A stretch of 64,000 bases of DNA from Gemmobacter caeruleus (GTDB taxonomy: Bacteria > Pseudomonadota > Alphaproteobacteria > Rhodobacterales > Rhodobacteraceae). Position numbers and translations under genes: made by a program. Below, one piece after another: positions 1 to 64,000 of this stretch (position 1 is its first letter; each line of letters starts with the position of its first letter). The notes under the pieces were generated by a model. The model was not told the origin of the DNA, ran no database searches, and saw only the letters and a program-made list of their open reading frames with translations. The stretch covers positions 310,001-374,000 of the forward strand of contig NZ_VKKX01000033.1 in assembly GCF_008271655.1 (NCBI RefSeq). Reading direction: 5' to 3'.

Positions 1-1
1 T

Positions 2-700
2 GAGGCCGGGGTGGGGCGGTTCATCATGATTTCCACCGACAAGGCGGTGCGCCCCACCAATGTCATGGGTGCGTCCAAGCGTCTGGCCGAACTGGTGGTG
101 CAGGATATGGCCAAACGCTCGCGCGGGACGGTGTTTTCCATGGTGCGCTTCGGCAATGTGCTGGGCTCGTCTGGGTCGGTCATTCCGCTGTTCAAGGAAC
201 AGATCGCGCATGGCGGCCCGGTCACGCTGACGCATGAGGATGTGACGCGCTATTTCATGACGATTTCCGAGGCGGCACAACTGGTGCTGCTGGCGGGGTC
301 TTTCTCCGACAAGGAAAGCTCGCGCGGCGGCGATGTCTTCGTGCTGGATATGGGGACGCCGGTGCGCATCCGCGAACTGGCGGTGCAGATGATCCAGGCC
401 GCCGGCTATTCCGTGCGCGATGCCGATCACCCCGATGGCGATATCGAGATCAAGGTGACGGGCCTGCGTCCGGGCGAAAAACTGCATGAGGAACTGCTGA
501 TCGGCGAGGGGCAACTGACCACCCCGCACAGCAAGATCCTGCGCGCGCGCGAGGAAAGCCTGTCGGAAATCGAGATGGCTTCGGCGCTGCGGGCATTGCG
601 CAGCGCCATTGCGACCGGCGATGAAGAGGCCGCGCGGCAGGTGATCCTGGCTTGGGTGAACGGCTATCAACCGCCGCAGCATGCCGCCGCCGTGCAATGA
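2..700 (+). CDS. Polysaccharide biosynthesis NDP-sugar dehydratase/epimerase, C-terminal part (5' truncated by window)
   Basis: The open frame enters from the left edge (first full codon at base 2) and ends at a TGA at 698-700, so only the last ~232 residues are visible. They match the C-terminal half of the FlaA1/CapD/WbpM extended-SDR family, which makes dehydrated or epimerised UDP-sugars for surface polysaccharide. Visible features are the motif [17 protein letters not shown] (the catalytic-helix and Lys region, with YxxxK changed to MxxxK as in this family), the [17 protein letters not shown] segment, the MTISEAAQL segment and the [12 protein letters not shown] motif near the end. The yjbH-type export genes follow 90 bases downstream, which supports an exopolysaccharide role. 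The exact sugar substrate cannot be told from this part. Confidence 0.85.
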
Positions 701-790
701 TTCGCCTAAAATCATTGTCTCCGATTGTTGAACGCCGGGCTTTCTTCTAGACTGCCCGCGGATCCAAGTTTCTTGCAAGGCAAACGACGC

Positions 791-2950
791 ATGACTTCTC
801 TGGCTGCCCGGAAAGCCCGGCTTCTGATCGCAAGTTCCCTGGTGGCCATCGGCGCCCATCACGCCGCCCATGCGGAAACCGGAACCGTGGCGCCCAGCCT
901 GAATGGCTACGGCGTGTCGGGTCTGATCGACATGCCCTCGGGGGAGATGCAGCCTGACGGTTACCTGACCATGACCACCGCGCATTGGGGGCCGATCAGC
1001 CGCACGACGCTGACCTTCCAGATCGCGCCGCGCATGTCGGCCAGTTTCCGTTTCCTGGGTATCCGCGACTGGTCGGATTGTCTGCCGGCCTGTAGCACCT
1101 CGACCTTCGGCACCTATTACGACCGTTCCTTCGATTTCCGCTATCAGCTGCTGGAAGAGGGGCGCTATCTGCCCGCCGTTACCGTCGGCTTGCAGGATTT
1201 CGCGGGGACCGGCGTTTTGTCGGGCGAATATATCGCCGCGACCAAGAACCTGACGCCGAATTTCAAGGCGACGGTCGGTCTGGGCTGGGGCCGGCTGGGC
1301 AGCCATGGCGCCATCGGCGCGCCCTTTGGCGAACGGGACAAGATCGACATCGGCAAGGGCGGCAAGTTCAACTACAACCAGTGGTTCCGTGGCGATGCCG
1401 CCCCCTTTGCCGGGGTCGAATGGCGCGCGACCGACAAGCTGACGCTCAAGGCCGAATATTCCTCGGATACCTACCGGATCGAGGATGACCAGCGCGGCAC
1501 CTTCAAGCAGCGCAGCCACCTGAACTATGGCGCGGAATATCGCGTCAATGAATGGTTCCAGATCGGCGGCTATTACATGTATGGCAGCGAACTGGGCCTG
1601 ACCGCCCATTTCGTGATGAACCCCAAGCAGCGGCCGCAGGGCAGCATCAAGGACGGCGCGCCCGATCCGGTGAAGCTCCGCCCCTCGCGCAGCGCCGACC
1701 CCGAGGCCTATTCGACCGACTGGGTCACCCAGTCCGATGCGGCGCCGATCCTGATCGTCAACCTCAACAAGCGGCTCAAGGCTGACGGGGTCGAGGTCGA
1801 GGCGATCTCCTACAGCGCCGACCGGGCGCAGGTGCGCATCCGCAACAAGCGCTATGACGCCGAGGCGCAGGCCATCGGCCGCGTGGCGCGCGCCATGGCC
1901 CATGCGATGCCCGAATCCATCGAGGTGTTCGAGATCGTGCCGGTGGTCGATGGCCTGCCCACCTCGCGCGTGACGATGCGGCGCAGCGATCTGGAGCGGT
2001 TCGAGAACAGCCCGACCGCGGCCGAATCGATGCGCGCGGCAATCGCGATCAGCGATCCGGGCCCGCGCCCGGCGCTGACCTACGACCCCGAGCGTTATCC
2101 CGACTTCACCTGGTCGATCAGCCCCTATAACCGCATCCGCCTGTTCGACCAGCGCGGCTCGCCCTTCAAGATGGATGTCGGCGCGCGTTTGGCCGCGCGT
2201 CTGGAATTCAGCCCCGGCTGGGTGCTGGAAGGCTCTGCCGTCAAGCGTCTGGCCGGCAATCTGGGCAATATCCCGCCGACCAAGCCGACGGCGCTGCAAC
2301 CCGTCCGCTCGGATGTGGAGCGGTATGACGCCAATGGCGACCCGGCGCTGGAGCGGCTGTCGCTGACGAAATATGCCTATCTTGGCCATGATGTTTATGG
2401 CCGCGTCTCGGTTGGCTATCTGGAGCGCATGTTCGGCGGCGTGTCGGCCGAGGTGCTGTACAAGCCCGTCGATCGCAAATGGGCCATCGGCGCCGAGGCG
2501 AATTATGTCGCGCAGCGCGACAGCGACGGGTTGTTCGGCTTCAGCGAGTATGACTATCGCGTCGCCAGCGGCCATATCTCGGCCTATTACAACTTTGCGC
2601 CGGGCTATAATGCCCAGGTCGATGTCGGCCGCTATCTGGCGGGCGATGTGGGTGCGACCCTGCGGCTGGAGCGTGAATTCGCGAGCGGTTGGCGCATCGG
2701 TGCCTTTGCGACCAAGACCAATGTGTCGTCCGAGGATTTCGGCTCCGGCTCGTTTGACAAGGGCATCACGCTGGAGGTTCCGCTGGCCTGGGGCACCGGG
2801 CGTCCGGGCCGCAAGACCTATGAAACCACGATCCGGCCCTTTGGCCGCGATGGCGGCGCCAAGCTGGATGTCGAAGGGCGCCTGTTCGAGACGCTGCGCG
2901 ACTATGATGCCAGCGGCATTGACGAACAGTGGGGGAGATTCTGGAAATGA
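791..2950 (+). CDS. yjbH: YjbH-family outer-membrane beta-barrel protein (exopolysaccharide export)
   Basis: A protein of 719 residues from the ATG at 791; the frame is open from 725, but this ATG gives a clean signal peptide (basic start, hydrophobic stretch, cleavage near AHA-ET). The mature protein is rich in aromatic, alternating beta-strand segments (YYDRSFDFRYQLLEEG, NYGAEYRVNEWFQIGGYYMYG), opens with NGYGVSGLIDMPSGEMQPDG and ends in a tryptophan-rich tail. This is typical of the YjbH/GfcD family of outer-membrane proteins tied to exopolysaccharide production. Its stop overlaps the next start (ATGATG at 2947-2952), so the downstream lipoprotein is translationally coupled. The role is inferred from family and operon. 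Confidence 0.85.
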   Translation: MTSLAARKARLLIASSLVAIGAHHAAHAETGTVAPSLNGYGVSGLIDMPSGEMQPDGYLTMTTAHWGPISRTTLTFQIAPRMSASFRFLGIRDWSDCLPACSTSTFGTYYDRSFDFRYQLLEEGRYLPAVTVGLQDFAGTGVLSGEYIAATKNLTPNFKATVGLGWGRLGSHGAIGAPFGERDKIDIGKGGKFNYNQWFRGDAAPFAGVEWRATDKLTLKAEYSSDTYRIEDDQRGTFKQRSHLNYGAEYRVNEWFQIGGYYMYGSELGLTAHFVMNPKQRPQGSIKDGAPDPVKLRPSRSADPEAYSTDWVTQSDAAPILIVNLNKRLKADGVEVEAISYSADRAQVRIRNKRYDAEAQAIGRVARAMAHAMPESIEVFEIVPVVDGLPTSRVTMRRSDLERFENSPTAAESMRAAIAISDPGPRPALTYDPERYPDFTWSISPYNRIRLFDQRGSPFKMDVGARLAARLEFSPGWVLEGSAVKRLAGNLGNIPPTKPTALQPVRSDVERYDANGDPALERLSLTKYAYLGHDVYGRVSVGYLERMFGGVSAEVLYKPVDRKWAIGAEANYVAQRDSDGLFGFSEYDYRVASGHISAYYNFAPGYNAQVDVGRYLAGDVGATLRLEREFASGWRIGAFATKTNVSSEDFGSGSFDKGITLEVPLAWGTGRPGRKTYETTIRPFGRDGGAKLDVEGRLFETLRDYDASGIDEQWGRFWK

Positions 2951-3618
2951 TGAGGCAAGGCGCCTTTCTGAGCGCGGGCCTCGTCAGCCTGCTGGTTCTG
3001 GCCGGCTGCGGCAACCAGACCGAGATCTCGCCCGTGCTGGGTGCCATGGCGGGGGCCGCCAAGGCGCTGACCAAGGGCAAGGCGGCTGCCGCACCCGCCG
3101 CCGAGGTGACGCGCGCCGATCTGGCCAAGCTGGGCGTGCCGGTGATCAAGGGCGAGATGAAGTCGGGCAATGCCACCTTCTATCTCGTGCCGATCGCGGT
3201 GAAGGGCAATGTGCAGACCTGGTCCACCTCGGATGACCTGACGGTGACCTTCCGCGATGGCGTGATGGTCGAGACCCGGGGATTCGGGCCGGACATCATG
3301 CAATCCACCGGCCCGAGCCTTGCACAACTGCGCGCAGGCAGCGGCAGCCACAAGCGGAGCTATACCTATCTGGACGGCGGCGACCAACTGGTTCGCTATT
3401 CCTATGAGTGTTCTGTCCATTTTGCAGGCGCAGCGAGCATCACTGTGGTAGCGCAGCAACATACGACCACTCGTGTTGTGGAGAACTGCACCGGAAAACA
3501 GGGTGATTTCACCAACGAATACTGGTTCGAAAACGGTGGAAAACTTAGAAAATCCAAAGAGTTACTGGTTCCGCAATGGGGCCATCTCGAACTCGCGCGG
3601 GTCATTGACGGCGGCTAG
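2947..3618 (+). CDS. yjbF: YjbF/GfcB-family outer-membrane lipoprotein
   Basis: A protein of about 223 residues; the start is one of two adjacent ATGs (2947 or 2950) overlapping the yjbH stop. It begins with a lipoprotein signal ending in VLAGC, so the cysteine near residue 19 should be acylated. The C-terminal region (YWFENGGKLRKSKELLVPQW) resembles the conserved end of YjbF/GfcB proteins, periplasmic lipoproteins that work with YjbH in exopolysaccharide export. From roughly 3400 onward the base composition drops visibly (CATTTTGCAGG, AAACTTAGAAAATCC) compared with the GC-rich first half. This may reflect a replaced 3' end or relaxed codon use. No terminator was seen before the next small gene. 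Confidence 0.8.
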   Translation: MMRQGAFLSAGLVSLLVLAGCGNQTEISPVLGAMAGAAKALTKGKAAAAPAAEVTRADLAKLGVPVIKGEMKSGNATFYLVPIAVKGNVQTWSTSDDLTVTFRDGVMVETRGFGPDIMQSTGPSLAQLRAGSGSHKRSYTYLDGGDQLVRYSYECSVHFAGAASITVVAQQHTTTRVVENCTGKQGDFTNEYWFENGGKLRKSKELLVPQWGHLELARVIDGG

Positions 3619-3693
3619 AAATCTGTCTTCCTTTACTAGTCCCGTTATGCTATCGCGTGGGCAATCGCCAATCTCAAGTGTATGGAGAAAATC

Positions 3694-3906
3694 ATGAAAA
3701 AGTTTGCAGCTCTCGTCGCCGCCGCGTCGGTGATGTCGACCGCCGCCTTCGCCGGTGGCCCGGTCGCCGTTGAAGTCGAACCGACCCCGGTCGCCGTCGT
3801 TGCTCCGGCTTCGTCGGGTTCGCTGGGCGCTGGCGCCGTTGTCGCCGGTCTGGCCGGTCTGGCGCTGGTCGCCGCTCTGGTCGCCAACGACTCGGGCGAT
3901 CACTAA
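3694..3906 (+). CDS. Small secreted or membrane protein, YjbE-like
   Basis: A 70-residue protein starting at the ATG at 3694, which has GGAG six bases upstream; an in-frame ATG at 3682 is less well placed. It has a Sec signal peptide (MKKFAALVAAASVMSTAAFAG), then a valine/proline linker and a Gly/Ala-rich hydrophobic segment (GAGAVVAGLAGLALVAALVA) before an acidic NDSGDH tail. Its position after yjbH-yjbF, size and composition recall YjbE, the small secreted protein of the E. coli yjbEFGH operon, but sequence identity is not obvious. Codon use is strongly biased (GCC, GTC), suggesting high expression. A strong terminator follows. Confidence 0.65.
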   Translation: MKKFAALVAAASVMSTAAFAGGPVAVEVEPTPVAVVAPASSGSLGAGAVVAGLAGLALVAALVANDSGDH

Positions 3907-3938
3907 TCGTTCAGTTGCCTCTGGCAACGAATGACAGG

Positions 3939-3968
3939 GGGCTCGCATTTGCGAGCCCTTCTGCTTTT
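3939..3968 (+). terminator. Rho-independent terminator after the yjbH operon
   Basis: A perfect 8-bp stem GGGCTCGC / GCGAGCCC with an ATTT loop, followed by TTCTGCTTTT. It lies 33 bases past the YjbE-like stop and just before the start of the next gene, so it closes the polysaccharide export operon. Confidence 0.85.
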
Positions 3969-3979
3969 CTGGGGGAAGA

Positions 3980-4828
3980 ATGTCGGATCTGCGCATCCGC
4001 CTGAAGCGGGTATTCATCCGCGCGGGCAATGCCAATATCAGCATGGCCGCCGCCGCAGTGGCGTTCTTTGGCCTGCTGGCCCTGTTTCCGGGAATCGCCT
4101 TTGTCATCGCGATCTGGAGCTTTGTGGCCGATCCTGCGGCGATCCGGCAGGAAATGATCCTGCTGGCCGAATTCCTGCCCGCAGACGCCTTTTCACTTCT
4201 CAATACCCAGGTCGAGGCGCTGCTGGCCGCCGATGGCAGCGAATTGGGCTGGACAAGCTTTGTCTCGCTGCTGGTGGCCTTCTGGTCGGCCCGTGCGGGC
4301 GTGCAGGGCATGATGTCGGGGCTGAATGCGGTGCATCACCGCCCCGATCACGACAGCCTGCGCGGCACGCTGCGCGCGCTGGTGCTGACGATGGTGCTGA
4401 TGGCCATCGTGCTGGTGGCGTTGGTCGCCTCGGTCGCGGTGCCGCTGGGCATCGCGTTGCTGCCGTTGGGGGCGCTGGCCTCGATCGCGCTGGAACTGGC
4501 CAATACGCTGTTTGCGCTGTGCATGGTGGTGCTGGGGCTGGCGCTGACCTATCGCTTCGGTCCGAACCGTGCCGACCATCACCAGCCGCGTCTGCTGACG
4601 CTGGGGCTATTGGTGGCGGTGGTGCTGTGGTTCGCGGTGTCGCGCGGCTTTGTCCTCTACCTCGCGCATTTCAACACCTATAACCGGGTCTACGGCTCGC
4701 TCGGGGCGGTCGCGATCCTGCTGATGTGGTTGTATCTGAGCGCCTATGCCATCCTGTTCGGCGCCGCCGTGGATGCCGAGCGTGAGGGTGTGCCGGAGGC
4801 AGGCCTGCCTCCGGTCGAGGATCAGTAG
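3980..4828 (+). CDS. YihY/BrkB-family inner-membrane protein
   Basis: A protein of 282 residues with about six hydrophobic membrane spans (for example MAAAAVAFFGLLALFPGIAF and VLTMVLMAIVLVALVASVAV). The conserved YihY/UPF0761 features are present: an N-terminal N-ISMAAAAVAFFGLLALFPG region, the SARAGVQGMMSGLNAV motif, and the late YNRVYGSLGAVAILLMWLYLSAYAILFGA motif region. The family is sometimes called ribonuclease BN or BrkB, but a nuclease role is not supported; function is unknown. It has GGGGGAAGA upstream as ribosome binding site. Its stop overlaps the convergent tamB 3' end by seven bases. Confidence 0.85.
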   Translation: MSDLRIRLKRVFIRAGNANISMAAAAVAFFGLLALFPGIAFVIAIWSFVADPAAIRQEMILLAEFLPADAFSLLNTQVEALLAADGSELGWTSFVSLLVAFWSARAGVQGMMSGLNAVHHRPDHDSLRGTLRALVLTMVLMAIVLVALVASVAVPLGIALLPLGALASIALELANTLFALCMVVLGLALTYRFGPNRADHHQPRLLTLGLLVAVVLWFAVSRGFVLYLAHFNTYNRVYGSLGAVAILLMWLYLSAYAILFGAAVDAEREGVPEAGLPPVEDQ

Positions 4829-7800
4829 TCCTTTTCCTTGAAGATGCCGATGCTGGTGCCGCCATCGGCGCCGACCGATCCGCGCAGGGTGACGGAATCG
4901 GTGATGTCGAGGTTCAGGTTGATCTTGGCCTTGCCCTCGCCATCCACCTGCACCTCGGTATAGGCGTTCTGCGAGATGTATTTGCCGGCCTTCAGTTCGG
5001 TCTGACCCTCGGCATTGGTGGACACGTCCAGATCGTCAAGCCCAAAGCCCTTGCGCAGCTTGCTCATGATGCCGTCGCCGCCCTTGCCGGCCAGCGTCGC
5101 CACCGCAGAGGCCAGCTGAGCCGCCTGAAAGGCCGACAGCGCGGTCAGGTCGCGCCCGAACAGCAGCCGCGCCAGCACCTCCTCCTCGGGCAGTTCCGGC
5201 GAGGAGACGAAGCTGACCTTCGGTTCGCTGGCCGGCCCCTCGATCTTGACCGAACTGGTGATGCCGTCGCTTTCGTTCGAGGCAAGGACCAGGATGTAGG
5301 GATCGAAATCGCCCTGCAATTCCAGCCGCCCCTCCGAGATGACCAGTCGCTTGCCCAGAATGTCGAGCCGCCCGCGCACCAGCTCAAAGGCGCCGGCGGG
5401 CACGACATTTTCAGTGGTGCCGGTGACACGCAGATCGCCGCCGAGTTCCATGTCCAGCCCGCGGCCGCGCACAAAGATGCGCTGCGGTGCCGAGATGTGC
5501 AGATCCAGCGGATAGGCCTTGCCGGCGCCGCCGGTGCTGCCAGAGGCCGCCTCGTCCAGCAGCCCGGCGTGGCGGCGCGTGGCCCTCACATCCGCCGGTT
5601 CAGCCACATGTTTCACGTCATCCAGCCCCTGCGCGGCGCCGATGCTGGTATTGGGGATGCGCAATTCGGTTTCGTTCAGCACGATTTCACCACCGATCAC
5701 CGCGCCGCCCGTCAGCGGCCCGTTGACGGTGACGGTGCCGTTCAGCCGGGTCTGGTAAAGCTGCGGATCCTTGAGCCGGATCTGTTGCAGCGCCATGCGC
5801 AGATCGCCCGCATAGGGCGCGGCAAGGCTGCTGCTGCCGGTGACGGTAAAGCTGCCGCCGCTGTTCACGCCGCCGCGCAGGTCAAGCTGCGCCCGGCCGC
5901 CGCCCAGGGTGACGGTGCCGCCCAGCCCCTCGACCGTGGCGGGTGAGAGCGGGTTGGCGATGCGCAGCCCCTCCAGCCGCAGGGTGCCGCCCAGCGAGGC
6001 GGGCACCAGCGGCCCGTTCAGCCGCAGGTCATAGCCCAGATTGCCCGAAACCGTGGTCGGGGTGATGAAGGCATTGGCAAGGCCCGCCGCGGCGCTGCCG
6101 TTGATCGCCAGATCGGCGCTGGCCATATCCGCGGCAACCCGGCCCCGAATGCTGGAGTCGATGCCCCCCGGCCCACGCGCCGTCAGGTTCAGGTCATAGC
6201 CGCGCCCGTCATCGGTTGCGGTGCCGGCGACGGTCAGCTGGCCCGGAAATTCGGGCAGCAGGGTGGCAAGGCTGACCAGCACCGCCTCCAGCTTGACCTG
6301 CCGCTGCGTGCCGGCAATTTCGCCCGAGGCATTGGCGCGCAGTTGCGGGTTGGAAACGGTGGCATTGTTGATGCGAATGCGCCCGTCCTTGAGCGCGAGA
6401 TCGGCGTTCAGCCGGGTTTCGCCCGACAGAAGGCGGTCGGTCTCGGCCTGGCCGATGGCCAGCCCGCTGGCGGTGGCGGTGGCGGTCAGGCTGCCCTCTT
6501 GCGGGGTGCCCTTGAACGCCGCCTGTCCGCGCAGCGCGCCGCGATAGCCGCCGCCAAGCGCGCGCAGGTCGTTGAAGACCAGATCCGCCGTCACGTCGCT
6601 GCCCTGTTGCGACAGCCGGCCCCGGGCGCGCGCCTCGAGGCTGGCGGCCTTGATCTCCAGGCTGGAAAGATCAAGTGTCGTGCCCGCATAATCGCCCGCC
6701 GCCGCGATGGTCGAGGCGCCTTTTAGCAGGTTGTCCACCTCGGCGATGCCGATGGCCAGTTTGTCGCCGGCGGCATCCAGCGTCACATTGCCCTTCTCGG
6801 CGGTGCCCAGCAGATGCGCTCGCCCCTTGAGCGCGCCGCGATATTGCGGACCCAGCACCGACAGGTCGCTGAAATCCAGATCGGCAGTCAGGTCGCTGCC
6901 GGCAGTGGCAAGGGTGCCAAAGGTCTTGGCCGTCAGGCTGGCAGTCTGGATATCCAACTGTTTGACATGGGTGCCCGCCTCGTCGCGCCGCAGCGCCAGA
7001 TCAAGGATCGTGTCGCCCGACAGCAGGTTGTCAAACTCGGCCACGCCGATCTTCAGCGCCTGCCCGGTCACCTTGCCCGAGACATCGAAGGCGCCGGTCA
7101 GCAGTGTTGTCTTGCCCGACAGGGTGCCGTTGACGCGACCGGCCAGCGGCTGCCCGGCCAGATCGGCAAAGCGCGACAGGTCTTCGGCCCGCACACTGCC
7201 CTGGCCCTGCATGGTCAGCCCGGTTTCCAGGCCCTGCACGCTCAGCCCGCCGTCAAAGGCGTAATCGGTACCGTTCAGCCGCAGCGTCGGCAGCTCGAGA
7301 CTGTCGCGCTCCTCTTGCCACTGAAAGGCGACCGTGCCGGACAGTTGATCGCCGACCGCTTTGGCCAGGGCCGGATCGGTGGGGTCTACCCCCTGCGCCA
7401 CGATATCCAGCAGGCCGACGGCGCGGGCCTTGCCATCGGGGCGGGCGATGGTGCCGCCGCCCTTGGCCGTGGCCTCGCGCAGCGTGAAATCCGCGCGTTC
7501 CAGCCCGGTCATGGCGATATCGGCGGTCCATTTTTCGCCCGCCGCCTGATCGAAGGTCAGCGCGAGATCGGCATGGGTCAGCGCCGTAGGCATGTCGGTG
7601 GTCAGCGGCAGGGTGACCGGCGAGCCGTCCAGCCCCAGCTGTCCCTTGATGTCGAACCGCTCCGGCAGGCCATCGGCGGCCAGGACCAGCGCGCCGTCCA
7701 GCTCCATTGCCTGCGTGGCCAGACGGAACTGTTCCAGATCGAGGCGCCCGGTCGCCGCCCGGGTGCCATTGGCGCTGAGCGTGACCGAGGTGCCAAAGAA

Positions 7801-8643
7801 CTCGCGATAGGCGGGCAGGAACAAGGGTGCCAGATCGCCGCCCAGATCGGCGTTGAAGGCCGTGTCGCCGGTTTCGGCCCGGGCGACCGTCACCTTGCCG
7901 GCCAGCCGATCCTCGCCATCCGAGGCAAGGCGGATCTCGGCGGTGTAATCCGACAGCGGCGCCTCGCCCTGCACGGTCAGATCGACCGCGGGCGCACCGG
8001 GCAGGCCGGCCAGCGTGGCGGCAATACCCTCGGCCCCCTCATGCGCGGTGAGGTCGAGCTTCAGCACCTGGCTCGTGTTGGAATAGGCAGCGTCCAGCTT
8101 GATCTCGCCGGCGGGGCCGCTATCGGTGCGCACCAGCGCCAGCTGGGCATTGCCCTCGCCGCCGGCCAGCGCCATGGCAGCCTCCAGCCGCGCCTCGATG
8201 GGCTGGCCCAGCACGCTTTCGCCAAGCGCGATGCGTTTGGCCGCCAATTCGCCGATATTCACCGAAACCGGTAGCTCCGGCAGGGCAAAGCTGCTGGCCT
8301 CGGGCGAGGGGGTGTCTTCGGCCACGGTATCGGGCAGGCGATCCAGAATGATCTCGGATGCCGTCAGCGTATTGACCGAAACCCGCCCCGCCAGCAGGGC
8401 AGAACGGTTCCAGTCCAGCACCACATCCTTGAGCGTCAGCCAGATGCCGCTGTCATCGGCGATGGTCAGTTGCCCGATCGTGGCCTGCGACGACAGCGCG
8501 CCGGCAAAATCGGTGATCGTGACCTTGCGCCCGGCGCCGGAGAGGTTGTCTTCCAGCAGGGCGGTCAGATAGCTGCGGTCATCCTCTTGCGCTTGGGCGG
8601 CAAGGGGCAGGGCGCAGAGGGTCAGAAGCAGGAACCGTTTCAT
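4822..8643 (-). CDS. tamB: TamB, inner-membrane-anchored translocation and assembly module protein
   Basis: A protein of 1273 residues with an N-terminal hydrophobic signal/anchor (KRFLLLTLCALPLAAQAQ) and a long repetitive beta-structured AsmA-like body. The C-terminal DUF490/TamB domain covers about residues 930-1273, including NVVPAGAFELVRGRLDILGK and LPEEEVLARLLFGR. TamB spans the periplasm and works with the Omp85 protein TamA in outer-membrane protein insertion and lipid transport. The start ATG (8641-8643) overlaps the stop of tamA in a TGATG arrangement, so the two are translationally coupled. Three ~99-residue internal repeats are recognisable at about residues 528, 628 and 727 (xLxIGxAExDxLLxG). 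Family, length and tamA linkage agree. Confidence 0.93.
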   Translation of the reverse strand: MKRFLLLTLCALPLAAQAQEDDRSYLTALLEDNLSGAGRKVTITDFAGALSSQATIGQLTIADDSGIWLTLKDVVLDWNRSALLAGRVSVNTLTASEIILDRLPDTVAEDTPSPEASSFALPELPVSVNIGELAAKRIALGESVLGQPIEARLEAAMALAGGEGNAQLALVRTDSGPAGEIKLDAAYSNTSQVLKLDLTAHEGAEGIAATLAGLPGAPAVDLTVQGEAPLSDYTAEIRLASDGEDRLAGKVTVARAETGDTAFNADLGGDLAPLFLPAYREFFGTSVTLSANGTRAATGRLDLEQFRLATQAMELDGALVLAADGLPERFDIKGQLGLDGSPVTLPLTTDMPTALTHADLALTFDQAAGEKWTADIAMTGLERADFTLREATAKGGGTIARPDGKARAVGLLDIVAQGVDPTDPALAKAVGDQLSGTVAFQWQEERDSLELPTLRLNGTDYAFDGGLSVQGLETGLTMQGQGSVRAEDLSRFADLAGQPLAGRVNGTLSGKTTLLTGAFDVSGKVTGQALKIGVAEFDNLLSGDTILDLALRRDEAGTHVKQLDIQTASLTAKTFGTLATAGSDLTADLDFSDLSVLGPQYRGALKGRAHLLGTAEKGNVTLDAAGDKLAIGIAEVDNLLKGASTIAAAGDYAGTTLDLSSLEIKAASLEARARGRLSQQGSDVTADLVFNDLRALGGGYRGALRGQAAFKGTPQEGSLTATATASGLAIGQAETDRLLSGETRLNADLALKDGRIRINNATVSNPQLRANASGEIAGTQRQVKLEAVLVSLATLLPEFPGQLTVAGTATDDGRGYDLNLTARGPGGIDSSIRGRVAADMASADLAINGSAAAGLANAFITPTTVSGNLGYDLRLNGPLVPASLGGTLRLEGLRIANPLSPATVEGLGGTVTLGGGRAQLDLRGGVNSGGSFTVTGSSSLAAPYAGDLRMALQQIRLKDPQLYQTRLNGTVTVNGPLTGGAVIGGEIVLNETELRIPNTSIGAAQGLDDVKHVAEPADVRATRRHAGLLDEAASGSTGGAGKAYPLDLHISAPQRIFVRGRGLDMELGGDLRVTGTTENVVPAGAFELVRGRLDILGKRLVISEGRLELQGDFDPYILVLASNESDGITSSVKIEGPASEPKVSFVSSPELPEEEVLARLLFGRDLTALSAFQAAQLASAVATLAGKGGDGIMSKLRKGFGLDDLDVSTNAEGQTELKAGKYISQNAYTEVQVDGEGKAKINLNLDITDSVTLRGSVGADGGTSIGIFKEKDY

Positions 8644-10454
8644 CAGAATGCCTGTCCGATACCGACATAGATTTGAACACCTTCGCCGGTGTCGATGCTG
8701 CCGCTGACCGGCATCGCGACATCCAGGCGGATCGGGCCGAAGCCCGTTGCATAGCGCACGCCAAGGCCGGCCCCGGCATGCCAGTCGCCGCCGCCGAAAT
8801 CGAACGGCCCGACATAGCCCGCATCGACAAAACCCACGACGCCGATCTTTTCCGTCACTCGGGCGCGGATCTCGGCCGAGACGGCGGCAAAGGCCATGCC
8901 GCCGATCTTGTCACCATAAATCTCGGTCAGATCGACGCCCAGCGATTGATAGGGCTGCCCGCGCACCGTGCCGCCGCCGCCGGAATAGAACAGATAGTCG
9001 CGCGGGGTAGCCAGCAGGTCTGATCCGACCACGGCGCCGACCTGCGCGCGGCCCGCCAGCGTCACCGGCCGGCGGTCGCCAAAGGTGACATAGGCGCGCC
9101 CGTCGGCCTTGATCTGCGCGCCGCTATCGGTGATGCCAAAACCCAGGAAGGGCCGCAATTCGGCGTCCAGGTAAAAGCCCTTCTTCGTGTCCAGCTTTTC
9201 GTCGCGCTTGTCCCAGGTCACCCCGATCGGAAGTGACAGATGCTTGTAGGTGTATTCGTCGATGGAATCGCTCAGCTTCGCATAGCTGTATTCCAGCCCC
9301 ACCCGCCCCGTCAGCGTATCCGAGAAATAGTGCGAGAAGCCGAGCCCGAAGGTCGCGATATCGGCGGTGAAATCCTCTTCGGCAATATGTCCGAATTCGG
9401 TCTTCAGGCTGGCGGTGGTGTCGGGGGTGATGGTGGCCGGACGATCCAGCGTGATGCCGATGCCGTAATCGACCCCGCTGTTCTGCGCGCCGATATTGCG
9501 GATCTCGCCCTCGACCTTCAGCCGCTCGCCGCCGCCCATCAGATTGCGATGGAGCCAGTAGCCGGTCAGGTCCAGCCCCTCAAAGCTGGAGATCTCGGCC
9601 CCGATGGAATAGCGGCGCAGCTTTTCCTCGACCACGGCGGCGGTGATGTCCAGCAGGTCGGGGCTGCGGATCTGGTCGGCCTCGGTCAGCGAGACCGACT
9701 TGAACACGCCGCTGCGGCGCAGGCGTTCGGCGCTGCGGCGCAGTTCGTCGGGGTTGTAGACCTCGCCCTCGGGCAGGCCCGCGATCTTGAGGATGCGGCG
9801 CTCGCGCATGCGTTCCTCGCCCTCGACCGTCAGCTTGCCAAAGCGCAGGCGTGGGCCGGGTTCCAGACGGATATCGGCGGCCAGTTCATTCGTGCGGTGA
9901 TCGGCGACGATGGCCTGATCGGCGACCTCGGCCTTGGCATGGCCCGCGTCGCGCCAGCCGTCGATCCCGGTCTGTGCCGCCTCGCGCACGATGCCGCTTT
10001 CGGCAGGCTTGCCGCGGGCAAACCCCTCGGGCAGGCGGGTTTCAGCGGGCACCGGCGCCACCCGCGCCTGCGAAAAGGTAAACTTCGGACCGGGGTCGAT
10101 GCTGACCGCCACGGTGCCGATCCGCGTGGGCGCATCCAGCGGCGGGATCGCCGCCGCCTCGCGCCCGTCGATCAGCACATGGATCACCGGCGCGTAATAA
10201 CCCAGGGCATAAAGCGAATTGACCAGCGGCGCATATTCGCCCCGCGCGGCGGCAAACAGATCTTCCGCCGTCATCTTGTCTTCGCGCCGCGCCGCCAGCA
10301 CGGCCGAGGCGGCGCGCAGGTCGTCTTCCACCGCGGCGGCATGGGCCCCGGTCACGACAAAGGTCACCCGGTCATCAGCCAGAGCGGGCTGTGTCAGCCC
10401 CCAGGACGCGACTGCAAGCGCGGCCCAACCCGCCGCTGGACGCAAGGCACACAT
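8643..10454 (-). CDS. tamA: TamA, Omp85/BamA-family outer-membrane assembly protein
   Basis: A protein of 603 residues. The frame is open far upstream, but the ATG at 10454 is preceded by GGGGGAGA and starts a clear signal peptide ending ALA-DD. The N-terminal half carries POTRA-like domains (for example GKLTVEGEERMRERRILKIAGLPEG shape at about residues 200-225). The C-terminal half is the 16-stranded surface-antigen barrel, with conserved ARAQVGAVVG and FYSGGGGTVRGQPYQSLG motifs, and ends in the aromatic GIGQAF typical of barrel proteins recognised by BamA. It pairs with TamB, whose gene overlaps its stop by one base. Confidence 0.93.
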   Translation of the reverse strand: MCALRPAAGWAALAVASWGLTQPALADDRVTFVVTGAHAAAVEDDLRAASAVLAARREDKMTAEDLFAAARGEYAPLVNSLYALGYYAPVIHVLIDGREAAAIPPLDAPTRIGTVAVSIDPGPKFTFSQARVAPVPAETRLPEGFARGKPAESGIVREAAQTGIDGWRDAGHAKAEVADQAIVADHRTNELAADIRLEPGPRLRFGKLTVEGEERMRERRILKIAGLPEGEVYNPDELRRSAERLRRSGVFKSVSLTEADQIRSPDLLDITAAVVEEKLRRYSIGAEISSFEGLDLTGYWLHRNLMGGGERLKVEGEIRNIGAQNSGVDYGIGITLDRPATITPDTTASLKTEFGHIAEEDFTADIATFGLGFSHYFSDTLTGRVGLEYSYAKLSDSIDEYTYKHLSLPIGVTWDKRDEKLDTKKGFYLDAELRPFLGFGITDSGAQIKADGRAYVTFGDRRPVTLAGRAQVGAVVGSDLLATPRDYLFYSGGGGTVRGQPYQSLGVDLTEIYGDKIGGMAFAAVSAEIRARVTEKIGVVGFVDAGYVGPFDFGGGDWHAGAGLGVRYATGFGPIRLDVAMPVSGSIDTGEGVQIYVGIGQAF

Positions 10455-10673
10455 GGATGCGCGATCTCCCCCGAGAATATGGCGAAAACTATCGCAGCTT
10501 GTCGGTGCAACCTCAATGACAGAGGCGGGGCGCGTCCTGAAAATCTTGTGTGTGGCACGGGCTGCGCGACAATGGATAGCATGTTTGCGCAAACAATCCG
10601 CAATGGACGCGGGCCGGCGCAGGCCGTATTCAGAACGCGGTGGCACGACAGCGCGGCACAAGGAGGATTGTCC

Positions 10674-12113
10674 ATGTTCATCGGTCTCGATCTCGGCACA
10701 TCCGGCCTCAAGGGGCTGGTCATGGATGGCGATCAGCGCGTGCTGGCCGAGGCCTCGGCGCCGCTGACGGTGCAGCGCCCCGCCGAGGGCTGGAGCGAGC
10801 AGGCCCCAGAGGACTGGGTCGCCGCGACTGAAACGGTGATGGCAGCGCTGGCGGCCCGGATCAGCCTTGCAGCGGTGCGCGGCATCGGGCTTTCGGGGCA
10901 GATGCACGGCGCCACGTTGCTGGACCGCGACGACCGGGTTTTGCGGCCCTGCATCCTGTGGAACGATACCCGCGCCCATGCCGAGGCCGCCGCGCTGGAT
11001 GCCCGCCCCGATTTCCGCCGCATCTCGGGCAATATCGTCTTCCCGGGCTTCACGGCGCCCAAGCTCGACTGGCTGCGCAAGCACGAGCCGCAGATCTGGG
11101 ATCGCGTCGCCAAGGTCTTGCTGCCGAAGGATTACCTGCGCCTCTGGCTGAGTGGCGAACATGTCGCCGAAATGTCGGATGCGGCGGGGACAAGCTGGTT
11201 CGATACCGGCGCGCGCGACTGGTCCGACCGGCTGCTGGCGGAAACCGGGCTGAGCCGGGCGCAGATGCCCCGACTGGTCGAGGGGTCGGCCGTCTCGGCG
11301 CAGCTGCGGCCAGAACTGGCACGGCGCTGGGGCCTGTCCGACCGCGTGGTGATCGCGGGCGGCGGGGGCGACAATGCCGCCTCGGGCGTGGGGGTGGGCG
11401 TGGTGCGCGCGGGCGATGCCTTTGTCAGCCTGGGCACCTCGGGCGTGCTGTTTGCCGCCAATGACGGCTATCAGCCGGCGCCTGAAACCGCCGTGCACAG
11501 CTTTTGCCATGCGCTGCCCGATACCTGGCACCAGATGGGCGTGATCCTGGCCGCGACAGATGCGCTCAACTGGTATGGTCGGTTTGTCGATCGTGACGCC
11601 GCCGCGCTGACCGCCGAACTGGGTGCGGTGCAGGCGCCGGGCAAGACGGTGTTCCTGCCCTATCTGGGCGGTGAGCGGACGCCGCTGAACAACGCCGCCG
11701 TGCGCGGGGCCTTTACCGGGCTGGAACATGCGACCGACCGCGCCGCCGGCACCCGCGCCGTGCTGGAAGGCGTGACCTTTGCGATCCGCGATTGCCGCGA
11801 TGCACTGGCCGCGACCGGCACCCGGCTGGAGCGTCTGATCGCCGTCGGCGGTGGGTCGCGTTCGGACTATTGGTTGCAGGCGATTGCCACCGCGCTGGAG
11901 GTGCCGGTCCTGCTGCCTGAGGCCGGTGATTTCGGCGGTGCTTTCGGCGCGGCGCGGTTGGCGCTGATGGCCGCGACCGGCGCCGGGCCAGAGATCGCGA
12001 CCCTGCCGCCGATCGCCCGCGTGGTCGATCCGGTAACGGCGCTGGTGCCGGCTTTCGATGCCGGGCATCGCCGCTATTGCGCCGCCCGGTCGGCGATCTG
12101 CGCGATGGGTTGA
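10674..12113 (+). CDS. xylB: Xylulokinase
   Basis: A protein of 479 residues starting at the ATG at 10674 behind a perfect AGGAGG (10661-10666). It belongs to the FGGY sugar kinase family: N-terminal phosphate-binding MFIGLDLGTSGLKGLV, substrate-region LSGQMHGATLLD (the QMHG signature of xylulokinases), WNDTRA, and the C-terminal ATP-site RLIAVGGGSRSDYWLQ. The predicted reaction is ATP-dependent phosphorylation of D-xylulose to xylulose 5-phosphate. No xylose isomerase, transporter or regulator is in the window, so it is an orphan here, divergent from tamA. The 219 bases between them hold no other recognisable gene. Confidence 0.9.
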   Translation: MFIGLDLGTSGLKGLVMDGDQRVLAEASAPLTVQRPAEGWSEQAPEDWVAATETVMAALAARISLAAVRGIGLSGQMHGATLLDRDDRVLRPCILWNDTRAHAEAAALDARPDFRRISGNIVFPGFTAPKLDWLRKHEPQIWDRVAKVLLPKDYLRLWLSGEHVAEMSDAAGTSWFDTGARDWSDRLLAETGLSRAQMPRLVEGSAVSAQLRPELARRWGLSDRVVIAGGGGDNAASGVGVGVVRAGDAFVSLGTSGVLFAANDGYQPAPETAVHSFCHALPDTWHQMGVILAATDALNWYGRFVDRDAAALTAELGAVQAPGKTVFLPYLGGERTPLNNAAVRGAFTGLEHATDRAAGTRAVLEGVTFAIRDCRDALAATGTRLERLIAVGGGSRSDYWLQAIATALEVPVLLPEAGDFGGAFGAARLALMAATGAGPEIATLPPIARVVDPVTALVPAFDAGHRRYCAARSAICAMG

Positions 12114-12192
12114 AAGGCGAACAAAGCTAACGGTTTGGAAAGATTCGGCCCCTAGGCTTCGGGGAAACGATGCCTTCGGAGAATCCGATACC

Positions 12193-12864
12193 ATGCCGTT
12201 GCGGCTGTTGTTGCTCGCCCTTCTGCTTCTCGCGCCCGGCCTTGGGCTGGCCCAGGCCGATCTTTGCGACCGTGCGGCGACCGGCGCCGCCGCGCAGACC
12301 GGCGTCCCGGTGGAGGTGATGCTTGCTCTGACCCGGGCCGAAACCGGCCGCAACCGGCAAGGCCAGTTGCAACCCTGGCCCTGGGCGGTCAATCAGGCCG
12401 GGCAGGGGCATTGGTTCGACACCGCCGCCGCCGCGCAGGATTTCGTGCAGGCCCAGCTATCGCTGGGATACAGCAATCTCGATATCGGCTGTTTCCAGCT
12501 GAATCACCGCTGGCACGGCATGCGCTTTCCCGATCTGGCCACGATGTTCGACCCCGAGGCCAATGCGCTATATGCCGCGCGGTTCATCGCCGGAAAATAC
12601 CGTGAAACCGGCGATTGGGTGCGCGCCGCCGGGGCGTATCATTCCGGCACGGACAGTTTCGCCGAACGCTATGCCGGCCGATTTGCCGAGATCCTTGATG
12701 GGGTGCAGCCCGCGCCGCTGCATCTTGCCGCGCTTGACCTGCCCGGGGCCGCCCCGCCCCGGGTGAACGCCTATCCGCTGTTGCAGGCGGGGGCGGCGGG
12801 CGGGGCCGGGTCGCTGGTGCCGCGCCGCTCCGGCATGGGATCGCTGTTCGCGAGGCTGCCATGA
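12193..12864 (+). CDS. Flagellum-associated lytic transglycosylase (SltF-like)
   Basis: A protein of 223 residues with a signal peptide (RLLLLALLLLAPGLGLA-Q) and a single SLT-type lytic transglycosylase domain. Catalytic Glu50 sits in VMLALTRAETGR; the fold motifs NLDIGCFQLNHRWHG (GLMQ region) and AAGAYHSG (AYNAG region) follow. Its ATGA overlap with flhA places it in the flagellar export operon. There it probably opens peptidoglycan for rod growth, as SltF does in Rhodobacter sphaeroides. This fits the FlgJ-like protein in this window having no muramidase domain. The last ~45 residues are Ala/Gly/Pro-rich and are a possible partner-binding tail. Confidence 0.85.
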   Translation: MPLRLLLLALLLLAPGLGLAQADLCDRAATGAAAQTGVPVEVMLALTRAETGRNRQGQLQPWPWAVNQAGQGHWFDTAAAAQDFVQAQLSLGYSNLDIGCFQLNHRWHGMRFPDLATMFDPEANALYAARFIAGKYRETGDWVRAAGAYHSGTDSFAERYAGRFAEILDGVQPAPLHLAALDLPGAAPPRVNAYPLLQAGAAGGAGSLVPRRSGMGSLFARLP

Positions 12865-14933
12865 TCCGCATCAGCCCCCGCACGCTGTTCCAGCCGACGA
12901 TCCTGCTTGCCCTCGCGCTGATGGCGGTGGTCGCCATGATGGTGCTGCCGGTGCCGGCCTTTCTGCTCGATATCGGCCTCGCGGCCTCGTTCGCGCTGGC
13001 GATCCTGATGTTCACCGTCACGCTCTTCGTAGAACGCCCGCTGGATTTTTCGGCCTTTCCGACGATCCTGCTGGCGTCGCTGATGCTGCGGCTGTCGCTC
13101 AACGTATCGTCCACCAAGTTGATCATCGGGCAGGGCCATACCGGCACCGCCGCCGCCGGTCATGTGATCGAGGGATTCGCGAATTTCATCATGGGCGGCA
13201 GTCTGTTGCTGGGTCTGGTGATCTTTTGCGTCCTGCTGATCGTGAACTTCATGGTCATCACCAAGGGCGCCGGCCGCATGGCCGAGGTTGGCGCGCGCTT
13301 TGCGCTGGACGGGATGCCGGGCAAGCAGTTGGCCATCGATGCCGACATGGCCGCCGGCGCCATCACCCATGCCGAGGCCAAGGCCCGGCGCGAGCGCGAA
13401 CTCGCCGAGACGAATTTCTTTGGCTCGCTCGATGGCGCGTCGAAATTCGTCAAGGGCGATGCCGTTGCGGGGCTGTTGATCACCGGGTTGAACCTGGTGA
13501 TGGGGCTGATCATGGGCATCGTGGTCCATGGCATGCCCGCCGCACAAGCCTTTGAAACCTATGCAATACTGACGGTGGGCGACGGGTTGGTCACCCAGAT
13601 CCCCGCCGTGGTCATCTCGGTCGCTTCGGCGCTTTTGCTGGCGCGTGGCGGCACGACGGGGTCGGTCGATATCTCGTTTTTCCGCCAACTCGGGCAATAT
13701 CCCGGCGCGCTGGGCACGGTGGCGGTGCTGCTGGCGCTGTTCGGCCTGGTGCCGGGGCTGCCGTTCCTGCCCTTCATGGCCGGGGCGCTGGCGCTGGCGG
13801 GCGCGGCCTGGTACCGGATGCGCCATCCACCCCTGCCCGAACCCGAGGCTGACGAGGCACCCGCCCCGCCGCCTCGCCGTTCGATGGGGGACATCCTCGA
13901 TTTCGACGAGATTCATATCGAATTCGCGGCAAATCTTGTGGCCATGGTGCTGGATCCCGCGACGGGGCTGGATGTGCGGATCCAGAACATGCGCACCCAT
14001 ATCGCCACCGCCTATGGGCTGATCCTGCCCGAGATCCGGCTGACCGATGACGCCACGCTGCCGCCCGGCACCTATCGGATGCGCCTGCAAGGCGTGGAAA
14101 AGGTGCGCGACCGGCTGATCCCTGACCGGGTGCTGGTCCTGCTGAACGAGGGCGTCGCCGCGCCTGACGGAATGGATGTGCGCGAGCCTGTCTATGGCGC
14201 CCCGGCGCGCTGGATCCTGCCTGACGATCAGGAAACCGCGGCCCTCGCGGGGTTGACCGTGGTCACCGCGCCCGAGGTGCTGGCGACCCATCTGCTCGAG
14301 GTGCTGAAGGCCAATCTGGCAAGGCTGCTCACGCTCAAGACGCTCAGGCGGTTGCTGGACGAATTCACCAATGTCACCGACCCCGCCCGGGCGGCCGCCA
14401 ACAAGCGCCTGCTGGATGAACTTGTGCCCGATCGGGTGCCGGTCGATCTGCTGCTGACGGTGCTGAAGCTGCTCTTGGAGGAGCGGGTCTCGATCCGCAA
14501 CCTGCCCATGGTGCTGGAGGCCATCGCCGAGGCGCGCGGCCTGCCCTCGCCCGAGGCGGTCTGCGAACATGTGCGCCAGCGGCTCGGCTTTCAGATCGTG
14601 GCAGAGCTGAAGCGCGCCGATGGCACCATCCCCCTGTTGCAGCTGGCCCCGGAATGGGAGCGCACCTTTGCTACCTATCAGATCGACGGCGATCGCGGTT
14701 TGCGCGATGTGGCGCTGCCGCCCGACCAGTTCAGCCGCCTGGCCAATGCCATGGCTGAAAAGCTGACCAAGGCCGCCGAAAGCGGCACGCAGGCCGCGGT
14801 CGTCACCTCCACCGCGCGGCGCCGGTTCCTGCGCACGGTGCTGGGGGCCAAGGGCCTGCCGACGCCGGTCCTGTCCTATGAGGAAATCGGCTTCGAGGCG
14901 CGGCCGGCCATGATCGGCGTGGTGCCCGCATGA
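12861..14933 (+). CDS. flhA: Flagellar biosynthesis protein FlhA
   Basis: A protein of 690 residues, the usual FlhA length. The N-terminal half has about eight membrane spans with the family motifs LLASLMLRLSLNVSSTKLI, the cytoplasmic FHIPEP region GARFALDGMPGKQLAIDADM, and GDGLVTQIPAVVISVASALLLARGG shape. The C-terminal half is the cytoplasmic export-gate ring domain that binds chaperone-substrate complexes. FlhA is the major export-gate protein of the flagellar type III secretion apparatus. ATGA overlaps link it to the transglycosylase upstream and fliR downstream, so the set is one coupled operon. Confidence 0.96.
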   Translation: MIRISPRTLFQPTILLALALMAVVAMMVLPVPAFLLDIGLAASFALAILMFTVTLFVERPLDFSAFPTILLASLMLRLSLNVSSTKLIIGQGHTGTAAAGHVIEGFANFIMGGSLLLGLVIFCVLLIVNFMVITKGAGRMAEVGARFALDGMPGKQLAIDADMAAGAITHAEAKARRERELAETNFFGSLDGASKFVKGDAVAGLLITGLNLVMGLIMGIVVHGMPAAQAFETYAILTVGDGLVTQIPAVVISVASALLLARGGTTGSVDISFFRQLGQYPGALGTVAVLLALFGLVPGLPFLPFMAGALALAGAAWYRMRHPPLPEPEADEAPAPPPRRSMGDILDFDEIHIEFAANLVAMVLDPATGLDVRIQNMRTHIATAYGLILPEIRLTDDATLPPGTYRMRLQGVEKVRDRLIPDRVLVLLNEGVAAPDGMDVREPVYGAPARWILPDDQETAALAGLTVVTAPEVLATHLLEVLKANLARLLTLKTLRRLLDEFTNVTDPARAAANKRLLDELVPDRVPVDLLLTVLKLLLEERVSIRNLPMVLEAIAEARGLPSPEAVCEHVRQRLGFQIVAELKRADGTIPLLQLAPEWERTFATYQIDGDRGLRDVALPPDQFSRLANAMAEKLTKAAESGTQAAVVTSTARRRFLRTVLGAKGLPTPVLSYEEIGFEARPAMIGVVPA

Positions 14934-15694
14934 CCGAGCTGATGGGCATCTTCGCCCGTCTTGCCGGGCTGGCGGAGCCGGTCTTTCTGGGCTGGTTCGT
15001 CGTGTTCTTGCGGGTCAGCGCGGCGGTGGCGTTGCTGCCGGCATTCGGCGAAGCGACCCTGCCCGCGCGGGTGCGCCTGGGCATCGCCATTGCGTTTTCG
15101 CTGATTGTCCTGCCGGCGGTCGCACCCGCCCCCGTCCTCACCCCCATGTTGATGCTGGCCGAGATGGCGGTCGGCGCCGCGATGGGGCTGGCGCTGCGCT
15201 TTCTGGTCTTTGCCTTGCAGACGGCGGGGGCGATCATCGCGCAATCCATTTCCCTCGCACAGCTTTTCGGTGGCGCCGGAGAGCCGCAGCCGGTGGTCGG
15301 GCACTTCCTCACTGTTGCGGGGCTGGCTTTGGCGGTCGCGCTCGGGCTGCATGTGCGCGCGGCGCAAATGTTCATCCTGTCCTATGATCTGTTGCCGGTC
15401 GGCGCGCCGCTGGCGGCTGCCGATTTCGCGCAATGGAGCGTGGCGCAGGCCGCGCGCTGCCTGTCGCTCGGGCTTTCGCTGGCGGCACCGTTTGTCATCG
15501 CGGCGCTGGTCTACAACATGGCACTTGGCGTGATCAACCGTGCGATGCCGCAGCTCATGGTGGCGATGATCGGGGCCCCGGCGATTACCCTGGGGGGGAT
15601 CGCGCTGCTGGCCATGGCCGCGCCCGTGATGCTCCATCTCTGGCACGGCGCGCTGGAGACGACACTGTCCGCCCCCCTGGCGGTGCCGAAATGA
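14930..15694 (+). CDS. fliR: Flagellar biosynthesis protein FliR
   Basis: A protein of 254 residues with about six membrane helices, matching FliR (export-gate subunit that forms the FliP5-Q4-R1 pore). The recognisable core is GWFVVFLRVSAAVALLPAFG at the start and the segment ALVYNMALGVINRAMPQLMV near residue 195, typical of FliR. It overlaps flhA and flhB at ATGA junctions, giving the common flhA-fliR-flhB order. FliQ is encoded in the facing operon (20278-20544); FliP is not in this window. Confidence 0.94.
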   Translation: MTELMGIFARLAGLAEPVFLGWFVVFLRVSAAVALLPAFGEATLPARVRLGIAIAFSLIVLPAVAPAPVLTPMLMLAEMAVGAAMGLALRFLVFALQTAGAIIAQSISLAQLFGGAGEPQPVVGHFLTVAGLALAVALGLHVRAAQMFILSYDLLPVGAPLAAADFAQWSVAQAARCLSLGLSLAAPFVIAALVYNMALGVINRAMPQLMVAMIGAPAITLGGIALLAMAAPVMLHLWHGALETTLSAPLAVPK

Positions 15695-16770
15695 GCGACG
15701 AGGACGAGGAAAAGCCGTTTGAGGCCAGCCAGAAACGGCTGGACGACATGCGCAAGGAGGGGCGGATCCCCCGGTCGCAGGATCTGCTGACCGCGGCCGC
15801 CTATGCGGGCTTCGTGCTGGCCATGGTGACACTGGGGCCGGCCATGCTCCGGCAGATGGGCGAGGCGCTGATGCAGCCGCTGGCCCGGGCCGAGACACTG
15901 GCCCCCGCACTGACTGCTGCGGCGCGGCCGGGCTTCGGGCGCGTCGTCCTCGCGCCCCTCTGGCCGCTGCTGCCGCTCTTTGTCCTGCCGATGGCGGCGG
16001 TGCTCCTGGTGCTTGTGGTGCAAAAGGCCGTGATCTTCACCCCCGCAAATCTGATGCCGCGCCTGTCGCGCATCTCGCCGCTGTCGAATGCGCGCAACAA
16101 GTTTGGCCCGAACGGCCTGTTCGAATTCCTGAAAAGCGGAATGAAGCTGGGGGTCGTGGCGACAATCCTCGCGCTGTTTCTCGGCTCGCGGCTGGACCTG
16201 ATGCTCACGAGTTCCGCGCTGTCGGTGCCGGCGGGGCAGGTGGTGTTGCTCCTGCTCTTGCGGGACTTCTTTGCGGTGGTGCTGGTCGTGGCGCTTGGCT
16301 TCGGGTTGGTGGATTACATCTGGCAGATCCTGCGCCATCGGCGCGAGGCGCGGATGTCGCGGCAAGAGATGACCGATGAACACAAGGAGGCCGAGGGCGA
16401 CCCGCATAGTCGCGCGCAGCGGCGCCAGCGTGGGCAGGAAATCGCGCTGAACCGCATGCTGCGGGATGTGGCGGGCGCCGATGTCGTCATCGTCAACCCG
16501 ACGCATTACGCGGTCGCGCTGAAATGGGATCGTGCCTCCGGGCGGGCGCCGGTCTGCGTCGCCAAGGGCGTGGACGAGATCGCCGCCCGCATCCGCAACC
16601 AGGCGCAGCAGGCGGGCGTGCCCATCCACAGCGATCCGCCAACCGCCCGGGCGCTGCATGCCAGCGTCAGGATCGGGTCGGAAATCCCGCGGGATCACTA
16701 TCGGGCGGTCGCCGCCGCCATCCGTTTCGCCGAGGCGATGCGCCGCAAAGCCAGGAGACATGCCCCATGA
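15691..16770 (+). CDS. flhB: Flagellar biosynthesis protein FlhB
   Basis: A protein of 359 residues starting at the ATG at 15691 that overlaps the fliR stop. It opens with the family signature EKPFEASQKRLDDMRKEGRI, then has four membrane spans, then a cytoplasmic domain with the self-cleavage motif N269-P270-T271-H272 (in VIVNPTHYAVAL), at the canonical position. FlhB switches export specificity from rod/hook to filament substrates after cleavage between N and P. FliK, which triggers the switch, is encoded in flagellar block II of this window. Confidence 0.95.
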   Translation: MSDEDEEKPFEASQKRLDDMRKEGRIPRSQDLLTAAAYAGFVLAMVTLGPAMLRQMGEALMQPLARAETLAPALTAAARPGFGRVVLAPLWPLLPLFVLPMAAVLLVLVVQKAVIFTPANLMPRLSRISPLSNARNKFGPNGLFEFLKSGMKLGVVATILALFLGSRLDLMLTSSALSVPAGQVVLLLLLRDFFAVVLVVALGFGLVDYIWQILRHRREARMSRQEMTDEHKEAEGDPHSRAQRRQRGQEIALNRMLRDVAGADVVIVNPTHYAVALKWDRASGRAPVCVAKGVDEIAARIRNQAQQAGVPIHSDPPTARALHASVRIGSEIPRDHYRAVAAAIRFAEAMRRKARRHAP

Positions 16771-17090
16771 CCGACCAGAAGCGCCTGGGCCAGCTGGCCG
16801 AGATTGCCCGTCTGCTGAGCGATCGCAAGCTGGAAGAGCTACGCCGGCAGCGTGAATTGCGCGCGGGCATTATCGCGCGGATCGCGGCCTTGGAGGAACG
16901 GCCCGCCGAGGGGCTTGACCCGGTGGCGGCGGCGCGTGCCGCGCTGGCCTATCAGGCCTGGGCCGACGGGCGGCGCAGCGAGCTGGGGCGGCAGCTTGCC
17001 GCGCAGGAAAGCCGGTGCGAGGAAAGCCGAATGGCCGCGCAGACCGCCTTCGGTCGCGCGACCATCCTGGATCGGCTGAGCCGGCGCTGA
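16767..17090 (+). CDS. FliJ-like small coiled-coil flagellar protein (hypothetical)
   Basis: A protein of 107 residues coupled to flhB by an ATGA overlap. It is almost all charged alpha helix with heptad-like spacing (RLGQLAEIARLLSDRKLEEL, RQRELRAGIIARIAALEERP) and no membrane segment or signal. Position, size and coiled-coil character fit FliJ, the soluble ATPase-ring stalk that links FliI to FlhA, but I see no diagnostic sequence motif. It is the last gene of the operon and converges with fliL. Confidence 0.5.
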   Translation: MTDQKRLGQLAEIARLLSDRKLEELRRQRELRAGIIARIAALEERPAEGLDPVAAARAALAYQAWADGRRSELGRQLAAQESRCEESRMAAQTAFGRATILDRLSRR

Positions 17091-17107
17091 GGCGCACCGG
17101 CGGGGTG

Positions 17108-17611
17108 TCAGGAATCCTGGCGCCCGATATCGGTGATCAGCACATCGCTGACGAGATCGGGCATCTGCGCCAGGGCGACCTCGCGCAAGCGGACGCGCAG
17201 CCGGTCGATCGCGCGGCTTTCGGTAAAGGCGCCGTCAAAGCCGCCGGTATTGGCGTGGTCGAACAGAACCTGAAGAAAGGCATCGCGCAGCTTGGGTTCG
17301 CGGGCATAGAGATCTTCGGCATGGCCGGCGGTGACCTCCAGGCTGAGCGACAGCACCACGACCGAGGCGATGCGATCCTGCCGGATCAGCGGGATGATGA
17401 ACTGATTGCTCATCTTCACATATTCCGGGGCATGTTCGTCACTCTGTTCGGCGTCATGTCCGGGCGCTACCGCCTCGCCATGGGCGGCGGGGGCCGCGTG
17501 GTCATCGGTTGCGGTGTCTTCGGCGGGGGCGGGGCGCAGCATGAGGCCCGCCCCCGCCCCGGCCCCGAGACCGATCACGCCAAGCACGATGGGGATCAAC
17601 AGCTTCTTCAT
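17108..17611 (-). CDS. fliL: Flagellar basal body-associated protein FliL
   Basis: A protein of 167 residues with one N-terminal membrane anchor (LLIPIVLGVIGLGAGAGAGLML), a low-complexity Ala/His/Asp linker, and a periplasmic SPFH-like FliL domain (FIIPLIRQDRIASVVVLSLSLE, then EPKLRDAFLQVLFDHANTGG and a C-terminal VLITDIGRQDS). FliL rings surround stator units and support torque. It is the last gene of the flgB-to-fliL operon, 8 bases after flgH. Confidence 0.9.
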   Translation of the reverse strand: MKKLLIPIVLGVIGLGAGAGAGLMLRPAPAEDTATDDHAAPAAHGEAVAPGHDAEQSDEHAPEYVKMSNQFIIPLIRQDRIASVVVLSLSLEVTAGHAEDLYAREPKLRDAFLQVLFDHANTGGFDGAFTESRAIDRLRVRLREVALAQMPDLVSDVLITDIGRQDS

Positions 17612-17619
17612 CGGTGACC

Positions 17620-18339
17620 TCAGAACGGAAGCAGGACGTCGGTGATCTGCTGGCCATAGCGCGGCTGCTGCACATCGCTGATCTGGCCGCGCCCACCGTA
17701 GGAAATCCGCGCGCCGGCGATCTTGTCGTAACCGATCTCGTTCTGGCGCGAGATGTCGGCGGGCCGCACATAGCCGGTGACCAGCAGTTCGCGCAGCTCA
17801 TAGTTCACGCGCACCTCCTGCTGGCCCTCGATGCGCAGCACGCCATTGGGCAATTCCTCGACCACGGTCGCGGCCACGCGCAGCTCGAGCTTCTCATTGC
17901 GTTTGACGGTGCCATTGCCCCGATAGCTGGAGGCAGAGCTGGTATTCACCGCCTCGTCCATCGAGGCGCCGTCCGGCAGGTGTTCGTTCAGGCGTTCGGG
18001 GATGCCGAACAGCGAGGGCATGCCCATCGTGTCGCTGCCGGCGCGGCTGCGCCCGCTGGTGTTGGAGATCTCGGCGCTGTCGTCGATCTCGATCACCACG
18101 GTCAGGATATCGCCGCGCCGTTGCGCGCGCCGTTCGCCGAACAGCGATTCGCGGTCAGAGGCCCAGAGCGAGGAGGAGGAGGTCGGCAGGGTCTGCGGCA
18201 GGTCGCGCGGCAGCGGTGTGACATACATCGCATGTTGCTGGTCACTGCCGGCGACCGGGGTGAAATCGGGCGCTTTGCCCACTTCGCCCAGGCGACCGCA
18301 GGCGGAGAGGCACAGAAGGCTGAGAATGAGACGGCGCAT
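17620..18339 (-). CDS. flgH: Flagellar L-ring protein FlgH
   Basis: A lipoprotein of 239 residues: signal MRRLILSLLCLSAC with the lipobox cysteine at about residue 14. It contains SLWASDRESLFGERRAQRRGDILTV and the C-terminal segment LVTGYVRPADISRQNEIGYDKIAGARISYGG, which are the conserved FlgH blocks. FlgH forms the outer-membrane L ring of the basal body. The P-ring gene flgI, often adjacent, is not found in this window. Confidence 0.95.
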   Translation of the reverse strand: MRRLILSLLCLSACGRLGEVGKAPDFTPVAGSDQQHAMYVTPLPRDLPQTLPTSSSSLWASDRESLFGERRAQRRGDILTVVIEIDDSAEISNTSGRSRAGSDTMGMPSLFGIPERLNEHLPDGASMDEAVNTSSASSYRGNGTVKRNEKLELRVAATVVEELPNGVLRIEGQQEVRVNYELRELLVTGYVRPADISRQNEIGYDKIAGARISYGGRGQISDVQQPRYGQQITDVLLPF

Positions 18340-18348
18340 CGGGATCCT

Positions 18349-18768
18349 TCAGGGTGCAGGGCCGACGCGCACGCTGCCATCCGCAGCGACGAAGCCGGAC
18401 ACGGTTGTTCGGGAAGACAGGTTCATGACCCGGACTGCATCGCCCAGGCCGCCGCGCGCGAGGGCGCGGCCTTCGGCGTGGATATTGAGCGGGCCGGTCG
18501 CATAGATCAGCGTGACGATCTGGTTGCGATCCACCAGCGCGGGCGGACCCAGATCCTCGGGGCGGATCGGGCGATTGGCATAGAGCGTGACCCGTGCCTC
18601 TTGCCCGATCGCAAGGTCGATACTGTCCAGCGCGCCCGTTGTGCCGGTGGGTTGCAGGGCCAGATCGGCCTCGGTCAGTATGGTATTCGCGCGGATCGTG
18701 TGGCGGGCGACCACCGTCTCGGCCAGGGCGGGGCCGGGCAGCAAGGCAAGGCAGAGCAGCAATCGCAT
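18349..18768 (-). CDS. flgA: P-ring assembly chaperone FlgA
   Basis: A protein of 139 residues with a short signal peptide (LLLCLALLPGPALA) and an SAF/FlgA C-terminal domain: TVVARHTIRANTILTEADL, then IGQEARVTLYANRPIRPEDL, then VRVMNLSSRTTVSGFVAADGSV. It is shorter than enterobacterial FlgA because it lacks the N-terminal extension, as is common in alphaproteobacteria. It escorts FlgI to the P ring. Its start overlaps the flgG stop (TGATG). Confidence 0.9.
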   Translation of the reverse strand: MRLLLCLALLPGPALAETVVARHTIRANTILTEADLALQPTGTTGALDSIDLAIGQEARVTLYANRPIRPEDLGPPALVDRNQIVTLIYATGPLNIHAEGRALARGGLGDAVRVMNLSSRTTVSGFVAADGSVRVGPAP

Positions 18769-19553
18769 CAGCGCACCTGCGTGGTGGCGGCCAGAATTTC
18801 ATCGGCGGCGGTGATCACCTTGGCGTTCAGCTCATAGCCGCGCTGCGCCTTGATCAGTTCAGTGATCTCGCGCACCGAATCGACCGAGCTTTCCTCCAGA
18901 TAGCCCTGGCGCAGCGTGCCGAGCCCGTCGGTGCCCGGCTGGCCTTGCAAGGCCGGGCCGGAGGCCGCGCTTTCCAGGAACAGGTTGTTGCCGATCGCCT
19001 CCAGCCCCTTTTCATTGGTGAAACCGGCGAGGTTCAGCTGCCCCAGCAATTGCGGCTGCACCTGATCGGGGAAATAGGCATAGACCTCGCCGTCGGCGTT
19101 GATCGTGATGCTGCGGCTGTCGGCGGGAATGGTGATGCCCGGCGCGACCTCATACCCTTCGGAGGTGACGATCAGCCCCTCGGCGGTGCGTTTCAGCGCG
19201 CCGTCCCGGGTATAGGCCGCGCCGCCCGAGGGCAGCGTCACCTCCAGATAGCCGCGCCCCTCGATGGCGACATCGAGATCGCCGCCAGTCTGCGCAAGCG
19301 ACCCCTGCGCCAGGATGACCGAGACCGAGGCCGGACGCACCCCCATGCCGATCTGGACGCCGGTCGGCAGCATGGCGCCATCCGAGGCCGAGATGGTGCC
19401 GGGGCGGGCAACCTGTTGATAATGCAGGTCCGCAAACTCTGCCCGCCGGGCGTTATAGCCGGTGGTGGACATGTTCGCGAGGTTGTTGGAGACGACATCG
19501 ACGCGCATCTGCTGCGCGGCCATGCCGCTGGCGGCGATCTGAAGGGCTTTCAT
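18768..19553 (-). CDS. flgG: Flagellar distal rod protein FlgG
   Basis: A protein of 261 residues, the standard FlgG length. The N-terminal motif QIAASGMAAQQMRVDVVSNN followed by LANMSTTGYNARRAEFADLHY, and the C-terminal EESSVDSVREITELIKAQRG then YELNAKVITAADEI, are the terminal D0 helices of rod/hook proteins. FlgG builds the distal rod. It is coupled to flgA by TGATG and separated from flgF by 9 bases. Confidence 0.96.
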   Translation of the reverse strand: MKALQIAASGMAAQQMRVDVVSNNLANMSTTGYNARRAEFADLHYQQVARPGTISASDGAMLPTGVQIGMGVRPASVSVILAQGSLAQTGGDLDVAIEGRGYLEVTLPSGGAAYTRDGALKRTAEGLIVTSEGYEVAPGITIPADSRSITINADGEVYAYFPDQVQPQLLGQLNLAGFTNEKGLEAIGNNLFLESAASGPALQGQPGTDGLGTLRQGYLEESSVDSVREITELIKAQRGYELNAKVITAADEILAATTQVR

Positions 19554-19562
19554 GGCATCATC

Positions 19563-20276
19563 TCATTTGCCGAGGGTCTGGATGACGGTTTTCAGGCGGT
19601 CGTCCTCGCGGTCGAGGAAGGACTGGCCCAGTTCATAGGCGCGCTGCACGTCGATCATGCGCGAGATCTCGGACAGGGCATTGACGTTGCTGCCCTCAAG
19701 CTGACCTTGCAGAAAGCGCCCGGTCTCGACCGGGATTTCCCCCCGGGCGGTGCGAAACAGCGTGCCGCCTTCATGGATGAGGTCGGTCGGATCCTGCGGG
19801 CCCCAGAGGCCAAGCTGCGCCAGGGGGCGGCCGGCGGCCGAGAGCGTGCCATCGGCGGCAAGGGCGACCGGCCCCGCATCGGGGGGCACAAAGACCGGCG
19901 CGCCGCCCTGGTCCAGCAGGCGATATCCGTCGGGATTGACCAGCTCTCCCTCGGCCGAGGGCGAAAAGCTGCCCGCCCGGGTCAGCCGGTTGCCATTCGG
20001 CGTCTCGATCAGAAAGAAGCCGTCGCCCTCGATCGCGAAATCGAAACTGCCGCCGGTCTCTGATATCTCGGCCTGGCTCAGATCGACGTTGCGGGCCGAG
20101 GCATGCGCCATGGAGAGCGAGGGCGCACCGTCTAGCCGGCGCACATATTCCGAAAAGATCACGCCTTCGCGCCGGAAGCCGGTGGTGGAGCTGTTGGCGA
20201 TGTTGTTGGCGATCGCCTGCATCTCGCGCAGCAGGCCTGACTGGCGGGTCAGGGTGGTGTGGCCGCTTGCGTCCAT
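19563..20276 (-). CDS. flgF: Flagellar proximal rod protein FlgF
   Basis: A protein of 237 residues with rod-protein termini: LREMQAIANNIANSSTTGFR at the start and LEGSNVNALSEISRMIDVQR at the end, and the mid-protein DFAIEGDGFFLIETPNG block shared with FlgG. It differs from the neighbouring flgG by length and by the N-terminal MDASGHTTLTRQSGLL. It follows fliQ with a one-base gap in the flgB-to-fliL operon. Confidence 0.92.
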   Translation of the reverse strand: MDASGHTTLTRQSGLLREMQAIANNIANSSTTGFRREGVIFSEYVRRLDGAPSLSMAHASARNVDLSQAEISETGGSFDFAIEGDGFFLIETPNGNRLTRAGSFSPSAEGELVNPDGYRLLDQGGAPVFVPPDAGPVALAADGTLSAAGRPLAQLGLWGPQDPTDLIHEGGTLFRTARGEIPVETGRFLQGQLEGSNVNALSEISRMIDVQRAYELGQSFLDREDDRLKTVIQTLGK

Positions 20277-20277
20277 C

Positions 20278-20544
20278 TCAGCCTCCTGCGATCAGCGGGA
20301 TGATCCGCTGTTGAAAGAACTCCACCAGGGAGCTCGTCATGAAGCTCATGCTCACCCAGAAGACCGCGAGCATCGCCGCGACCTTGGGCACGAAGGTCAG
20401 CGTCATTTCCTGCACCGAGGTCAGGGCCTGGAACAGGCCGATGACGACCCCTGCCACCAGTGCCACCATCAAGAGGGGCGCGGAGATGCGCACCGCCAGC
20501 CATAATGCGGCGCGCAGCATGTCATAGATCTGCTCCGCGCTCAT
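20278..20544 (-). CDS. fliQ: Flagellar biosynthesis protein FliQ
   Basis: A protein of 88 residues with two membrane helices: ALWLAVRISAPLLMVALVAG and a second hydrophobic stretch ending MTSSLVEFFQQRIIPLIAGG. The segment GLFQALTSVQEMTLTFVPK between them is diagnostic of FliQ/SctS. It is an export-gate subunit partnering FliR and FliP. Its ATG overlaps the fliE stop (ATGA). Confidence 0.95.
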   Translation of the reverse strand: MSAEQIYDMLRAALWLAVRISAPLLMVALVAGVVIGLFQALTSVQEMTLTFVPKVAAMLAVFWVSMSFMTSSLVEFFQQRIIPLIAGG

Positions 20545-20834
20545 ACCGGCATCCTGAGGATTTCCTGGTAGGCCTCCACCACCTTGTCGCGGACGGTCAC
20601 CACGGTTTCGACCGCCATCTCGCTGGCAGCAAGCGCCTGCACCAGCGCATGCGGGTCGGCGCCGCCCATCATGGCCGACCGCGCCGTCGCCTCGCCGGCC
20701 CCCAGCACGCCGACGAATTCTTCGGCGGCGGCGGTGAAGGCATCGGGCTTCTGCTCGCCCGTTCCGGGCTGGGGCGCCGCGGCCGTTCTGGCCGAGGCAT
20801 AGGTCTGGCTGGCGACGTTCGTGCGCAAATCCAT
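20541..20834 (-). CDS. fliE: Flagellar hook-basal body protein FliE
   Basis: A protein of 97 residues that joins the MS ring to the rod. The conserved C-terminal half is present: GGADPHALVQALAASEMAVE, VVTVRDKVVEAYQEILRMPV. The N-terminal half is Ala-rich and variable as usual. It sits between flgC and fliQ in the common flgB-flgC-fliE order. Confidence 0.93.
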   Translation of the reverse strand: MDLRTNVASQTYASARTAAAPQPGTGEQKPDAFTAAAEEFVGVLGAGEATARSAMMGGADPHALVQALAASEMAVETVVTVRDKVVEAYQEILRMPV

Positions 20835-20845
20835 TCTGGATCTCC

Positions 20846-21226
20846 TTATTTGCGCAGAAGCTCGAACAGGCTCTGCGTCATCTGCCGCGCCTGATCGAAC
20901 ATCCGGAGGTTGGCTTCATAGCTTCGCTGCGCTTCGCGCGCGTCGGCGACCTCGATCACGAGATCGACATTCGAACCGTCGTAATGGCCGGTTTCATCGG
21001 CCAACGGGTGACCGGGGTCGTAGATCCGCGCGAGCACGGAGCGATCCAGATGCACCGGAGAGGTTTCGACGCCGCCCGTCTCGGCCATCTCGGCGAAGGA
21101 GATGGTCTTGCGGTGGTAGCCGGGCGTGTCGGCATTGGCGATGTTTTCCGACACATGGCGCAGGCGGCTGGCCTGGGCCTGCATGCCCGAGGCGGCGGTG
21201 GCCAGCGAGGTGGAGAGATCGGCCAT
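20846..21226 (-). CDS. flgC: Flagellar proximal rod protein FlgC
   Basis: A protein of 126 residues with the rod-protein N-terminus (SLATAASGMQAQASRLRHVS, ENIANADTPGYHRKT) and the FlgC C-terminus (NVDLVIEVADAREAQRSYEA, NLRMFDQARQMTQSLFELL). It is separated from flgB by three bases. Length and motifs are standard. Confidence 0.95.
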   Translation of the reverse strand: MADLSTSLATAASGMQAQASRLRHVSENIANADTPGYHRKTISFAEMAETGGVETSPVHLDRSVLARIYDPGHPLADETGHYDGSNVDLVIEVADAREAQRSYEANLRMFDQARQMTQSLFELLRK

Positions 21227-21229
21227 GGC

Positions 21230-21610
21230 TTACCTCCGCCCCAGGCTGCTGCGCAGGATGCTGGAGCTGTTGCGATAGATCGCCAGCGCCATCTCGTGCT
21301 GCTGACGCACCTCGACCGCGCGGACCATCTCCTGCTCCAGCGAGACGCTGTTGCCGTCGGGCGAACTGGCGGTGGCCAGCAGCCGCTCTTCCGCCAGCGG
21401 GGTGCTGCCATCGGCCGCGAAGTGCCCGGGCCTTGTGGCCCGCATCGCCGAGGGTGCCGCCCCGTAGGATTCGGCAAAGGGTGCCAGATCCTGCGCCTTG
21501 AAGCCGGGCGTGTCGGCATTCGCGATGTTGCGCGCGATCTGGGCCTGGCGCGCGCCGGCATGAACGGCCAGTGACTGCGCCATTCGCACGATTTCAAGTT
21601 TTTCAAACAT
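21230..21610 (-). CDS. flgB: Flagellar proximal rod protein FlgB
   Basis: A protein of 126 residues; I choose the ATG at 21610, which has GGAGAAG six bases upstream, over an in-frame ATG at 21640. It has the rod motif ARQAQIARNIANADTPGFKA and the C-terminal VRAVEVRQQHEMALAIYRNS then SSILRSSLGRR. It is the first gene of the nine-gene operon flgB-flgC-fliE-fliQ-flgF-flgG-flgA-flgH-fliL and is divergent from fliI, with 84 bases between that must hold both promoters. Confidence 0.93.
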   Translation of the reverse strand: MFEKLEIVRMAQSLAVHAGARQAQIARNIANADTPGFKAQDLAPFAESYGAAPSAMRATRPGHFAADGSTPLAEERLLATASSPDGNSVSLEQEMVRAVEVRQQHEMALAIYRNSSSILRSSLGRR

Positions 21611-21694
21611 CGGGGCTTCTCCCTCGATCACCTTCATCAAGGCTTAAGGGTGATTCCTTTAGAAACGGTAAGCAGGGAACAAAGGGAGAAACCC

Positions 21695-23083
21695 ATGGCC
21701 GGACTTTTCGATGGTCTCATCGCGGAAATCGGCACGACGCGGGTGACAACGCGCATCGGCCGCGTGGCCGAAATCGGCCGCGGCACCATCGTCGCGCAGG
21801 GCTTGTCGGGCCATGTCGGGCTGGGCGACCGCGTGACGATTCGCAGCGCGCGGGGGGCGCTTGCGGGTGAGGTGGTCCGGGTCGCGCGGGATGGGGTCTG
21901 CATCCTGCCGGAAAGCACGCCCGAAGGCACCACCATCGCCGATATCGTGGAGGTGGCGGGCCGCGCGGTGATTGCCCCGGATGACAGCTGGATCGGCCGG
22001 GTGGTCGATCCCTATGGCCGGCCGCTGGACGGGCGGCCGCTGTTTCGCGGTGCGGTGGAACGTGCGGTGCGCGCACCGGCCCCGCCCGCGGCGCAGCGGC
22101 GGCCGCTGGGCAGGCGGCTTGCCACCGGGATGGCGGCCTTCGACACGCTCTTGCCGCTGGTCGCGGGGCAGCGGATCGGGCTTTTTGCCGGCTCTGGTGT
22201 CGGGAAATCCTCGCTTCTGGCGCGGTTTGCGCGGGGGATCGAGGCCGATGTGGTGGTGATGGCGCTGATCGGTGAACGCGGGCGCGAATTGCGTGAATTC
22301 ACCGACCGCGTGCTGGGTCCGCAAGGGATGGAGCGGTCGGTCATCGTCACCGCGACCTCTGACCAGTCGGCGCTGGCGCGGCGCAGCTGCGCCTGGACGG
22401 CGATGGCGGTGGCCGAACATTTCCGCGATCAGGGGCTGCATGTGCTGTTCCTCGCCGATTCGATCACCCGCTTTGCCGAGGCGCATCGCGAGATCGCCCT
22501 GACCGCGGGCGAAGAGGGGAACATGCGTGGTTTTCCGCCCTCGACCGCACATCTGATCATGTCGCTGGCCGAACGCGCCGGCCCCGGGCCCGAGGGGGCC
22601 GGCGACATCACGGCGGTCTTTTCGGTGCTGGTCGCGGGGTCCGACATGGAGGAGCCGGTGGCCGATATCCTGCGCGGCGTGCTGGACGGGCATGTGGTGC
22701 TGGATCGTCGCATCGCCGAACGCGGGCGGTTTCCGGCGGTGGATCTGCTGCGTTCGGTGTCACGGTCGCTGCCCGACGCGGCGACTGCGCAGGAAAATGC
22801 CCTGATCGCCGAGGCGCGGCGGTTGCTGGGCGCCTATGAACGGGCCGAGTTGATGGTGCAGGCCGGGCTTTACGCGCCTGGATCCGACCCGGTGATCGAC
22901 CGGGCGATCAAGGTCTGGCCGGAGCTTGACCTTTTCCTGTCGGAAAGCGCCGAGGCGGGCGTGGATCAGAGCTTTCAGCGGCTGGCGGCCTGCCTCGGGT
23001 CGGGTGACGGTCCGGGCGGTCAGCCGCCCGGCACCAGCATGACGAGTGCCGCGCGCATGTCGTCGAGCCCGGCGCAGGGGTGA
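21695..23083 (+). CDS. fliI: Flagellum-specific ATPase FliI with abnormal C-terminal extension
   Basis: A protein of 462 residues from the ATG at 21695 (GGGAG upstream). Walker A is GSGVGKS at residues 166-172, Walker B is in VLFLADSITRFAEAHREIA, and GERGRELREF is the conserved Glu-containing switch. FliI powers early unloading of flagellar export substrates. The fold should end around QRLAACLGSG, but the frame runs about 25 further residues rich in Gly/Pro/Ser that lie antisense to the neighbouring gene. The 64-base tail-to-tail overlap suggests the native stop was lost when other DNA was joined here. Confidence 0.95.
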   Translation: MAGLFDGLIAEIGTTRVTTRIGRVAEIGRGTIVAQGLSGHVGLGDRVTIRSARGALAGEVVRVARDGVCILPESTPEGTTIADIVEVAGRAVIAPDDSWIGRVVDPYGRPLDGRPLFRGAVERAVRAPAPPAAQRRPLGRRLATGMAAFDTLLPLVAGQRIGLFAGSGVGKSSLLARFARGIEADVVVMALIGERGRELREFTDRVLGPQGMERSVIVTATSDQSALARRSCAWTAMAVAEHFRDQGLHVLFLADSITRFAEAHREIALTAGEEGNMRGFPPSTAHLIMSLAERAGPGPEGAGDITAVFSVLVAGSDMEEPVADILRGVLDGHVVLDRRIAERGRFPAVDLLRSVSRSLPDAATAQENALIAEARRLLGAYERAELMVQAGLYAPGSDPVIDRAIKVWPELDLFLSESAEAGVDQSFQRLAACLGSGDGPGGQPPGTSMTSAARMSSSPAQG

Positions 23084-24771
23084 CAGCCGAGTTGCCGCAG
23101 GTCAGGCGTGACATCGACCGGCAGGCCGGAATTCGAATCCGCCGGCACCTCGTTCAGGCGCCCGCCGATCAGCAGGGGGAGCGCCACCCCCCGCGCGGCC
23201 ATCGCGGCCAGCACGGCCTTGGCATAGCTGAGCGCGACACCGTTATAGGTGCTGATCGCCACCGCCTCTGCCCCGCCTGCGATGGCGCGGTCGATCAGCA
23301 CCTCGGCATCCACCGCGACGCCGGCATCCACGATCGCGGCGCCCAGCCCGTCCAGCGCCTGTTCGACCAGGTATTTGCCATGCTCGTGCACATCAGTCGT
23401 GCCGAGGCAGACCCGCAGGGGGCGCGGCAGCGCGGTCTGGGTGGCGAGCCAGCTTTCGGCCTTGTGGTTCAGTTCGCGCGCCCATTCGGCATGGATCAGC
23501 GGCAGGCGTCCGCGTGGCCCTTCGGCGCCGGGGCCGAACAGCGCCTCCATCCGCCGGGGGCCCATGCGCCGGATCGCCAGCAGAAGCGCGGCCGGATCGT
23601 CGATCGGCACGCCGCGATCGGCAAGCCCGGCCAGAGCTGCCGCCGCGAAATGCTGCCCGCCCGCGACCAGCCGGTCGGCCATCGCCTCGACCCGGGGCCA
23701 GTCGAAAACCGCGTCGTAAAAGGGCGCATGTTCGGCCAGTCGATGCGCAAAGATCTGGGCGTCGATGATTTCCTCGACATCGGGGATGCGCTGGTTCTCG
23801 GTCACCGGCACAGGGTTGATCGCGTGCCCCAGCGGCCAGCGGCCAAGCGCCACGATGTCGGTCAGCAGATAGCTGGCGAGGCTGGCGTAATTGCCGGCGG
23901 GCGAGGATTGATAGGCGACGGTATTGCCAAAGATCATCGAGCCGGGCGTATCGCTGACCCGCGCCAGCGCGGCGTGAAAGGCGCTGCGCGACAGCGGGTC
24001 GCTGAAATGGTGGCCATAGCAATGGGCGAGGCGGGCGCCGATCAGCCGCTCCACGATATGCTTTTCGATCAGCACCATGCCAAGCGCGCAGGACATGTCC
24101 AGAAACAGCCCGGCAAAACCGTCATCCAGGTTGGAATGGACCAGAATCTCGGCCTTTTGCGCGGCGAGAAGCGCGATGGCGGTGACCGTCGCCTCGGTCG
24201 TGGCGACGTCGTCGTCCCAATAGGGCAGGCGAAAGGTGAAATACTGGCCCAGATTGCCAAAGGTCGAAACCCCGGCGGCCAGCGCGGCGCAGGTGTTTTC
24301 GACGGCGCCGGGCAGGCCCAGCATGAAATCGCCGAAATGCGCTGCCGCCGGCGCGGCATGGGTGATGCGGACGAAATCCTCGGGCCCGTCCAGCACGATG
24401 CCGGTGCCGCGCGTCGCCCGGGCGCGCAGGGCGCGCGGATAGCCCATCGACCAATCGAGCGTGATGCCGAAGCGATCGACCGTCACGCCGGCGGCGCGGC
24501 AGTTCCGATGCACCTCGCCGATGGCCCAGATCGTGCGGTCCACATTGCGAAACCCGATATGGGCGTGCTGCATGATGCGGCCGCTGGCGGTGACCTGACG
24601 CTTGTATTCCGCCTCCGATCCGACGGCGTGGGTGGTCAGAAAGGGGCAGGGGCCCAGTTGCCAGTCGCGGGCCAGCCCACGCCCGGCGGCGATCAGTTCG
24701 ACGCCGGGGCGCAGCCGGGGGTCGGTCAGGGGCGCGATTTCGGGGGCGGTTTCGGGCCGGGGCTCTGACAT
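23020..24771 (-). CDS. Cobalamin-binding protein: glutamate-mutase-E-like barrel fused to B12-binding domain
   Basis: A protein of 583 residues. Residues ~1-440 resemble the epsilon (catalytic TIM-barrel) chain of methylaspartate/glutamate mutase, with blocks such as GNLGQYFTFRLPYWDD and YGHHFSDPLSRSAFH. Residues ~450-583 form a B12-binding Rossmann domain with the base-off/His-on signature D460-x-H462-x-x-G465, then AISTYNG (507-511 region) and a late GG (536-537). In known glutamate mutase the two parts are separate polypeptides (GlmE, GlmS); here they are fused in E-S order. It lacks the helical cap domain of MttC-type corrinoid methyl carriers, so an adenosylcobalamin isomerase is likelier than a methyl carrier; the substrate is unknown. 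Its 3' end overlaps fliI. Confidence 0.65.
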   Translation of the reverse strand: MSEPRPETAPEIAPLTDPRLRPGVELIAAGRGLARDWQLGPCPFLTTHAVGSEAEYKRQVTASGRIMQHAHIGFRNVDRTIWAIGEVHRNCRAAGVTVDRFGITLDWSMGYPRALRARATRGTGIVLDGPEDFVRITHAAPAAAHFGDFMLGLPGAVENTCAALAAGVSTFGNLGQYFTFRLPYWDDDVATTEATVTAIALLAAQKAEILVHSNLDDGFAGLFLDMSCALGMVLIEKHIVERLIGARLAHCYGHHFSDPLSRSAFHAALARVSDTPGSMIFGNTVAYQSSPAGNYASLASYLLTDIVALGRWPLGHAINPVPVTENQRIPDVEEIIDAQIFAHRLAEHAPFYDAVFDWPRVEAMADRLVAGGQHFAAAALAGLADRGVPIDDPAALLLAIRRMGPRRMEALFGPGAEGPRGRLPLIHAEWARELNHKAESWLATQTALPRPLRVCLGTTDVHEHGKYLVEQALDGLGAAIVDAGVAVDAEVLIDRAIAGGAEAVAISTYNGVALSYAKAVLAAMAARGVALPLLIGGRLNEVPADSNSGLPVDVTPDLRQLGCHPCAGLDDMRAALVMLVPGG

Positions 24772-25029
24772 GCTCTGGCGTCCTTCGTTTCTGTCGGCGC
24801 GGCGGCAGGGCGCCCGCCCGGCCCGAGCCTAAGGGCGCGGCATTTCCGCTGCAAGCCGGCCGGTTTCCAACCCCGACCGGCACAAGGCGGCGATCCAGGG
24901 CGACATGCGCTGCGCGATGAACCTGCCGTCGTCACCCCCCGCTGCCTCTTCGCGCGCCAAAACGCCGGGCAGAGGAGGCCGCGCCGCAACAGGATGACTT
25001 TCGCGCGCTGGCCTGCCATTTTCCGAAGG

Positions 25030-25575
25030 ATGACTGGACAGGAGAACGGATTGGATCTGATCGTGACCCCTCGGGACGAGACACAGGGCGGCGGCTGGCA
25101 GGCCCGGTTCGGCAGCCATGTCTGGCAGGCCGCTGTCGGGCGGTCGGGCATCGGGCCAAAGCGGGCCGAGGGCGACGGGATCAGCCCGCAGGGCTGCTGG
25201 CCGATCCACCGGGTGCTGTATCGCGCCGACAAGATCGCGGCGCCGGTTTCGGTGTTTCCGACCTTTGCCATCGCGCCCGATGACGGCTGGTGCGACGCGC
25301 CGGATCATCCGGACTACAATCGCCCGGTCCGACGCCCCTTTGCCGCCAGCCATGAGGAGATGTGGCGCAGCGATGATCTTTACGACATTGTCGTGGTGCT
25401 GGGGCAGAACGATGCGCCGGTGGTGCCGGGGGCCGGCAGCGCGATCTTTCTGCATGTGGCCAGCCCCGGCTATGGCCCGACCGCCGGCTGTGCCGCGCTG
25501 ACGCGCGCGGATCTTTTGGCCTTTCTGGCCGAGGCCAACCCCGAGACGCGGCTGTGTTTCCGCGCCGACGGCTAG
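25030..25575 (+). CDS. L,D-transpeptidase-domain (YkuD-like) protein
   Basis: A protein of about 181 residues. The C-terminal motif HVASPGYGPTAGCAALTRAD fits the L,D-transpeptidase HxxxP...T-x-G-C signature with Cys as nucleophile, and the earlier block DGISPQGCWPIHRVLYR matches the GDGxTPxGxF-like region. Such domains form 3-3 peptidoglycan crosslinks or anchor lipoproteins; there is no clear signal peptide, as in the single-domain YkuD-like group found in many proteobacteria. The start is uncertain: ATG at 25030 or TTG at 25051, which has GGAG six bases upstream. It converges with the LysR gene (6-base gap). Confidence 0.75.
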   Translation: MTGQENGLDLIVTPRDETQGGGWQARFGSHVWQAAVGRSGIGPKRAEGDGISPQGCWPIHRVLYRADKIAAPVSVFPTFAIAPDDGWCDAPDHPDYNRPVRRPFAASHEEMWRSDDLYDIVVVLGQNDAPVVPGAGSAIFLHVASPGYGPTAGCAALTRADLLAFLAEANPETRLCFRADG

Positions 25576-25581
25576 GAGCCG

Positions 25582-26496
25582 TCAGGGATGTGGGCTGCGT
25601 TGATCCAGCAGCCAGTCGCGCACCTGCGCCGCGTGGCGCGACAGCACCATGTCGCGCGGCCAGATCACATGGAAATCCTTGCCGGTGGCAAGCGACTGGT
25701 CGGTCATACGCGCCAGAACGCCCTTGGCGACCAACCCCTCGATCAGATGGTGCCAGCCAAGCGCCACGCCTTGCCCTTCGATCACCGCCTGCACGACCAG
25801 CACATAATCGTTGATCCTGAGCCCGCGCGGCACCGCCGAGGCGGCGATGCCCTGGGCGGCGAACCAGTCCTTCCAGGTGGTCGCCGACCGGAACGGTTCC
25901 TCCAGATGGATCAGCGGATGGGTCAGCAGATCGTGCGGCTGGACCGGGCCCGCGGACAGGCGCGGATGCGCGGCCGAGGCGACAGGATAGATCACTTCGG
26001 GCGCCAGCACGGCGGCCTGATATTGCGGCCAATCCGAAGGGTAGCCGCCGCGCACGCCCAGCGGAATGCCCTCGCCCACCAGATCGAGATCACGGTCCGA
26101 GGTCTGGATCCGCAGATCGACCTCGGGCAGGGCGGCGCGGAACCGCTCCATCCGGGGCACCATCCAATAGGCGGCAAAGGCGGTGGAACAGGCCAGCGTC
26201 ACATGGCTTCCGGTCGCGGCCGCGCGCAGGCCCTGCGCCGAACGCTGGATATGCGACAGGCCGATCGTCACATCGGCATGAAAGCGCTGCCCCGCCTCGG
26301 ACAGCCGGACGCGCCGGTATTCGCGCAGGAACAGCGCCGTCCCCAACTGGTTTTCCAGCCGCGCGATGGCGTAGGAGACGGCGGCCTGGCTCATGCCCAA
26401 CTCGCGCCCGGCGGCAGAGAAACTGGCCAGCCGTCCCGCAGCCTCGAACACCACGAGACTGCCGAGCGAGGGGAGGAGATGGCGCAGCGTTTCCAT
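25582..26496 (-). CDS. LysR-family transcriptional regulator (GcvA-like)
   Basis: A protein of 304 residues with an N-terminal winged helix (residues ~10-65: LVVFEAAGRLASFSAAGREL, GMSQAAVSYAIARLENQLGT) followed by a LysR effector-binding domain. The SQAAVSYAI recognition helix and LFLREYRRVRLSEAG wing are of the GcvA group. It is divergent from the first MttB gene with 90 bases between, the classical layout for a LysR protein controlling its neighbour. A perfect inverted repeat with T-N11-A spacing lies at its own start codon (26495-26509). Confidence 0.9.
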   Translation of the reverse strand: METLRHLLPSLGSLVVFEAAGRLASFSAAGRELGMSQAAVSYAIARLENQLGTALFLREYRRVRLSEAGQRFHADVTIGLSHIQRSAQGLRAAATGSHVTLACSTAFAAYWMVPRMERFRAALPEVDLRIQTSDRDLDLVGEGIPLGVRGGYPSDWPQYQAAVLAPEVIYPVASAAHPRLSAGPVQPHDLLTHPLIHLEEPFRSATTWKDWFAAQGIAASAVPRGLRINDYVLVVQAVIEGQGVALGWHHLIEGLVAKGVLARMTDQSLATGKDFHVIWPRDMVLSRHAAQVRDWLLDQRSPHP

Positions 26497-26509
26497 AAGA
26501 TCACCTTAT
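26495..26509. promoter_or_regulatory. Candidate LysR operator (ATAAG-N5-CTTAT)
   Basis: A perfect 5-bp inverted repeat ATAAG-N5-CTTAT containing the T-N11-A pattern typical of LysR sites, in the divergent lysR/mttB intergenic region and touching the regulator's own ATG. This is where autorepression and divergent activation would be expected. Binding is inferred. Confidence 0.4.
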
Positions 26510-26586
26510 CAGTTCAATGAAGATTTTCCAGCGTTACAGGTGGCGGGCGCAAGCCTAATCTCGCGGCAGATTCTGGAGGAACGATC

Positions 26587-28155
26587 ATGGCGGACGGGAA
26601 CGAGCTGGGCCGGGAAGCGAAACGCGCGCGCGGCGGTCGCACCCAGCGGCGCGAGGAGCGGTCGCGCGGTGCGGCGGTGCATCGGCCCTATATCGTGCGT
26701 GGCATCCCGACCTATGACATCCTGTCGGAAGAAAGCCTGGTGCGGATCGAACGGACCGCCGAGCGGATTCTGGCGGAAATCGGCATCGAACTGCGCGACG
26801 ACGCCGAGGCGATGCAGCTTTACAAGCGCGCCGGCGCGCAGGTCACCGACCAGTCCGAGGGGATCTGGCGGATCCGGTTCGAGCCGGGCATGGTGCGCGA
26901 GATCCTGAAAACCGCGCCGGCCGAATTCACCCAGCACGCCCGCAATCCGGCGAACAATGTGCAGATCGGAGGGCGCAACGTGGTCTTCGCGCCGTCTTAT
27001 GGCAGCCCCTTTGTCATGGATCTGGATCGCGGCCGCCGCTACGGCACGATCGAGGATTTCGAGAATTTCGTGAAGCTGAGCCAGGCTTCGCCCTGGCTGC
27101 ACCACAGCGGAGGCACGGTCTGCGAACCGACCGACGTGCCGGTGAACAAGCGGCATCTGGACATGGTCTATGCCCATATCCGCTATTCCGACCGTGGCTA
27201 TCTGGGTTCGATCACCGCGCCCGAACGCGCCGCCGACAGCGTGGAGATGTCGCGCATCCTGTTCGGCGCGGATTTCGTCGATCAGAACTGCGTGGTGATG
27301 GGCAATTTCAACACCACTTCGCCGCTGGTGCTGGATGGCGTCACGGCGGCGGGGATCCGCACTTATGCGGCGGCCAATCAGGGCTCCATCCACCTTCCCT
27401 TCCTGCTGGGCGGCGCAGTGGCGCCGCTGACCATTGCCGGGATGGTGGCGCAGGGCCTGGCGGAAAGCATGTCGTCCTGCGCGCTGGCACAGCTGGTGCG
27501 GCCCGGCGCACCGACGGTGCTGGCGAGCTTTTTCTCCTCCATGAGCCTGCGGACCGGATCGCCGACCTTTGGCACGCCGGAACCAGCCATCGGGTCGCTG
27601 GTCATGGGGCAACTGGCGCGGCGGCTGAACATGCCCTTGCGCTGTGCCGGGAATTTCAGCACCTCGAAACTGCCGGACGGGCAGGCGATGCAGCAAAGCA
27701 TGATGTCGATGATGTCGGCGGTGCAGGGCGGGGCGAATTATGTGCTGCATTCGGCAGGCTTTCTCGACGGGCTCTTGTCGATGTCCTACGAAAAGCATGT
27801 GATGGATACCGACATGTGCGGCGCGCTGCATGCCTATCTGGATGGTATGGCCGTGGATGACGATGCGCTGGCCTTTGACGCGCTCAATGAGCTGGGGCCG
27901 GGGCAGCATCTGTTCAGCACCCAGCACACCCTGCGCCATTACGAAACCGCCTATTGGGATTCCGCGCTGGATGACAACCAGCCCTGGGAAACCTGGGATG
28001 AGCAGGGCGGCATCGACAGCGCCCGGCGTGCCAATACGCGCTGGAAAAAGACGCTGGCGGAATACGAGGCTCCGCCGCTGGATGCCGGCATCGACGAGGC
28101 GCTGCGCGACTTCATGGCCCGTCGCAAGGGTGCCGTGCCCGACATGTGGTATTGA
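26587..28155 (+). CDS. MttB-family (non-pyrrolysine) trimethylamine/betaine methyltransferase, copy 1
   Basis: A protein of 522 residues behind GGAGGAA (just before 26587). It belongs to the MttB/COG5598 superfamily: an N-terminal helical region and a TIM barrel, with blocks such as GRNVVFAPSYGSPFVMDLD, HHSGGTVCEPTDVPVNKRHL and LPDGQAMQQSMMSMMSAVQG. There is no internal in-frame TAG, so it is the non-pyrrolysine type, whose characterised members (MtgB, MtpB) demethylate quaternary amines such as glycine betaine or proline betaine onto a corrinoid protein. Given the adjacent HpbD-like epimerase and betaine importer, proline-betaine-type substrates are likely. The usual corrinoid carrier (MttC) and reductive activase (RamA) are not in the window. 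Confidence 0.88.
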   Translation: MADGNELGREAKRARGGRTQRREERSRGAAVHRPYIVRGIPTYDILSEESLVRIERTAERILAEIGIELRDDAEAMQLYKRAGAQVTDQSEGIWRIRFEPGMVREILKTAPAEFTQHARNPANNVQIGGRNVVFAPSYGSPFVMDLDRGRRYGTIEDFENFVKLSQASPWLHHSGGTVCEPTDVPVNKRHLDMVYAHIRYSDRGYLGSITAPERAADSVEMSRILFGADFVDQNCVVMGNFNTTSPLVLDGVTAAGIRTYAAANQGSIHLPFLLGGAVAPLTIAGMVAQGLAESMSSCALAQLVRPGAPTVLASFFSSMSLRTGSPTFGTPEPAIGSLVMGQLARRLNMPLRCAGNFSTSKLPDGQAMQQSMMSMMSAVQGGANYVLHSAGFLDGLLSMSYEKHVMDTDMCGALHAYLDGMAVDDDALAFDALNELGPGQHLFSTQHTLRHYETAYWDSALDDNQPWETWDEQGGIDSARRANTRWKKTLAEYEAPPLDAGIDEALRDFMARRKGAVPDMWY

Positions 28156-28281
28156 CCGCGAAAGGCGGGGTCGGAGCCCCCGCCGCATGTCGCAAAATCA
28201 TCCGTCCGCTTCGCAGCCATGACTGTGGCGATTCGCGGTTCGGCGCCTGATGGCGTCATCCGTATCGCAAGGAGCCACGCG

Positions 28282-29835
28282 ATGAACGAAGTCGTCAACA
28301 GGACCGGCCGTGCCGGTGGCCGCGGCGCCCGCCGCGCGATGCGGGCCGCGCCCGATTTCGACATGTTGCCGGCCCTGCGCCGGGGCATCCCCGAATGCGA
28401 GGTGATAGACCCTGCCCGGGTCGAACAGATCGACGCGGCCTCGATGGCGATCCTCGAAGACGTGGGCGTGGTCTTTCGCGACGAGATCGCGCTGGCCGAT
28501 TGGCGCCGCGCGGGCGCAAAGGTCGAGGGCGACCGCGTCTATCTGGATCGCGGGCTGGTGCGCGAACTGATCGCAACCATACCCTCTGGCTGGACCTACC
28601 GCGCCCGCAACCCGGATCGCAGCCTGCCCTTTGGCGGCAAGCATTCGATCTTTGTGCCGATGACCGGCGCGCCCTTCCTGCGCGATCTCGACGACGTGCG
28701 GCGCTGGCCGACGATTGCCGACCTGAACATGTTTCACAAGTTGTCGCATATGTCGCCGGCGCTGCATTCGACCGCGCATCACATCGTGGAACCGATGGAT
28801 CTGAAGGTGAGCCACCGCCACCTGCACATCACCTATTCGTCGATGAAACATTCCGACAAGACCTTCATGGGCATGACGACCAGCGGCCGGAACGCCGAGG
28901 ATGTCATGGCGATGTGCGAGATCCTGTTTGGCCGCGACGTGATGGAGGAAACCCCGGTCACCACGGGCAATTGCAATGGCAATTCGCCGTTGGTCTGGGA
29001 TGAAACCATGCTTTCCGCCATGCGCGCCTTCGTCAGGCGGCGGCAGCCGGTGCTGTGTTCGCCCTTCGTGCTGGGCGGCGCGAATACGCCGGCCTCGGTC
29101 GCGCCCGCCGTCGCGCAGCTCAATGCCGAGGCGCTGTCGGCGCTGGCCTATACGCAGGTGATCCGCAAGGGGGCGCCGGCGATCTATGGCCATTACCTTT
29201 CGACCGTCAGCATGAAATCCGGCGCGCCGATGGCCGGGACGCCGGAAATCAGCCTGATGAATTTCATGATCGGGCAGATGGCGCGGTTCTATGGCGTGCC
29301 GTGGCGCACCTCGAACCTGTTGGGCGGGGCCAAGACCTTTGACGCGCAGGCGGGCTATGAAAGCGCGATGACGATGAATGCGGTGCTGCATGCCGGGGCG
29401 AATTACATCTGGCATTCGGCCGGCTGGAACGAGGCGGGGATGCATTGTTCGACCGCCAAATTCGTCGTCGATGCCGAGATGTGCGCCATGGGCTATCGCA
29501 TGGCCGAGGGTGTTCGCTGGGATGATTTCGATACCGCGATGCAGGCCGTGCGCGATGTGGGGCCGGGCGGGCATTACCTTGGCCATCCGCACACGCTTGA
29601 GAATTTCGAGCGCGCCTTCTTCATGCCCAGGCTCTTTGACAACAACTCGATCGAGCAATGGCAGGCCGAAGGATCGGTGGAAATCACGCAGCGCGCGCTG
29701 GATCGGGCGCGGCAATTGCTGGCCGATTACGAAGAGCCAAAGCTGGATCCCGGCACGGACGAGGCGCTGCGCGACTATATCGCCCGCCGCGAGCGCGAGA
29801 TCCCGGCGGTGGACGAACTGAACACCGAATACTGA
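28282..29835 (+). CDS. MttB-family (non-pyrrolysine) trimethylamine/betaine methyltransferase, copy 2
   Basis: A protein of 517 residues; the ATG at 28282 has AAGGAG seven bases upstream and is preferred over an in-frame ATG at 28219. It is the same superfamily as the preceding gene and largely collinear (GGKHSIFVPMTGAPFLRDLD, MEETPVTTGNCNGNSPLVWD, GGANTPASVAPAVAQLNAEA), but clearly diverged, so it is an old paralogue and not a recent duplicate. There is no internal TAG. The tandem pair suggests two substrates, two demethylation steps or a hetero-oligomer; which one cannot be decided from sequence. A strong hairpin follows the stop. Confidence 0.88.
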   Translation: MNEVVNRTGRAGGRGARRAMRAAPDFDMLPALRRGIPECEVIDPARVEQIDAASMAILEDVGVVFRDEIALADWRRAGAKVEGDRVYLDRGLVRELIATIPSGWTYRARNPDRSLPFGGKHSIFVPMTGAPFLRDLDDVRRWPTIADLNMFHKLSHMSPALHSTAHHIVEPMDLKVSHRHLHITYSSMKHSDKTFMGMTTSGRNAEDVMAMCEILFGRDVMEETPVTTGNCNGNSPLVWDETMLSAMRAFVRRRQPVLCSPFVLGGANTPASVAPAVAQLNAEALSALAYTQVIRKGAPAIYGHYLSTVSMKSGAPMAGTPEISLMNFMIGQMARFYGVPWRTSNLLGGAKTFDAQAGYESAMTMNAVLHAGANYIWHSAGWNEAGMHCSTAKFVVDAEMCAMGYRMAEGVRWDDFDTAMQAVRDVGPGGHYLGHPHTLENFERAFFMPRLFDNNSIEQWQAEGSVEITQRALDRARQLLADYEEPKLDPGTDEALRDYIARREREIPAVDELNTEY

Positions 29836-29845
29836 CCCCCGCCAG

Positions 29846-29873
29846 GGGCCGCCCCGCATCGGGCGGCCCTTCT
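29846..29873 (+). terminator. Hairpin between the methyltransferase pair and hpbD
   Basis: A perfect 9-bp stem GGGCCGCCC / GGGCGGCCC with a CGCATC loop followed by TTCT. It likely attenuates transcription so that downstream hpbD and the SDR genes are expressed at a lower level or from their own promoter. Confidence 0.6.
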
Positions 29874-29907
29874 GCACCGCGATCCGCCAGCAGATGAACA
29901 GGGCATC

Positions 29908-31014
29908 ATGAAGATCACCGAGATCCACATCTATTCGCACGACCTTCCGGTCAAGGACGGTCCCTATCGCATGGCCATGACCGAGGTCTGGACCCTGCCG
30001 ACGACGCTGGTGAAACTGGTTTCCGACACCGGCCATGTCGGCTGGGGCGAGACCTGCCCCGTGGGTTCCACCTATGCCGAGATGCATGTCGGTGGCGCGC
30101 AGGCCGCCTTGCGCGCGATGGGGCAGGGCTTGATCGGTTGCGAGGTCGCGCCGATCCCGCTGCATCAGCGGATGGAGGCGCTGCTGAACGGGCACAACTA
30201 TGCCAAGGCCGCCATCGACATTGCCGCGCATGATCTGCTGGGCCGGGCCTTGGGGGTTTCGGTGGCAACGCTGCTGGGCGGGGCGCTGACGGATCGTGTG
30301 CCCTCCTATTACTCGACCATCGTGGGCGACCCGGATGAAACCGCCCGGATCGCGGCGGACAAGGCCGCCGAGGGCTATCCCCGGCTTCAGATCAAGGTCG
30401 GCGGCCGGCCGGTAGAGATCGACATCGCCACCGTGCGCAAGGTGTGGGAACGGCTGCGCGGCACCGGCACCCGTCTGGCGGTGGATGGCAATCGCAGCCT
30501 GACCACGCGCGATGCGCTGACGCTCAGCCGCGAATGCCCCGACATCCCCTTCGTCCTGGAACAGCCCTGCAACACGGTCGAGGATTTGCAGAAGATCCGC
30601 CCGCAGATCCGCCATGGCCTTTACATGGATGAAAACAGCACCAGCCTGAATACGGTGGTCAGTGCCGTCGGCACCGGGCTGGTGGACGGGTTCGGGATGA
30701 AGGTCACCCGCATCGGGGGATTGCAGCCGATGCGGGTGTTCCGCGACCTTTGCGCCGTGCGCAACCTGCCGCATACCTGTGATGACAGCTGGGGCGGCGA
30801 CATCATCGCGGCGGCCTGCGCCCATATCGGTGCCACGGTGGCGCCCAGGCTGATGGAGGGCGCCTGGCTCGCCCAGCCCTATATCGACGGCCATTACGAT
30901 AGCCGCAACGGCGTGCGGATCGAGGGCGGGCATATCGCGCTGCCGCAGGGGCCGGGCCTGGGCGTGGTGCCCGATGACGGGCTTTTCGGCGCACCGATTG
31001 CTTCTTTTGCCTGA
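29908..31014 (+). CDS. hpbD: 4-hydroxyproline betaine / proline betaine 2-epimerase (enolase superfamily)
   Basis: A protein of 368 residues of the mandelate racemase/muconate lactonizing family. All catalytic positions are visible: K163 in RLQIKVGG, metal ligands D193 (AVDGNRS), E218 (VLEQPCN) and D241 (YMDEN), and the opposing base K265 in [11 protein letters not shown]. These positions coincide with those of HpbD from Pelagibaca bermudensis as I recall it, and long blocks look near-identical ([20 protein letters not shown] versus [20 protein letters not shown]). HpbD inverts C2 of trans-4-hydroxy-L-proline betaine to the cis-4-hydroxy-D form, the first catabolic step. The surrounding transporter and downstream-pathway genes fit this role. 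Other dehydratase or epimerase functions of the superfamily seem much less likely. Confidence 0.88.
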
Positions 31015-31023
31015 GGGGGGATC

Positions 31024-31749
31024 ATGGATCTGCAAGGAAAATGCGCGCTGGTGACCGGCGCCGCCGGCGGGATCGGCGCGGCGGTGGTCGCGGCGCTGCG
31101 CGGGCAGGGCGCCCGGGTCGCGGTGGCGGACCGTGACGTGTCGGGCATCGTGGCCGAGGCGCATCTGCCGGGTGACCTGCTGGACCCGGCCTATGCCGAT
31201 GGCCTGCCGGCGGCGGCGCAAGCGGCGCTTGGCGGGCTGGATATCGTGGTGAACAACGCGGGCGTCATCACGCGCGGCAAGGTGACCGAGACCAGCGACG
31301 CCGATTGGCTTCTGTCGCTGGGTGTCAATGTCGAGGCGCCGTTCCGCATCTGCCGCGCGGCGATCCCGCTGCTGCGGCCGGGGTCTGCCATCGTCAATGT
31401 CGCCTCGTGCTGGGGGCTGCGGCCCGGGCCGGGCCATGCGGTCTATTGCATGACCAAGGCGGCCATTGCCTCGCTCACGCAGTGCATGGGGATGGATCAC
31501 GCCGAAAAGGGCATCCGCATCAATGCTGTCGCCCCGAATGAGGTGAACACGCCGATGCTGCGCAGCGGGTTTGCGCGGCGGGGCTTTGACCCGGATACGG
31601 CGGTGGCCGAGCTGGGCAAGACAGTGCCGCTGGGCCGCATCGCGGAACCCGAGGATATCGCCGATGTGATCCTGTTCCTTGCCTCGGACGCCGCGCGCTA
31701 TATCTGCGGCGCGGTGATCGAGGTGAATGGCGGAAAGCCGGTCAAATGA
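31024..31749 (+). CDS. SDR-family oxidoreductase 1
   Basis: A protein of 241 residues, a classical short-chain dehydrogenase: nucleotide motif [16 protein letters not shown], active-site Ser in [11 protein letters not shown] and Y-x-x-x-K in [11 protein letters not shown]. The C-terminus has the usual [15 protein letters not shown]. It probably oxidises or reduces a secondary alcohol with NAD(P). It is coupled to a second SDR gene by ATGA and follows hpbD by 9 bases, so all three are one operon. The substrate is unknown; a hydroxyl of a hydroxyproline-betaine derivative is a guess from context. Confidence 0.88.
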
Positions 31750-32477
31750 GCCGCTTTGCAGGAAAGGTCGCGCTGGTGACCGGCGGGCGGTCGGGTATCG
31801 GCCAGGCCATTGCGCGACGGCTGGCCGAGGAGGGCGCGCGGGTCTTTACCGCGCAGCGCGGGCCGGACCCGGCATTCGAGGGGATCGAGGCCGATTTCAC
31901 CGATCCCGCCAGCCCCGAAAGGGTGGTGGCGGTGCTGGTTGCGCGGGCCGGGCGGCTGGATGTGCTGGTCAACAATGCCGGCATGATGCAGGAGGCGGCG
32001 GTCGGCGACATGGCGCTGGCCGATTGGGAACGCACCCTCCGCGTGAACCTGACCGCGCCTTTTCTGTTCATCAAGGCCGCCCTGCCGCATCTGCGCGCCG
32101 TGCGGGGCGCCATCGTCAATATCGGCTCGATCGAGGGTCTGGGCGCCAATCCGCGCCACGCCGCCTATTGCGCCAGCAAGGCCGGGCTGCACGGGCTGAC
32201 CCGGGCCGTGGCGGTGGATCATTCGACCGAATTGCGCTGCAACGCCGTGGCGCCGGGCTGGATCGACACCGATCTGAACGAGGCCTTTGTCGCCGCCATG
32301 CCCGACCCGGCGGCCTTTCGCGCCAATATCGGCCGCATCCACCCCGTCGGCCGCACCGGCCGCCCGGATGAGGTGGCGGCGCTGGTGGCCTGGCTGGCCA
32401 GTGACGAGGCGGGCTTTGTCACCGGACAGGTCTGGACGGTGGATGGCGGGCGCATGGCCCGGCTGTCGCTGCCGTGA
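31746..32477 (+). CDS. SDR-family oxidoreductase 2
   Basis: A protein of 243 residues, a second classical [19 protein letters not shown], Ser in [15 protein letters not shown]-x-x-x-K in [10 protein letters not shown] and a C-terminal [15 protein letters not shown]. It is moderately diverged from its upstream neighbour. It is the last gene of the + strand island operon, ending 12 bases before the convergent FAD oxidoreductase. Its role in the island is unassigned. Confidence 0.88.
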
Positions 32478-32489
32478 CGCGCGCGCGGC

Positions 32490-33830
32490 CTATTCCGCCG
32501 CCGCGCGCCATTCCTTGTAGCGCAGATAGGCATTGGCCCCGATGGTCGAGAACGGTCGCGGCGGCAATTTGCGCGGCGGCGCCTCGGCGGTGAAATGCCG
32601 TGTCGCGTCGCTCTCGATGCCGCAGGCCAGATCGGCGGCCGCGATGCCGGTCAGGGTGCTGCGGGTGGTGCCCAGCCCGTTGCAGATGCAGGCGGCGTAA
32701 AGATCCTGTTCCAGTTCGCGCATCATCGAGACGCCGTTCTGGCTCAGGCACAGATGGCCCGCCCAGGTGAATTCCATCGCCAGGCCGCGCAGCTGCGGAA
32801 AGCGGTCATCGAACTTTTCGCGATGCACGCCGGCGCTGCGGCGGATCATCGTTTCGGGGGCCTCCATCCCCGGTTCGAAACTGGCGCAGGTGCGGGTGAT
32901 GATGCGATGGCCGCCCTGACCCGGGTCGATGCGGCGCATGGTGGTGCCCATCGGGTCTGACGGGGTCACCCCCCAACGGGGCTGCCCGCTCAGGGCGCGG
33001 ATCCCCTCGGCGCCCAGATCGACGCTCATCGAGGCGTAAAGGAAGATGTGCATCAGACGGTTGCGGGCAAAGCCAAAACTTTCCAGCTGGCCGTTATTGG
33101 CCATGATCACCTTGCCCGCGCTGACCTGGCCCCCGGGCGTGCGCAGCGCCCAGCCCTGACCCTGCCGCACCATCGCCTGCACCGGCGAGGCTTCAAATAC
33201 CCCGACGCCGTCGCGCCGCAGCCCTTCTGCAAAGCCGCGGATATAGCCGGCGGGTTGCAGCATCACCGTGCCCGGCGTGTACAGCCCCGAGACATAATGC
33301 GCGCTGCCGGTCAGTTCGCGCATGGCCTGCGCATCCAGATAGGTGCTGCCCTCGCCCATCGTCGCCAGATGGTCGGCATAGGATCGGTTCAGCCGGTCGG
33401 CCTGTTCCGAGGCGGCGCCGTTCACCTTGCCGGCGGGGTCAAAGAAATTGCGGTCGATGCCGTAATCCGCCACCACGCCCTCGGCAAAGCCGATGGCGCT
33501 GCGGTTCAGCGCGATCAGCGCGCGGTCATCGCCGCCGCCGGAATAATCCTCTGACGTCAGCTCATGCGGCAGGTCGATCATGAAGCCCGAATTGCGGCCC
33601 GAGGCGCCTTCGGCGATGCGGCTGGCCTCCAGCACCGCGATGCGGGCGGAGGGGTGCAATTGCCGCAGCCGTCGCGCCGCCGAAAGCCCGGCAAAGCCCG
33701 CCCCCACGATGGCGAAATCGACGACAAGGTCGGTGTCCAGCACCACCGGGCCGGGCTGGCCCGGCAGGATGGCGGACCATGCGGCGGGGCCCCGATGCAC
33801 CGGGATCCGCCGCGCGGTGTGATCGGTCAT
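32490..33830 (-). CDS. FAD-dependent amine oxidoreductase (DAO/PuuB-like)
   Basis: A protein of 446 residues with the FAD-binding motif DFAIVGAGFAGLSAARRLRQ at about residues 38-57 and the EGASGRNSGFMIDLP signature of the PuuB-type D-amino-acid-oxidase superfamily. The C-terminal FAD region is CICNGLGTTRSTLTGIAAADL. Such enzymes oxidise secondary or N-methylated amines. Here the likely substrates are N-methyl-hydroxyproline and/or cis-4-hydroxy-D-proline, giving the pyrroline acid that the downstream DapA-type enzyme would deaminate. It is coupled to the aldehyde dehydrogenase gene by ATGA and is the last gene of the GntR-led operon. Confidence 0.85.
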   Translation of the reverse strand: MTDHTARRIPVHRGPAAWSAILPGQPGPVVLDTDLVVDFAIVGAGFAGLSAARRLRQLHPSARIAVLEASRIAEGASGRNSGFMIDLPHELTSEDYSGGGDDRALIALNRSAIGFAEGVVADYGIDRNFFDPAGKVNGAASEQADRLNRSYADHLATMGEGSTYLDAQAMRELTGSAHYVSGLYTPGTVMLQPAGYIRGFAEGLRRDGVGVFEASPVQAMVRQGQGWALRTPGGQVSAGKVIMANNGQLESFGFARNRLMHIFLYASMSVDLGAEGIRALSGQPRWGVTPSDPMGTTMRRIDPGQGGHRIITRTCASFEPGMEAPETMIRRSAGVHREKFDDRFPQLRGLAMEFTWAGHLCLSQNGVSMMRELEQDLYAACICNGLGTTRSTLTGIAAADLACGIESDATRHFTAEAPPRKLPPRPFSTIGANAYLRYKEWRAAAE

Positions 33831-35332
33831 TGCACCGCCTCGTCGCCGTCATCCGCCAGATCGACCCAGATCGTCTTGAGCTGGGTATACTGGTCATGGG
33901 CATGGATGCCGTTGTCGCGCCCGCCAAAGCCCGATTGCCGGAACCCGCCAAAGGGCGTGGTATTGTCGCCCTCGCCAAAGCTGTTCACCGTCACCGTGCC
34001 GGCGCGGATCGCCCGCGCGCCGCGGATCGCGCGTTTGACATTGGCGGTGAAGATCGAAGCGGCGAGGCCGTATTCGGTGTCATTGGCCAGCGCGATGGCC
34101 TCGTCAAAGCTATCGACCGTCAGGACGGACAGGACGGGGCCAAAGATTTCTTCGCGTGCCTGGCGGGCATCGCGGGCGACCTCCAGGATGGTCGGCTCCA
34201 CAAAGCCGGCCTCGGCCTTGCCGCCCAACAGAACCTTCGGCCCGCCAGCCTTGCCGTTCTGGCCCAGGTAAGACGCGACCTTTTCAAAATGCGCGCTGCT
34301 GACCAGCGCCCCCACCCGGTTGACCGGATCGAGCGGGTCGCCCATCGGCCATTCGCGGGCATGGGCGCGGATGCGGGCCAGCAATGCGTCCTTGACGCCC
34401 TTCTGCACGATCAGCCGCGACGCGGCAGAGCAGTTCTCACCCATGTTCCAGAAGGCGCCATTGACGATATGCGCCGCCACGCGATCCAGGTTTTCGGCAT
34501 CGTCCAGCACCACGGCGGGGTTCTTGCCGCCCATTTCCAGCGTGACTTCCTTGAGGTTCGATTCCCCCGCATAGATGAGGAAGCGCCGCCCCGTCGCGGT
34601 GGAGCCGGTAAAGGACACCGCGTCGATATCCATGTGGCGCCCGATGGCCTCGCCGGTCTCGCCGCCGCCGGGCAGCACGTTGAACACGCCCGGCGGAATG
34701 CCCGCCTCCATCGCCAGTTCCGCCAGCCGCAGCGTGGTGAGCGAGGTCTCCATCGCCGGCTTCACGATCACCGAACAGCCCGCCGCCAGCGCCGGCCCGA
34801 TCTTCCAGGCCAGCATCAGCAGCGGAAAGTTCCAGGGCAGCACAAGGCCCACCACGCCCACGGGTTCGCGGACGATCATGGCGATGTGATTGTCGGAGGG
34901 GGGCGAGACCTGATCATAGATCTTGTCGATCAGTTCTGCATGCCAGGTCAGGCAGTGGATGGTTTCGGGCACATCGACGGTTTCGCAATCATAGATGGTC
35001 TTGCCGCTGTCCAGGCTTTCCATCACCGCCAGTTCGCGGGCATTGCGGCGGATCAGCTTGGCCAGCCGGATCAGCACCTCCTTGCGGTCGCGCGGATGCA
35101 GGCGCGACCAGCGACCGTCCTCGAAGGCGTCGCGCGCCCTGGCGACGGCGAAATCCACGTCCTCGGCACCGCAGGCGGCGATCTGCGCCAGCGCCGCGCC
35201 GGTGGCGGGGTTCACGCTGTCAAAGGTCTTGCCGGATTTCGCCGGGCAGAAATGGCCGTCAATGAAGGCCTGGGTCGGAAAGGTCAGGTCCGCGGCGATG
35301 GCCTTGTATTCTTCATGGGTCAGCAGGGTCAT
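33827..35332 (-). CDS. Aldehyde dehydrogenase (probable 2-oxoglutarate semialdehyde dehydrogenase)
   Basis: A protein of 501 residues starting at the ATG at 35332 (GGAG seven bases upstream); an in-frame ATG at 35347 also exists. The ALDH catalytic set is complete: N168 in LPWNFP, K191 in IVKPAMET, E266 in TLEMGGKNP and nucleophile C301 in GENCSAAS. By sequence type it looks like the PuuC/gamma-aminobutyraldehyde branch. By context (DapA-type deaminase and FAD oxidoreductase in the same coupled operon beside hpbD) it most likely oxidises 2-oxoglutarate semialdehyde to 2-oxoglutarate, the last step of hydroxyproline degradation. Confidence 0.88.
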   Translation of the reverse strand: MTLLTHEEYKAIAADLTFPTQAFIDGHFCPAKSGKTFDSVNPATGAALAQIAACGAEDVDFAVARARDAFEDGRWSRLHPRDRKEVLIRLAKLIRRNARELAVMESLDSGKTIYDCETVDVPETIHCLTWHAELIDKIYDQVSPPSDNHIAMIVREPVGVVGLVLPWNFPLLMLAWKIGPALAAGCSVIVKPAMETSLTTLRLAELAMEAGIPPGVFNVLPGGGETGEAIGRHMDIDAVSFTGSTATGRRFLIYAGESNLKEVTLEMGGKNPAVVLDDAENLDRVAAHIVNGAFWNMGENCSAASRLIVQKGVKDALLARIRAHAREWPMGDPLDPVNRVGALVSSAHFEKVASYLGQNGKAGGPKVLLGGKAEAGFVEPTILEVARDARQAREEIFGPVLSVLTVDSFDEAIALANDTEYGLAASIFTANVKRAIRGARAIRAGTVTVNSFGEGDNTTPFGGFRQSGFGGRDNGIHAHDQYTQLKTIWVDLADDGDEAVQ

Positions 35333-35336
35333 GGCC

Positions 35337-36239
35337 TTACTCCGCAACGATCTGGGCGATGGTGGTCTTGAGCACGCGCACCGTCTGTTCCAGCTGGCGC
35401 TTGTCGTCCTTGTTCAGGGGTTTCAGCGGCGGGCGCGGCGGGCCGGCATATTGGCCCATCATCTCGCAGCCATGCTTGATGCATTGAATGAACTTGCCGC
35501 CCTGTTCCAGCACCCGCATCAGCGGCATCAGCGCCGACATGATGCGGCGACCCTTGTCGAAATTGCCCTCGATCGCGCAGGCACGATACAGCGCCAGATG
35601 TTCGGCCGGCAGAAAGTTGGACCCGCCGCAGACCCAGCTGCGCGCGCCCCAGGCAAAGAATTCCAGCGCCTGATCGTCCATGCCGCAGGACATCTGGATA
35701 TGCGGGTAATCGCGCGCCAGCAGATGCACGCGGTTGATGTCGCCGCTGCTTTCCTTGATGGCACAGATGTTGCGCGACCGGCCCACGCGGTCCAGGAATT
35801 CCTCGCCCATGGTGATGCCCATGCGGCCGGGATAGTTATAGAGCATGACCGGCAGTTCCGCCGCGCGGTCGATGGCCAGCGCGTTCAGGGCGTTTTCACG
35901 CTCGGTCGGGACGGAATAGGGCGGGCTGCCCACCAGGATGGAATCCGCCCCGATATGCGCCGCATGTTCGGCCATGGTCAGCGAATCCTCCAGCCGGATC
36001 GCGACGGTGCCCACCATCAGATGCGTGCGGCCGCGCGTCACCTCACGCGCGAGGGTCGCCAGTTCCTGCCGTTCCTGCATGGTCTGGGCATAATATTCGC
36101 CGGTCGAGCCGCCGTTGATGATGCCGTGAACCCCGGCCGCGATCAGATATTCCAGCTGCGCGACAAAGGCATCGTGGTCGATGCTGCCATCCTCGCGATG
36201 GGGGGTGATGGCGGGGGTGTAGATGCCCTCGAATCTCAT
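35337..36239 (-). CDS. DapA-family lyase/deaminase (probable 1-pyrroline-4-hydroxy-2-carboxylate deaminase)
   Basis: A protein of 300 residues from the ATG at 36239 (GAGGAG upstream, overlapping the GntR stop in ATGA). It is a dihydrodipicolinate synthase-superfamily barrel with Schiff-base lysine K162 in CAIKESSGD, Y134 in VMLYNYPGRMG and the substrate-binding GGSTGEYY. The family includes DapA, NanA, KDG aldolase and the Pyr4H2C deaminase of D-hydroxyproline catabolism. Its place between a GntR regulator, an aldehyde dehydrogenase and a FAD amine oxidoreductase fits the last one: hydroxypyrroline carboxylate to 2-oxoglutarate semialdehyde plus ammonia. True dihydrodipicolinate synthase is unlikely in this context. 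Confidence 0.82.
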   Translation of the reverse strand: MRFEGIYTPAITPHREDGSIDHDAFVAQLEYLIAAGVHGIINGGSTGEYYAQTMQERQELATLAREVTRGRTHLMVGTVAIRLEDSLTMAEHAAHIGADSILVGSPPYSVPTERENALNALAIDRAAELPVMLYNYPGRMGITMGEEFLDRVGRSRNICAIKESSGDINRVHLLARDYPHIQMSCGMDDQALEFFAWGARSWVCGGSNFLPAEHLALYRACAIEGNFDKGRRIMSALMPLMRVLEQGGKFIQCIKHGCEMMGQYAGPPRPPLKPLNKDDKRQLEQTVRVLKTTIAQIVAE

Positions 36240-36958
36240 GAGGCTCCTCTCTGCTCCAGCGGCTCCGGCGCGCGGCCGAGCGGGAAGCGAATGCTGACGG
36301 GGGTGACGAAACTTTCGATCTGGGCGCGCGACAGTTCCCAATGCGCCACGGCCAGATCGGCGGCGGCATCTGCATCGCCGGCCTCGATCAGCGCGATGAA
36401 TTCGTCATGCTGATCGGCTGCGGTGGCCGAGATGCAGGCCATGGCGGCCTTGCGCGGGTCGTAAAAGGTCATGCCGATGCGGGTATGGTCGATGAGCAGG
36501 CGCCGCAGGCTGGGCATGAGGAATTCGTTATCGGCCATGTCGCCGATGATGGAATGGAACCGTTCATTGCCGACGGCGCGTTCGGCGGCATTGCCGTTGC
36601 GGATCGCCTGACGAAACGCCCATTGGCATTCCTTCAGCCGCGCGATCTGTGCGGCAGTGGCATGTTCGGCGGCCAGACGGGTGACCGCGGCATAGATCAT
36701 CGGCGCCGCAACAAAGAAATTGCGCAGGGTCTTGTGCGTCATCGGCGCGACCTGCGCGCCGCGGTTTTCATGCAGCACCACATAGCCTTCGCCGGCCAGC
36801 TGGCGCAGCACCTCGCGCAGCGGGGGGCGCGAGATGCCATAGGTTTCGGCCAGCTCGGTTTCGTCCAGATAGACGCCCGGCTCCAGCACCTGGGTCAGGA
36901 TCTTGCGGCGCAAGTCCTCGGTGCAGATGGCTTTCTTGCTGCGCGATTCGGTTTCCAT
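36236..36958 (-). CDS. GntR-family (FadR/FCD subfamily) transcriptional regulator
   Basis: A protein of 240 residues; the ATG at 36958 has AGGAG eight bases upstream and is favoured over in-frame ATGs at 37018 and 37033. The N-terminal winged helix contains DETELAETYGISRPPLREVL and LAGEGYVVLHENRGAQV, and the C-terminal all-helical FCD domain contains HSIIGDMADNEFLMPSLRRL with the metal/ligand histidines of the family. It heads the dapA-like/aldh/FAD operon and is divergent from the betaine importer, so it probably represses both until substrate or an intermediate is present. Confidence 0.9.
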   Translation of the reverse strand: METESRSKKAICTEDLRRKILTQVLEPGVYLDETELAETYGISRPPLREVLRQLAGEGYVVLHENRGAQVAPMTHKTLRNFFVAAPMIYAAVTRLAAEHATAAQIARLKECQWAFRQAIRNGNAAERAVGNERFHSIIGDMADNEFLMPSLRRLLIDHTRIGMTFYDPRKAAMACISATAADQHDEFIALIEAGDADAAADLAVAHWELSRAQIESFVTPVSIRFPLGRAPEPLEQRGAS

Positions 36959-37016
36959 GGGGATGCTCCTGCCTGAGTTGCCAGTCTGTTTTGACTGCGA
37001 GTCAGGGTTCGTGTCC

Positions 37017-37051
37017 ATTGTGTAGTGCATCAAAATACATATTGTCTACTG
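37017..37051. promoter_or_regulatory. Candidate GntR operator pair in the gntR/proV divergent promoter
   Basis: Two near-identical 11-mers in direct orientation, ATTGTGTAGTG (37017-37027) and ATTGTCTACTG (37041-37051), lie 24 bp apart in the 137-bp intergenic region. The second contains TGTC-TACT, which fits the yGTM-KACy core of FadR-type sites. An additional inverted repeat CAGTC-N6-GACTG is at 36982-36997. Assignment to the adjacent GntR protein is inferred from position only. Confidence 0.4.
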
Positions 37052-37095
37052 AAAAAATCTGTGGTTAGTTTTCCTCAGTTCAAGGGGGATTCTGC

Positions 37096-38172
37096 ATGGT
37101 CGAACTGCGCGAGGACGTCATCCGCTGCGAGGGGATATGGAAGATCTTCGGTGACAGATCGCGACAGGCGACAGAGGCCGTGCGCAACGAGGGCCTGACG
37201 AAAAAGGAAATCCGCGAAAAGTTCGACTGCGTGGTCGGCGTGCAGGATGCCAGCTTTACCGTCGGCAGGGGCGAGATCTTTTGCATCATGGGGCTGTCGG
37301 GGTCGGGCAAATCGACGCTGATCCGCCACATCAACCGCCTGATCGAACCGACGCTGGGCGCGGTCTATATCGAGGGGCAGAACGTCAATGCGATGAACGC
37401 GCAGGAGCTGCGGCAACTGCGGGCCGAAAAGATCGGCATGGTGTTTCAGTCGATGGCGCTGATGCCGCATCGCACCGTGCGCGACAATGTGGCCTTTTCG
37501 CTGGAGGTGCGCGGCGCGTCCGAGGCCGAGCGCGCCAAGGTGGCCGCGCGCGCGATCGAGATGGTGGACCTGACCGGCTGGGATCGCAAATACCCGGACG
37601 AGCTGTCGGGCGGCATGCAGCAGCGCGTCGGCCTGGCGCGGGCGCTGGCGGCGGACCCGACGATCCTGCTGATGGATGAACCGTTTTCGGCGCTCGACCC
37701 CCTGATCCGGCGGCAATTGCAGGGCACTTTCATGGATCTGTCGGCCGAGCTGCACAAGACCACCGTCTTCATCACCCATGACCTTGACGAGGCGATCCGC
37801 ATCGGTGACCGCATCGCGATCATGAAGGACGGCGTGCTGGTGCAGATCGGCACGCCCGAACAGATCGTCACCGAGCCCGCCGACGATTATGTCGCCGAAT
37901 TCGTGGCGGGGATCTCCAAGCTCGATCTGGTGACGGCGGCGCGCATCATGCAGCCGCTGGCCGCCTATACGCAGGCGCATGGCCCGCAGGATACCGCGCG
38001 CTGGCCGGTGGCGCGGCCAGAGCAAAACCTGAACGAACTGGTCGATCTGGCCGTGGGCACCGATCACCCGATCCTGGTCCGCGCCGAGGGCGTGGCGATC
38101 GGCGTGGTGACCAAGCGCGCGCTGCTGCGGGGCATCCAGGGCCGTGACGAAACCGAAGGGAGGGCCGCCTGA
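37096..38172 (+). CDS. proV: Glycine/proline betaine ABC transporter ATP-binding protein (ProV-like)
   Basis: A protein of 358 residues: Walker A GLSGSGKST, Q-loop VFQSMALMPHRTV, signature LSGGMQQRVG, Walker B ILLMDEPFSALD and switch His in VFITHDLDEA. The N-terminal extension (GLTKKEIREKFDCVVGVQDASF) is typical of ProV/OpuAA proteins, and the C-terminal ~100 residues replace the usual CBS pair with a shorter region. It energises uptake of betaine-type compounds. A TGATG overlap couples it to the permease gene. Confidence 0.92.
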   Translation: MVELREDVIRCEGIWKIFGDRSRQATEAVRNEGLTKKEIREKFDCVVGVQDASFTVGRGEIFCIMGLSGSGKSTLIRHINRLIEPTLGAVYIEGQNVNAMNAQELRQLRAEKIGMVFQSMALMPHRTVRDNVAFSLEVRGASEAERAKVAARAIEMVDLTGWDRKYPDELSGGMQQRVGLARALAADPTILLMDEPFSALDPLIRRQLQGTFMDLSAELHKTTVFITHDLDEAIRIGDRIAIMKDGVLVQIGTPEQIVTEPADDYVAEFVAGISKLDLVTAARIMQPLAAYTQAHGPQDTARWPVARPEQNLNELVDLAVGTDHPILVRAEGVAIGVVTKRALLRGIQGRDETEGRAA

Positions 38173-39125
38173 TGGCCGAAACGACGACGTTCGACTGGCT
38201 CAACCCTTTCGCCTCGATCGACCTTGGCATCGCGACCTGGGCCGACGGGATCAAGCAATGGGCGATTTCCAACCGCGACATGATCCAGCCGATCAAGCGG
38301 GTCTTTGAAAAGGCGATCATCGGCATCGAGGGCGCGTTGCAGGCGGTGCCGCCGCTGGTCATGCTGATCCTGCTGGTGCTGATCGCCTGGCAGGCGGCGG
38401 GGCGGCGCGCGGCAATCGTGGTCGGTTGCTGTCTGATGGTGCTGGGCGTCCTTGCGCCCGAGGCCTGGGGCCTTGCCATGACGACGCTCGCCATCGTGAC
38501 GGCTTCGGTGCTGCTTTGCGTGCTGATCGGGTTGCCGCTGGGCGTGCTGGCGGGCAAGAGCGACAGGTTCGAGGCCGTGATCCGCCCGGTGCTGGACACG
38601 ATGCAGACCATCCCGGCCTTTGTCTATCTGGTGCCTGTGGTGATGATGATCGGCATCGGCAATGTGTCTGGGGTGATCGTGACGATCATCTTTGCGCTGC
38701 CGCCGCTGGTGCGGCTGACCTCGCTGGGCATTCGCGGCGTCAATCCCGCCGTGGTGGAGGCCGCCCGCGCCTTCGGCGCCTCGCCCGGGCAGATCCTGCG
38801 CAAGGTGGAACTGCCGCTGGCTACACCGACCATTCTGGCGGGGCTGAACCAGACGATCATGCTGTCGCTGTCGATGGTGGTCATCGCCTCGATGATCTCG
38901 GTCAAGGGGCTGGGCAACGAGGTGCTGCGCGCCATGGGGCGGCTGGATGCCGGCAAGGCCATCGTCGGCGGCCTTGGCATCGTCATGCTGGCCATCGTGC
39001 TGGACCGCATCACCCAGGGGCTTGGCCGGTCGGGCCGTGATCGCGGACACAAACCCTGGTGGCAGACCGGGCCTGTCGGCCTGGTGGCCGGATTTTTCAC
39101 CCCAAAAAATGAAGAAACGCGCTGA
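38172..39125 (+). CDS. proW: Betaine ABC transporter permease (ProW-like)
   Basis: A protein of 317 residues with about six to seven membrane helices and the binding-protein-dependent permease motif near residues 185-215 (VNPAVVEAARAFGASPGQIL), which docks with the ATPase. The QTIPAFVYLVPVVMMIGIGN segment is diagnostic for ProW/OpuAB. It lies between the ATPase and the binding protein in one operon. Confidence 0.92.
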   Translation: MAETTTFDWLNPFASIDLGIATWADGIKQWAISNRDMIQPIKRVFEKAIIGIEGALQAVPPLVMLILLVLIAWQAAGRRAAIVVGCCLMVLGVLAPEAWGLAMTTLAIVTASVLLCVLIGLPLGVLAGKSDRFEAVIRPVLDTMQTIPAFVYLVPVVMMIGIGNVSGVIVTIIFALPPLVRLTSLGIRGVNPAVVEAARAFGASPGQILRKVELPLATPTILAGLNQTIMLSLSMVVIASMISVKGLGNEVLRAMGRLDAGKAIVGGLGIVMLAIVLDRITQGLGRSGRDRGHKPWWQTGPVGLVAGFFTPKNEETR

Positions 39126-39157
39126 ACGCGACATCACCAACCAACCTGGAGATATCC

Positions 39158-40144
39158 ATGAAACACCTCAGCACTGCCACGGCGCTTCTGGCGCTTCTGG
39201 CTTCGACCCCCGCCCTGGCGCAGGACAAACCCGGTGAAGGCGTGACCGTCCGGCCGATCATGTCCACCCAGATGGAGGAGGATTTCCAGCACAAGATCCT
39301 GTTCCGCGCGCTGGAAGACCTCGGCTATACCGTGGCCGAGCCGAACCAGGCCGATTATCAGACCATGATCCTGGCCGTCGGCGCCAATGACGCCGATTTC
39401 AGCGCGGTGGAATGGCGCAGCCTGCATGACGGCTTTTACCAGGAGGCCGGCGGCGATGCGGTGATGACCAAGGTCGGCACCTATATCGAAGGCGCGCTTC
39501 AGGGCTATCTGATTGACAAGAAGACCTATGACAGCGGCATCACCGATCTGGCCCAGCTGGCCGACCCCGAGGTGGCCAAGCTGTTCGATGCCGATGGCGA
39601 TGGCAAGGCCGACCTGGCGGGCTGCATTCCCGGCTGGGGCTGCGAGCGCGTGATCGAGACTGGGCTTGACGCCTACAAGCTGCGCGACACCGTCACGCAT
39701 AACCAGGGCGCGTATCAGGCGATCATCGCCGATACGATCGCGCGGTTCCAGAATGGCCAGCCGATTCTCTACTACACTTGGACGCCCTATTGGGTCTCGG
39801 GTGTGCTGGTCCCGGGCCGCGACGTGGAATGGCTGAGCGTGCCCTTCACCGCCCTGCCCGACGGCGCCACCGGCAATACCGAATACGAGGGCAAGAACCT
39901 CGGCTTTGCGGTGGACAGCATCGGCGTGATCGCGCGCAACGATTTTCTCGCGGCGAACCCGGCGGCGGCCAAGCTGTTCGAGGTGGCCAAGCTCGACATC
40001 AACGACATCTCGGCCCAGAACAAGCTGATCGCGGATGGCGAGAATACCCCCGCCGCCATCGACAAGCATGCTGCGGACTGGATCGCCGCGCATCAGGCGG
40101 AATATGACAGCTGGCTGGCGGCCGCGCGCGCGGCGGCAAAGTAA
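39158..40144 (+). CDS. proX: Betaine-binding periplasmic protein (ProX-like)
   Basis: A protein of 328 residues with a Sec signal peptide (KHLSTATALLALLASTPALA-Q). The mature part is closely similar in reading to E. coli ProX: PIMSTQMEEDFQHKILFRAL, GYLIDKKTYDSGITDLAQL, DADGDGKADLAGCIPGWGCE and ILYYTWTPYWVSGVLVPGRD. ProX proteins hold glycine betaine or proline betaine in an aromatic box; the YTWTPYW segment contributes to it and is intact. This makes quaternary-amine uptake the best-supported function of the island. Confidence 0.93.
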   Translation: MKHLSTATALLALLASTPALAQDKPGEGVTVRPIMSTQMEEDFQHKILFRALEDLGYTVAEPNQADYQTMILAVGANDADFSAVEWRSLHDGFYQEAGGDAVMTKVGTYIEGALQGYLIDKKTYDSGITDLAQLADPEVAKLFDADGDGKADLAGCIPGWGCERVIETGLDAYKLRDTVTHNQGAYQAIIADTIARFQNGQPILYYTWTPYWVSGVLVPGRDVEWLSVPFTALPDGATGNTEYEGKNLGFAVDSIGVIARNDFLAANPAAAKLFEVAKLDINDISAQNKLIADGENTPAAIDKHAADWIAAHQAEYDSWLAAARAAAK

Positions 40145-40155
40145 CCACCACATGC

Positions 40156-40182
40156 GGGGCGCCTGTGACGGGCGCCCCTTTT
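40156..40182 (+). terminator. Rho-independent terminator after proX
   Basis: An 8-bp stem GGGGCGCC / GGCGCCCC with a 7-base loop, followed immediately by TTTT. It ends the importer operon 11 bases after the proX stop. Confidence 0.8.
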
Positions 40183-40196
40183 CCCCGGGGCAGGCG

Positions 40197-41147
40197 ATGA
40201 CCGCGACCACCCATTTCGTCTTCCTGATGCTGCCGGAGTTTTCGCATCTGGCGTTTTCCTGCGCGCTGGAGCCGCTGCGCATCGCCAATCTGGTGGCGGG
40301 CAAGCCGCTGTATCGCTGGACGCTGATCAGCTCCGAGGGCGGGACGGCGACCTGTTCCAACGGCTCGGTCACGCTGGTGCAGGGCGGGCTGGAGCCGCTG
40401 CGTCATGCCGACCGGCTGTTCGTCATTTCGGGCATCCACATGACGCAGCATGTGACGCCCGAATTGCTGGCCTTCCTGCGCCGCGAAAGGGCGGCGGGCA
40501 CGCCGCTGGGCGCCATCTGTTCGGGCGCCTATGTCCTGGCGCGGGCCGGATTCCTGGACGGGGTCGAGACGGCGGTCCATTGGGCCTATCACGATCTTTT
40601 CCTTGAGGAATTCCCTGACGTGCGACTGGTCCGCAACGTCTTTGTCGCGCGCGAGCGGATCATCACCGCCTCGGGCGGGACGGCGGCGGCGGATCTGATG
40701 CTGCATCTGATCGGCAGCCAGCACGGCACCGATCTCGCAACCGAGGTGGCCGACCAGATGGTCTACAACGCCGTGCGAGAGGGGAGTGCGGCACAGCGGG
40801 TTTCGCTGCAATCGCGGCACGGGATGCGCAATGACCATCTCAAGCGCGCCATCGCCATCATGGAGCGCTGCATCGAGGCGCCGGTCTCGCCCAGCCTGGT
40901 GGCCGAGGAGCTGGGCATTTCCACCCGGCAACTGGAGCGGCTGTTCGGCCGCTATCTGAATTCCACGCCCAAGCACTACTTCATGGAAATGCGGCTGAAC
41001 CGGGCGCAGAACCTGCTGGTGCAGACCGAACAGTCGATCACCGAAATCGCGATGGCCTGCGGGTTTCAGTCCACTTCGCATTTTTCCAAGGTGTTTCGCG
41101 GCCATTTCGGCAAATCGCCGCTGTCGCACCGCACCACGCTGGCCTGA
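40197..41147 (+). CDS. GlxA-family AraC-type transcriptional regulator (DJ-1/PfpI + HTH)
   Basis: A protein of 316 residues starting at the ATG at 40197. The N-terminal two-thirds is a DJ-1/PfpI-like amidotransferase fold with the nucleophile-elbow segment GAICSGAYVLARAG. The C-terminal ~100 residues are an AraC-type double helix-turn-helix (VAEELGISTRQLERLFGRYL; ITEIAMACGFQSTSHFSKVF). This architecture includes GbdR, CdhR and SouR, sensors of glycine betaine, carnitine and sarcosine in pseudomonads. Lying directly after proX, it probably activates betaine catabolic or transport genes. Confidence 0.9.
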   Translation: MTATTHFVFLMLPEFSHLAFSCALEPLRIANLVAGKPLYRWTLISSEGGTATCSNGSVTLVQGGLEPLRHADRLFVISGIHMTQHVTPELLAFLRRERAAGTPLGAICSGAYVLARAGFLDGVETAVHWAYHDLFLEEFPDVRLVRNVFVARERIITASGGTAAADLMLHLIGSQHGTDLATEVADQMVYNAVREGSAAQRVSLQSRHGMRNDHLKRAIAIMERCIEAPVSPSLVAEELGISTRQLERLFGRYLNSTPKHYFMEMRLNRAQNLLVQTEQSITEIAMACGFQSTSHFSKVFRGHFGKSPLSHRTTLA

Positions 41148-41153
41148 CCGCCT

Positions 41154-41777
41154 TCAGGCCGTCAGACGGGCGCGAAACCGCGCCATCTCGTTCGCGGGGG
41201 GGCGCTTGCCGGTAAAGATCTCGACATAGTTCGGCACGCGGTCCAGCCGCAGGGCCATCGGTTCTTCGGTCTGCATCGAGATATAGCCGATCTGCACCAG
41301 ATAGATCGTGCGCGCCCGCACATCGGCATCCTGCGGATCATGGCCCCAGCGTTCCAGCATCTGCTGCAAGGCGGCCAGACGCTCGGTATCCACTGCGCGC
41401 AGCCGCGCCAGCACGGCGGCATCCTGCAAGGCCCATCCCCGCACCGCGAATTCCAGCCGGGCATCAAAGCTGGTCTCCGACAGAAAGCAGCCGATGACGT
41501 TCAGCATCGCCTCGGTCCCGGTTTCGGCATAGGCGTGGCTGGCGGCGACCATCGGTTCGGTGGTGCGGCCGGCCCACATCTCGATCAGCGCGGACAAGAG
41601 CGCGGCGCGATCCTTGAAGAACCAGTAAAAGCTGGTGCGCGACAGTTTCAGCCGCGCGCCGAGGGTCTGAATCCGCACCGCATCGACGCCCTGTTCGATC
41701 AGCGCATCATAGGCGGCAGAGACCCAAAGTTCCGGCGACCCGCGCCAGCCCGTTTCCTGTTCATCCGGTCTGTCCAT
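41154..41777 (-). CDS. TetR-family transcriptional regulator
   Basis: A protein of 207 residues with the TetR N-terminal DNA-binding domain (LIEQGVDAVRIQTLGARLKL, SRTSFYWFFKDRAALLSALI) and a divergent helical ligand domain. It converges with the GlxA-type gene (6-base gap). Its targets are not evident; it lies at the border between the betaine island and the anaerobic ubiquinone block. Confidence 0.88.
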   Translation of the reverse strand: MDRPDEQETGWRGSPELWVSAAYDALIEQGVDAVRIQTLGARLKLSRTSFYWFFKDRAALLSALIEMWAGRTTEPMVAASHAYAETGTEAMLNVIGCFLSETSFDARLEFAVRGWALQDAAVLARLRAVDTERLAALQQMLERWGHDPQDADVRARTIYLVQIGYISMQTEEPMALRLDRVPNYVEIFTGKRPPANEMARFRARLTA

Positions 41778-41844
41778 TGCGGCAGATTACGCCGCAAGCG
41801 GTGGGCGATCAAGGGAATGTGCAGCATTGCCCGCTGGCTGGACA

Positions 41845-42762
41845 TTACTGAACACGGGCGGGGGTGGCATCGCCCGACCAGGCCGCGCCGGCTGGTCCGG
41901 TCAGGAACCCGTCCGACAGGATGCCATCGGGCACCAGCGGCCGCAAGCGCGCCGCCAGATCGGCCCCCGACTGTTGCCCCGCCAGCCCCGCCGCATAGGC
42001 CCGACAGATCTCGGCAAAGTCGCGCGATTGCGGCGACAGGCGCAGCGCGGCGACGCCCGCCTCGCGCAGGGCGTCGATCTGCAAGGCCATGCTGGCGGTG
42101 GATTGGCTCAGCGTCTGCACGCCGTTCACCGCCAGAAAGCGCTGATGGTCCAGCGTCGCCACGTCGCGGCCATCGGGATCCTCGCCGCAGACGAACTGGC
42201 AACTGTCCTTGGCGCGGTCATGCAATCGCGCGTGATAGCAGCGCGCCGAAATGGCCAGCGGCAGCCGGCCATGACCCCAGACCTCGATCGGCACGCCCTC
42301 CTCGCGCCCCAGACGGGCCAGCACGGCGACGGATTCCAGCGTCAGTTCCGGCGGCAGGCAGACCCGACGCGCGCCGCGCCGGATCAGCCAGCGCAGGGTG
42401 CCTTCGTTATAGACATTCACCAGCGGCCCGACCCAGAAGGGCTGTCCCGCCGGCAGATGCGCCAGGGCAGAGAGGTCGTTCACCTCGACCGGCAGGCCCG
42501 TTTCGAACAGATCGGCGGTCTGCCGGCGTTCGCGCCGTAGCGTGATCAGCGCGAGCGAGGTCAGCGCGACCTCCTTGCCGGCGGCGCCGAGCCTGTCGAT
42601 GGCGGGGCCGATCTCATCTTGCCAGAAGGGCAGCCGCTTGGAACAGACCAGTTCCCCCAGCACGACGCGGGCGACCGGCGTCTCGGCAAGGTCGTGGTAA
42701 AAGGCGCGGACACGCGTGGCATCCCAGAAAAAGAAATTGGGGCCCACCGTCAGGTCCATCAT
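41845..42762 (-). CDS. ubiV: UbiV, O2-independent ubiquinone hydroxylation protein (U32 family)
   Basis: A protein of about 305 residues starting at the ATG at 42762 or 42759, one base after the ubiU stop, with GGAG upstream. It is a peptidase-U32-like protein with the N-terminal segment LTVGPNFFFWDATRVRAFYH and a cysteine cluster (CYHARLHDRAKDSCQFVCGE) that with an N-terminal Cys would ligate a 4Fe-4S cluster. UbiV forms a heterodimer with UbiU for prephenate-dependent, oxygen-free ring hydroxylation in ubiquinone synthesis. Order ubiT-ubiU-ubiV and the upstream Fnr-type site support this. Confidence 0.9.
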   Translation of the reverse strand: MMDLTVGPNFFFWDATRVRAFYHDLAETPVARVVLGELVCSKRLPFWQDEIGPAIDRLGAAGKEVALTSLALITLRRERRQTADLFETGLPVEVNDLSALAHLPAGQPFWVGPLVNVYNEGTLRWLIRRGARRVCLPPELTLESVAVLARLGREEGVPIEVWGHGRLPLAISARCYHARLHDRAKDSCQFVCGEDPDGRDVATLDHQRFLAVNGVQTLSQSTASMALQIDALREAGVAALRLSPQSRDFAEICRAYAAGLAGQQSGADLAARLRPLVPDGILSDGFLTGPAGAAWSGDATPARVQ

Positions 42763-42763
42763 G

Positions 42764-43744
42764 TCATCTCCAGGTCTTTGCATAGGCGCCGGTCGTGGCC
42801 TTTTGCCCCTCGGCCAGGCGGGCAAGCTGGCTTTCGGGCAGCGGCCGACCGGCGGCCTGCGCCTCGACCGCGGCGCGAAAGGCGCGCACCACCTGCGCCA
42901 CATAGGCGCGGCTGCGCTGCCGCCCCTCGATCTTGAGCGCGCGCACCCCCGCGCCGGCCAACCGCGGGATCAGATGGGTGGCATCCAGGCTGACCGGATC
43001 CTCAAAGATATGGCCGGTCTGCGGGCCAGAGGTGAAACACCCCTTGCACAGCGTGGGATAGGGCGCCGGGGCGGTTCTGGCGGTGCGGTGGATGGTAAAG
43101 CCGCCCAGCCGCGCCGCCAGATCGTTGCCCTCTTCGGCATAGGCCACATGGCTGGCGGGCGAACAGACGCCGTTCATGTTGGGCGATTTGCCGGTGGCAT
43201 AGGATGAAAGCGAACAGCGCCCTTCGGCCATCACGCAAAGCCCGCCAAAGACAAAGACCTCGGTCTCCACGTCGATCTCGCGATTGATGGCGGCGATTTC
43301 CTCGACCGTAAGGACGCGGGGCAGCACCACGCGGCGCACACCAAAGGCGCTGGCATAGAGGTTGATCGCATCGGGATTGGCCGCCGCCGCCTGCACCGAC
43401 AGGTGTCGCCGCAGGCCGGGGTGATGTTCGGCGGCATGGGCCAAGAGCCCGAGATCGGCCAGGATCACCGCATCGACCCCCGCAGCCTCGGCATGGGCGA
43501 GGGCGCGGTGCCAGAGCGGCTCGGCCCCGGCGCGGGGAAAGGTGTTGATCGCGACCAGCACCTTGGCGCCGCGCGCATGGGCAAAGCGCACGCCCTCGGC
43601 CATGTCCTCGGGGGTAAAGTTCAGACCGGGAAAGTTGCGGGCATTGGTTTCATCGGCAAAGCCGCAATAGACGGCATGTGCCCCGGCCTCGACGGCGGCA
43701 CGCAGGGCGGCGGGGGTGCCGGCGGGGCAGACAAGTTCCATCAT
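42764..43744 (-). CDS. ubiU: UbiU, O2-independent ubiquinone hydroxylation protein (U32 family)
   Basis: A protein of 326 residues, U32 family: starts MELVCPAGTPAALRAAVEAG, with the conserved SVQAAAANPDAINLYASAFG segment. The four cluster-binding cysteines expected of UbiU are visible in FGGLCVMAEGRCSLSSY, NMNGVCSP and TLCKGCF. It partners UbiV in anaerobic hydroxylation of ubiquinone precursors. Its start overlaps the ubiT stop in ATGA. Confidence 0.92.
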   Translation of the reverse strand: MMELVCPAGTPAALRAAVEAGAHAVYCGFADETNARNFPGLNFTPEDMAEGVRFAHARGAKVLVAINTFPRAGAEPLWHRALAHAEAAGVDAVILADLGLLAHAAEHHPGLRRHLSVQAAAANPDAINLYASAFGVRRVVLPRVLTVEEIAAINREIDVETEVFVFGGLCVMAEGRCSLSSYATGKSPNMNGVCSPASHVAYAEEGNDLAARLGGFTIHRTARTAPAPYPTLCKGCFTSGPQTGHIFEDPVSLDATHLIPRLAGAGVRALKIEGRQRSRAYVAQVVRAFRAAVEAQAAGRPLPESQLARLAEGQKATTGAYAKTWR

Positions 43745-44268
43745 GCGAAATCATCCTGGCGGTGAAGGGTCAGGCCGCTGGCGCGCTCGGCCCGCAGCAA
43801 TGCCTGGCGCAGCGGCCCGGCCAGCGGGCCGGAAAGCGCGGCCAGTTCGCCGGCCAGATCCAGTTCGGCATCGTCGATCGCGTTGCGCAGGGCCAGCACG
43901 GCGGCGGTGTCGCCCTCAACCGCCAGATCGCGCGAAAAGAACAGCGCATCGCCATCCTCGGCCCCGTGCATCATCGCCAGAAAGGCCGAAAGCGGCCCGG
44001 CGATGCGCGCGTCACAGGCGGGCGGGCGGCTGCGGCGATGCGCGGTCATGGTCTGGCCCTGCGGATGCAGCAGCAAAAGCCAGGGCAGATCGACCGGATC
44101 AATCAGGAAATGCCGGTCGGCATGGTCGCCCATCCGGCGGGTCATCTCGGGGTGCGCTTGCGCCATGCGCCGGGTCAGGGCGCCCAGCAGCAGGCTCAGC
44201 GGTCGCAGCGGCAGGGGCAGGGCGGCCAGCCGCAGGGCATGCGGCAGGCGCGGCAAGGGTGCAGTCAT
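43741..44268 (-). CDS. ubiT: UbiT, SCP2-domain lipid carrier for anaerobic ubiquinone synthesis
   Basis: A protein of 175 residues from the ATG at 44268 (an upstream in-frame ATG at 44304 lacks support). It has an SCP2-like hydrophobic-ligand domain with GDHADRHFLIDPVDLPWLLL near residue 60 and the DALFFSRDLAVEGDTAAVLA block near residue 120. UbiT shuttles ubiquinone intermediates in the oxygen-independent pathway. It heads the ubiT-ubiU-ubiV operon, 54 bases from the Fnr-type palindrome. Confidence 0.87.
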   Translation of the reverse strand: MTAPLPRLPHALRLAALPLPLRPLSLLLGALTRRMAQAHPEMTRRMGDHADRHFLIDPVDLPWLLLLHPQGQTMTAHRRSRPPACDARIAGPLSAFLAMMHGAEDGDALFFSRDLAVEGDTAAVLALRNAIDDAELDLAGELAALSGPLAGPLRQALLRAERASGLTLHRQDDFA

Positions 44269-44321
44269 GGATCGGTCCCGCAAGGCATGCGCCCTTTTAG
44301 GCAATCGGGGCGCGGCAGAGA

Positions 44322-44335
44322 TTGACGATAGTCAA
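44322..44335. promoter_or_regulatory. Crp/Fnr-type palindrome between ubiT and ubiD
   Basis: TTGACGATAGTCAA, a perfect TTGAC-N4-GTCAA palindrome of the Fnr/Nnr/Dnr class (consensus TTGAT-N4-ATCAA, with C/G variants for NO-responsive members). It is 54 bases upstream of ubiT and 50 bases upstream of ubiD, so one site could drive both directions under low oxygen or nitric oxide. Confidence 0.7.
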
Positions 44336-44384
44336 GTCGCCTCGCCGGGGCGGGCGTTATCCGGGCGGAAAAGGAACCCGTGTC

Positions 44385-45869
44385 ATGCGCAGCCTGCCCG
44401 TCTTTGCCGATCTTCGCGCCTTTCTCGGCTGGACCGAGGAGGCGGGCGATCTGGCCCGCATCGCCGAGCCGGTGGCCCTGCGGCACGAGATGACGGCGGT
44501 GCAGCTTGCGGCGCTGCGGGCGGGCGGGCCGGTGCTGCGCTTTGACGCGGCGATGCAGGAAGGGCGGCCTGCGGCGATGCCGGTCATCGCCAATCTGTTT
44601 GGCACGCCGGCGCGGGTGGCGGCAGGGTTGGGCCTGCTGCCCGAGGAGGTGCCGGATTTTGGCGCCTTTCTGGCCGCATTGCGCAGCCCGCCGGCGGTGG
44701 AGGGCATGCGCGATGCGCTGTCACGCTGGCCGATGCTGCGGGCCGCGTTGCAGACGCGCCCGCGCATCCTACGGCGCGGACCGGCCCAGGATCACCGCGC
44801 GCCTGCCGACATGTCGCTGGTGCCGGCGCAGACGCCCTGGCCCGAGGATGCCGGGCCGCTGCTGACCTGGCCTGTGGTGATCACCCGGCCGCAGGATTCC
44901 GCCCCGGCGCAGGTGTCGCGGTATAATCTGGGGGTCTACCGCGCGCAGGTTCTGGGCGCCGACCGGCTAATCCTGCGCTGGCTGGCGCATCGGGGCGGCG
45001 CGGCGCATCACCGCACATGGGCCCGCGCGCAGGCGCCGATGCCCGTCGCCATCGCGCTGGGCGCCGATCCTGCCACCCTGCTGGCGGCCGCGCTGCCGCT
45101 GCCGGAAACCGTGTCGGAGATCGCCTTTTCCGGCGTGCTGCGCGGCGCGCGGGCGGAATGGACGCCGGCAAGCACGGTGCCTCTGCTGGTGCCTGCCACC
45201 GCCGAGATCATCCTGGAGGGCTGGATCCACCCTGGCGAAACCGCGCCCGAGGGGCCGTTTGGCGACCATACCGGCTATTACAACGCGGTGGAGCGGTTTC
45301 CGCTGATGCGGCTGTCGGCGATCACCCACCGGCGCGATCCGCTCTACCTGACCACGGTCACCGGGCGCCCGCCGGACGAACCCTCCGTCATCGGCGAGGT
45401 GTTCAATTCCCTGGCCCTGCCGGTGATCCGCGCCCAGATCCCTGAGGTGACCGACCTCTGGCTGCCGCCCGCCGCCTGTTCCTACCGCATGGCCGTGGTG
45501 CAGATCGACAAGCGCTATCCGGGCCAGGCGCGGCGGGTGATGCTGGCGCTGTGGGGCATGCTGGCGCAGTTCAGCTATACCAAGACCATCATCGTGGTGG
45601 ATCGCGATATCGACCCGCGATCCTGGGATGACATCGCCTGGGCCATGGCCACGCGGATGGACCCCGCGCGCGATGTGATGCTGATCGACGGAACGCCGAT
45701 GGATTATCTTGATTTCGCCAGCCCGCGCGAGGGGTTGGCCGGCAAGATGGGGATCGACGCCACCACCAAGATCGGGGCCGAGACGACGCGCGACTGGGGG
45801 CAGGTCATGGCACTGGATCCGGCGCATGCGGCCCGGGCAGAGGCGCTTTTGCGCGGTGTGCTGCGATGA
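44385..45869 (+). CDS. ubiD: UbiD-family prenyl-FMN-dependent decarboxylase
   Basis: A protein of 494 residues from the ATG at 44385 (AAGGAA upstream). It matches UbiD: N-terminal DLRAFLGWTEEAGDLARIAE, PVVITRPQDS, VAIALGADPATLLAAALPLP, the active-site region APEGPFGDHTGYY with catalytic Glu, and QFSYTKTIIVVDRDIDPRSW. It decarboxylates 4-hydroxy-3-polyprenylbenzoate in ubiquinone synthesis. ATGA overlap with ubiX, which makes its prenyl-FMN cofactor, and the shared promoter with ubiTUV point to an anaerobically induced set. Confidence 0.92.
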   Translation: MRSLPVFADLRAFLGWTEEAGDLARIAEPVALRHEMTAVQLAALRAGGPVLRFDAAMQEGRPAAMPVIANLFGTPARVAAGLGLLPEEVPDFGAFLAALRSPPAVEGMRDALSRWPMLRAALQTRPRILRRGPAQDHRAPADMSLVPAQTPWPEDAGPLLTWPVVITRPQDSAPAQVSRYNLGVYRAQVLGADRLILRWLAHRGGAAHHRTWARAQAPMPVAIALGADPATLLAAALPLPETVSEIAFSGVLRGARAEWTPASTVPLLVPATAEIILEGWIHPGETAPEGPFGDHTGYYNAVERFPLMRLSAITHRRDPLYLTTVTGRPPDEPSVIGEVFNSLALPVIRAQIPEVTDLWLPPAACSYRMAVVQIDKRYPGQARRVMLALWGMLAQFSYTKTIIVVDRDIDPRSWDDIAWAMATRMDPARDVMLIDGTPMDYLDFASPREGLAGKMGIDATTKIGAETTRDWGQVMALDPAHAARAEALLRGVLR

Positions 45870-46447
45870 GAGCGCGGGTCGTGCTGGGAGTTTCCGGGGC
45901 GTCGGGCGCGGTGCTGGCGCTGGATTGTGCCCGCGCCCTGGTCGCCCGCGGCGCAGAGCTGGATCTGGTGTTGTCAGCCATGGCCGAGCGCACGCTGGCG
46001 CTTGAGGTCGGGCCGGATGCGGTGGGCGCGCTGCGTGCCCTGGCGGCCCGGGTGCATCCGGTCACCGATCTTGGCGCCGCCATCGCCAGCGGTTCCTGTC
46101 CGCTGCACGGGATGATCGTCGCGCCCTGTTCGATGCGCAGCCTGGCCGCCATTGCTCAGGGGCTGGATGACAATTTGCTGACCCGCGCCGCCTCGGTCCA
46201 GCTGAAGGAGCGGCGGCCGCTGGTGCTTTTGGCGCGCGAGGCGCCGCTGACGCTGGCGCATCTGCGCAACATGACCGCCGCGACAGAGATGGGGGCGATC
46301 GTGATGCCTCCGGTTCCCGCCTTTTACCTGCGCCCCGCCACGACGGCGCAGATCACCGCCCAGATCGCCGCGCGCGCCGTCGATCTGCTGCGCATCGCCC
46401 CGCCCGCCGCGCCTGCCTGGACCCCGAACGAAGGACATGCCCCATGA
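45866..46447 (+). CDS. ubiX: UbiX-family flavin prenyltransferase
   Basis: A protein of 193 residues: FMN-binding start LGVSGASGAVLALDCARALV, the IVAPCSMRSLAAIAQGLDDN segment, and the C-terminal RPLVLLAREAPLTLAHLRNM then PPVPAFY block that binds dimethylallyl phosphate. It makes prenylated FMN for UbiD. It is coupled at both ends by ATGA (ubiD upstream, ric downstream). Confidence 0.93.
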   Translation: MRARVVLGVSGASGAVLALDCARALVARGAELDLVLSAMAERTLALEVGPDAVGALRALAARVHPVTDLGAAIASGSCPLHGMIVAPCSMRSLAAIAQGLDDNLLTRAASVQLKERRPLVLLAREAPLTLAHLRNMTAATEMGAIVMPPVPAFYLRPATTAQITAQIAARAVDLLRIAPPAAPAWTPNEGHAP

Positions 46448-47106
46448 CCGAGCTTTCCCCTACCCTGCCTGTCGGTGATATCGCCGCCGATCTGCCCGGC
46501 GCCGCCGAGCTGTTCCGCCGGCTTGGCATCAGCTTTTGCTGCGGTGGCAATGTGACCCTGGCCGAGGCTGCGGCGCGCAATGGCCTTGCGGTCGCGGATG
46601 TGCTGGCCGCCTTGCAGGAACTGGCCGCCGGCCTGCGCCGCGATGCCCCGAACGAGACGCTGCCGCTGATCGACCACATCCTGTCGCGCTATCACGAAAC
46701 CCACCGGACCGATCTGCACTGGCTGATCCCGCTCGCGCAGAAGGTGGAGACGGTGCATGGCGACCACGAGGCCGCGCCGCTGGGCCTGACCGAGGCGCTG
46801 CTCGCGCTGCGCGACGATCTGGAAAGCCACATGATGAAAGAGGAACAGGTGCTGTTTCCGATGATGCGGCAGGGTGGGCATGCGATGATCGCCCATCCGA
46901 TCGCGGCGATGCGGCATGAACATGACAGCGCCGCCGCGCTGCTGGGCGCGGTGGAGCGGGTGACCCACGGGCTGACCCTGCCCGAGGGCGCCTGCGGGTC
47001 CTGGACCGCGCTCTATACCGGGCTGCGCAAATTCTCCGACGATCTGCGGACCCATGTCGCGATCGAGAATGACATCCTCTTTCCCCGGTTCGAACCGGCG
47101 CACTGA
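46444..47106 (+). CDS. ric: Iron-sulfur cluster repair di-iron protein (RIC/ScdA/YtfE/DnrN)
   Basis: A protein of 220 residues. The N-terminal ScdA domain shows LGISFCCGGNVTLAEAAARN with the conserved CC. The C-terminal hemerythrin-like domain carries the di-iron His/Glu set: HILSRYHETHRTDL, ESHMMKEEQVLFPMM, MRHEHDSAA and HVAIENDILFPRF. RIC proteins repair Fe-S clusters damaged by nitric oxide or peroxide and occur in denitrification regulons (NorA/DnrN). Here it is coupled to ubiX and followed by nnrS, which strengthens a nitrosative-stress context. Confidence 0.93.
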   Translation: MTELSPTLPVGDIAADLPGAAELFRRLGISFCCGGNVTLAEAAARNGLAVADVLAALQELAAGLRRDAPNETLPLIDHILSRYHETHRTDLHWLIPLAQKVETVHGDHEAAPLGLTEALLALRDDLESHMMKEEQVLFPMMRQGGHAMIAHPIAAMRHEHDSAAALLGAVERVTHGLTLPEGACGSWTALYTGLRKFSDDLRTHVAIENDILFPRFEPAH

Positions 47107-47109
47107 GCG

Positions 47110-48249
47110 ATGCGGGCCTTCGGTCCTGTGGCGCCCTGGCGGGCGCCGCATCTGCCGTTTTTTCTGCTGGCCGCGCTTTGGGCCGCAGTCGCGCCGCTGG
47201 TCTGGCTGCTGCCGCTGGTGGCGGATCCGGTTGCCTGGCACCGGCAAGAGCTGATGCTCGGCATGGTGGGGGCCGCAATGGCCGGATACCTGCTCAGCGC
47301 GCTCCCGCACTGGATCAAGCGGGCGGGGCGCGGCTGGCGGCCGGGGCAGCGGGCGCTGCGCCTGCTGGTGCTGGCCTGGGTCGCCGGGCGGATCGCGGCG
47401 CAAGGGGGGGAAACGGACGGCATCGTGCTGGCCGGCATCGCGGCCTTTCCCTTGGGGTTGAGCTTTTGCCTGTTGCGTTCGGTGCTGTCGGCACGGCTCT
47501 GGTCGCGGGTGCCGATTGCGCTGGCGCCGGTCGGGTTGTTGATCGTGGGGTTGCGATTGCGACTGACCGGCGATGGCCTGTCGGCGGTGCTGGCGCTGGC
47601 CCTGCTGATCGCGCTGGTCGGCGGCCGGATCGTGCCGGCCTTTCTGGCGGCGCGGGCAGGGTTGCTTCCGCCCTCGCCCCCCATCTTGCCAAGGTTGGCC
47701 GATCTCGCGTTGGCGCTGGCCCTTATCGCCCCGCTTGCGGGTTGGACGGGGCAAGAGGCAGGGGCCTTGACGCTGATCGCCGCGGCAGGCCAGGGCGCGC
47801 GGATATGGTGCTGGCCCCTGCGGGCCGCCCGGCAGGCCGATCTGGCGATGCTGGTCATCGCCTGGTGCTGGTTGCCACTGGGCCTGCTGCTGACGGGCCT
47901 TGCGCTGGTGACGCCGGGGATCGTGCTACTGCCGGCAGGGCTGCACGCACTCACCATGGGGGCGATGGGCGGCATGATCCTGGCGGTGATGGCGCGCGCC
48001 TCGATGCGGCGCCTGCCCGGCGCACTGCTGGCCGGTACCGCGCATAAGGCCGCCTTTGGGCTGGTCATGTTGGCGACATTGCTGCGGTTTGCCTATCCGG
48101 CCTGGTCCGCGGCGCTGCCCCTGTCCGCAGCGATCTGGTGCCTGGGCTGGGCGGCCTTTGCGCTGGTCGCGCTCCGCGCGCTCTGGTCCCCGCTGCCCCA
48201 TCCGATCCTCAGTGCGGCAAGGGTCAGCGTGGCCGCGCCGCAAGACTGA
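47110..48249 (+). CDS. nnrS: NnrS-family heme-copper membrane protein
   Basis: A protein of 379 residues with about twelve membrane helices. Diagnostic NnrS blocks are APWRAPHLPFFLLAALWAA, DPVAWHRQELMLGMVGAAMA with GYLLSALPHW, and the late GLHALTMGAMGGMILAVMAR. NnrS is induced with denitrification genes and protects against nitric oxide effects. It ends the ubiD-ubiX-ric-nnrS operon. The 49 bases up to the next gene show no clear terminator. Confidence 0.93.
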   Translation: MRAFGPVAPWRAPHLPFFLLAALWAAVAPLVWLLPLVADPVAWHRQELMLGMVGAAMAGYLLSALPHWIKRAGRGWRPGQRALRLLVLAWVAGRIAAQGGETDGIVLAGIAAFPLGLSFCLLRSVLSARLWSRVPIALAPVGLLIVGLRLRLTGDGLSAVLALALLIALVGGRIVPAFLAARAGLLPPSPPILPRLADLALALALIAPLAGWTGQEAGALTLIAAAGQGARIWCWPLRAARQADLAMLVIAWCWLPLGLLLTGLALVTPGIVLLPAGLHALTMGAMGGMILAVMARASMRRLPGALLAGTAHKAAFGLVMLATLLRFAYPAWSAALPLSAAIWCLGWAAFALVALRALWSPLPHPILSAARVSVAAPQD

Positions 48250-48298
48250 CCGCGGTGCGCACACCGTGGTGGTGCAGGCGCGTGCTGGTTTGCGGAAC

Positions 48299-49117
48299 TC
48301 ATAACCGTAACGAGAGACTGCCCTGCCGGGCTTGCAGCAATTGCAGGGCCGCGCTCGCCGGACTTGTGCCGTTTGATCCTTCGGCGATCTGGGCCTGAAG
48401 CAGATAGCGCCGGACCGTCTTTTCCAGAACCTCGGGCTTGGCAAATTGCGACAGATCCGGCGAACCCAGCAGGGATTTGCTGCGCTTCCGCAGTGTCGCG
48501 ACCTGCTGGTCGATATCAAGTGCGCCAAAGCTGGAGGGCAAGGCGAAAAGGGTCTGGAACATGTTGCGCAGCGGTTCAGACCCAATCACCTTGAACCATT
48601 TTGTCGTTTCGCTGTCAGAGGATTGTGCAAGGTCGGGCAGTTCGCGTTCCGCATAAAGCGCGATACGCATCGAGGCGCTCTGATCGCCAACCGCGGTCTC
48701 GAAACCCTGCTGGCGATATTGTGCGATGATCCTGTCGGCAAAGTCGGAAAGCTTGTTGCGCGGCGTCGTAAAGGTGCCGAAGCCAAAGGCATTGGCAAGA
48801 TCGGCATAGCGCTTGTCCGACAGTTTGTTGGCGAGTGAATCGCCTTGCAAAGTGTCGCTTTCCAGAACCTTGCGCAGGAAGTAGCGGTTGTTGATATCGT
48901 CTGACAGGCCGAAGGCGCCGAGAGCGACACTCAGCAGGCGGCGATCGGCCACGAGCTGCTCGGCAGTGTCGATGCCGCCGATCTTTTCCCGGAAATACGT
49001 CTCGGCCCGGACCTGATCCGGTGCCTTGGCCAGCGTGGCCATCTGTTGCGCCTGGGTCCGTTTGAGGAAGGCCCAGCCGGCATAGCCGGCCAGGGGCAGA
49101 GAGATTTGCGCGCTCAT
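48299..49117 (-). CDS. DUF1217-domain flagellar-cluster protein
   Basis: A protein of 272 residues, soluble, with repeated DUF1217-type blocks (for example EKIGGIDTAEQLVADRRLLS, VALGAFGLSDDINNRYFLRK, LANAFGFGTF). DUF1217 proteins occur in alphaproteobacterial flagellar gene clusters, but their function is unknown to me. Its start overlaps the flbT stop (ATGA), so it is the last gene of the flagellin-flaF-flbT-DUF1217 set. Confidence 0.8.
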   Translation of the reverse strand: MSAQISLPLAGYAGWAFLKRTQAQQMATLAKAPDQVRAETYFREKIGGIDTAEQLVADRRLLSVALGAFGLSDDINNRYFLRKVLESDTLQGDSLANKLSDKRYADLANAFGFGTFTTPRNKLSDFADRIIAQYRQQGFETAVGDQSASMRIALYAERELPDLAQSSDSETTKWFKVIGSEPLRNMFQTLFALPSSFGALDIDQQVATLRKRSKSLLGSPDLSQFAKPEVLEKTVRRYLLQAQIAEGSNGTSPASAALQLLQARQGSLSLRL

Positions 49118-49518
49118 GCGCGCCGCGCGGCAAAAAGACGCTCCTCCCGCGGCAGGAGTTCGCGCAGAGATTTCAGGGCCTGATAGGTCTGCCCGTCCAG
49201 AACCGCGCGACTGGCCTGGGCCAGCTGGAGCCGGCTGTCATGGTCGGTCAGAACCTGGCTCAGCTGCTCGATACCGCGCAAAAGCTGCTGGCGCGCATCC
49301 TCGGGGCTGGCATCGCCTGACAGCACAAGCTGCGCGATATAGCAGACCCGGCGGACGGGGGTATTCACCTCCTCGGGGTGAATCGCGTCGCGCAGGCGCA
49401 GGATATGCGCGTTGGGAGTCATGATCGCGATCCGCGACCGCCTGTCGCCATTCTCGATCACGGCACCATTGATCAGCACCCGTTCATGCGGGCCGAGTTT
49501 CAGCACAAGCCCGGTCAT
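49114..49518 (-). CDS. flbT: Flagellin synthesis regulator FlbT
   Basis: A protein of 134 residues, starting LVLKLGPHERVLINGAVIEN with the conserved GDRRSRIAIMTPNAHILRLR segment of FlbT. FlbT binds flagellin mRNA leaders in alphaproteobacteria and controls translation and stability; it acts opposite to FlaF. Its ATG overlaps the flaF stop. Confidence 0.92.
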   Translation of the reverse strand: MTGLVLKLGPHERVLINGAVIENGDRRSRIAIMTPNAHILRLRDAIHPEEVNTPVRRVCYIAQLVLSGDASPEDARQQLLRGIEQLSQVLTDHDSRLQLAQASRAVLDGQTYQALKSLRELLPREERLFAARRA

Positions 49519-49892
49519 GGCCGATCTCCGTCACCGCGCAGGCCGCGCATGATAGCGGTATTGATCTCCACCAACACCTCGGGGGCGGCATTGCCGGACA
49601 TGACCTTGCGGCTGTGCTGATCGGTGAATTCATAGAGATAGAACAGACGCGCCCGCAATTGCTGCGGCAGGCCGTTTTCGGGATGCGACACATCGGTCGC
49701 GAGCAGGCGCCAGAGCCGCAGGTTTTCGTGCAGGGCGCTGACCAGGCCCGGGAAATCCTTGCCCCGCAGGGCACAGGCATCCTGGAGGCGCCGGGTGATG
49801 CGCGCGAAGAGGTCATATTCGACCTGCCGCGGATTGCGGTGGGAGCCCTCGGGGCGGCCATAGGCGGCCCGGGCAAAAGCTTGTGCGTTCAC
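49515..49892 (-). CDS. flaF: Flagellin biosynthesis regulator FlaF
   Basis: A protein of 125 residues with FlaF family blocks (AYGRPEGSHRNPRQVEYDLF, LVSALHENLRLWRLLATDVS, ENGLPQQLRARLFYLYEFTD). FlaF is needed for flagellin production and secretion in alphaproteobacteria. It follows the flagellin gene after a strong GC hairpin, which would keep its expression below that of flagellin. Confidence 0.92.
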   Translation of the reverse strand: MNAQAFARAAYGRPEGSHRNPRQVEYDLFARITRRLQDACALRGKDFPGLVSALHENLRLWRLLATDVSHPENGLPQQLRARLFYLYEFTDQHSRKVMSGNAAPEVLVEINTAIMRGLRGDGDRP

Positions 49893-49927
49893 GGATCATC
49901 CTTCCTGGATATGGGGTGCGAAGGAGA

Positions 49928-49955
49928 GGCCGCGGCGGTCTGGGTCGCCGCGGCC
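49928..49955 (-). terminator. Strong hairpin between flagellin and flaF
   Basis: A perfect 10-bp inverted repeat GGCCGCGGCG / CGCCGCGGCC with an 8-base loop, 7 bases after the flagellin stop. There is no T tract, so it may be a 3' mRNA stabiliser or partial terminator for the abundant flagellin transcript. Confidence 0.55.
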
Positions 49956-49962
49956 AGATCCG

Positions 49963-51180
49963 TCAACGGAACAGCGACAGGATCGACTGCGGCGCCTGGT
50001 TGGCGATCGACAGCGACTGGATGCCCAGCTGCTGTTGGGTCTGAAGCGCCTGGAGCCGGGCCGAGGCCTCCTCCATGTCGGCATCCACCATGGCGCCGAT
50101 GCCGGTCTTCATCGCGTCAGCCAGCTTGCCCACGAAATCCTGCTGGATTTCGATGCGTTTCTGCGCCGAGCCGAGTTCCGCCGAGGCGTTGACCGCCGTT
50201 TGCAGCATGGTCTCAATCCGGGTGAGGGCATCGGTGGTATTGCTCACCACGTTGATCTGCGACAGCGCGCCAAGGCCACCGGCACCGGCATTGGTATACT
50301 GACCGTTCACCGACATGTCGTTCGTGCCGTCATTCACGAAGGAAAGCTGCCCCGGGGTGCCGCTGTCATAGTTCACCACCAGACCGTCGATGCCAAGGCT
50401 GTCGATGGCGTTCTTGAGCCCGACCGCGATCATGTCGGGCACGGTGTTCGACATGGAGGCGTTGGCGGCATCCACATCATCGGCGGTGACGGTATAGCTC
50501 ACCGACTTTTCGCCGAGCCGCAACGAGATCTTGTCGCCCGCCACCCAGGCATTGGTGCCATCCGCGACGGTGAAGTCGCCGGTGCCGCCGCCGCCGTCGA
50601 GCGACAACACGAAGGTATCCCCATTGGTCGAGGCCGTGCCCGAGGTCGAGAAGACATCGTTCGCGGTATAGGTGCCAAAGCCCAGATCCTGACCGTTGAC
50701 GGTGATCGAAGACGCGACCGTGGTGCTGCCCGAACGGTCAAGCGAGGCCAGCACCGCCATCGAGGCGGTATTGCCATCCACCAGATTGAGCCCGTTGAAC
50801 TGCGCCGCCCCGACGACCGAGCCGATCTGGCCGGTCAGCGCGTCGATATCGGCCTGGATCTTGTTGCGATCGACATTGGCGCCCTGCGCCGCGACGATCT
50901 TGCCCTTGATCTCGGTCAGAAGGTCGGTGACGGTTTCGGCGGCCTGGCGCGCCACGGTCACGGTGGAATTGCCGAGGTTGAGGCTGTCGGAAATGCCGTC
51001 AAAGCCCTTCACATCCGATTCCATCACCTTGGAAATGGCCCAGACGGCCGCATTGTCCTTGGCGCTGGCGACGGATTTGCCCGTCGAGATCTCGCTCTGA
51101 ACCTTGTTGAGGTTCGAATTGATGCCCTTCATGGTCTGAAGGGCCACCATTGCGCCGGTATTCGTCAGAATGGACGACAT
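49963..51180 (-). CDS. fliC: Flagellin
   Basis: A protein of 405 residues starting at the ATG at 51180 (AGGAC upstream). The N-terminal D0/D1 helices (LQTMKGINSNLNKVQSEIST, GKSVASAKDNAAVWAISKVM) and C-terminal helices (LGSAQKRIEIQQDFVGKLAD, ALQTQQQLGIQSLSIANQAP, SILSLFR) are conserved. The central ~180 residues form a Gly/Ser/Thr/Asp-rich surface domain. There is no signal peptide, as expected for type III export. The region 51181-51382 upstream carries a CtrA-like half-site pair at 51323. Confidence 0.95.
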   Translation of the reverse strand: MSSILTNTGAMVALQTMKGINSNLNKVQSEISTGKSVASAKDNAAVWAISKVMESDVKGFDGISDSLNLGNSTVTVARQAAETVTDLLTEIKGKIVAAQGANVDRNKIQADIDALTGQIGSVVGAAQFNGLNLVDGNTASMAVLASLDRSGSTTVASSITVNGQDLGFGTYTANDVFSTSGTASTNGDTFVLSLDGGGGTGDFTVADGTNAWVAGDKISLRLGEKSVSYTVTADDVDAANASMSNTVPDMIAVGLKNAIDSLGIDGLVVNYDSGTPGQLSFVNDGTNDMSVNGQYTNAGAGGLGALSQINVVSNTTDALTRIETMLQTAVNASAELGSAQKRIEIQQDFVGKLADAMKTGIGAMVDADMEEASARLQALQTQQQLGIQSLSIANQAPQSILSLFR

Positions 51181-51322
51181 GTCCTGGTCCTTTTCATGCG
51201 CCGCGGCTTTGCTCGCGGCTGGGATGGCCATCTGGCCGATTTGGCTTTCGCGCCCTGCGGCTACCTCGGCGGCGCCGCGCCACCCCGTCGTGGGATGCCC
51301 TCCGATTGATGCGGTCCAACCG

Positions 51323-51337
51323 CTAACAGATCGCTAA
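51323..51337. promoter_or_regulatory. CtrA-like box upstream of flagellin
   Basis: CTAA-N7-CTAA (TTAG-N7-TTAG on the other strand), which has the spacing of the CtrA consensus TTAA-N7-TTAA with one change per half. It lies about 145 bases upstream of the flagellin start. Many Rhodobacteraceae flagellar genes depend on CtrA; assignment here is weak. Confidence 0.3.
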
Positions 51338-51382
51338 GAGCCGGATATTCGGGCAGGCGGAATGCCTTGCATTTGAAGAAGA

Positions 51383-51715
51383 TCAGAACCGTCTATGCAG
51401 CCGGGTCGCAGGTGCCGCGCTCTGGCGTTGCCCGGCATGGTCATAGGTCACGAGGCCGTCCAGCGCGGCCGCGATCTCGGCCAGGCGCCGCCGTGCCGCG
51501 CGCACGCCACGGGTTGCGGCTTGCAAGAGCGGACGGTTTGCCTCGGCCAATGCCAGCAACTGTTGCAGCGTTTCCGGGTCGCGGCCGGCCAGCCGTGGCA
51601 GCGCGGCGGAGAGGGCAACTTCGATCGCCTCGAGCCGCTCGATCCGCCCCGAAAGCAGGCAATCGCGCAGATCGCCCAAAAGCGATTCGATCTCGGTGGC
51701 GGGGTCATCCTTCAT
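51383..51715 (-). CDS. FlgN-like export chaperone (hypothetical)
   Basis: A protein of 110 residues, nearly all helical, with a long Leu/Ala/Arg-rich coiled region (IESLLGDLRDCLLSGRIERL, TLQQLLALAEANRPLLQAAT) and a C-terminal TYDHAGQ that resembles the TYdxxG ending of FlgN-type chaperones for hook-associated proteins. It overlaps the FlgJ-like gene by 11 bases, so it belongs to a flagellar pair. Identification rests on shape and context. Confidence 0.5.
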   Translation of the reverse strand: MKDDPATEIESLLGDLRDCLLSGRIERLEAIEVALSAALPRLAGRDPETLQQLLALAEANRPLLQAATRGVRAARRRLAEIAAALDGLVTYDHAGQRQSAAPATRLHRRF

Positions 51716-51989
51716 GGGTTTCGGCCCGGATCATGCTGCGAAAAAGGGCTTCGCTAAGGCCGATTCCTCCGGCGGCGACCATCTGGCGGGCTTGTTCCTC
51801 GCGCAGGAACGACGTGAACTGATTCTCGCCATCGCCGCCGCCAAAGGGGCCCCGCACGGGTTGGAGGCCAGCGCGGCCCAGCATTTCGGCCAGGAAGGCG
51901 CCCTCGAGCTCCTGCGCCTTCGCGCGTATCTTTTCCTGCCGGTCCACCGGAATGGCGGAGAGGTCTTGCGAATGCGAGGGGATTTGCAT
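51705..51989 (-). CDS. Rod-binding protein (FlgJ N-terminal domain only)
   Basis: A protein of 94 residues from the ATG at 51989. It matches the rod-binding domain of FlgJ: KAQELEGAFLAEMLGRAGLQ, GGGDGENQFTSFLREEQARQ, GIGLSEALFRSMI. It lacks the muramidase domain fused to FlgJ in enterobacteria; the separate lytic transglycosylase at 12193-12864 likely supplies that activity. It acts as a rod cap/scaffold in the periplasm. It is divergent from fliK. Confidence 0.8.
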   Translation of the reverse strand: MQIPSHSQDLSAIPVDRQEKIRAKAQELEGAFLAEMLGRAGLQPVRGPFGGGDGENQFTSFLREEQARQMVAAGGIGLSEALFRSMIRAETHEG

Positions 51990-52095
51990 GGGCCACCTGA
52001 TTTGCTGCGGATTTTCCCGATCATTTCGCAAGGCGGTAAACATCCGGTAACCAGTTGGCGGAATAAGATCGGGCAGATGCAGGAACGGATACCGC

Positions 52096-53277
52096 ATGAT
52101 CGAGCCCCTTCTTCCCGCACCCGTCGCGGTGCCCTTGCCGGCGATGGCCGTGGCCTCTGGTGATGGCGCGGCCTTCCTTGACGTTCTGACCGAGCTTGAG
52201 CCCGGAACTATAGACGACCCCGCGTCCGATGACGGTGAGGCGGGGCGTGAGACGGTCTTGCTCTGCGCGCCCCTGCCTTGCCCGCTTCCGACAGAACTGC
52301 CGCCTGCGTCAGAGGCGGCGGTTCCGGAAGCGACATTTGAAGGCGGGTGCAGGGTGGCGCCCGCCGAAGGAGGGGCCGAGTCAGCGCACCGGGTGCCGCT
52401 GTCTGAGGGCGCATTGCCGCCCGCGGCCGATGCAAAGCCCGAGGCCCCGGCGATGCCCGAAGGGACGGCAGACACTCCGCTACCCGACAGGGCTGCTGCT
52501 CCATCGCAGGTTTCCGAGAAAATGCCGACCGGTCCTGTCCTGCCCGCGCATGGGCCTGCGCCCACGCCTCTGCGAATCGCACCGGATGCCGCGCCGCAAA
52601 AGGTGGTTGCGCCCGACCTTCCCGAGGCGGCAGAGCGCGCCTTGCCGTCCCCCGAACGGCCCCATGGTCTGCCAGAGCCGCATCGGCATTCCCCGATTGC
52701 CGCTGCTGCCGATCCCGCGCCGGAGGGGCCGACGCAAATGACGGACGGCACGCCCGCGGCCGCGCTGGATATCGCGCAGGCAATGCCGCTCAGTCACCCA
52801 CCTCTGATGCGCATCGGCAACCTCGTGCACGGCTATCTGCGGCAGGAATCAGTGCTGGTAACACACGCCCCCCAAGACGCGGCGCGGGCCGCCGAGCCCG
52901 TGATGATCGTCGCGCGGTCATCCGAGGGGGGCGCTGACCAGATCGAAATCCGGCTTGACCCGGAGGAGCTGGGACAGCTGCGAATCGCCCTAACGCGCGA
53001 CGGCGACACCCTGCGCGTGTTGGTGCAGGTCGAGCGGGGCGAGACGCTCGACCTGATGCGCCGACATGCCGATACCCTCGCGCGCGAACTGCATCAGGCC
53101 GGTTTCTCCGGCGCAGAGATGAGCTTTGGGCAATGGTCGCAGCACGCGCCCCCGTCGCAGGCGGCTGTTGAAACGCCCGAGATGGCCGACCCGCCCAATG
53201 CGGCGCCTCACCCGTCCTACCTGTCCTCTCACCCCGCTGCGATGCCAGTGATGGCGGGACTGAACATTCGCATCTAG
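52096..53277 (+). CDS. fliK: Flagellar hook-length control protein FliK
   Basis: A protein of 393 residues. The first ~270 are Pro/Ala-rich, low complexity and unstructured, as in the FliK ruler region. The C-terminal ~110 form the hook-length control domain with QIEIRLDPEELGQLRIALTR, DGDTLRVLVQVERGETLDLM and the final LARELHQAGFSGAEMSFGQW. FliK measures hook length and triggers the FlhB switch. A strong AGGAGG for flgD directly follows its stop. Confidence 0.9.
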   Translation: MIEPLLPAPVAVPLPAMAVASGDGAAFLDVLTELEPGTIDDPASDDGEAGRETVLLCAPLPCPLPTELPPASEAAVPEATFEGGCRVAPAEGGAESAHRVPLSEGALPPAADAKPEAPAMPEGTADTPLPDRAAAPSQVSEKMPTGPVLPAHGPAPTPLRIAPDAAPQKVVAPDLPEAAERALPSPERPHGLPEPHRHSPIAAAADPAPEGPTQMTDGTPAAALDIAQAMPLSHPPLMRIGNLVHGYLRQESVLVTHAPQDAARAAEPVMIVARSSEGGADQIEIRLDPEELGQLRIALTRDGDTLRVLVQVERGETLDLMRRHADTLARELHQAGFSGAEMSFGQWSQHAPPSQAAVETPEMADPPNAAPHPSYLSSHPAAMPVMAGLNIRI

Positions 53278-53287
53278 GAGGTTACCC

Positions 53288-53947
53288 ATGGATGTTGCTG
53301 CAACGACTTCCGGCGCGACCAAGGTCAGTTCCGCCGCCTCGGGCAGTGCCGCGCTCACGTCGGATTTTCAGACCTTTCTCAAGCTGATGACAACGCAGCT
53401 GGAATTTCAGGATCCGATGAATCCGGTGGACAGCACCGAATACCTGTCGCAGCTGGCCAGCTTTTCCGCAGTGGAGCAGCAGACACAGACGAACAAGCTG
53501 CTGACCGGGCTTCAGTCCAGCGTCGCGATGCTGGGCATGGCGCAGGTCGCGACCTGGGTCGGGCATGAGGCGCGGGCGGTGATGCCGGCGCTGGTTTCGG
53601 GCGGTGAGGCGGTCCCGATCGTGCCCGAGATCGCGGCGGGCGCCGACAGGGCGGTCTTGGTCGTGCGCAATTCCGCAGGCCAGCTGGTGAGTCGCGTCGA
53701 TCTGCCGGTGAATAGCCAGGGCTTTGACTGGCAACCGAAGGATATGGCGGGCCAGCCGCTTGCCGACGGGCTTTATGACTTGGTGGTGGAGAATTCGGCT
53801 GATGGCGAGGCGCTCGAGACGACCGGGGTCGAGGTTTATGGCCGGATCGACGAGGTGCAGAGCCTGAATGGCGAGATGATCCTGGTCATGCAGGGCGGGC
53901 GCAAGGTGGCGTCTTCGGCTGTGACGGCGCTGCGTGACGGGCTCTGA
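53288..53947 (+). CDS. flgD: Flagellar hook assembly protein FlgD
   Basis: A protein of 219 residues: the conserved N-terminal block DFQTFLKLMTTQLEFQDPMN, PVDSTEYLSQLASFSAVEQQ typical of FlgD hook caps, then a FlgD Ig-like/Tudor region (DWQPKDMAGQPLADGLYDLV). It follows fliK with TAGGAGGT as ribosome binding site. The hook protein gene flgE is not in the window. Confidence 0.94.
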   Translation: MDVAATTSGATKVSSAASGSAALTSDFQTFLKLMTTQLEFQDPMNPVDSTEYLSQLASFSAVEQQTQTNKLLTGLQSSVAMLGMAQVATWVGHEARAVMPALVSGGEAVPIVPEIAAGADRAVLVVRNSAGQLVSRVDLPVNSQGFDWQPKDMAGQPLADGLYDLVVENSADGEALETTGVEVYGRIDEVQSLNGEMILVMQGGRKVASSAVTALRDGL

Positions 53948-53985
53948 CTTGCGCATGGCGGGGGCTGGCCCTAGCTTGCGCGGCG

Positions 53986-54801
53986 ATGATGCAGGCAGCG
54001 CGCCCCCTCACGCCTTCGGCCCGGTTGAAACGGGCGGTTCAGCCCGTGCTGGACCCGGCCGCCTCATGGGAGCCGCTGAGGGGCGGGCGCAGCAATGCGG
54101 TCTGGCAGGTCGGGGATTGCGTGGTGAAGCACTACCGCCCGGAGGCCGCGAGCCCGCTTTTCGCGAATCTTCCCGCACAGGAACGGTTGGCGCTGGAAGC
54201 GCTGGCGGGGCAGGGTCTGGCGCCACGGCTGCGGGCCGCAGGCCCGGACTGGCTGGTCTACGATCATGTGCCGGGGGCGGTCTGGTCGGGCGATCCGGCG
54301 CCGGTGGCCCGCGCATTAGCGCGGCTGCATGGTCTGCCGCCGCCCGAGGGGCTGCGCAGGGGGGCGACCGGACCGATGCTGCGGGCCGAGATTCTGGGCT
54401 GGGCGCCTGCCGATGCCGGCCTGCCGGTCTGCCCCGCCTGGCCTGCCGACCTGTCGTCCTTGGGCCGCTTCATCCATGGCGACGCCGTGCCGGGCAATAT
54501 CATCGCGGCGCCAGGTGGCCCGATCTTCATCGACTGGCAATGCCCGGCGCTGGGCGATCCGGCGGAGGATATCGCGACCTTCCTGTCGCCGGCGATGCAG
54601 ATGCTTTATGTCGGGGCACCGTTGCAAGAGGATGCCGTGGCGCGCTTTCTGGCATCCTATCCGCAGACCGAGATCGTGGCGCGGTATCAAAGGCTTGCCC
54701 CGCTCCTGCATTGGCGTATCGCGGCGCATTGCGCCTGGAAGGCGGCCCGCGGCGATGCGGATTACGCGGCGGCGCTGCGGCTGGAACTGGAGCGGCGCTA
54801 A
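53986..54801 (+). CDS. APH/choline-kinase-like phosphotransferase
   Basis: A protein of 271 residues of the aminoglycoside phosphotransferase fold: N-lobe PLRGGRSNAVWQVGDCVVKH with the ATP-binding Lys, catalytic-loop Brenner motif HGDAVPGNII, and metal-binding IDWQCPALGDPAEDIATFLS. Such genes in alphaproteobacteria often act on choline-like or other small metabolites; the substrate is unknown and antibiotic resistance is not implied. It starts 38 bases after flgD and ends overlapping the convergent ubiB stop. Confidence 0.85.
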   Translation: MMQAARPLTPSARLKRAVQPVLDPAASWEPLRGGRSNAVWQVGDCVVKHYRPEAASPLFANLPAQERLALEALAGQGLAPRLRAAGPDWLVYDHVPGAVWSGDPAPVARALARLHGLPPPEGLRRGATGPMLRAEILGWAPADAGLPVCPAWPADLSSLGRFIHGDAVPGNIIAAPGGPIFIDWQCPALGDPAEDIATFLSPAMQMLYVGAPLQEDAVARFLASYPQTEIVARYQRLAPLLHWRIAAHCAWKAARGDADYAAALRLELERR

Positions 54802-56321
54802 AGCAGCCCGCCCGCGACAACGCCCAGCAGCACGAGCCCGGCACCCGCCCCCATCCAGACCAGCGGATGCACAGCACGCGGCGGCTCGGCCGGTGGCCGC
54901 GACTGGCGCACCAGCTGCGCCTCAACCAGTGCCGGCAATTTGGGCCCGAAGCGGCCCAGCACGCGCGCCGTCTGCATCAGGTCCCGCAGCAGCGCGCGCG
55001 GGCCGATATTCGTCTTGATGTAATCCTCGACGATGGGGCGGGCGACCTGCCAGATGTTGATATGGGGGTCAAGCCCGCGCGCCACGCCTTCGACCACGAC
55101 CATCGTGCGTTGCAGCAAGATCAGCTCGGTGCGGGTCTGCATCCCGAATTTCTCGGTGACTTCAAAGAGATAGGCCAGAAGGCGCGCCATGGAAATACGG
55201 CTGGCCTCCATCCCGAAGATCGGCTCGCCGACCACGCGCAGGGCGCGGGCGAATTCGTCGATATCGCGATCGGCGGGCACATAGCCGGCCTCGAAATGCA
55301 CCTCTGCGACGCGGCGGTAATCCTTCTTGATGAAGCCGAACAGGATCTCGGCATAGACGCGGCGGGTATATTCGTCGAGCCGCCCCATGATGCCGAAATC
55401 ATAGGCGATGATGCTGCCATCCGGCCCGACCTTCAGGTTGCCCTGGTGCATATCGGCGTGAAAGAACCCGTCGCGCAAGGCATGGCTGAGGAACAGCTGC
55501 AACACCCGCGCGCCAAGCGCCACGCGGTCATGGCCGGCGGCGTCGAGTGCGGCATTGTCGGCCAGCGGCACGCCTTCGGCCCAGCCCATCGTCATCACAT
55601 TGCGCGACGACAGAGACCAGATCGGTTTGGGCACACGGAAACCGGCATCGCCTTCGGTATTGGCGGCGAATTCGGCGGCGGCCGAGGCCTCCAGCCGCAG
55701 GTCCAGTTCGCCCATTACCACGCCTTCGAAATGCGCGATGACATCCATTGGCCGCAGCCGGCGCGACGAGGGCGAAAGGGTTTCGATGGCGCGCGCGGCG
55801 AACCAGAAGGCGTCGATATCGCGGCGGAAGGCGCGTTCGATCCCCGGGCGCAGCACCTTGACCGCGACATCCTCGCCGGTGCCGGCAAGGCGCGCGCGAT
55901 GCACCTGCGCGATGGAGGCGGCGGCGACGGGTTCGGAAAACGCGCTGAACAGGGTGTCAACCGGCTGGGCCAGTTCCTCCTCGATCATCGCGCGGGCGAC
56001 CGAGACGGGGAAGGGCGGCAGCTTGTCTTGCAGATAGCGCAGCTGGTCGGCCAGTTCGTCGCCGACGATATCGGGACGGGTCGAAAGGATCTGGCCGAAC
56101 TTGATATAAGCCGGGCCAAGTGCGGTCAGGGCGCGGGTGGTCGGCGGCAGGGACGGGTCGCCCTTCAGCCCCAGCCATTTGAATGGCCAGCCGAGGATGC
56201 GGGCGACGGCGCGCAGGCGCGGCGGCGCGTCCATCGCGGCCAGAACCTGCCCGATGGCGCCGGTGCGTTCCAGCGTCGCCAGCGTGCGCACGAGGCGGAG
56301 GATATTGTGGGGGCCGCGCAT
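54798..56321 (-). CDS. ubiB: UbiB, ADCK/atypical kinase of ubiquinone biosynthesis
   Basis: A protein of 507 residues: KxGQ motif region ALGPAYIKFGQILSTRPDIV, ATP-lysine in DVAVKVLRPG, catalytic FFHADMHQGNLKVG and metal-binding IAYDFGIMGRLDEYTRR. The C-terminus has a membrane segment (LVWMGAGAGLVLLGVVAGG). UbiB has ATPase activity needed for ubiquinone synthesis. A TGATG junction couples it to ubiE. Confidence 0.95.
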   Translation of the reverse strand: MRGPHNILRLVRTLATLERTGAIGQVLAAMDAPPRLRAVARILGWPFKWLGLKGDPSLPPTTRALTALGPAYIKFGQILSTRPDIVGDELADQLRYLQDKLPPFPVSVARAMIEEELAQPVDTLFSAFSEPVAAASIAQVHRARLAGTGEDVAVKVLRPGIERAFRRDIDAFWFAARAIETLSPSSRRLRPMDVIAHFEGVVMGELDLRLEASAAAEFAANTEGDAGFRVPKPIWSLSSRNVMTMGWAEGVPLADNAALDAAGHDRVALGARVLQLFLSHALRDGFFHADMHQGNLKVGPDGSIIAYDFGIMGRLDEYTRRVYAEILFGFIKKDYRRVAEVHFEAGYVPADRDIDEFARALRVVGEPIFGMEASRISMARLLAYLFEVTEKFGMQTRTELILLQRTMVVVEGVARGLDPHINIWQVARPIVEDYIKTNIGPRALLRDLMQTARVLGRFGPKLPALVEAQLVRQSRPPAEPPRAVHPLVWMGAGAGLVLLGVVAGGLL

Positions 56322-57070
56322 CAGATCTTCCAGCCGGAATGCAGCGCCGCGATCCCGAGCGAGAGGTTGCGATATTTCACCTGACCAAAGCCCGCCTTGC
56401 GGATCATGCCGGCGAAACTGTCCTGATCGGGGAATTTGCGAATGCTCTCGACCAGATACTGATAGCTGTCGCGGTCGCCCGCGATCACCTGGCCCATCAC
56501 CGGGATCAGGTTGAAGCTGTAAAGATCATAGGCCTTTTGCATCAGGTCATTGGGGATCTGGCTGAATTCCAGCACCATCAGCCGCCCGCCGGGGCGCAGC
56601 ACGCGATAGGCCTCGTTCAGGGCGTCCTGCACGCGGGTCACGTTGCGGATGCCGAAGCTGATCGTATAGGTGTCGAAGGTATTGGCCGGAAAGGGCAGCG
56701 CCATCGCGTCGCCCACCACCCAATCCAGCTGGTCGGTCATGCGACCGGCTTCGGCGCGCTGGCGCCCCTCGACCAGCATCGACTCGGTCATGTCCAGGAC
56801 GGTGGCATGGGCGCCCGGCGCGCGTTTGAGGTAGCGAAACGAAATGTCGCCGGTGCCGCCCGCCACGTCGAGCAGCCTTGTCCCCGGGCGCGGGGCCAGC
56901 CAATCCATCATCGCATCCTTCCAGATGCGGTGGATGCCAAGGCTCATCGCGTCATTCATCACGTCATATTTGCTGGCGACGCGGGTAAAGACGCCATGCA
57001 CCATGCCGGCCTTGTCGGCCTCGTTCACCGTCTGAAAGCCGAAATGGGTGGTTTTCTGGTCGTCGGTCAT
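56321..57070 (-). CDS. ubiE: UbiE, ubiquinone/menaquinone C-methyltransferase
   Basis: A protein of 249 residues from the ATG at 57070. The SAM-binding motif is [17 protein letters not shown]. Family signatures are [19 protein letters not shown] and [36 protein letters not shown]. It methylates the benzoquinol ring in ubiquinone synthesis. It is divergent from mutM, with 94 bases between. Confidence 0.95.
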
Positions 57071-57164
57071 CGGATACTCGCAGGGCTTGCCGTCGCGGCG
57101 CTGGACCCCCTTATAGGCCAGAGCGCGCCCGCCGCAATGCGCCGATCTGTCCGAAGGGGAAGCC

Positions 57165-58016
57165 ATGCCCGAACTGCCCGAGGTTGAAACCGTCCGCCGC
57201 GGCCTGTTGCCGGTGATGGAAGGGCAGGTGATCGCCCGCGCGCAGGTGAACCGGCCCGATCTGCGCTGGCCCTTTCCGCTGGGCATGGCCGACCGGCTGA
57301 CCGGGGCGCGGGTCGATGCGCTGCGGCGACGGTCGAAATACATCCTGGCCGATCTTTCGACCGGCGAGACGCTGCTGGTTCATCTGGGCATGTCGGGGCG
57401 GATGCTGATTTCGGGCGCGCAGGTCGGTGGCTTTCACCACGATCACCCGGCGCCGGCCAAGCATGATCATGTGGTGCTGGATATGGCGGGCGGCGCGCGC
57501 GTGACCTTCAACGATGCCCGCCGCTTTGGCGCGATGGATCTGATGCCGACGGCGGGGGCCGAGGCGCATCCGCTGCTGTCGGTGCTGGGGCCAGAGCCGC
57601 TGGGCAACGATTTTCACGAGGATTATCTTGCGGCGCGGCTGCGCGGTCGCGCGACGCCGATCAAGTCGGCGCTGCTGGATCAGCATCTGGTGGCGGGTCT
57701 GGGCAACATCTATGTCTGCGAGGTGCTGTTCCGCGCCGGCATCCATCCGGCCCGTCTGGCCCGCGACGTGACGCCAGAGGAGATGGCGCGCCTGGTGCCG
57801 CTGATCCGCGCGGTGCTGGCCGAGGCGATCGAGGCCGGGGGATCGTCGCTGAAGGATTATCGGCAGGCGGATGGTGAGCTGGGCTATTTCCAGCACCGTT
57901 TTCGCGTCTATGACCGTGAAGGCCAGCCCTGTTTGACTCCCGGATGCGGGCAGGTGCTGCATCGAATCGTGCAATCGGGGCGGTCGAGCTTTTTCTGCCC
58001 TGCCTGTCAGCGGTAA
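57165..58016 (+). CDS. mutM: Formamidopyrimidine-DNA glycosylase
   Basis: A protein of 283 residues with the N-terminal catalytic [13 protein letters not shown] (Pro2 nucleophile), the H2TH region near residue 185 ([20 protein letters not shown]) and a C-terminal zinc finger ([28 protein letters not shown]). It removes 8-oxoguanine and formamidopyrimidines in base-excision repair. All catalytic and zinc residues are present. Confidence 0.97.
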
Positions 58017-58088
58017 CGTCCCGTCCTTGCCCTTGCGCCCTGCGGTCAGGCTGGTAGGAGTCTTCGCAGACCAAAGGGGAGCCTCCGC

Positions 58089-58865
58089 ATGGCCTATGAG
58101 ACGCTGATCGTCGAGATCGAGGATTATATCGCGCTGATCCGCCTGAACCGGCCCGATGCGCTGAACGCATTGAACAGCAAGCTGCTGGGCGAATTGTCGG
58201 AGGCGCTGAAGGCCGCCGATCGCGACGATTCGGTGCGCTGCATCGTGATCACCGGGTCGGAAAAGGCCTTTGCCGCCGGGGCGGACATCAAGGAAATGTC
58301 CACCAAGGGCTTTGTGGAGATGTTCGGCGAGGATTTCTTTGCCGCCGAGGCCGATGCGATCACCCGCGTGCGCAAGCCGATCATCGCGGCCGTGTCGGGC
58401 TATGCCCTGGGCGGCGGCTGCGAGCTGGCGATGGCCTGCGATTTCATCATCGCCTCGGATACCGCCAAGTTCGGCCAGCCCGAGATCAATCTGGGCGTGG
58501 TGGCGGGCATCGGCGGCACGCAGCGGCTGACCCGTTTCGTCGGCAAGTCCAAGTCGATGGACATGCACCTGACCGGCCGCTTCATGGATGCCGCCGAGGC
58601 AGAGCGTTGCGGTCTGGTGTCGCGCGTGGTGCCGGCCAAGGATCTGATGAGCGAGACGCGCAAGATCGCCGCCAAGATCGCCGAAAAGTCGATGCTGACC
58701 GCGATGGTGGTCAAGGAATGCGTGAACCGCAGCTATGAGACCACGCTGCGCGAAGGCATCCTGTTTGAACGGCGGGTGTTCCATGCGCTGTTTGCCAGCG
58801 AAGACCAGAAAGAGGGCATGGCCGCCTTTCTGGAAAAGCGCACGCCGCAATTCCGCGACAAATAA
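58089..58865 (+). CDS. Enoyl-CoA hydratase
   Basis: A protein of 258 residues of the crotonase family: oxyanion-hole [31 protein letters not shown], and catalytic Glu pair in [20 protein letters not shown]. It hydrates trans-2-enoyl-CoA in beta-oxidation-type pathways. GGGGAG lies upstream of the ATG. It stands alone between mutM and rpsT, which is a common alphaproteobacterial order. Confidence 0.93.
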
Positions 58866-58895
58866 GGCTTCCCTTTCCGCGGCCTTTCCCCTATA

Positions 58896-58920
58896 GGCCC
58901 ACGTCACATGCGCGTGGGCC
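58896..58920 (+). terminator. Hairpin between enoyl-CoA hydratase and rpsT
   Basis: An 8-bp stem GGCCCACG / CGTGGGCC with a 9-base loop, without a following T tract. It may be a weak terminator for the upstream gene. Confidence 0.45.
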
Positions 58921-59012
58921 CGCTTAGGCAAGAATCATGACCGCTCTGTCGGAGGGGTCTGCCTTTGGGTCATTGTCGCCACCGAAACAGAAGATCCGAA
59001 GGAACCAAGCCC

Positions 59013-59285
59013 ATGGCCAATACGCCCCAGTCCAAGAAACGCGCCCGTCAGTCGGAAGCCCGCTACGCCGTCAACAAGGCGCGTCGTTCGCGTATCCGCA
59101 CCTTCCTGCGCAAGGTCGAAGAGGCCATCGCCTCGGGCGACCAGACCGCTGCTGCCGAAGCGCTGAAGAATGCCCAGCCCGAGCTGGCCCGTGGCGTCAC
59201 CAAGGGCGTTCTGCACAAGAACACCGTCGCGCGCAAAATGTCGCGCCTGACCGCCCGTGTGAAGGCTGTCGCCGCCAAGGCCTGA
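59013..59285 (+). CDS. rpsT: 30S ribosomal protein S20
   Basis: A protein of 90 residues from the ATG at 59013 (GAAGGA upstream): [38 protein letters not shown] and the C-terminal [20 protein letters not shown] are S20 blocks. It binds 16S rRNA early in small-subunit assembly. Codon use is biased, and a canonical terminator follows. rpsT next to dnaA is typical of the order. Confidence 0.97.
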
Positions 59286-59326
59286 TGTAACGGCCGAATC
59301 CGGCGTGACATGAAGACCACGCACTA

Positions 59327-59350
59327 AGCGCGCCAATCGGCGCGCTTTTT
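59327..59350 (+). terminator. Rho-independent terminator after rpsT
   Basis: A perfect 8-bp stem AGCGCGCC / GGCGCGCT with an AATC loop running into TTTTT. Confidence 0.9.
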
Positions 59351-59799
59351 GCGTTTTCAAGGGTTTTTTGACGAAATCTGGTGCCAAATCACCCCGGCGT
59401 GGCGTTTTTGCAAGGGGTGCGGGATTCGGTGCAACGGGCACCCCTGTCAACAGAGAAGATCGGTTGCAGGGCCTGCGCCCGCCTTGCTAGCTTGCCCATG
59501 CGATTCACGGTGTCCTGGGGGACAAGCCGAGATCGTGTGACAGATGAGGGGGCTGCCACCCTGCGCATTCACGCAGGTTCCCGTCAATTGTCACGCGAAG
59601 CTTGCTTGAGGTCTGCGCAACTTGCGCGACATGCACTTCTGTCACACGACGGGCCTTCCCGTCGTGCCGACTGTTTTGCGCCTCACCCCCCCGGCGCAGC
59701 CGCGCGCTGCGACGGTTCCCTGTTTGGAACCGCCAAGTTTCAAGACGGGCGTTTTGCCCCAATCAGGCCAAGAATGGCGCGGGACGGGTTGAGAAGAAA
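59351..59799. other. Long dnaA leader / upstream region without genes
   Basis: About 450 bases with no convincing gene; the dnaA frame is open from 59602, but no conserved N-terminal sequence precedes the ATG at 59800. It holds a T-rich stretch at 59351-59370, a GGGGTGC/GCACCCC inverted repeat (59414-59444), CGTGTGACAG (59534) and its exact complement (59639), the palindrome GCGCAA-C-TTGCGC (59615-59627), and a 9-bp hairpin (59645-59666). I found no exact TTATCCACA DnaA box on either strand, so an origin here is not supported. Confidence 0.6.
59645..59666 (+). promoter_or_regulatory. Hairpin in the dnaA leader
   Basis: A perfect 9-bp stem CACGACGGG / CCCGTCGTG with a CCTT loop, followed eight bases later by TTTT, 133 bases before the dnaA start. 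Its left arm overlaps a sequence that could instead pair with 59534-59543, so two exclusive structures are possible if transcription starts upstream. Confidence 0.45.
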
Positions 59800-61179
59800 A
59801 TGACGAACGAAACTTGGGGTGAGATTCGTGAGCAGCTTGAAAAACATCTTGGAAAGACCAACTACGCCACCTGGATCGAGCCGCTGCGGCTTTCTGATCT
59901 GAAGAACGGGGTTGCGCGGTTCGAGGTTCCGACCTCGTTCTTTGGCGATTGGGTCAACCGTAATTTCGGCGACCATATCCGGTCGCATCTGAATGCCAAT
60001 GGTCAACAGGTCGATCGCGTGGAGTTCGCGGTCAAGGCCGCCCCGCGCGGCGCCGCCCGCCCTGCGGCCAAGACACCCGAATCGAAGCCCGCCGAGGCGC
60101 GGCCCCGCCCCGCCCCGCGCCGTGCCGCGGATGAGGATCTGCCCGGCGCGCCGCTGGATGCGCGTTTCACCTTTGACAGTTTCGTGGTCGGCAAGCCGAA
60201 CGAGCTTGCCCATGCCGCCGCGCGGCGTGTGGCCGAGGGCGGGCCGGTCACCTTCAACCCGCTGTTCCTCTATGGCGGCGTCGGGCTCGGCAAGACGCAC
60301 CTGATGCATGCCATCGCGCATGAATTGCAAACCCGACGCCCGGATCTGCGCGTGCTGTATCTGTCGGCCGAACAGTTCATGTATCGCTTCGTTCAGGCGC
60401 TGCGCGACCGGTCGGTGATGGATTTCAAGGAACTGTTCCGCTCGGTCGATGTGCTGATGGTCGATGACGTGCAGTTCATCGCCGGCAAGGACAGCACGCA
60501 GGAAGAATTCTTCCATACCTTCAACGCGCTGGTCGATCAGAACAAGCAGATCGTGATTTCCGCCGACCGCGCCCCGGGCGAGATCAAGGATCTGGAGGAG
60601 CGGATTCGCAGCCGCCTGCAATGCGGGCTGGTGGTCGATCTGCATCCGACCGATTACGAATTGCGGCTGGGTATCCTGCAACAGAAGGCCGATCAGTATC
60701 GCGACCAGTATCGCGGCCTGGTCCTGGCGCCCGGCGTGCTGGAGTTTCTGGCGCATCGCATCACCACCAATGTCCGCGTGCTGGAAGGCGCGCTGACGCG
60801 GCTTTTTGCCTTTGCCTCGCTGGTGGGGCGCGAGATCACGCTGGATCTGACGCAGGACTGTCTGGCCGATATCCTGCGCGCCTCGGATCGCAAGGTCACG
60901 ATCGAGGAAATCCAGCGCAAGGTGGCGGAGCATTACAATATCCGCCTCAGCGACATGATCGGGCCGAAGCGGCTGCGCACCATCGCGCGGCCCCGGCAGA
61001 TCGCCATGTATCTGGCCAAGCAGCTGACCCCGCGCAGCCTGCCCGAGATCGGCCGCCGCTTTGGCGGGCGCGACCACACCACGATCATGCATGGCGTGCG
61101 CAAGATCGAGGAGCTGATGGCGACCGACAGCCAGCTGGCCGACGATCTGCAACTGCTACGGCGTCTGCTTCAGGCCTGA
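59800..61179 (+). CDS. dnaA: Chromosomal replication initiator DnaA
   Basis: A protein of 459 residues from the ATG at 59800. Domain I starts TWGEIREQLEKHLGKTNYAT; a Pro/Ala linker follows (residues ~75-120); the AAA+ domain has Walker A GGVGLGKTH and Walker B VLMVDDVQFIAGK; the C-terminal DNA-binding helix shows GGRDHTTIMHGVRKI. It initiates replication. A UUCG-loop terminator follows. The long upstream leader suggests regulation ahead of the start. Confidence 0.97.
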   Translation: MTNETWGEIREQLEKHLGKTNYATWIEPLRLSDLKNGVARFEVPTSFFGDWVNRNFGDHIRSHLNANGQQVDRVEFAVKAAPRGAARPAAKTPESKPAEARPRPAPRRAADEDLPGAPLDARFTFDSFVVGKPNELAHAAARRVAEGGPVTFNPLFLYGGVGLGKTHLMHAIAHELQTRRPDLRVLYLSAEQFMYRFVQALRDRSVMDFKELFRSVDVLMVDDVQFIAGKDSTQEEFFHTFNALVDQNKQIVISADRAPGEIKDLEERIRSRLQCGLVVDLHPTDYELRLGILQQKADQYRDQYRGLVLAPGVLEFLAHRITTNVRVLEGALTRLFAFASLVGREITLDLTQDCLADILRASDRKVTIEEIQRKVAEHYNIRLSDMIGPKRLRTIARPRQIAMYLAKQLTPRSLPEIGRRFGGRDHTTIMHGVRKIEELMATDSQLADDLQLLRRLLQA

Positions 61180-61184
61180 GAAAC

Positions 61185-61206
61185 GGGGGCTTCGGCCCCC
61201 TTTCTT
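61185..61206 (+). terminator. Rho-independent terminator after dnaA
   Basis: GGGGGC-TTCG-GCCCCC, a 6-bp GC stem with a stable TTCG tetraloop followed by TTTCTT, directly after the dnaA stop; dnaN therefore probably has its own promoter in 61207-61351. Confidence 0.85.
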
Positions 61207-61351
61207 CTGGCGCATTCGGGCCACGCTTCGGCCCGGCGCGGCCACATCCGCTTGACGCCCCCGACAATCCGGCGGAATGTCGCCAAAACTGCTTGAGAAC
61301 CGGCGGGAACCGGGCCTATTTTGGTGTCCCGCAAGAAATAGGGTGACAGGG

Positions 61352-62470
61352 ATGAAGATCAGCATTGAACGCGGCACGCTTCTGAAGGCCGTGGGTCAGG
61401 CGCAATCGGTGGTGGAGCGTCGCAACACGATCCCGATTCTGGCCAATGTGCTGATCGAGGCCGAGGGCGCGAATGTCAGCTTCCGCGCCACCGATCTGGA
61501 TATCGAGGTGGTCGACAAGGCCGCCGCCATGGTGGAACGCCCCGGCGCCACCACGGTTTCGGCGGTGATGCTGCATGAGATCGTGCGCAAGCTGCCCGAT
61601 GGCGCGCTGGTCACGCTGAGCGAGGATGCCGCGGCGGGGCGGCTGACCGTGATGGCGGGGCGTTCGACCTTCAATCTGGCGACGCTGCCGAAGGAAGATT
61701 TCCCGGTCATGGCCTCGTCGGAATATACCACCAATTTTGGCGCCCCGGCGCCGGTGCTGCGCCGGCTGTTCGACAAGGCGAAATTCGCCATCTCCACCGA
61801 GGAGACGCGCTATTACCTGAACGGCGTCTACATGCATGTCTCGACCGGCGAAGATGGCCCGGTGCTGCGCTGCGTGGCGACCGACGGGCACCGCCTTGCG
61901 CGGATTGACGCGCCGCTGCCCGAGGGGGCGCAGGGCATGCCGGGTGTGATCGTGCCGCGCAAGACGGTGAACGAACTGCGCAAGCTGCTGGACGATGACG
62001 AGGCGCAGATCGCCGTTTCTGTCAGCGAGACCAAGGTGCGCTTTGCCACGCCGACCATCACGCTGACCTCCAAGGTCATTGACGGCACCTTCCCCGATTA
62101 CACCCGCGTCATCCCGATGAACAACACGCGGCGGCTGGAGGTCGATGCCTCGGATTTCGCCAAGGCGGTGGACCGGGTGGCGACCGTGTCATCGGAACGG
62201 TCGCGCGCGGTGAAGCTGAGCCTCGACGAGGACCGGCTGGTCCTGTCGGTCAATGCCCCCGACAGTGGCGCCGCCGAGGAAGAACTGGCCGTGGCCTATG
62301 GCGACGAGCGGCTGGAGATCGGGTTCAACGCGAAATACCTGCTGGAAATCGCGAGCCAGGTGGACCGCGAGAATGCGGTCTTCCTGTTCAACTCCTCGGG
62401 CGATCCGACGCTGATGCGCGAGGGCAATGACAGTTCGGCGGTCTATGTCGTGATGCCGATGCGTGTCTGA
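61352..62470 (+). CDS. dnaN: DNA polymerase III sliding clamp (beta subunit)
   Basis: A protein of 372 residues from the ATG at 61352 (ACAGGG upstream): MKISIERGTLLKAVGQAQSV, VVERRNTIPILANVLIEAEG, the middle TDGHRLARIDAPLPEG block and the C-terminal YVVMPMRV, as in all beta clamps. It encircles DNA and tethers polymerase III. Length is standard. recF follows after 83 bases that contain a hairpin repeat. Confidence 0.97.
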   Translation: MKISIERGTLLKAVGQAQSVVERRNTIPILANVLIEAEGANVSFRATDLDIEVVDKAAAMVERPGATTVSAVMLHEIVRKLPDGALVTLSEDAAAGRLTVMAGRSTFNLATLPKEDFPVMASSEYTTNFGAPAPVLRRLFDKAKFAISTEETRYYLNGVYMHVSTGEDGPVLRCVATDGHRLARIDAPLPEGAQGMPGVIVPRKTVNELRKLLDDDEAQIAVSVSETKVRFATPTITLTSKVIDGTFPDYTRVIPMNNTRRLEVDASDFAKAVDRVATVSSERSRAVKLSLDEDRLVLSVNAPDSGAAEEELAVAYGDERLEIGFNAKYLLEIASQVDRENAVFLFNSSGDPTLMREGNDSSAVYVVMPMRV

Positions 62471-62490
62471 CGACGCGCGGGCGGTGTGAC

Positions 62491-62546
62491 CCGGGGGCTT
62501 TGCGCCCCCGGACCCCCGCAGAGTATTTGCACAAGAAGCAAAGGAA
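62491..62546 (+). repeat. Family-typical GC hairpin repeat upstream of recF
   Basis: Arms CCGGGGGC and GCCCCCGG flank a 5-base loop, then ACCCCCGCAGAGTATTTGC and an AAGAAG-like tail. This pattern (GC hairpin, CCCCCG, GAGTATTT, AAGAAG) recurs between genes in Rhodobacteraceae genomes in my recollection. Here its 3' tail supplies the AAGGAAG ribosome binding site of recF. Only one copy was noticed in this window. Confidence 0.55.
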
Positions 62547-62553
62547 GCCGGGA

Positions 62554-63651
62554 GTGGCCGGGCTGGCGATCCTGTCCTTGCAGCTGTCGCATTTCCGCAG
62601 CCATCAGGCGGCGCGGCTGGTGTTTGACGGCCGGCCGGTGGCGCTTGTCGGTGCGAACGGGGCGGGCAAGACCAATATCCTGGAGGCGGTGTCGCTTTTG
62701 TCGCCGGGGCGGGGATTGCGGCGCGCGGCGGCCGAGGATCTGGCGCGACGGCCAGAGGCGATCGGCTGGAAGGTCGGCGCGACCGTGGCGGGGCTGAGCG
62801 CGGCGCATGAGCTGGAGACCTGGGCCGAGGCCGGGGCAGCGCGGCAGGTGCGTATCGACGGCAAGGCCGCGCCGCAGGTGGCGCTGGCGCGGGTGTTGCG
62901 CATGGTCTGGCTGGTGCCCAGTATGGACCGGTTGTGGATCGAGGCGGCCGAGGGGCGGCGGCGGTTTCTGGATCGCACGGTGCTGAGCTTTGTGCCCGAT
63001 CATGCCGAGGCGGTGCTGGCCTATGAAAAGGCGATGCGAGAGCGCAACCGGCTGCTGAAGGACGGGGTGGCAGATGCCTTCTGGTATGGCGCGCTGGAGG
63101 CACAGATGGCGCAGGCCGGCGCGGCGATCCGGCGCAATCGCGAACTGGCGGTGGCGCGGTTGATGGCGGCGCAGGAGGGGGCGGAGACCGCCTTCCCGCG
63201 CGCGGGGCTGGCGATCACCGAGGCCGAGCCCTGGGGCGAGGATCTGGCGCTGGCGCTGGCCGAGGGGCGTCGGCGCGATCTGGCGGCGGGGCGCACGCTG
63301 GTCGGGCCGCATCGCGCCGATCTGGCGGCGGTCTTTGAGGCCAAGGGCGTGGCGGCGGATCAATGTTCCACCGGCGAGCAGAAGGCATTGCTGATCAGCC
63401 TGATCCTGGCCAATGCCCGTGCCTTGGCTGCCGATCTGGGCCGGCCGCCGATCCTGTTGCTGGATGAGGTGGCGGCGCATCTCGATATGGACCGGCGCGC
63501 GGCATTGTATGATGCGCTATGTGCCCTGGGGGCGCAGGCGATCATGACCGGCACCGAGCCGGGCCTGTTTGACAGTCTGGGCGCGCGGGCGCAGCGGATT
63601 CGTGTAACGGATGAGGCGGGCCGGTCGGCCCTGCAAGCGGAGGCACCATGA
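62554..63651 (+). CDS. recF: DNA replication and repair protein RecF
   Basis: A protein of 365 residues from a GTG at 62554, chosen because AAGGAAG lies six bases upstream and the conserved start (LAILSLQLSHFRSHQAARLV) follows directly. Walker A is GANGAGKTNI; the SMC-like signature is STGEQKALLISLILA; Walker B is ILLLDEVAAHLD. RecF loads RecA at single-strand gaps. An upstream in-frame ATG at 62500 would fall inside the hairpin repeat and is rejected. Confidence 0.93.
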   Translation: MAGLAILSLQLSHFRSHQAARLVFDGRPVALVGANGAGKTNILEAVSLLSPGRGLRRAAAEDLARRPEAIGWKVGATVAGLSAAHELETWAEAGAARQVRIDGKAAPQVALARVLRMVWLVPSMDRLWIEAAEGRRRFLDRTVLSFVPDHAEAVLAYEKAMRERNRLLKDGVADAFWYGALEAQMAQAGAAIRRNRELAVARLMAAQEGAETAFPRAGLAITEAEPWGEDLALALAEGRRRDLAAGRTLVGPHRADLAAVFEAKGVAADQCSTGEQKALLISLILANARALAADLGRPPILLLDEVAAHLDMDRRAALYDALCALGAQAIMTGTEPGLFDSLGARAQRIRVTDEAGRSALQAEAP

Positions 63652-64000
63652 CCCCTCAACGTGTGACCCTGATCACGCTTGGCGTGGCCGATCTGGCAGC
63701 AGCCAAGGCGTTTTACGCGCGGCTGGGCTGGCAGGAGCATGGCGCCCAGGAAGGTGTGGGCTTCTATCAGATGAACGGCCTGGTGCTGGCGCTGTTCGGG
63801 CGGGCCGATCTGGCGGCCGATCAGGGCAGGCCCGGGGCCGAACTGGGCTGTGGCGCCGTCACGCTGGCGCAGAATTTCGCGACCGAGGCCGAGGTGGATG
63901 CCGCCTTTGACGCGGCGCTGGCGGCGGGGGCGAGCGCGCTCAAGCGGCCGGAAAAGGTGTTCTGGGGTGGTTACAGCGGCTATTGGGCCGATCCCGACGG
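63648..64000 (+). CDS. VOC (glyoxalase/bleomycin-resistance fold) protein, 3' truncated by window
   Basis: The frame starts at the ATG at 63648, which overlaps the recF stop (ATGA), and is still open at the window end, giving about 117 visible residues. It reads TLITLGVADLAAAKAFYARL, GWQEHGAQEGVGFYQMNGLV and ends VFWGGYSGYWADPD, the pattern of the vicinal-oxygen-chelate superfamily (one or two beta-alpha-beta3 modules). Substrate and metal are not evident. Confidence 0.8.
   Translation, partial: MTPQRVTLITLGVADLAAAKAFYARLGWQEHGAQEGVGFYQMNGLVLALFGRADLAADQGRPGAELGCGAVTLAQNFATEAEVDAAFDAALAAGASALKRPEKVFWGGYSGYWADPD

What the first reader, a model, noticed from the sequence alone, without database searches (positions are those of the whole stretch)
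26587..40144. Near-complete hydroxyproline-betaine catabolic island using MttB-type methyltransferases
Seen: two MttB-family enzymes, an enolase-superfamily protein with HpbD catalytic residues K163 and K265, an FAD amine oxidoreductase, a DapA-type lyase with Y134 and K162, an aldehyde dehydrogenase, a GntR regulator and ProVWX. Known: the HpbD pathway epimerises 4-hydroxyproline betaine, demethylates it with Rieske enzymes, then uses a dehydrogenase, a DapA-type deaminase and 2-oxoglutarate semialdehyde dehydrogenase. Inferred: here corrinoid-type demethylation replaces the oxygenases, giving a betaine route that could run without O2 and feed methyl groups to folate.
Basis: partly seen in the sequence, partly recalled or inferred. 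Interest (0 to 1): 0.82.

Follow-up and report, generated by a model that had tools for sequence, protein, structure and literature searches.

The report
B12-dependent hydroxyproline-betaine breakdown gene cluster
A Rhodobacter-like bacterium carries a conserved gene set that looks able to eat proline-type salt protectants by moving their methyl groups onto a vitamin-B12 protein, where the known pathway burns them off with oxygen; this has not been tested at the bench.

Summary
In detail: the named genes and active-site residues are there; an SDR pair (31024-32477) was missed. The second MttB (28219-29835, 'MttB2') belongs to the island: 52 of 80 HpbD loci carry its ortholog, and 19 of 20 HpbD-bearing genomes of a family sample against 3 of 22 HpbD-negative ones. 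It follows the corrinoid protein MtgC: 35 of 39 HpbD genomes with MtgC have MttB2, 1 of 14 without. MtgC, RamA, MtgD- and MtgE-like proteins and HpbA lie elsewhere in this genome. The first MttB ('MttB1') is another clade, found beside HpbA (N-methylproline demethylase) in several genomes; I propose proline betaine for MttB1 and hydroxyproline betaine for MttB2. Against simple replacement: this genome keeps a Stc2-family Rieske pair elsewhere, half of the MttB2 genomes have such a Rieske, C. sphaeroides pB carries both, and MttB2 and Rieske do not exclude each other statistically (p 0.24). Substrates, O2-independence and the SDR role are untested. New variant of a known pathway; the two founding papers (Zhao 2013, Kumar 2014) could not be read.

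The parts
25582..26496 (-). LysR regulator, divergent from MttB1
   Evidence: NCBIfam/Pfam LysR; a LysR at 74-82% identity stands beside MttB1 in L012, L014, L170, L173, L174
26587..28155 (+). MttB1: non-pyrrolysine MttB-family methyltransferase, candidate proline-betaine:corrinoid methyltransferase
   Evidence: PF06253 726.6 bits; own clade 100/95; within about 1.2 kb of an HpbA-type gene in G605, G755, G410, G626, G810 and next to one in Roseinatronobacter
28219..29835 (+). MttB2: non-pyrrolysine MttB-family methyltransferase, candidate (cis-4-)hydroxyproline-betaine:corrinoid methyltransferase; likely real start 28282 by comparison with relatives
   Evidence: PF06253 732.4 bits; in 52 of 80 HpbD loci and 19 of 20 HpbD-bearing genomes of the family sample
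29908..31014 (+). HpbD: (hydroxy)proline betaine 2-epimerase
   Evidence: 592 bits to 4e8g, 573 to 2pmq; 68.6% to annotated hpbD; K163, K265
31024..31749 (+). SDR1, short-chain dehydrogenase, role unknown
   Evidence: SDR1/SDR2 hits at >=60%, two or more, in 55 of 80 HpbD loci
31746..32477 (+). SDR2, short-chain dehydrogenase, role unknown
32490..33830 (-). FAD-dependent DAO-family oxidoreductase, candidate cis-4-hydroxy-D-proline dehydrogenase
   Evidence: PF01266 139.6 bits; no PDB sequence match at 1e-6
33827..35347 (-). aldehyde dehydrogenase, candidate 2-oxoglutarate semialdehyde dehydrogenase
   Evidence: PF00171 533.9 bits; below every NCBIfam cut-off shown, best PuuC
35337..36239 (-). 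[quoted passage not shown]
   Evidence: PF00701 165.3 bits; Y134, K162; similar length in C. sphaeroides pB
36236..37033 (-). GntR/FCD regulator
   Evidence: PF00392, PF07729
37096..38172 (+). ProV-type ATPase
   Evidence: TIGR01186 354.5 bits, cut-off 326.6
38172..39125 (+). ProW-type permease
   Evidence: PRK10952 347.4 bits, cut-off 439
39158..40144 (+). ProX-type binding protein
   Evidence: NF008334 441.4 bits, cut-off 215
40197..41147 (+). AraC/GlxA (GbdR-like) regulator; listed ORF begins at 40035
   Evidence: NF052371 GbdR 298.8 bits, below cut-off 480; GlxA-family gene in the same place in C. sphaeroides pB

Best explanation
The island encodes uptake and breakdown of a 4-hydroxyproline betaine by a cobalamin-dependent variant of the hpb pathway. 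ProVWX imports the betaine; HpbD epimerises C2; MttB2 takes one N-methyl from the quaternary amine and gives it to the corrinoid protein MtgC, from which MtgD passes it to tetrahydrofolate (or MtgE to homocysteine), with RamA keeping the corrinoid active; the remaining N-methyl is removed by HpbA or by the FAD enzyme; the FAD enzyme, DapA-type deaminase and ALDH turn cis-4-hydroxy-D-proline into 2-oxoglutarate. MttB1, with its own LysR, is most likely the matching enzyme for proline betaine, working with HpbA encoded on another contig. Shown here: gene families, residues, conserved gene sets, co-occurrence, and presence of the partners in the genome. Inferred: substrates, direction, order of steps and the assignment MttB1/MttB2.
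For: HpbD full-length match to solved relatives, 68.6% to an annotated hpbD, both lysines. MttB2 in 52 of 80 HpbD loci, within 4 kb in 45; in 19 of 20 HpbD-bearing genomes of a 394-genome family sample, one per genus, against 3 of 22 HpbD-negative genomes, Fisher p 6e-8; on one contig within about 5 kb of HpbD in 14 of those 19 (coordinates). MttB2 in 35 of 39 HpbD genomes with MtgC, 1 of 14 without, p 3.6e-8. In Paracoccus onubensis (no MtgC) a Rieske-reductase pair stands just upstream of HpbD-SDR1-SDR2, where MttB2 stands elsewhere. MttB2 stays clustered with DapA-ALDH-DAO genes where HpbD is missing (G408, G414) or about 105 kb away (G445). Own genome has MtgC, RamA, pterin-binding MtgD-like protein (404.7 bits, cut-off 259), homocysteine methyltransferase, HpbA at 69% to the Halomonas query and 88.1% to an annotated hpbA. 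Aerobic precedent: MtgBCDE in Ruegeria pomeroyi (PMC12478193, sections 5, 7, 9 read). Lower steps DAAO, DHDPS, ALDH as in PMC4113996 section 8.
Against: Own genome keeps a Stc2-family Rieske plus reductase. 18 of 36 MttB2 genomes also carry one; across 53 HpbD genomes MttB2 and Rieske are not anti-correlated (18 of 36 vs 12 of 17 at 42%, p 0.24; 18 of 36 vs 6 of 17 at 50%, p 0.38). Five genomes have both within a few kb, and C. sphaeroides pB has both. 4 of 39 HpbD+MtgC+ genomes lack MttB2, one MttB2 genome (G015, a MAG) lacks MtgC, 5 HpbD genomes have neither demethylase. In 5 of the 19 HpbD and MttB2 are far apart (G445, G452) or on other contigs (G544, G581, G717). MtgC is in 21 of 22 HpbD-negative family genomes too, so inside the family MtgC does not discriminate, and both p values are inflated by relatedness and by my choice of genomes. 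G427 has a MttB2-clade gene beside HpbA. The SDR pair has no place in this scheme. The putative MetF2 has no family hit. No activity data.
Confidence: 0.7

Rival explanations
1. The known oxygenase route operates: the Stc2-family Rieske pair at G000:C12:419546 demethylates the betaine with O2, and the MttBs are side players.
For: Its best PDB matches are 3n0q, 4qup and 3vca at 559-594 bits (that 4qup and 3vca are Stc2 stachydrine demethylase is recalled), and it scores under the GbcA cut-off (501 vs 670); a reductase ORF is next to it; Rieske plus hybrid reductase stands beside hpbD in Paracoccus pantotrophus and on C. sphaeroides pB.
Against: It lies on another contig, in a clade of five rows apart from the Rieskes directly beside HpbD or MttB2, though one row of its clade (G687) lies about 12 kb from HpbD; 18 of 36 HpbD+MttB2 genomes have no such Rieske at 42% or more; it does not explain why MttB2 follows HpbD.
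Confidence: 0.15
2. [quoted passage not shown]
For: Closest solved relatives are 4yyc (putative trimethylamine methyltransferase), 2qne (putative methyltransferase) and 9yce (glycine betaine methyltransferase); the regulator after ProX is GbdR-like; PMC12478193 reports glycine betaine as substrate of the Mtg system.
Against: MttB1 and MttB2 are clades apart from each other and from the other own-genome MttBs; MttB2 is bound to the HpbD or DapA/ALDH/DAO set and MttB1 to HpbA in several genomes; another own MttB sits with two dimethylglycine-dehydrogenase-like fusions.
Confidence: 0.1
3. The true substrate is a related cyclic betaine (another hydroxyproline-betaine isomer), and the SDR pair inverts or oxidises its hydroxyl group before or after HpbD acts.
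For: The SDR pair is in 55 of 80 HpbD loci, with MttB2 or in Rieske-type clusters (Halomonas, Paracoccus onubensis), and was not found in the HpbD-less MttB2 clusters L171 and L172; [quoted passage not shown]
Against: The lower genes are of the superfamilies of the cis-4-hydroxy-D-proline route; no SDR substrate is known here.
Confidence: 0.25

Closest known systems
hpb pathway of Paracoccus/Pelagibaca (HpbA, Rieske HpbB/HpbC, HpbD; Zhao 2013 and Kumar 2014 not readable here; hpbA and hpbD names from PLSDB annotation; HpbB/HpbC recalled)
   Same: HpbD, ABC betaine importer, DAAO/DHDPS/ALDH-type lower steps, HpbA in the genome
   Different: demethylase place in the island held by MttB2 instead of Rieske plus hybrid reductase; SDR pair added; no fdhA beside HpbD
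MtgBCDE glycine betaine demethylase/split methionine synthase of Ruegeria pomeroyi (PMC12478193)
   Same: PF06253 methyltransferase; single MtgC, pterin-binding MtgD-like and MtgE-like proteins and RamA in the genome
   Different: MttB2 and MttB1 are separate clades tied to (hydroxy)proline betaine genes
MtpB proline betaine methyltransferase of Eubacterium limosum (as cited in PMC8604678 and PMC12478193; primary paper not readable)
   Same: non-pyrrolysine MttB family, proline-type betaine, corrinoid partner
   Different: anaerobic acetogen; no sequence comparison made here
Stc2 stachydrine demethylase (3vca, 4qup; name recalled)
   Same: same inferred reaction, first demethylation of a proline betaine
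   Different: Rieske oxygenase, needs O2 and releases formaldehyde (recalled)

Membership tests
HpbD 4-hydroxyproline betaine 2-epimerase | full-length similarity to HpbD-type enzymes | tested here: met
   592 and 573 bits over residues 1-368 and 1-366; 68.6% to annotated hpbD
HpbD 4-hydroxyproline betaine 2-epimerase | epimerase activity | not testable with these tools
   needs purified enzyme
MttB superfamily, non-pyrrolysine | PF06253 over full length, no in-frame stop | tested here: met
MttB superfamily, non-pyrrolysine | corrinoid protein, reactivase and methyl-folate:corrinoid transferase in the genome | tested here: met
   MtgC; RamA; MtgD-like
MttB superfamily, non-pyrrolysine | methyl transfer from a betaine to Co(I)-corrinoid protein | not testable with these tools
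   needs enzyme assay
canonical hpb pathway | Rieske oxygenase plus reductase beside hpbD | tested here: not met
   none among the genes scanned from 25582 to 41147; one Stc2-family pair on another contig
canonical hpb pathway | HpbA N-methylproline demethylase | tested here: met
   G000:C3:45615-47648, 88.1% to an annotated hpbA
canonical hpb pathway | DAAO, DHDPS and ALDH superfamily lower steps | tested here: met
   substrate specificity not tested
MtgB glycine betaine methyltransferase | same clade as the mtgC-linked MttB | tested here: inconclusive
   MttB2 and MttB1 fall in clades apart from the own C34-type; a hit at 51% to MttB1 lies beside mtgC in G810 but is not in the tree

The most novel reading that the evidence does not exclude
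Rhodobacteraceae and allies run two substrate-tuned MttB-family enzymes, MttB2 for the HpbD-epimerised hydroxyproline betaine and MttB1 for proline betaine, into one shared MtgCDE corrinoid hub, so that cyclic osmolyte betaines supply methyl groups for methionine and folate without O2; Rieske and MttB modules can stand in for one another, and the MttB form needs MtgC.
Probability: 0.35. Interest if true: 0.7.

Novelty: new variant of a known kind. Interest (0 to 1): 0.56.

Why it matters
It gives specific candidate substrates to two of the many unassigned MttB-family genes of Rhodobacteraceae, links vitamin B12 to the use of cyclic osmolyte betaines, and would allow such betaines to be used without oxygen, for example by anoxygenic phototrophs. 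It is directly testable by deletions in strains that lack the Rieske enzyme.

Tried and rejected
MttB1 and MttB2 as a tandem duplication: rejected, they are separate clades. Reading the own Rieske as GbcA: it scores 501 bits against a GbcA cut-off of 670 and its best PDB matches are 3n0q, 4qup and 3vca; its role stays open. Mutual exclusion of MttB2 and Rieske across genomes: tested and not found (p 0.24 at 42% identity, 0.38 at 50%); at 42-46% some of the counted Rieskes may be GbcA-type. A shared operator between the GntR upstream and MttB2 upstream regions: a scan for 4+4 palindromes present in at least 8 loci of both sets found none. A class-wide sample for HpbD gave only 2 of 385 genomes, so the family sample was used. 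No structure prediction was run. HpbD searches scored at most 5 candidates per genome, so some HpbD-negative labels may be wrong; HpbA searches scored at most 15, and G003 showed none. Of the 20 family HpbD matches G514 is only 49% and G452 62% identical. Of the 80 loci's genomes, 37 were put into, chosen by me for spread and for odd cases, so the 53-genome counts are not an even sample.

Papers: ten full-text searches were seen as listings; no listed title or abstract joins HpbD with MttB, and I opened only PMC12478193 (sections 5, 7, 9 and passages), PMC8604678, PMC11337228, PMC5144071 and PMC9695272 (passages) and PMC4113996 (passages and section 8). Zhao 2013, Kumar 2014 and the MtpB paper are not held; so 'not in print' is not claimed.

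Rows dropped: five duplicate genomes before the counts; rows with an internal stop or under 380 residues before one search's set of 97; one window copy and 15 near-duplicates before the tree of 81. That tree still holds three copies of the own MttB2, and its MttB2 group of 52 includes two distant rows (L046, L081; 43% for both).
Full report
What is there. The window is part of a 3.99 Mb genome (G000:C23:310001-374000). From 25582 to 41147 the genes are LysR (-), MttB1 (+), MttB2 (+), HpbD (+), SDR1 (+), SDR2 (+), then FAD oxidoreductase, ALDH, DapA-type lyase and GntR (all -), then ProV, ProW, ProX and an AraC regulator (+). HpbD matches 4e8g and 2pmq/4h2h over its whole length (that these are HpbD-type is recalled) and is 68.6% identical to a protein annotated hpbD, 4-hydroxyproline betaine 2-epimerase. 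It has K163 and K265; the DapA-type protein has Y134 and K162 counted from its likely start.

Is it a unit? Among 80 HpbD loci (200 relatives found, best 80 kept), 52 carry a MttB2 ortholog at 65% or more, 45 of them within 4 kb of HpbD; 55 have two or more SDR hits at 60%; 48 have at least three hits among DAO/ALDH/DapA. Seven of the 28 without MttB2 (L010, L013, L042, L063, L066, L083, L084) are cut short by the contig end on at least one side. Plasmid pB of Cereibacter sphaeroides 2.4.1 has MttB2-HpbD-SDR-SDR-FAD-ALDH-DapA-GntR-ProVWX-GlxA in the same order, and, about 31 kb away, LysR-Rieske-hybrid reductase.

Does MttB2 belong to HpbD? In a family sample, one genome per genus with one exception, 20 of 394 genomes have HpbD. 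MttB2 is in 19 of these 20 (not G522) and in 3 of 22 HpbD-negative genomes tested. HpbD and MttB2 are on one contig within about 5 kb in 14 of the 19; in G445 and G452 they are far apart and in G544, G581 and G717 on different contigs. In G445 the MttB2-SDR-SDR and DAO-ALDH-DapA-GntR genes stay together while HpbD is about 105 kb away. In G408, where no HpbD was found, MttB2 lies between the DAO and ALDH genes on one strand; G414 is similar but less tight.

Does it depend on the corrinoid system? Of 53 distinct HpbD genomes examined (20 from the family sample, G333, and 37 chosen from the 80 loci, less 5 duplicates), 39 have an MtgC-type protein and 14 do not; MttB2 is in 35 of 39 and in 1 of 14. 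The 14 are Actinomycetota (7), Gammaproteobacteria (4, one a MAG), one Caballeronia, one Verrucomicrobiales MAG and one Paracoccus, so relatedness inflates the p value of 3.6e-8; inside the family MtgC is nearly universal (21 of 22 HpbD-negative genomes). A Stc2-type Rieske at 42% or more is in 10 of the 14 MtgC-less genomes (4 of 14 at 50%), in 18 of the 36 MttB2 genomes and in 12 of the 17 others; MttB2 and Rieske do not exclude each other (p 0.24). What favours exchange is position: in Paracoccus onubensis, without MtgC, the Rieske-reductase pair stands directly before HpbD-SDR1-SDR2. In Paracoccus pantotrophus Rieske-reductase-hpbD is followed by fdhA, a formaldehyde dehydrogenase. In G001, G003, G021, G023 and G687 Rieske and MttB2 are neighbours.

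The partners in this genome. One MtgC (C12), one RamA (C34), an MtgD-like methyl-folate:corrinoid transferase near RamA, a homocysteine methyltransferase near MtgC. The gene after mtgD is at the place of metF2 in R. pomeroyi but has no family hit at the limits used, so that name rests on position only. HpbA is at C3:45615, 88.1% to a protein annotated as N-methyl-L-proline N-demethylase. So the 'near-complete' island is completed elsewhere in the genome. One Stc2-family Rieske with a reductase ORF beside it is at C12; in a quick tree it falls with four other sequences apart from the Rieskes found directly beside HpbD or MttB2, though one of the four (G687) lies about 12 kb from an HpbD. A second, more distant Rieske protein is at C34 and was not followed.

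MttB1. Of 15 genomes with MttB1 at 65% or more among 75 searched, five (G605, G755, G410, G626, G810) have an HpbA-type gene within about 1.2 kb (in G626 a LysR lies between). In Roseinatronobacter LysR, MttB1 and an NADH:flavin oxidoreductase that matches HpbA are neighbours. In Rhodobacter sp. CZR27 a LysR stands between MttB1 and a Rieske pair, with hpbA about 10 kb off. In G755 a pyrroline-5-carboxylate reductase-like gene follows HpbA. This favours proline betaine for MttB1. In the window genome MttB1 and HpbA are on different contigs. One result goes against a strict split: in G427 a MttB2-clade gene sits with HpbA and a P5CR-like gene.

Mechanism. Characterised non-pyrrolysine MttB proteins demethylate quaternary amines; MtyB had no detectable activity on the tertiary product, though under 1% on a secondary amine (PMC8604678, passages). 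So one methyl by MttB and the second by HpbA or the FAD enzyme is the natural reading. Methyl groups then go to folate or methionine as proposed for R. pomeroyi (PMC12478193, sections 5, 7, 9). That paper notes up to seven PF06253 genes per genome and suggests further substrates; the sections that I read do not name hydroxyproline betaine. UbiU, UbiV, UbiD-like, UbiX and YtfE/RIC genes next door fit an organism with an anaerobic mode, but prove nothing about this pathway.

Novelty. Each module is known. A corrinoid methyltransferase at the oxygenase's place in the hydroxyproline-betaine island, and the MttB1-HpbA link, appeared in none of the listings of ten searches. The two key papers were not readable; a review (PMC11337228, one passage) says that Kumar 2014 worked on Paracoccus denitrificans and Rhodobacter sphaeroides, and the latter carries this cluster, so its authors may have seen the gene.

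Noticed in passing
window 31024-32477: Two SDR genes follow HpbD in many clusters, with either demethylase type; no role in the known pathway as I know it.
   Followed up: partly
window 41845-47106: UbiV, UbiU, UbiD-like, UbiX and YtfE/RIC genes: anaerobic ubiquinone synthesis and Fe-S repair next to the island.
   Followed up: partly
window 23020-24771: 583-residue protein with a weak C-terminal B12-binding match (28.3 bits, below the cut-off 32.1), beside a fliI-like ATPase gene; function unclear.
   Followed up: no
L016, L022, L023, L034, L041, L055, L076 (HpbD loci): Actinomycetota (Geodermatophilus, Streptomyces, Saccharopolyspora, Pseudonocardia) carry HpbD at 72-78% identity, as close as many Rhodobacteraceae, without MttB2 in the genome: possible gene transfer.
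   Followed up: no
L036, L037, L042, L069, L085 and others: A second enolase-superfamily gene at about 30-32% identity to HpbD lies beside HpbD in several clusters.
   Followed up: no
[quoted passage not shown]
   Followed up: no
L093:3788-11840 (G000:C3): Another own MttB stands with two dimethylglycine-dehydrogenase-like fusions and an ALDH: candidate glycine betaine or choline locus.
   Followed up: partly
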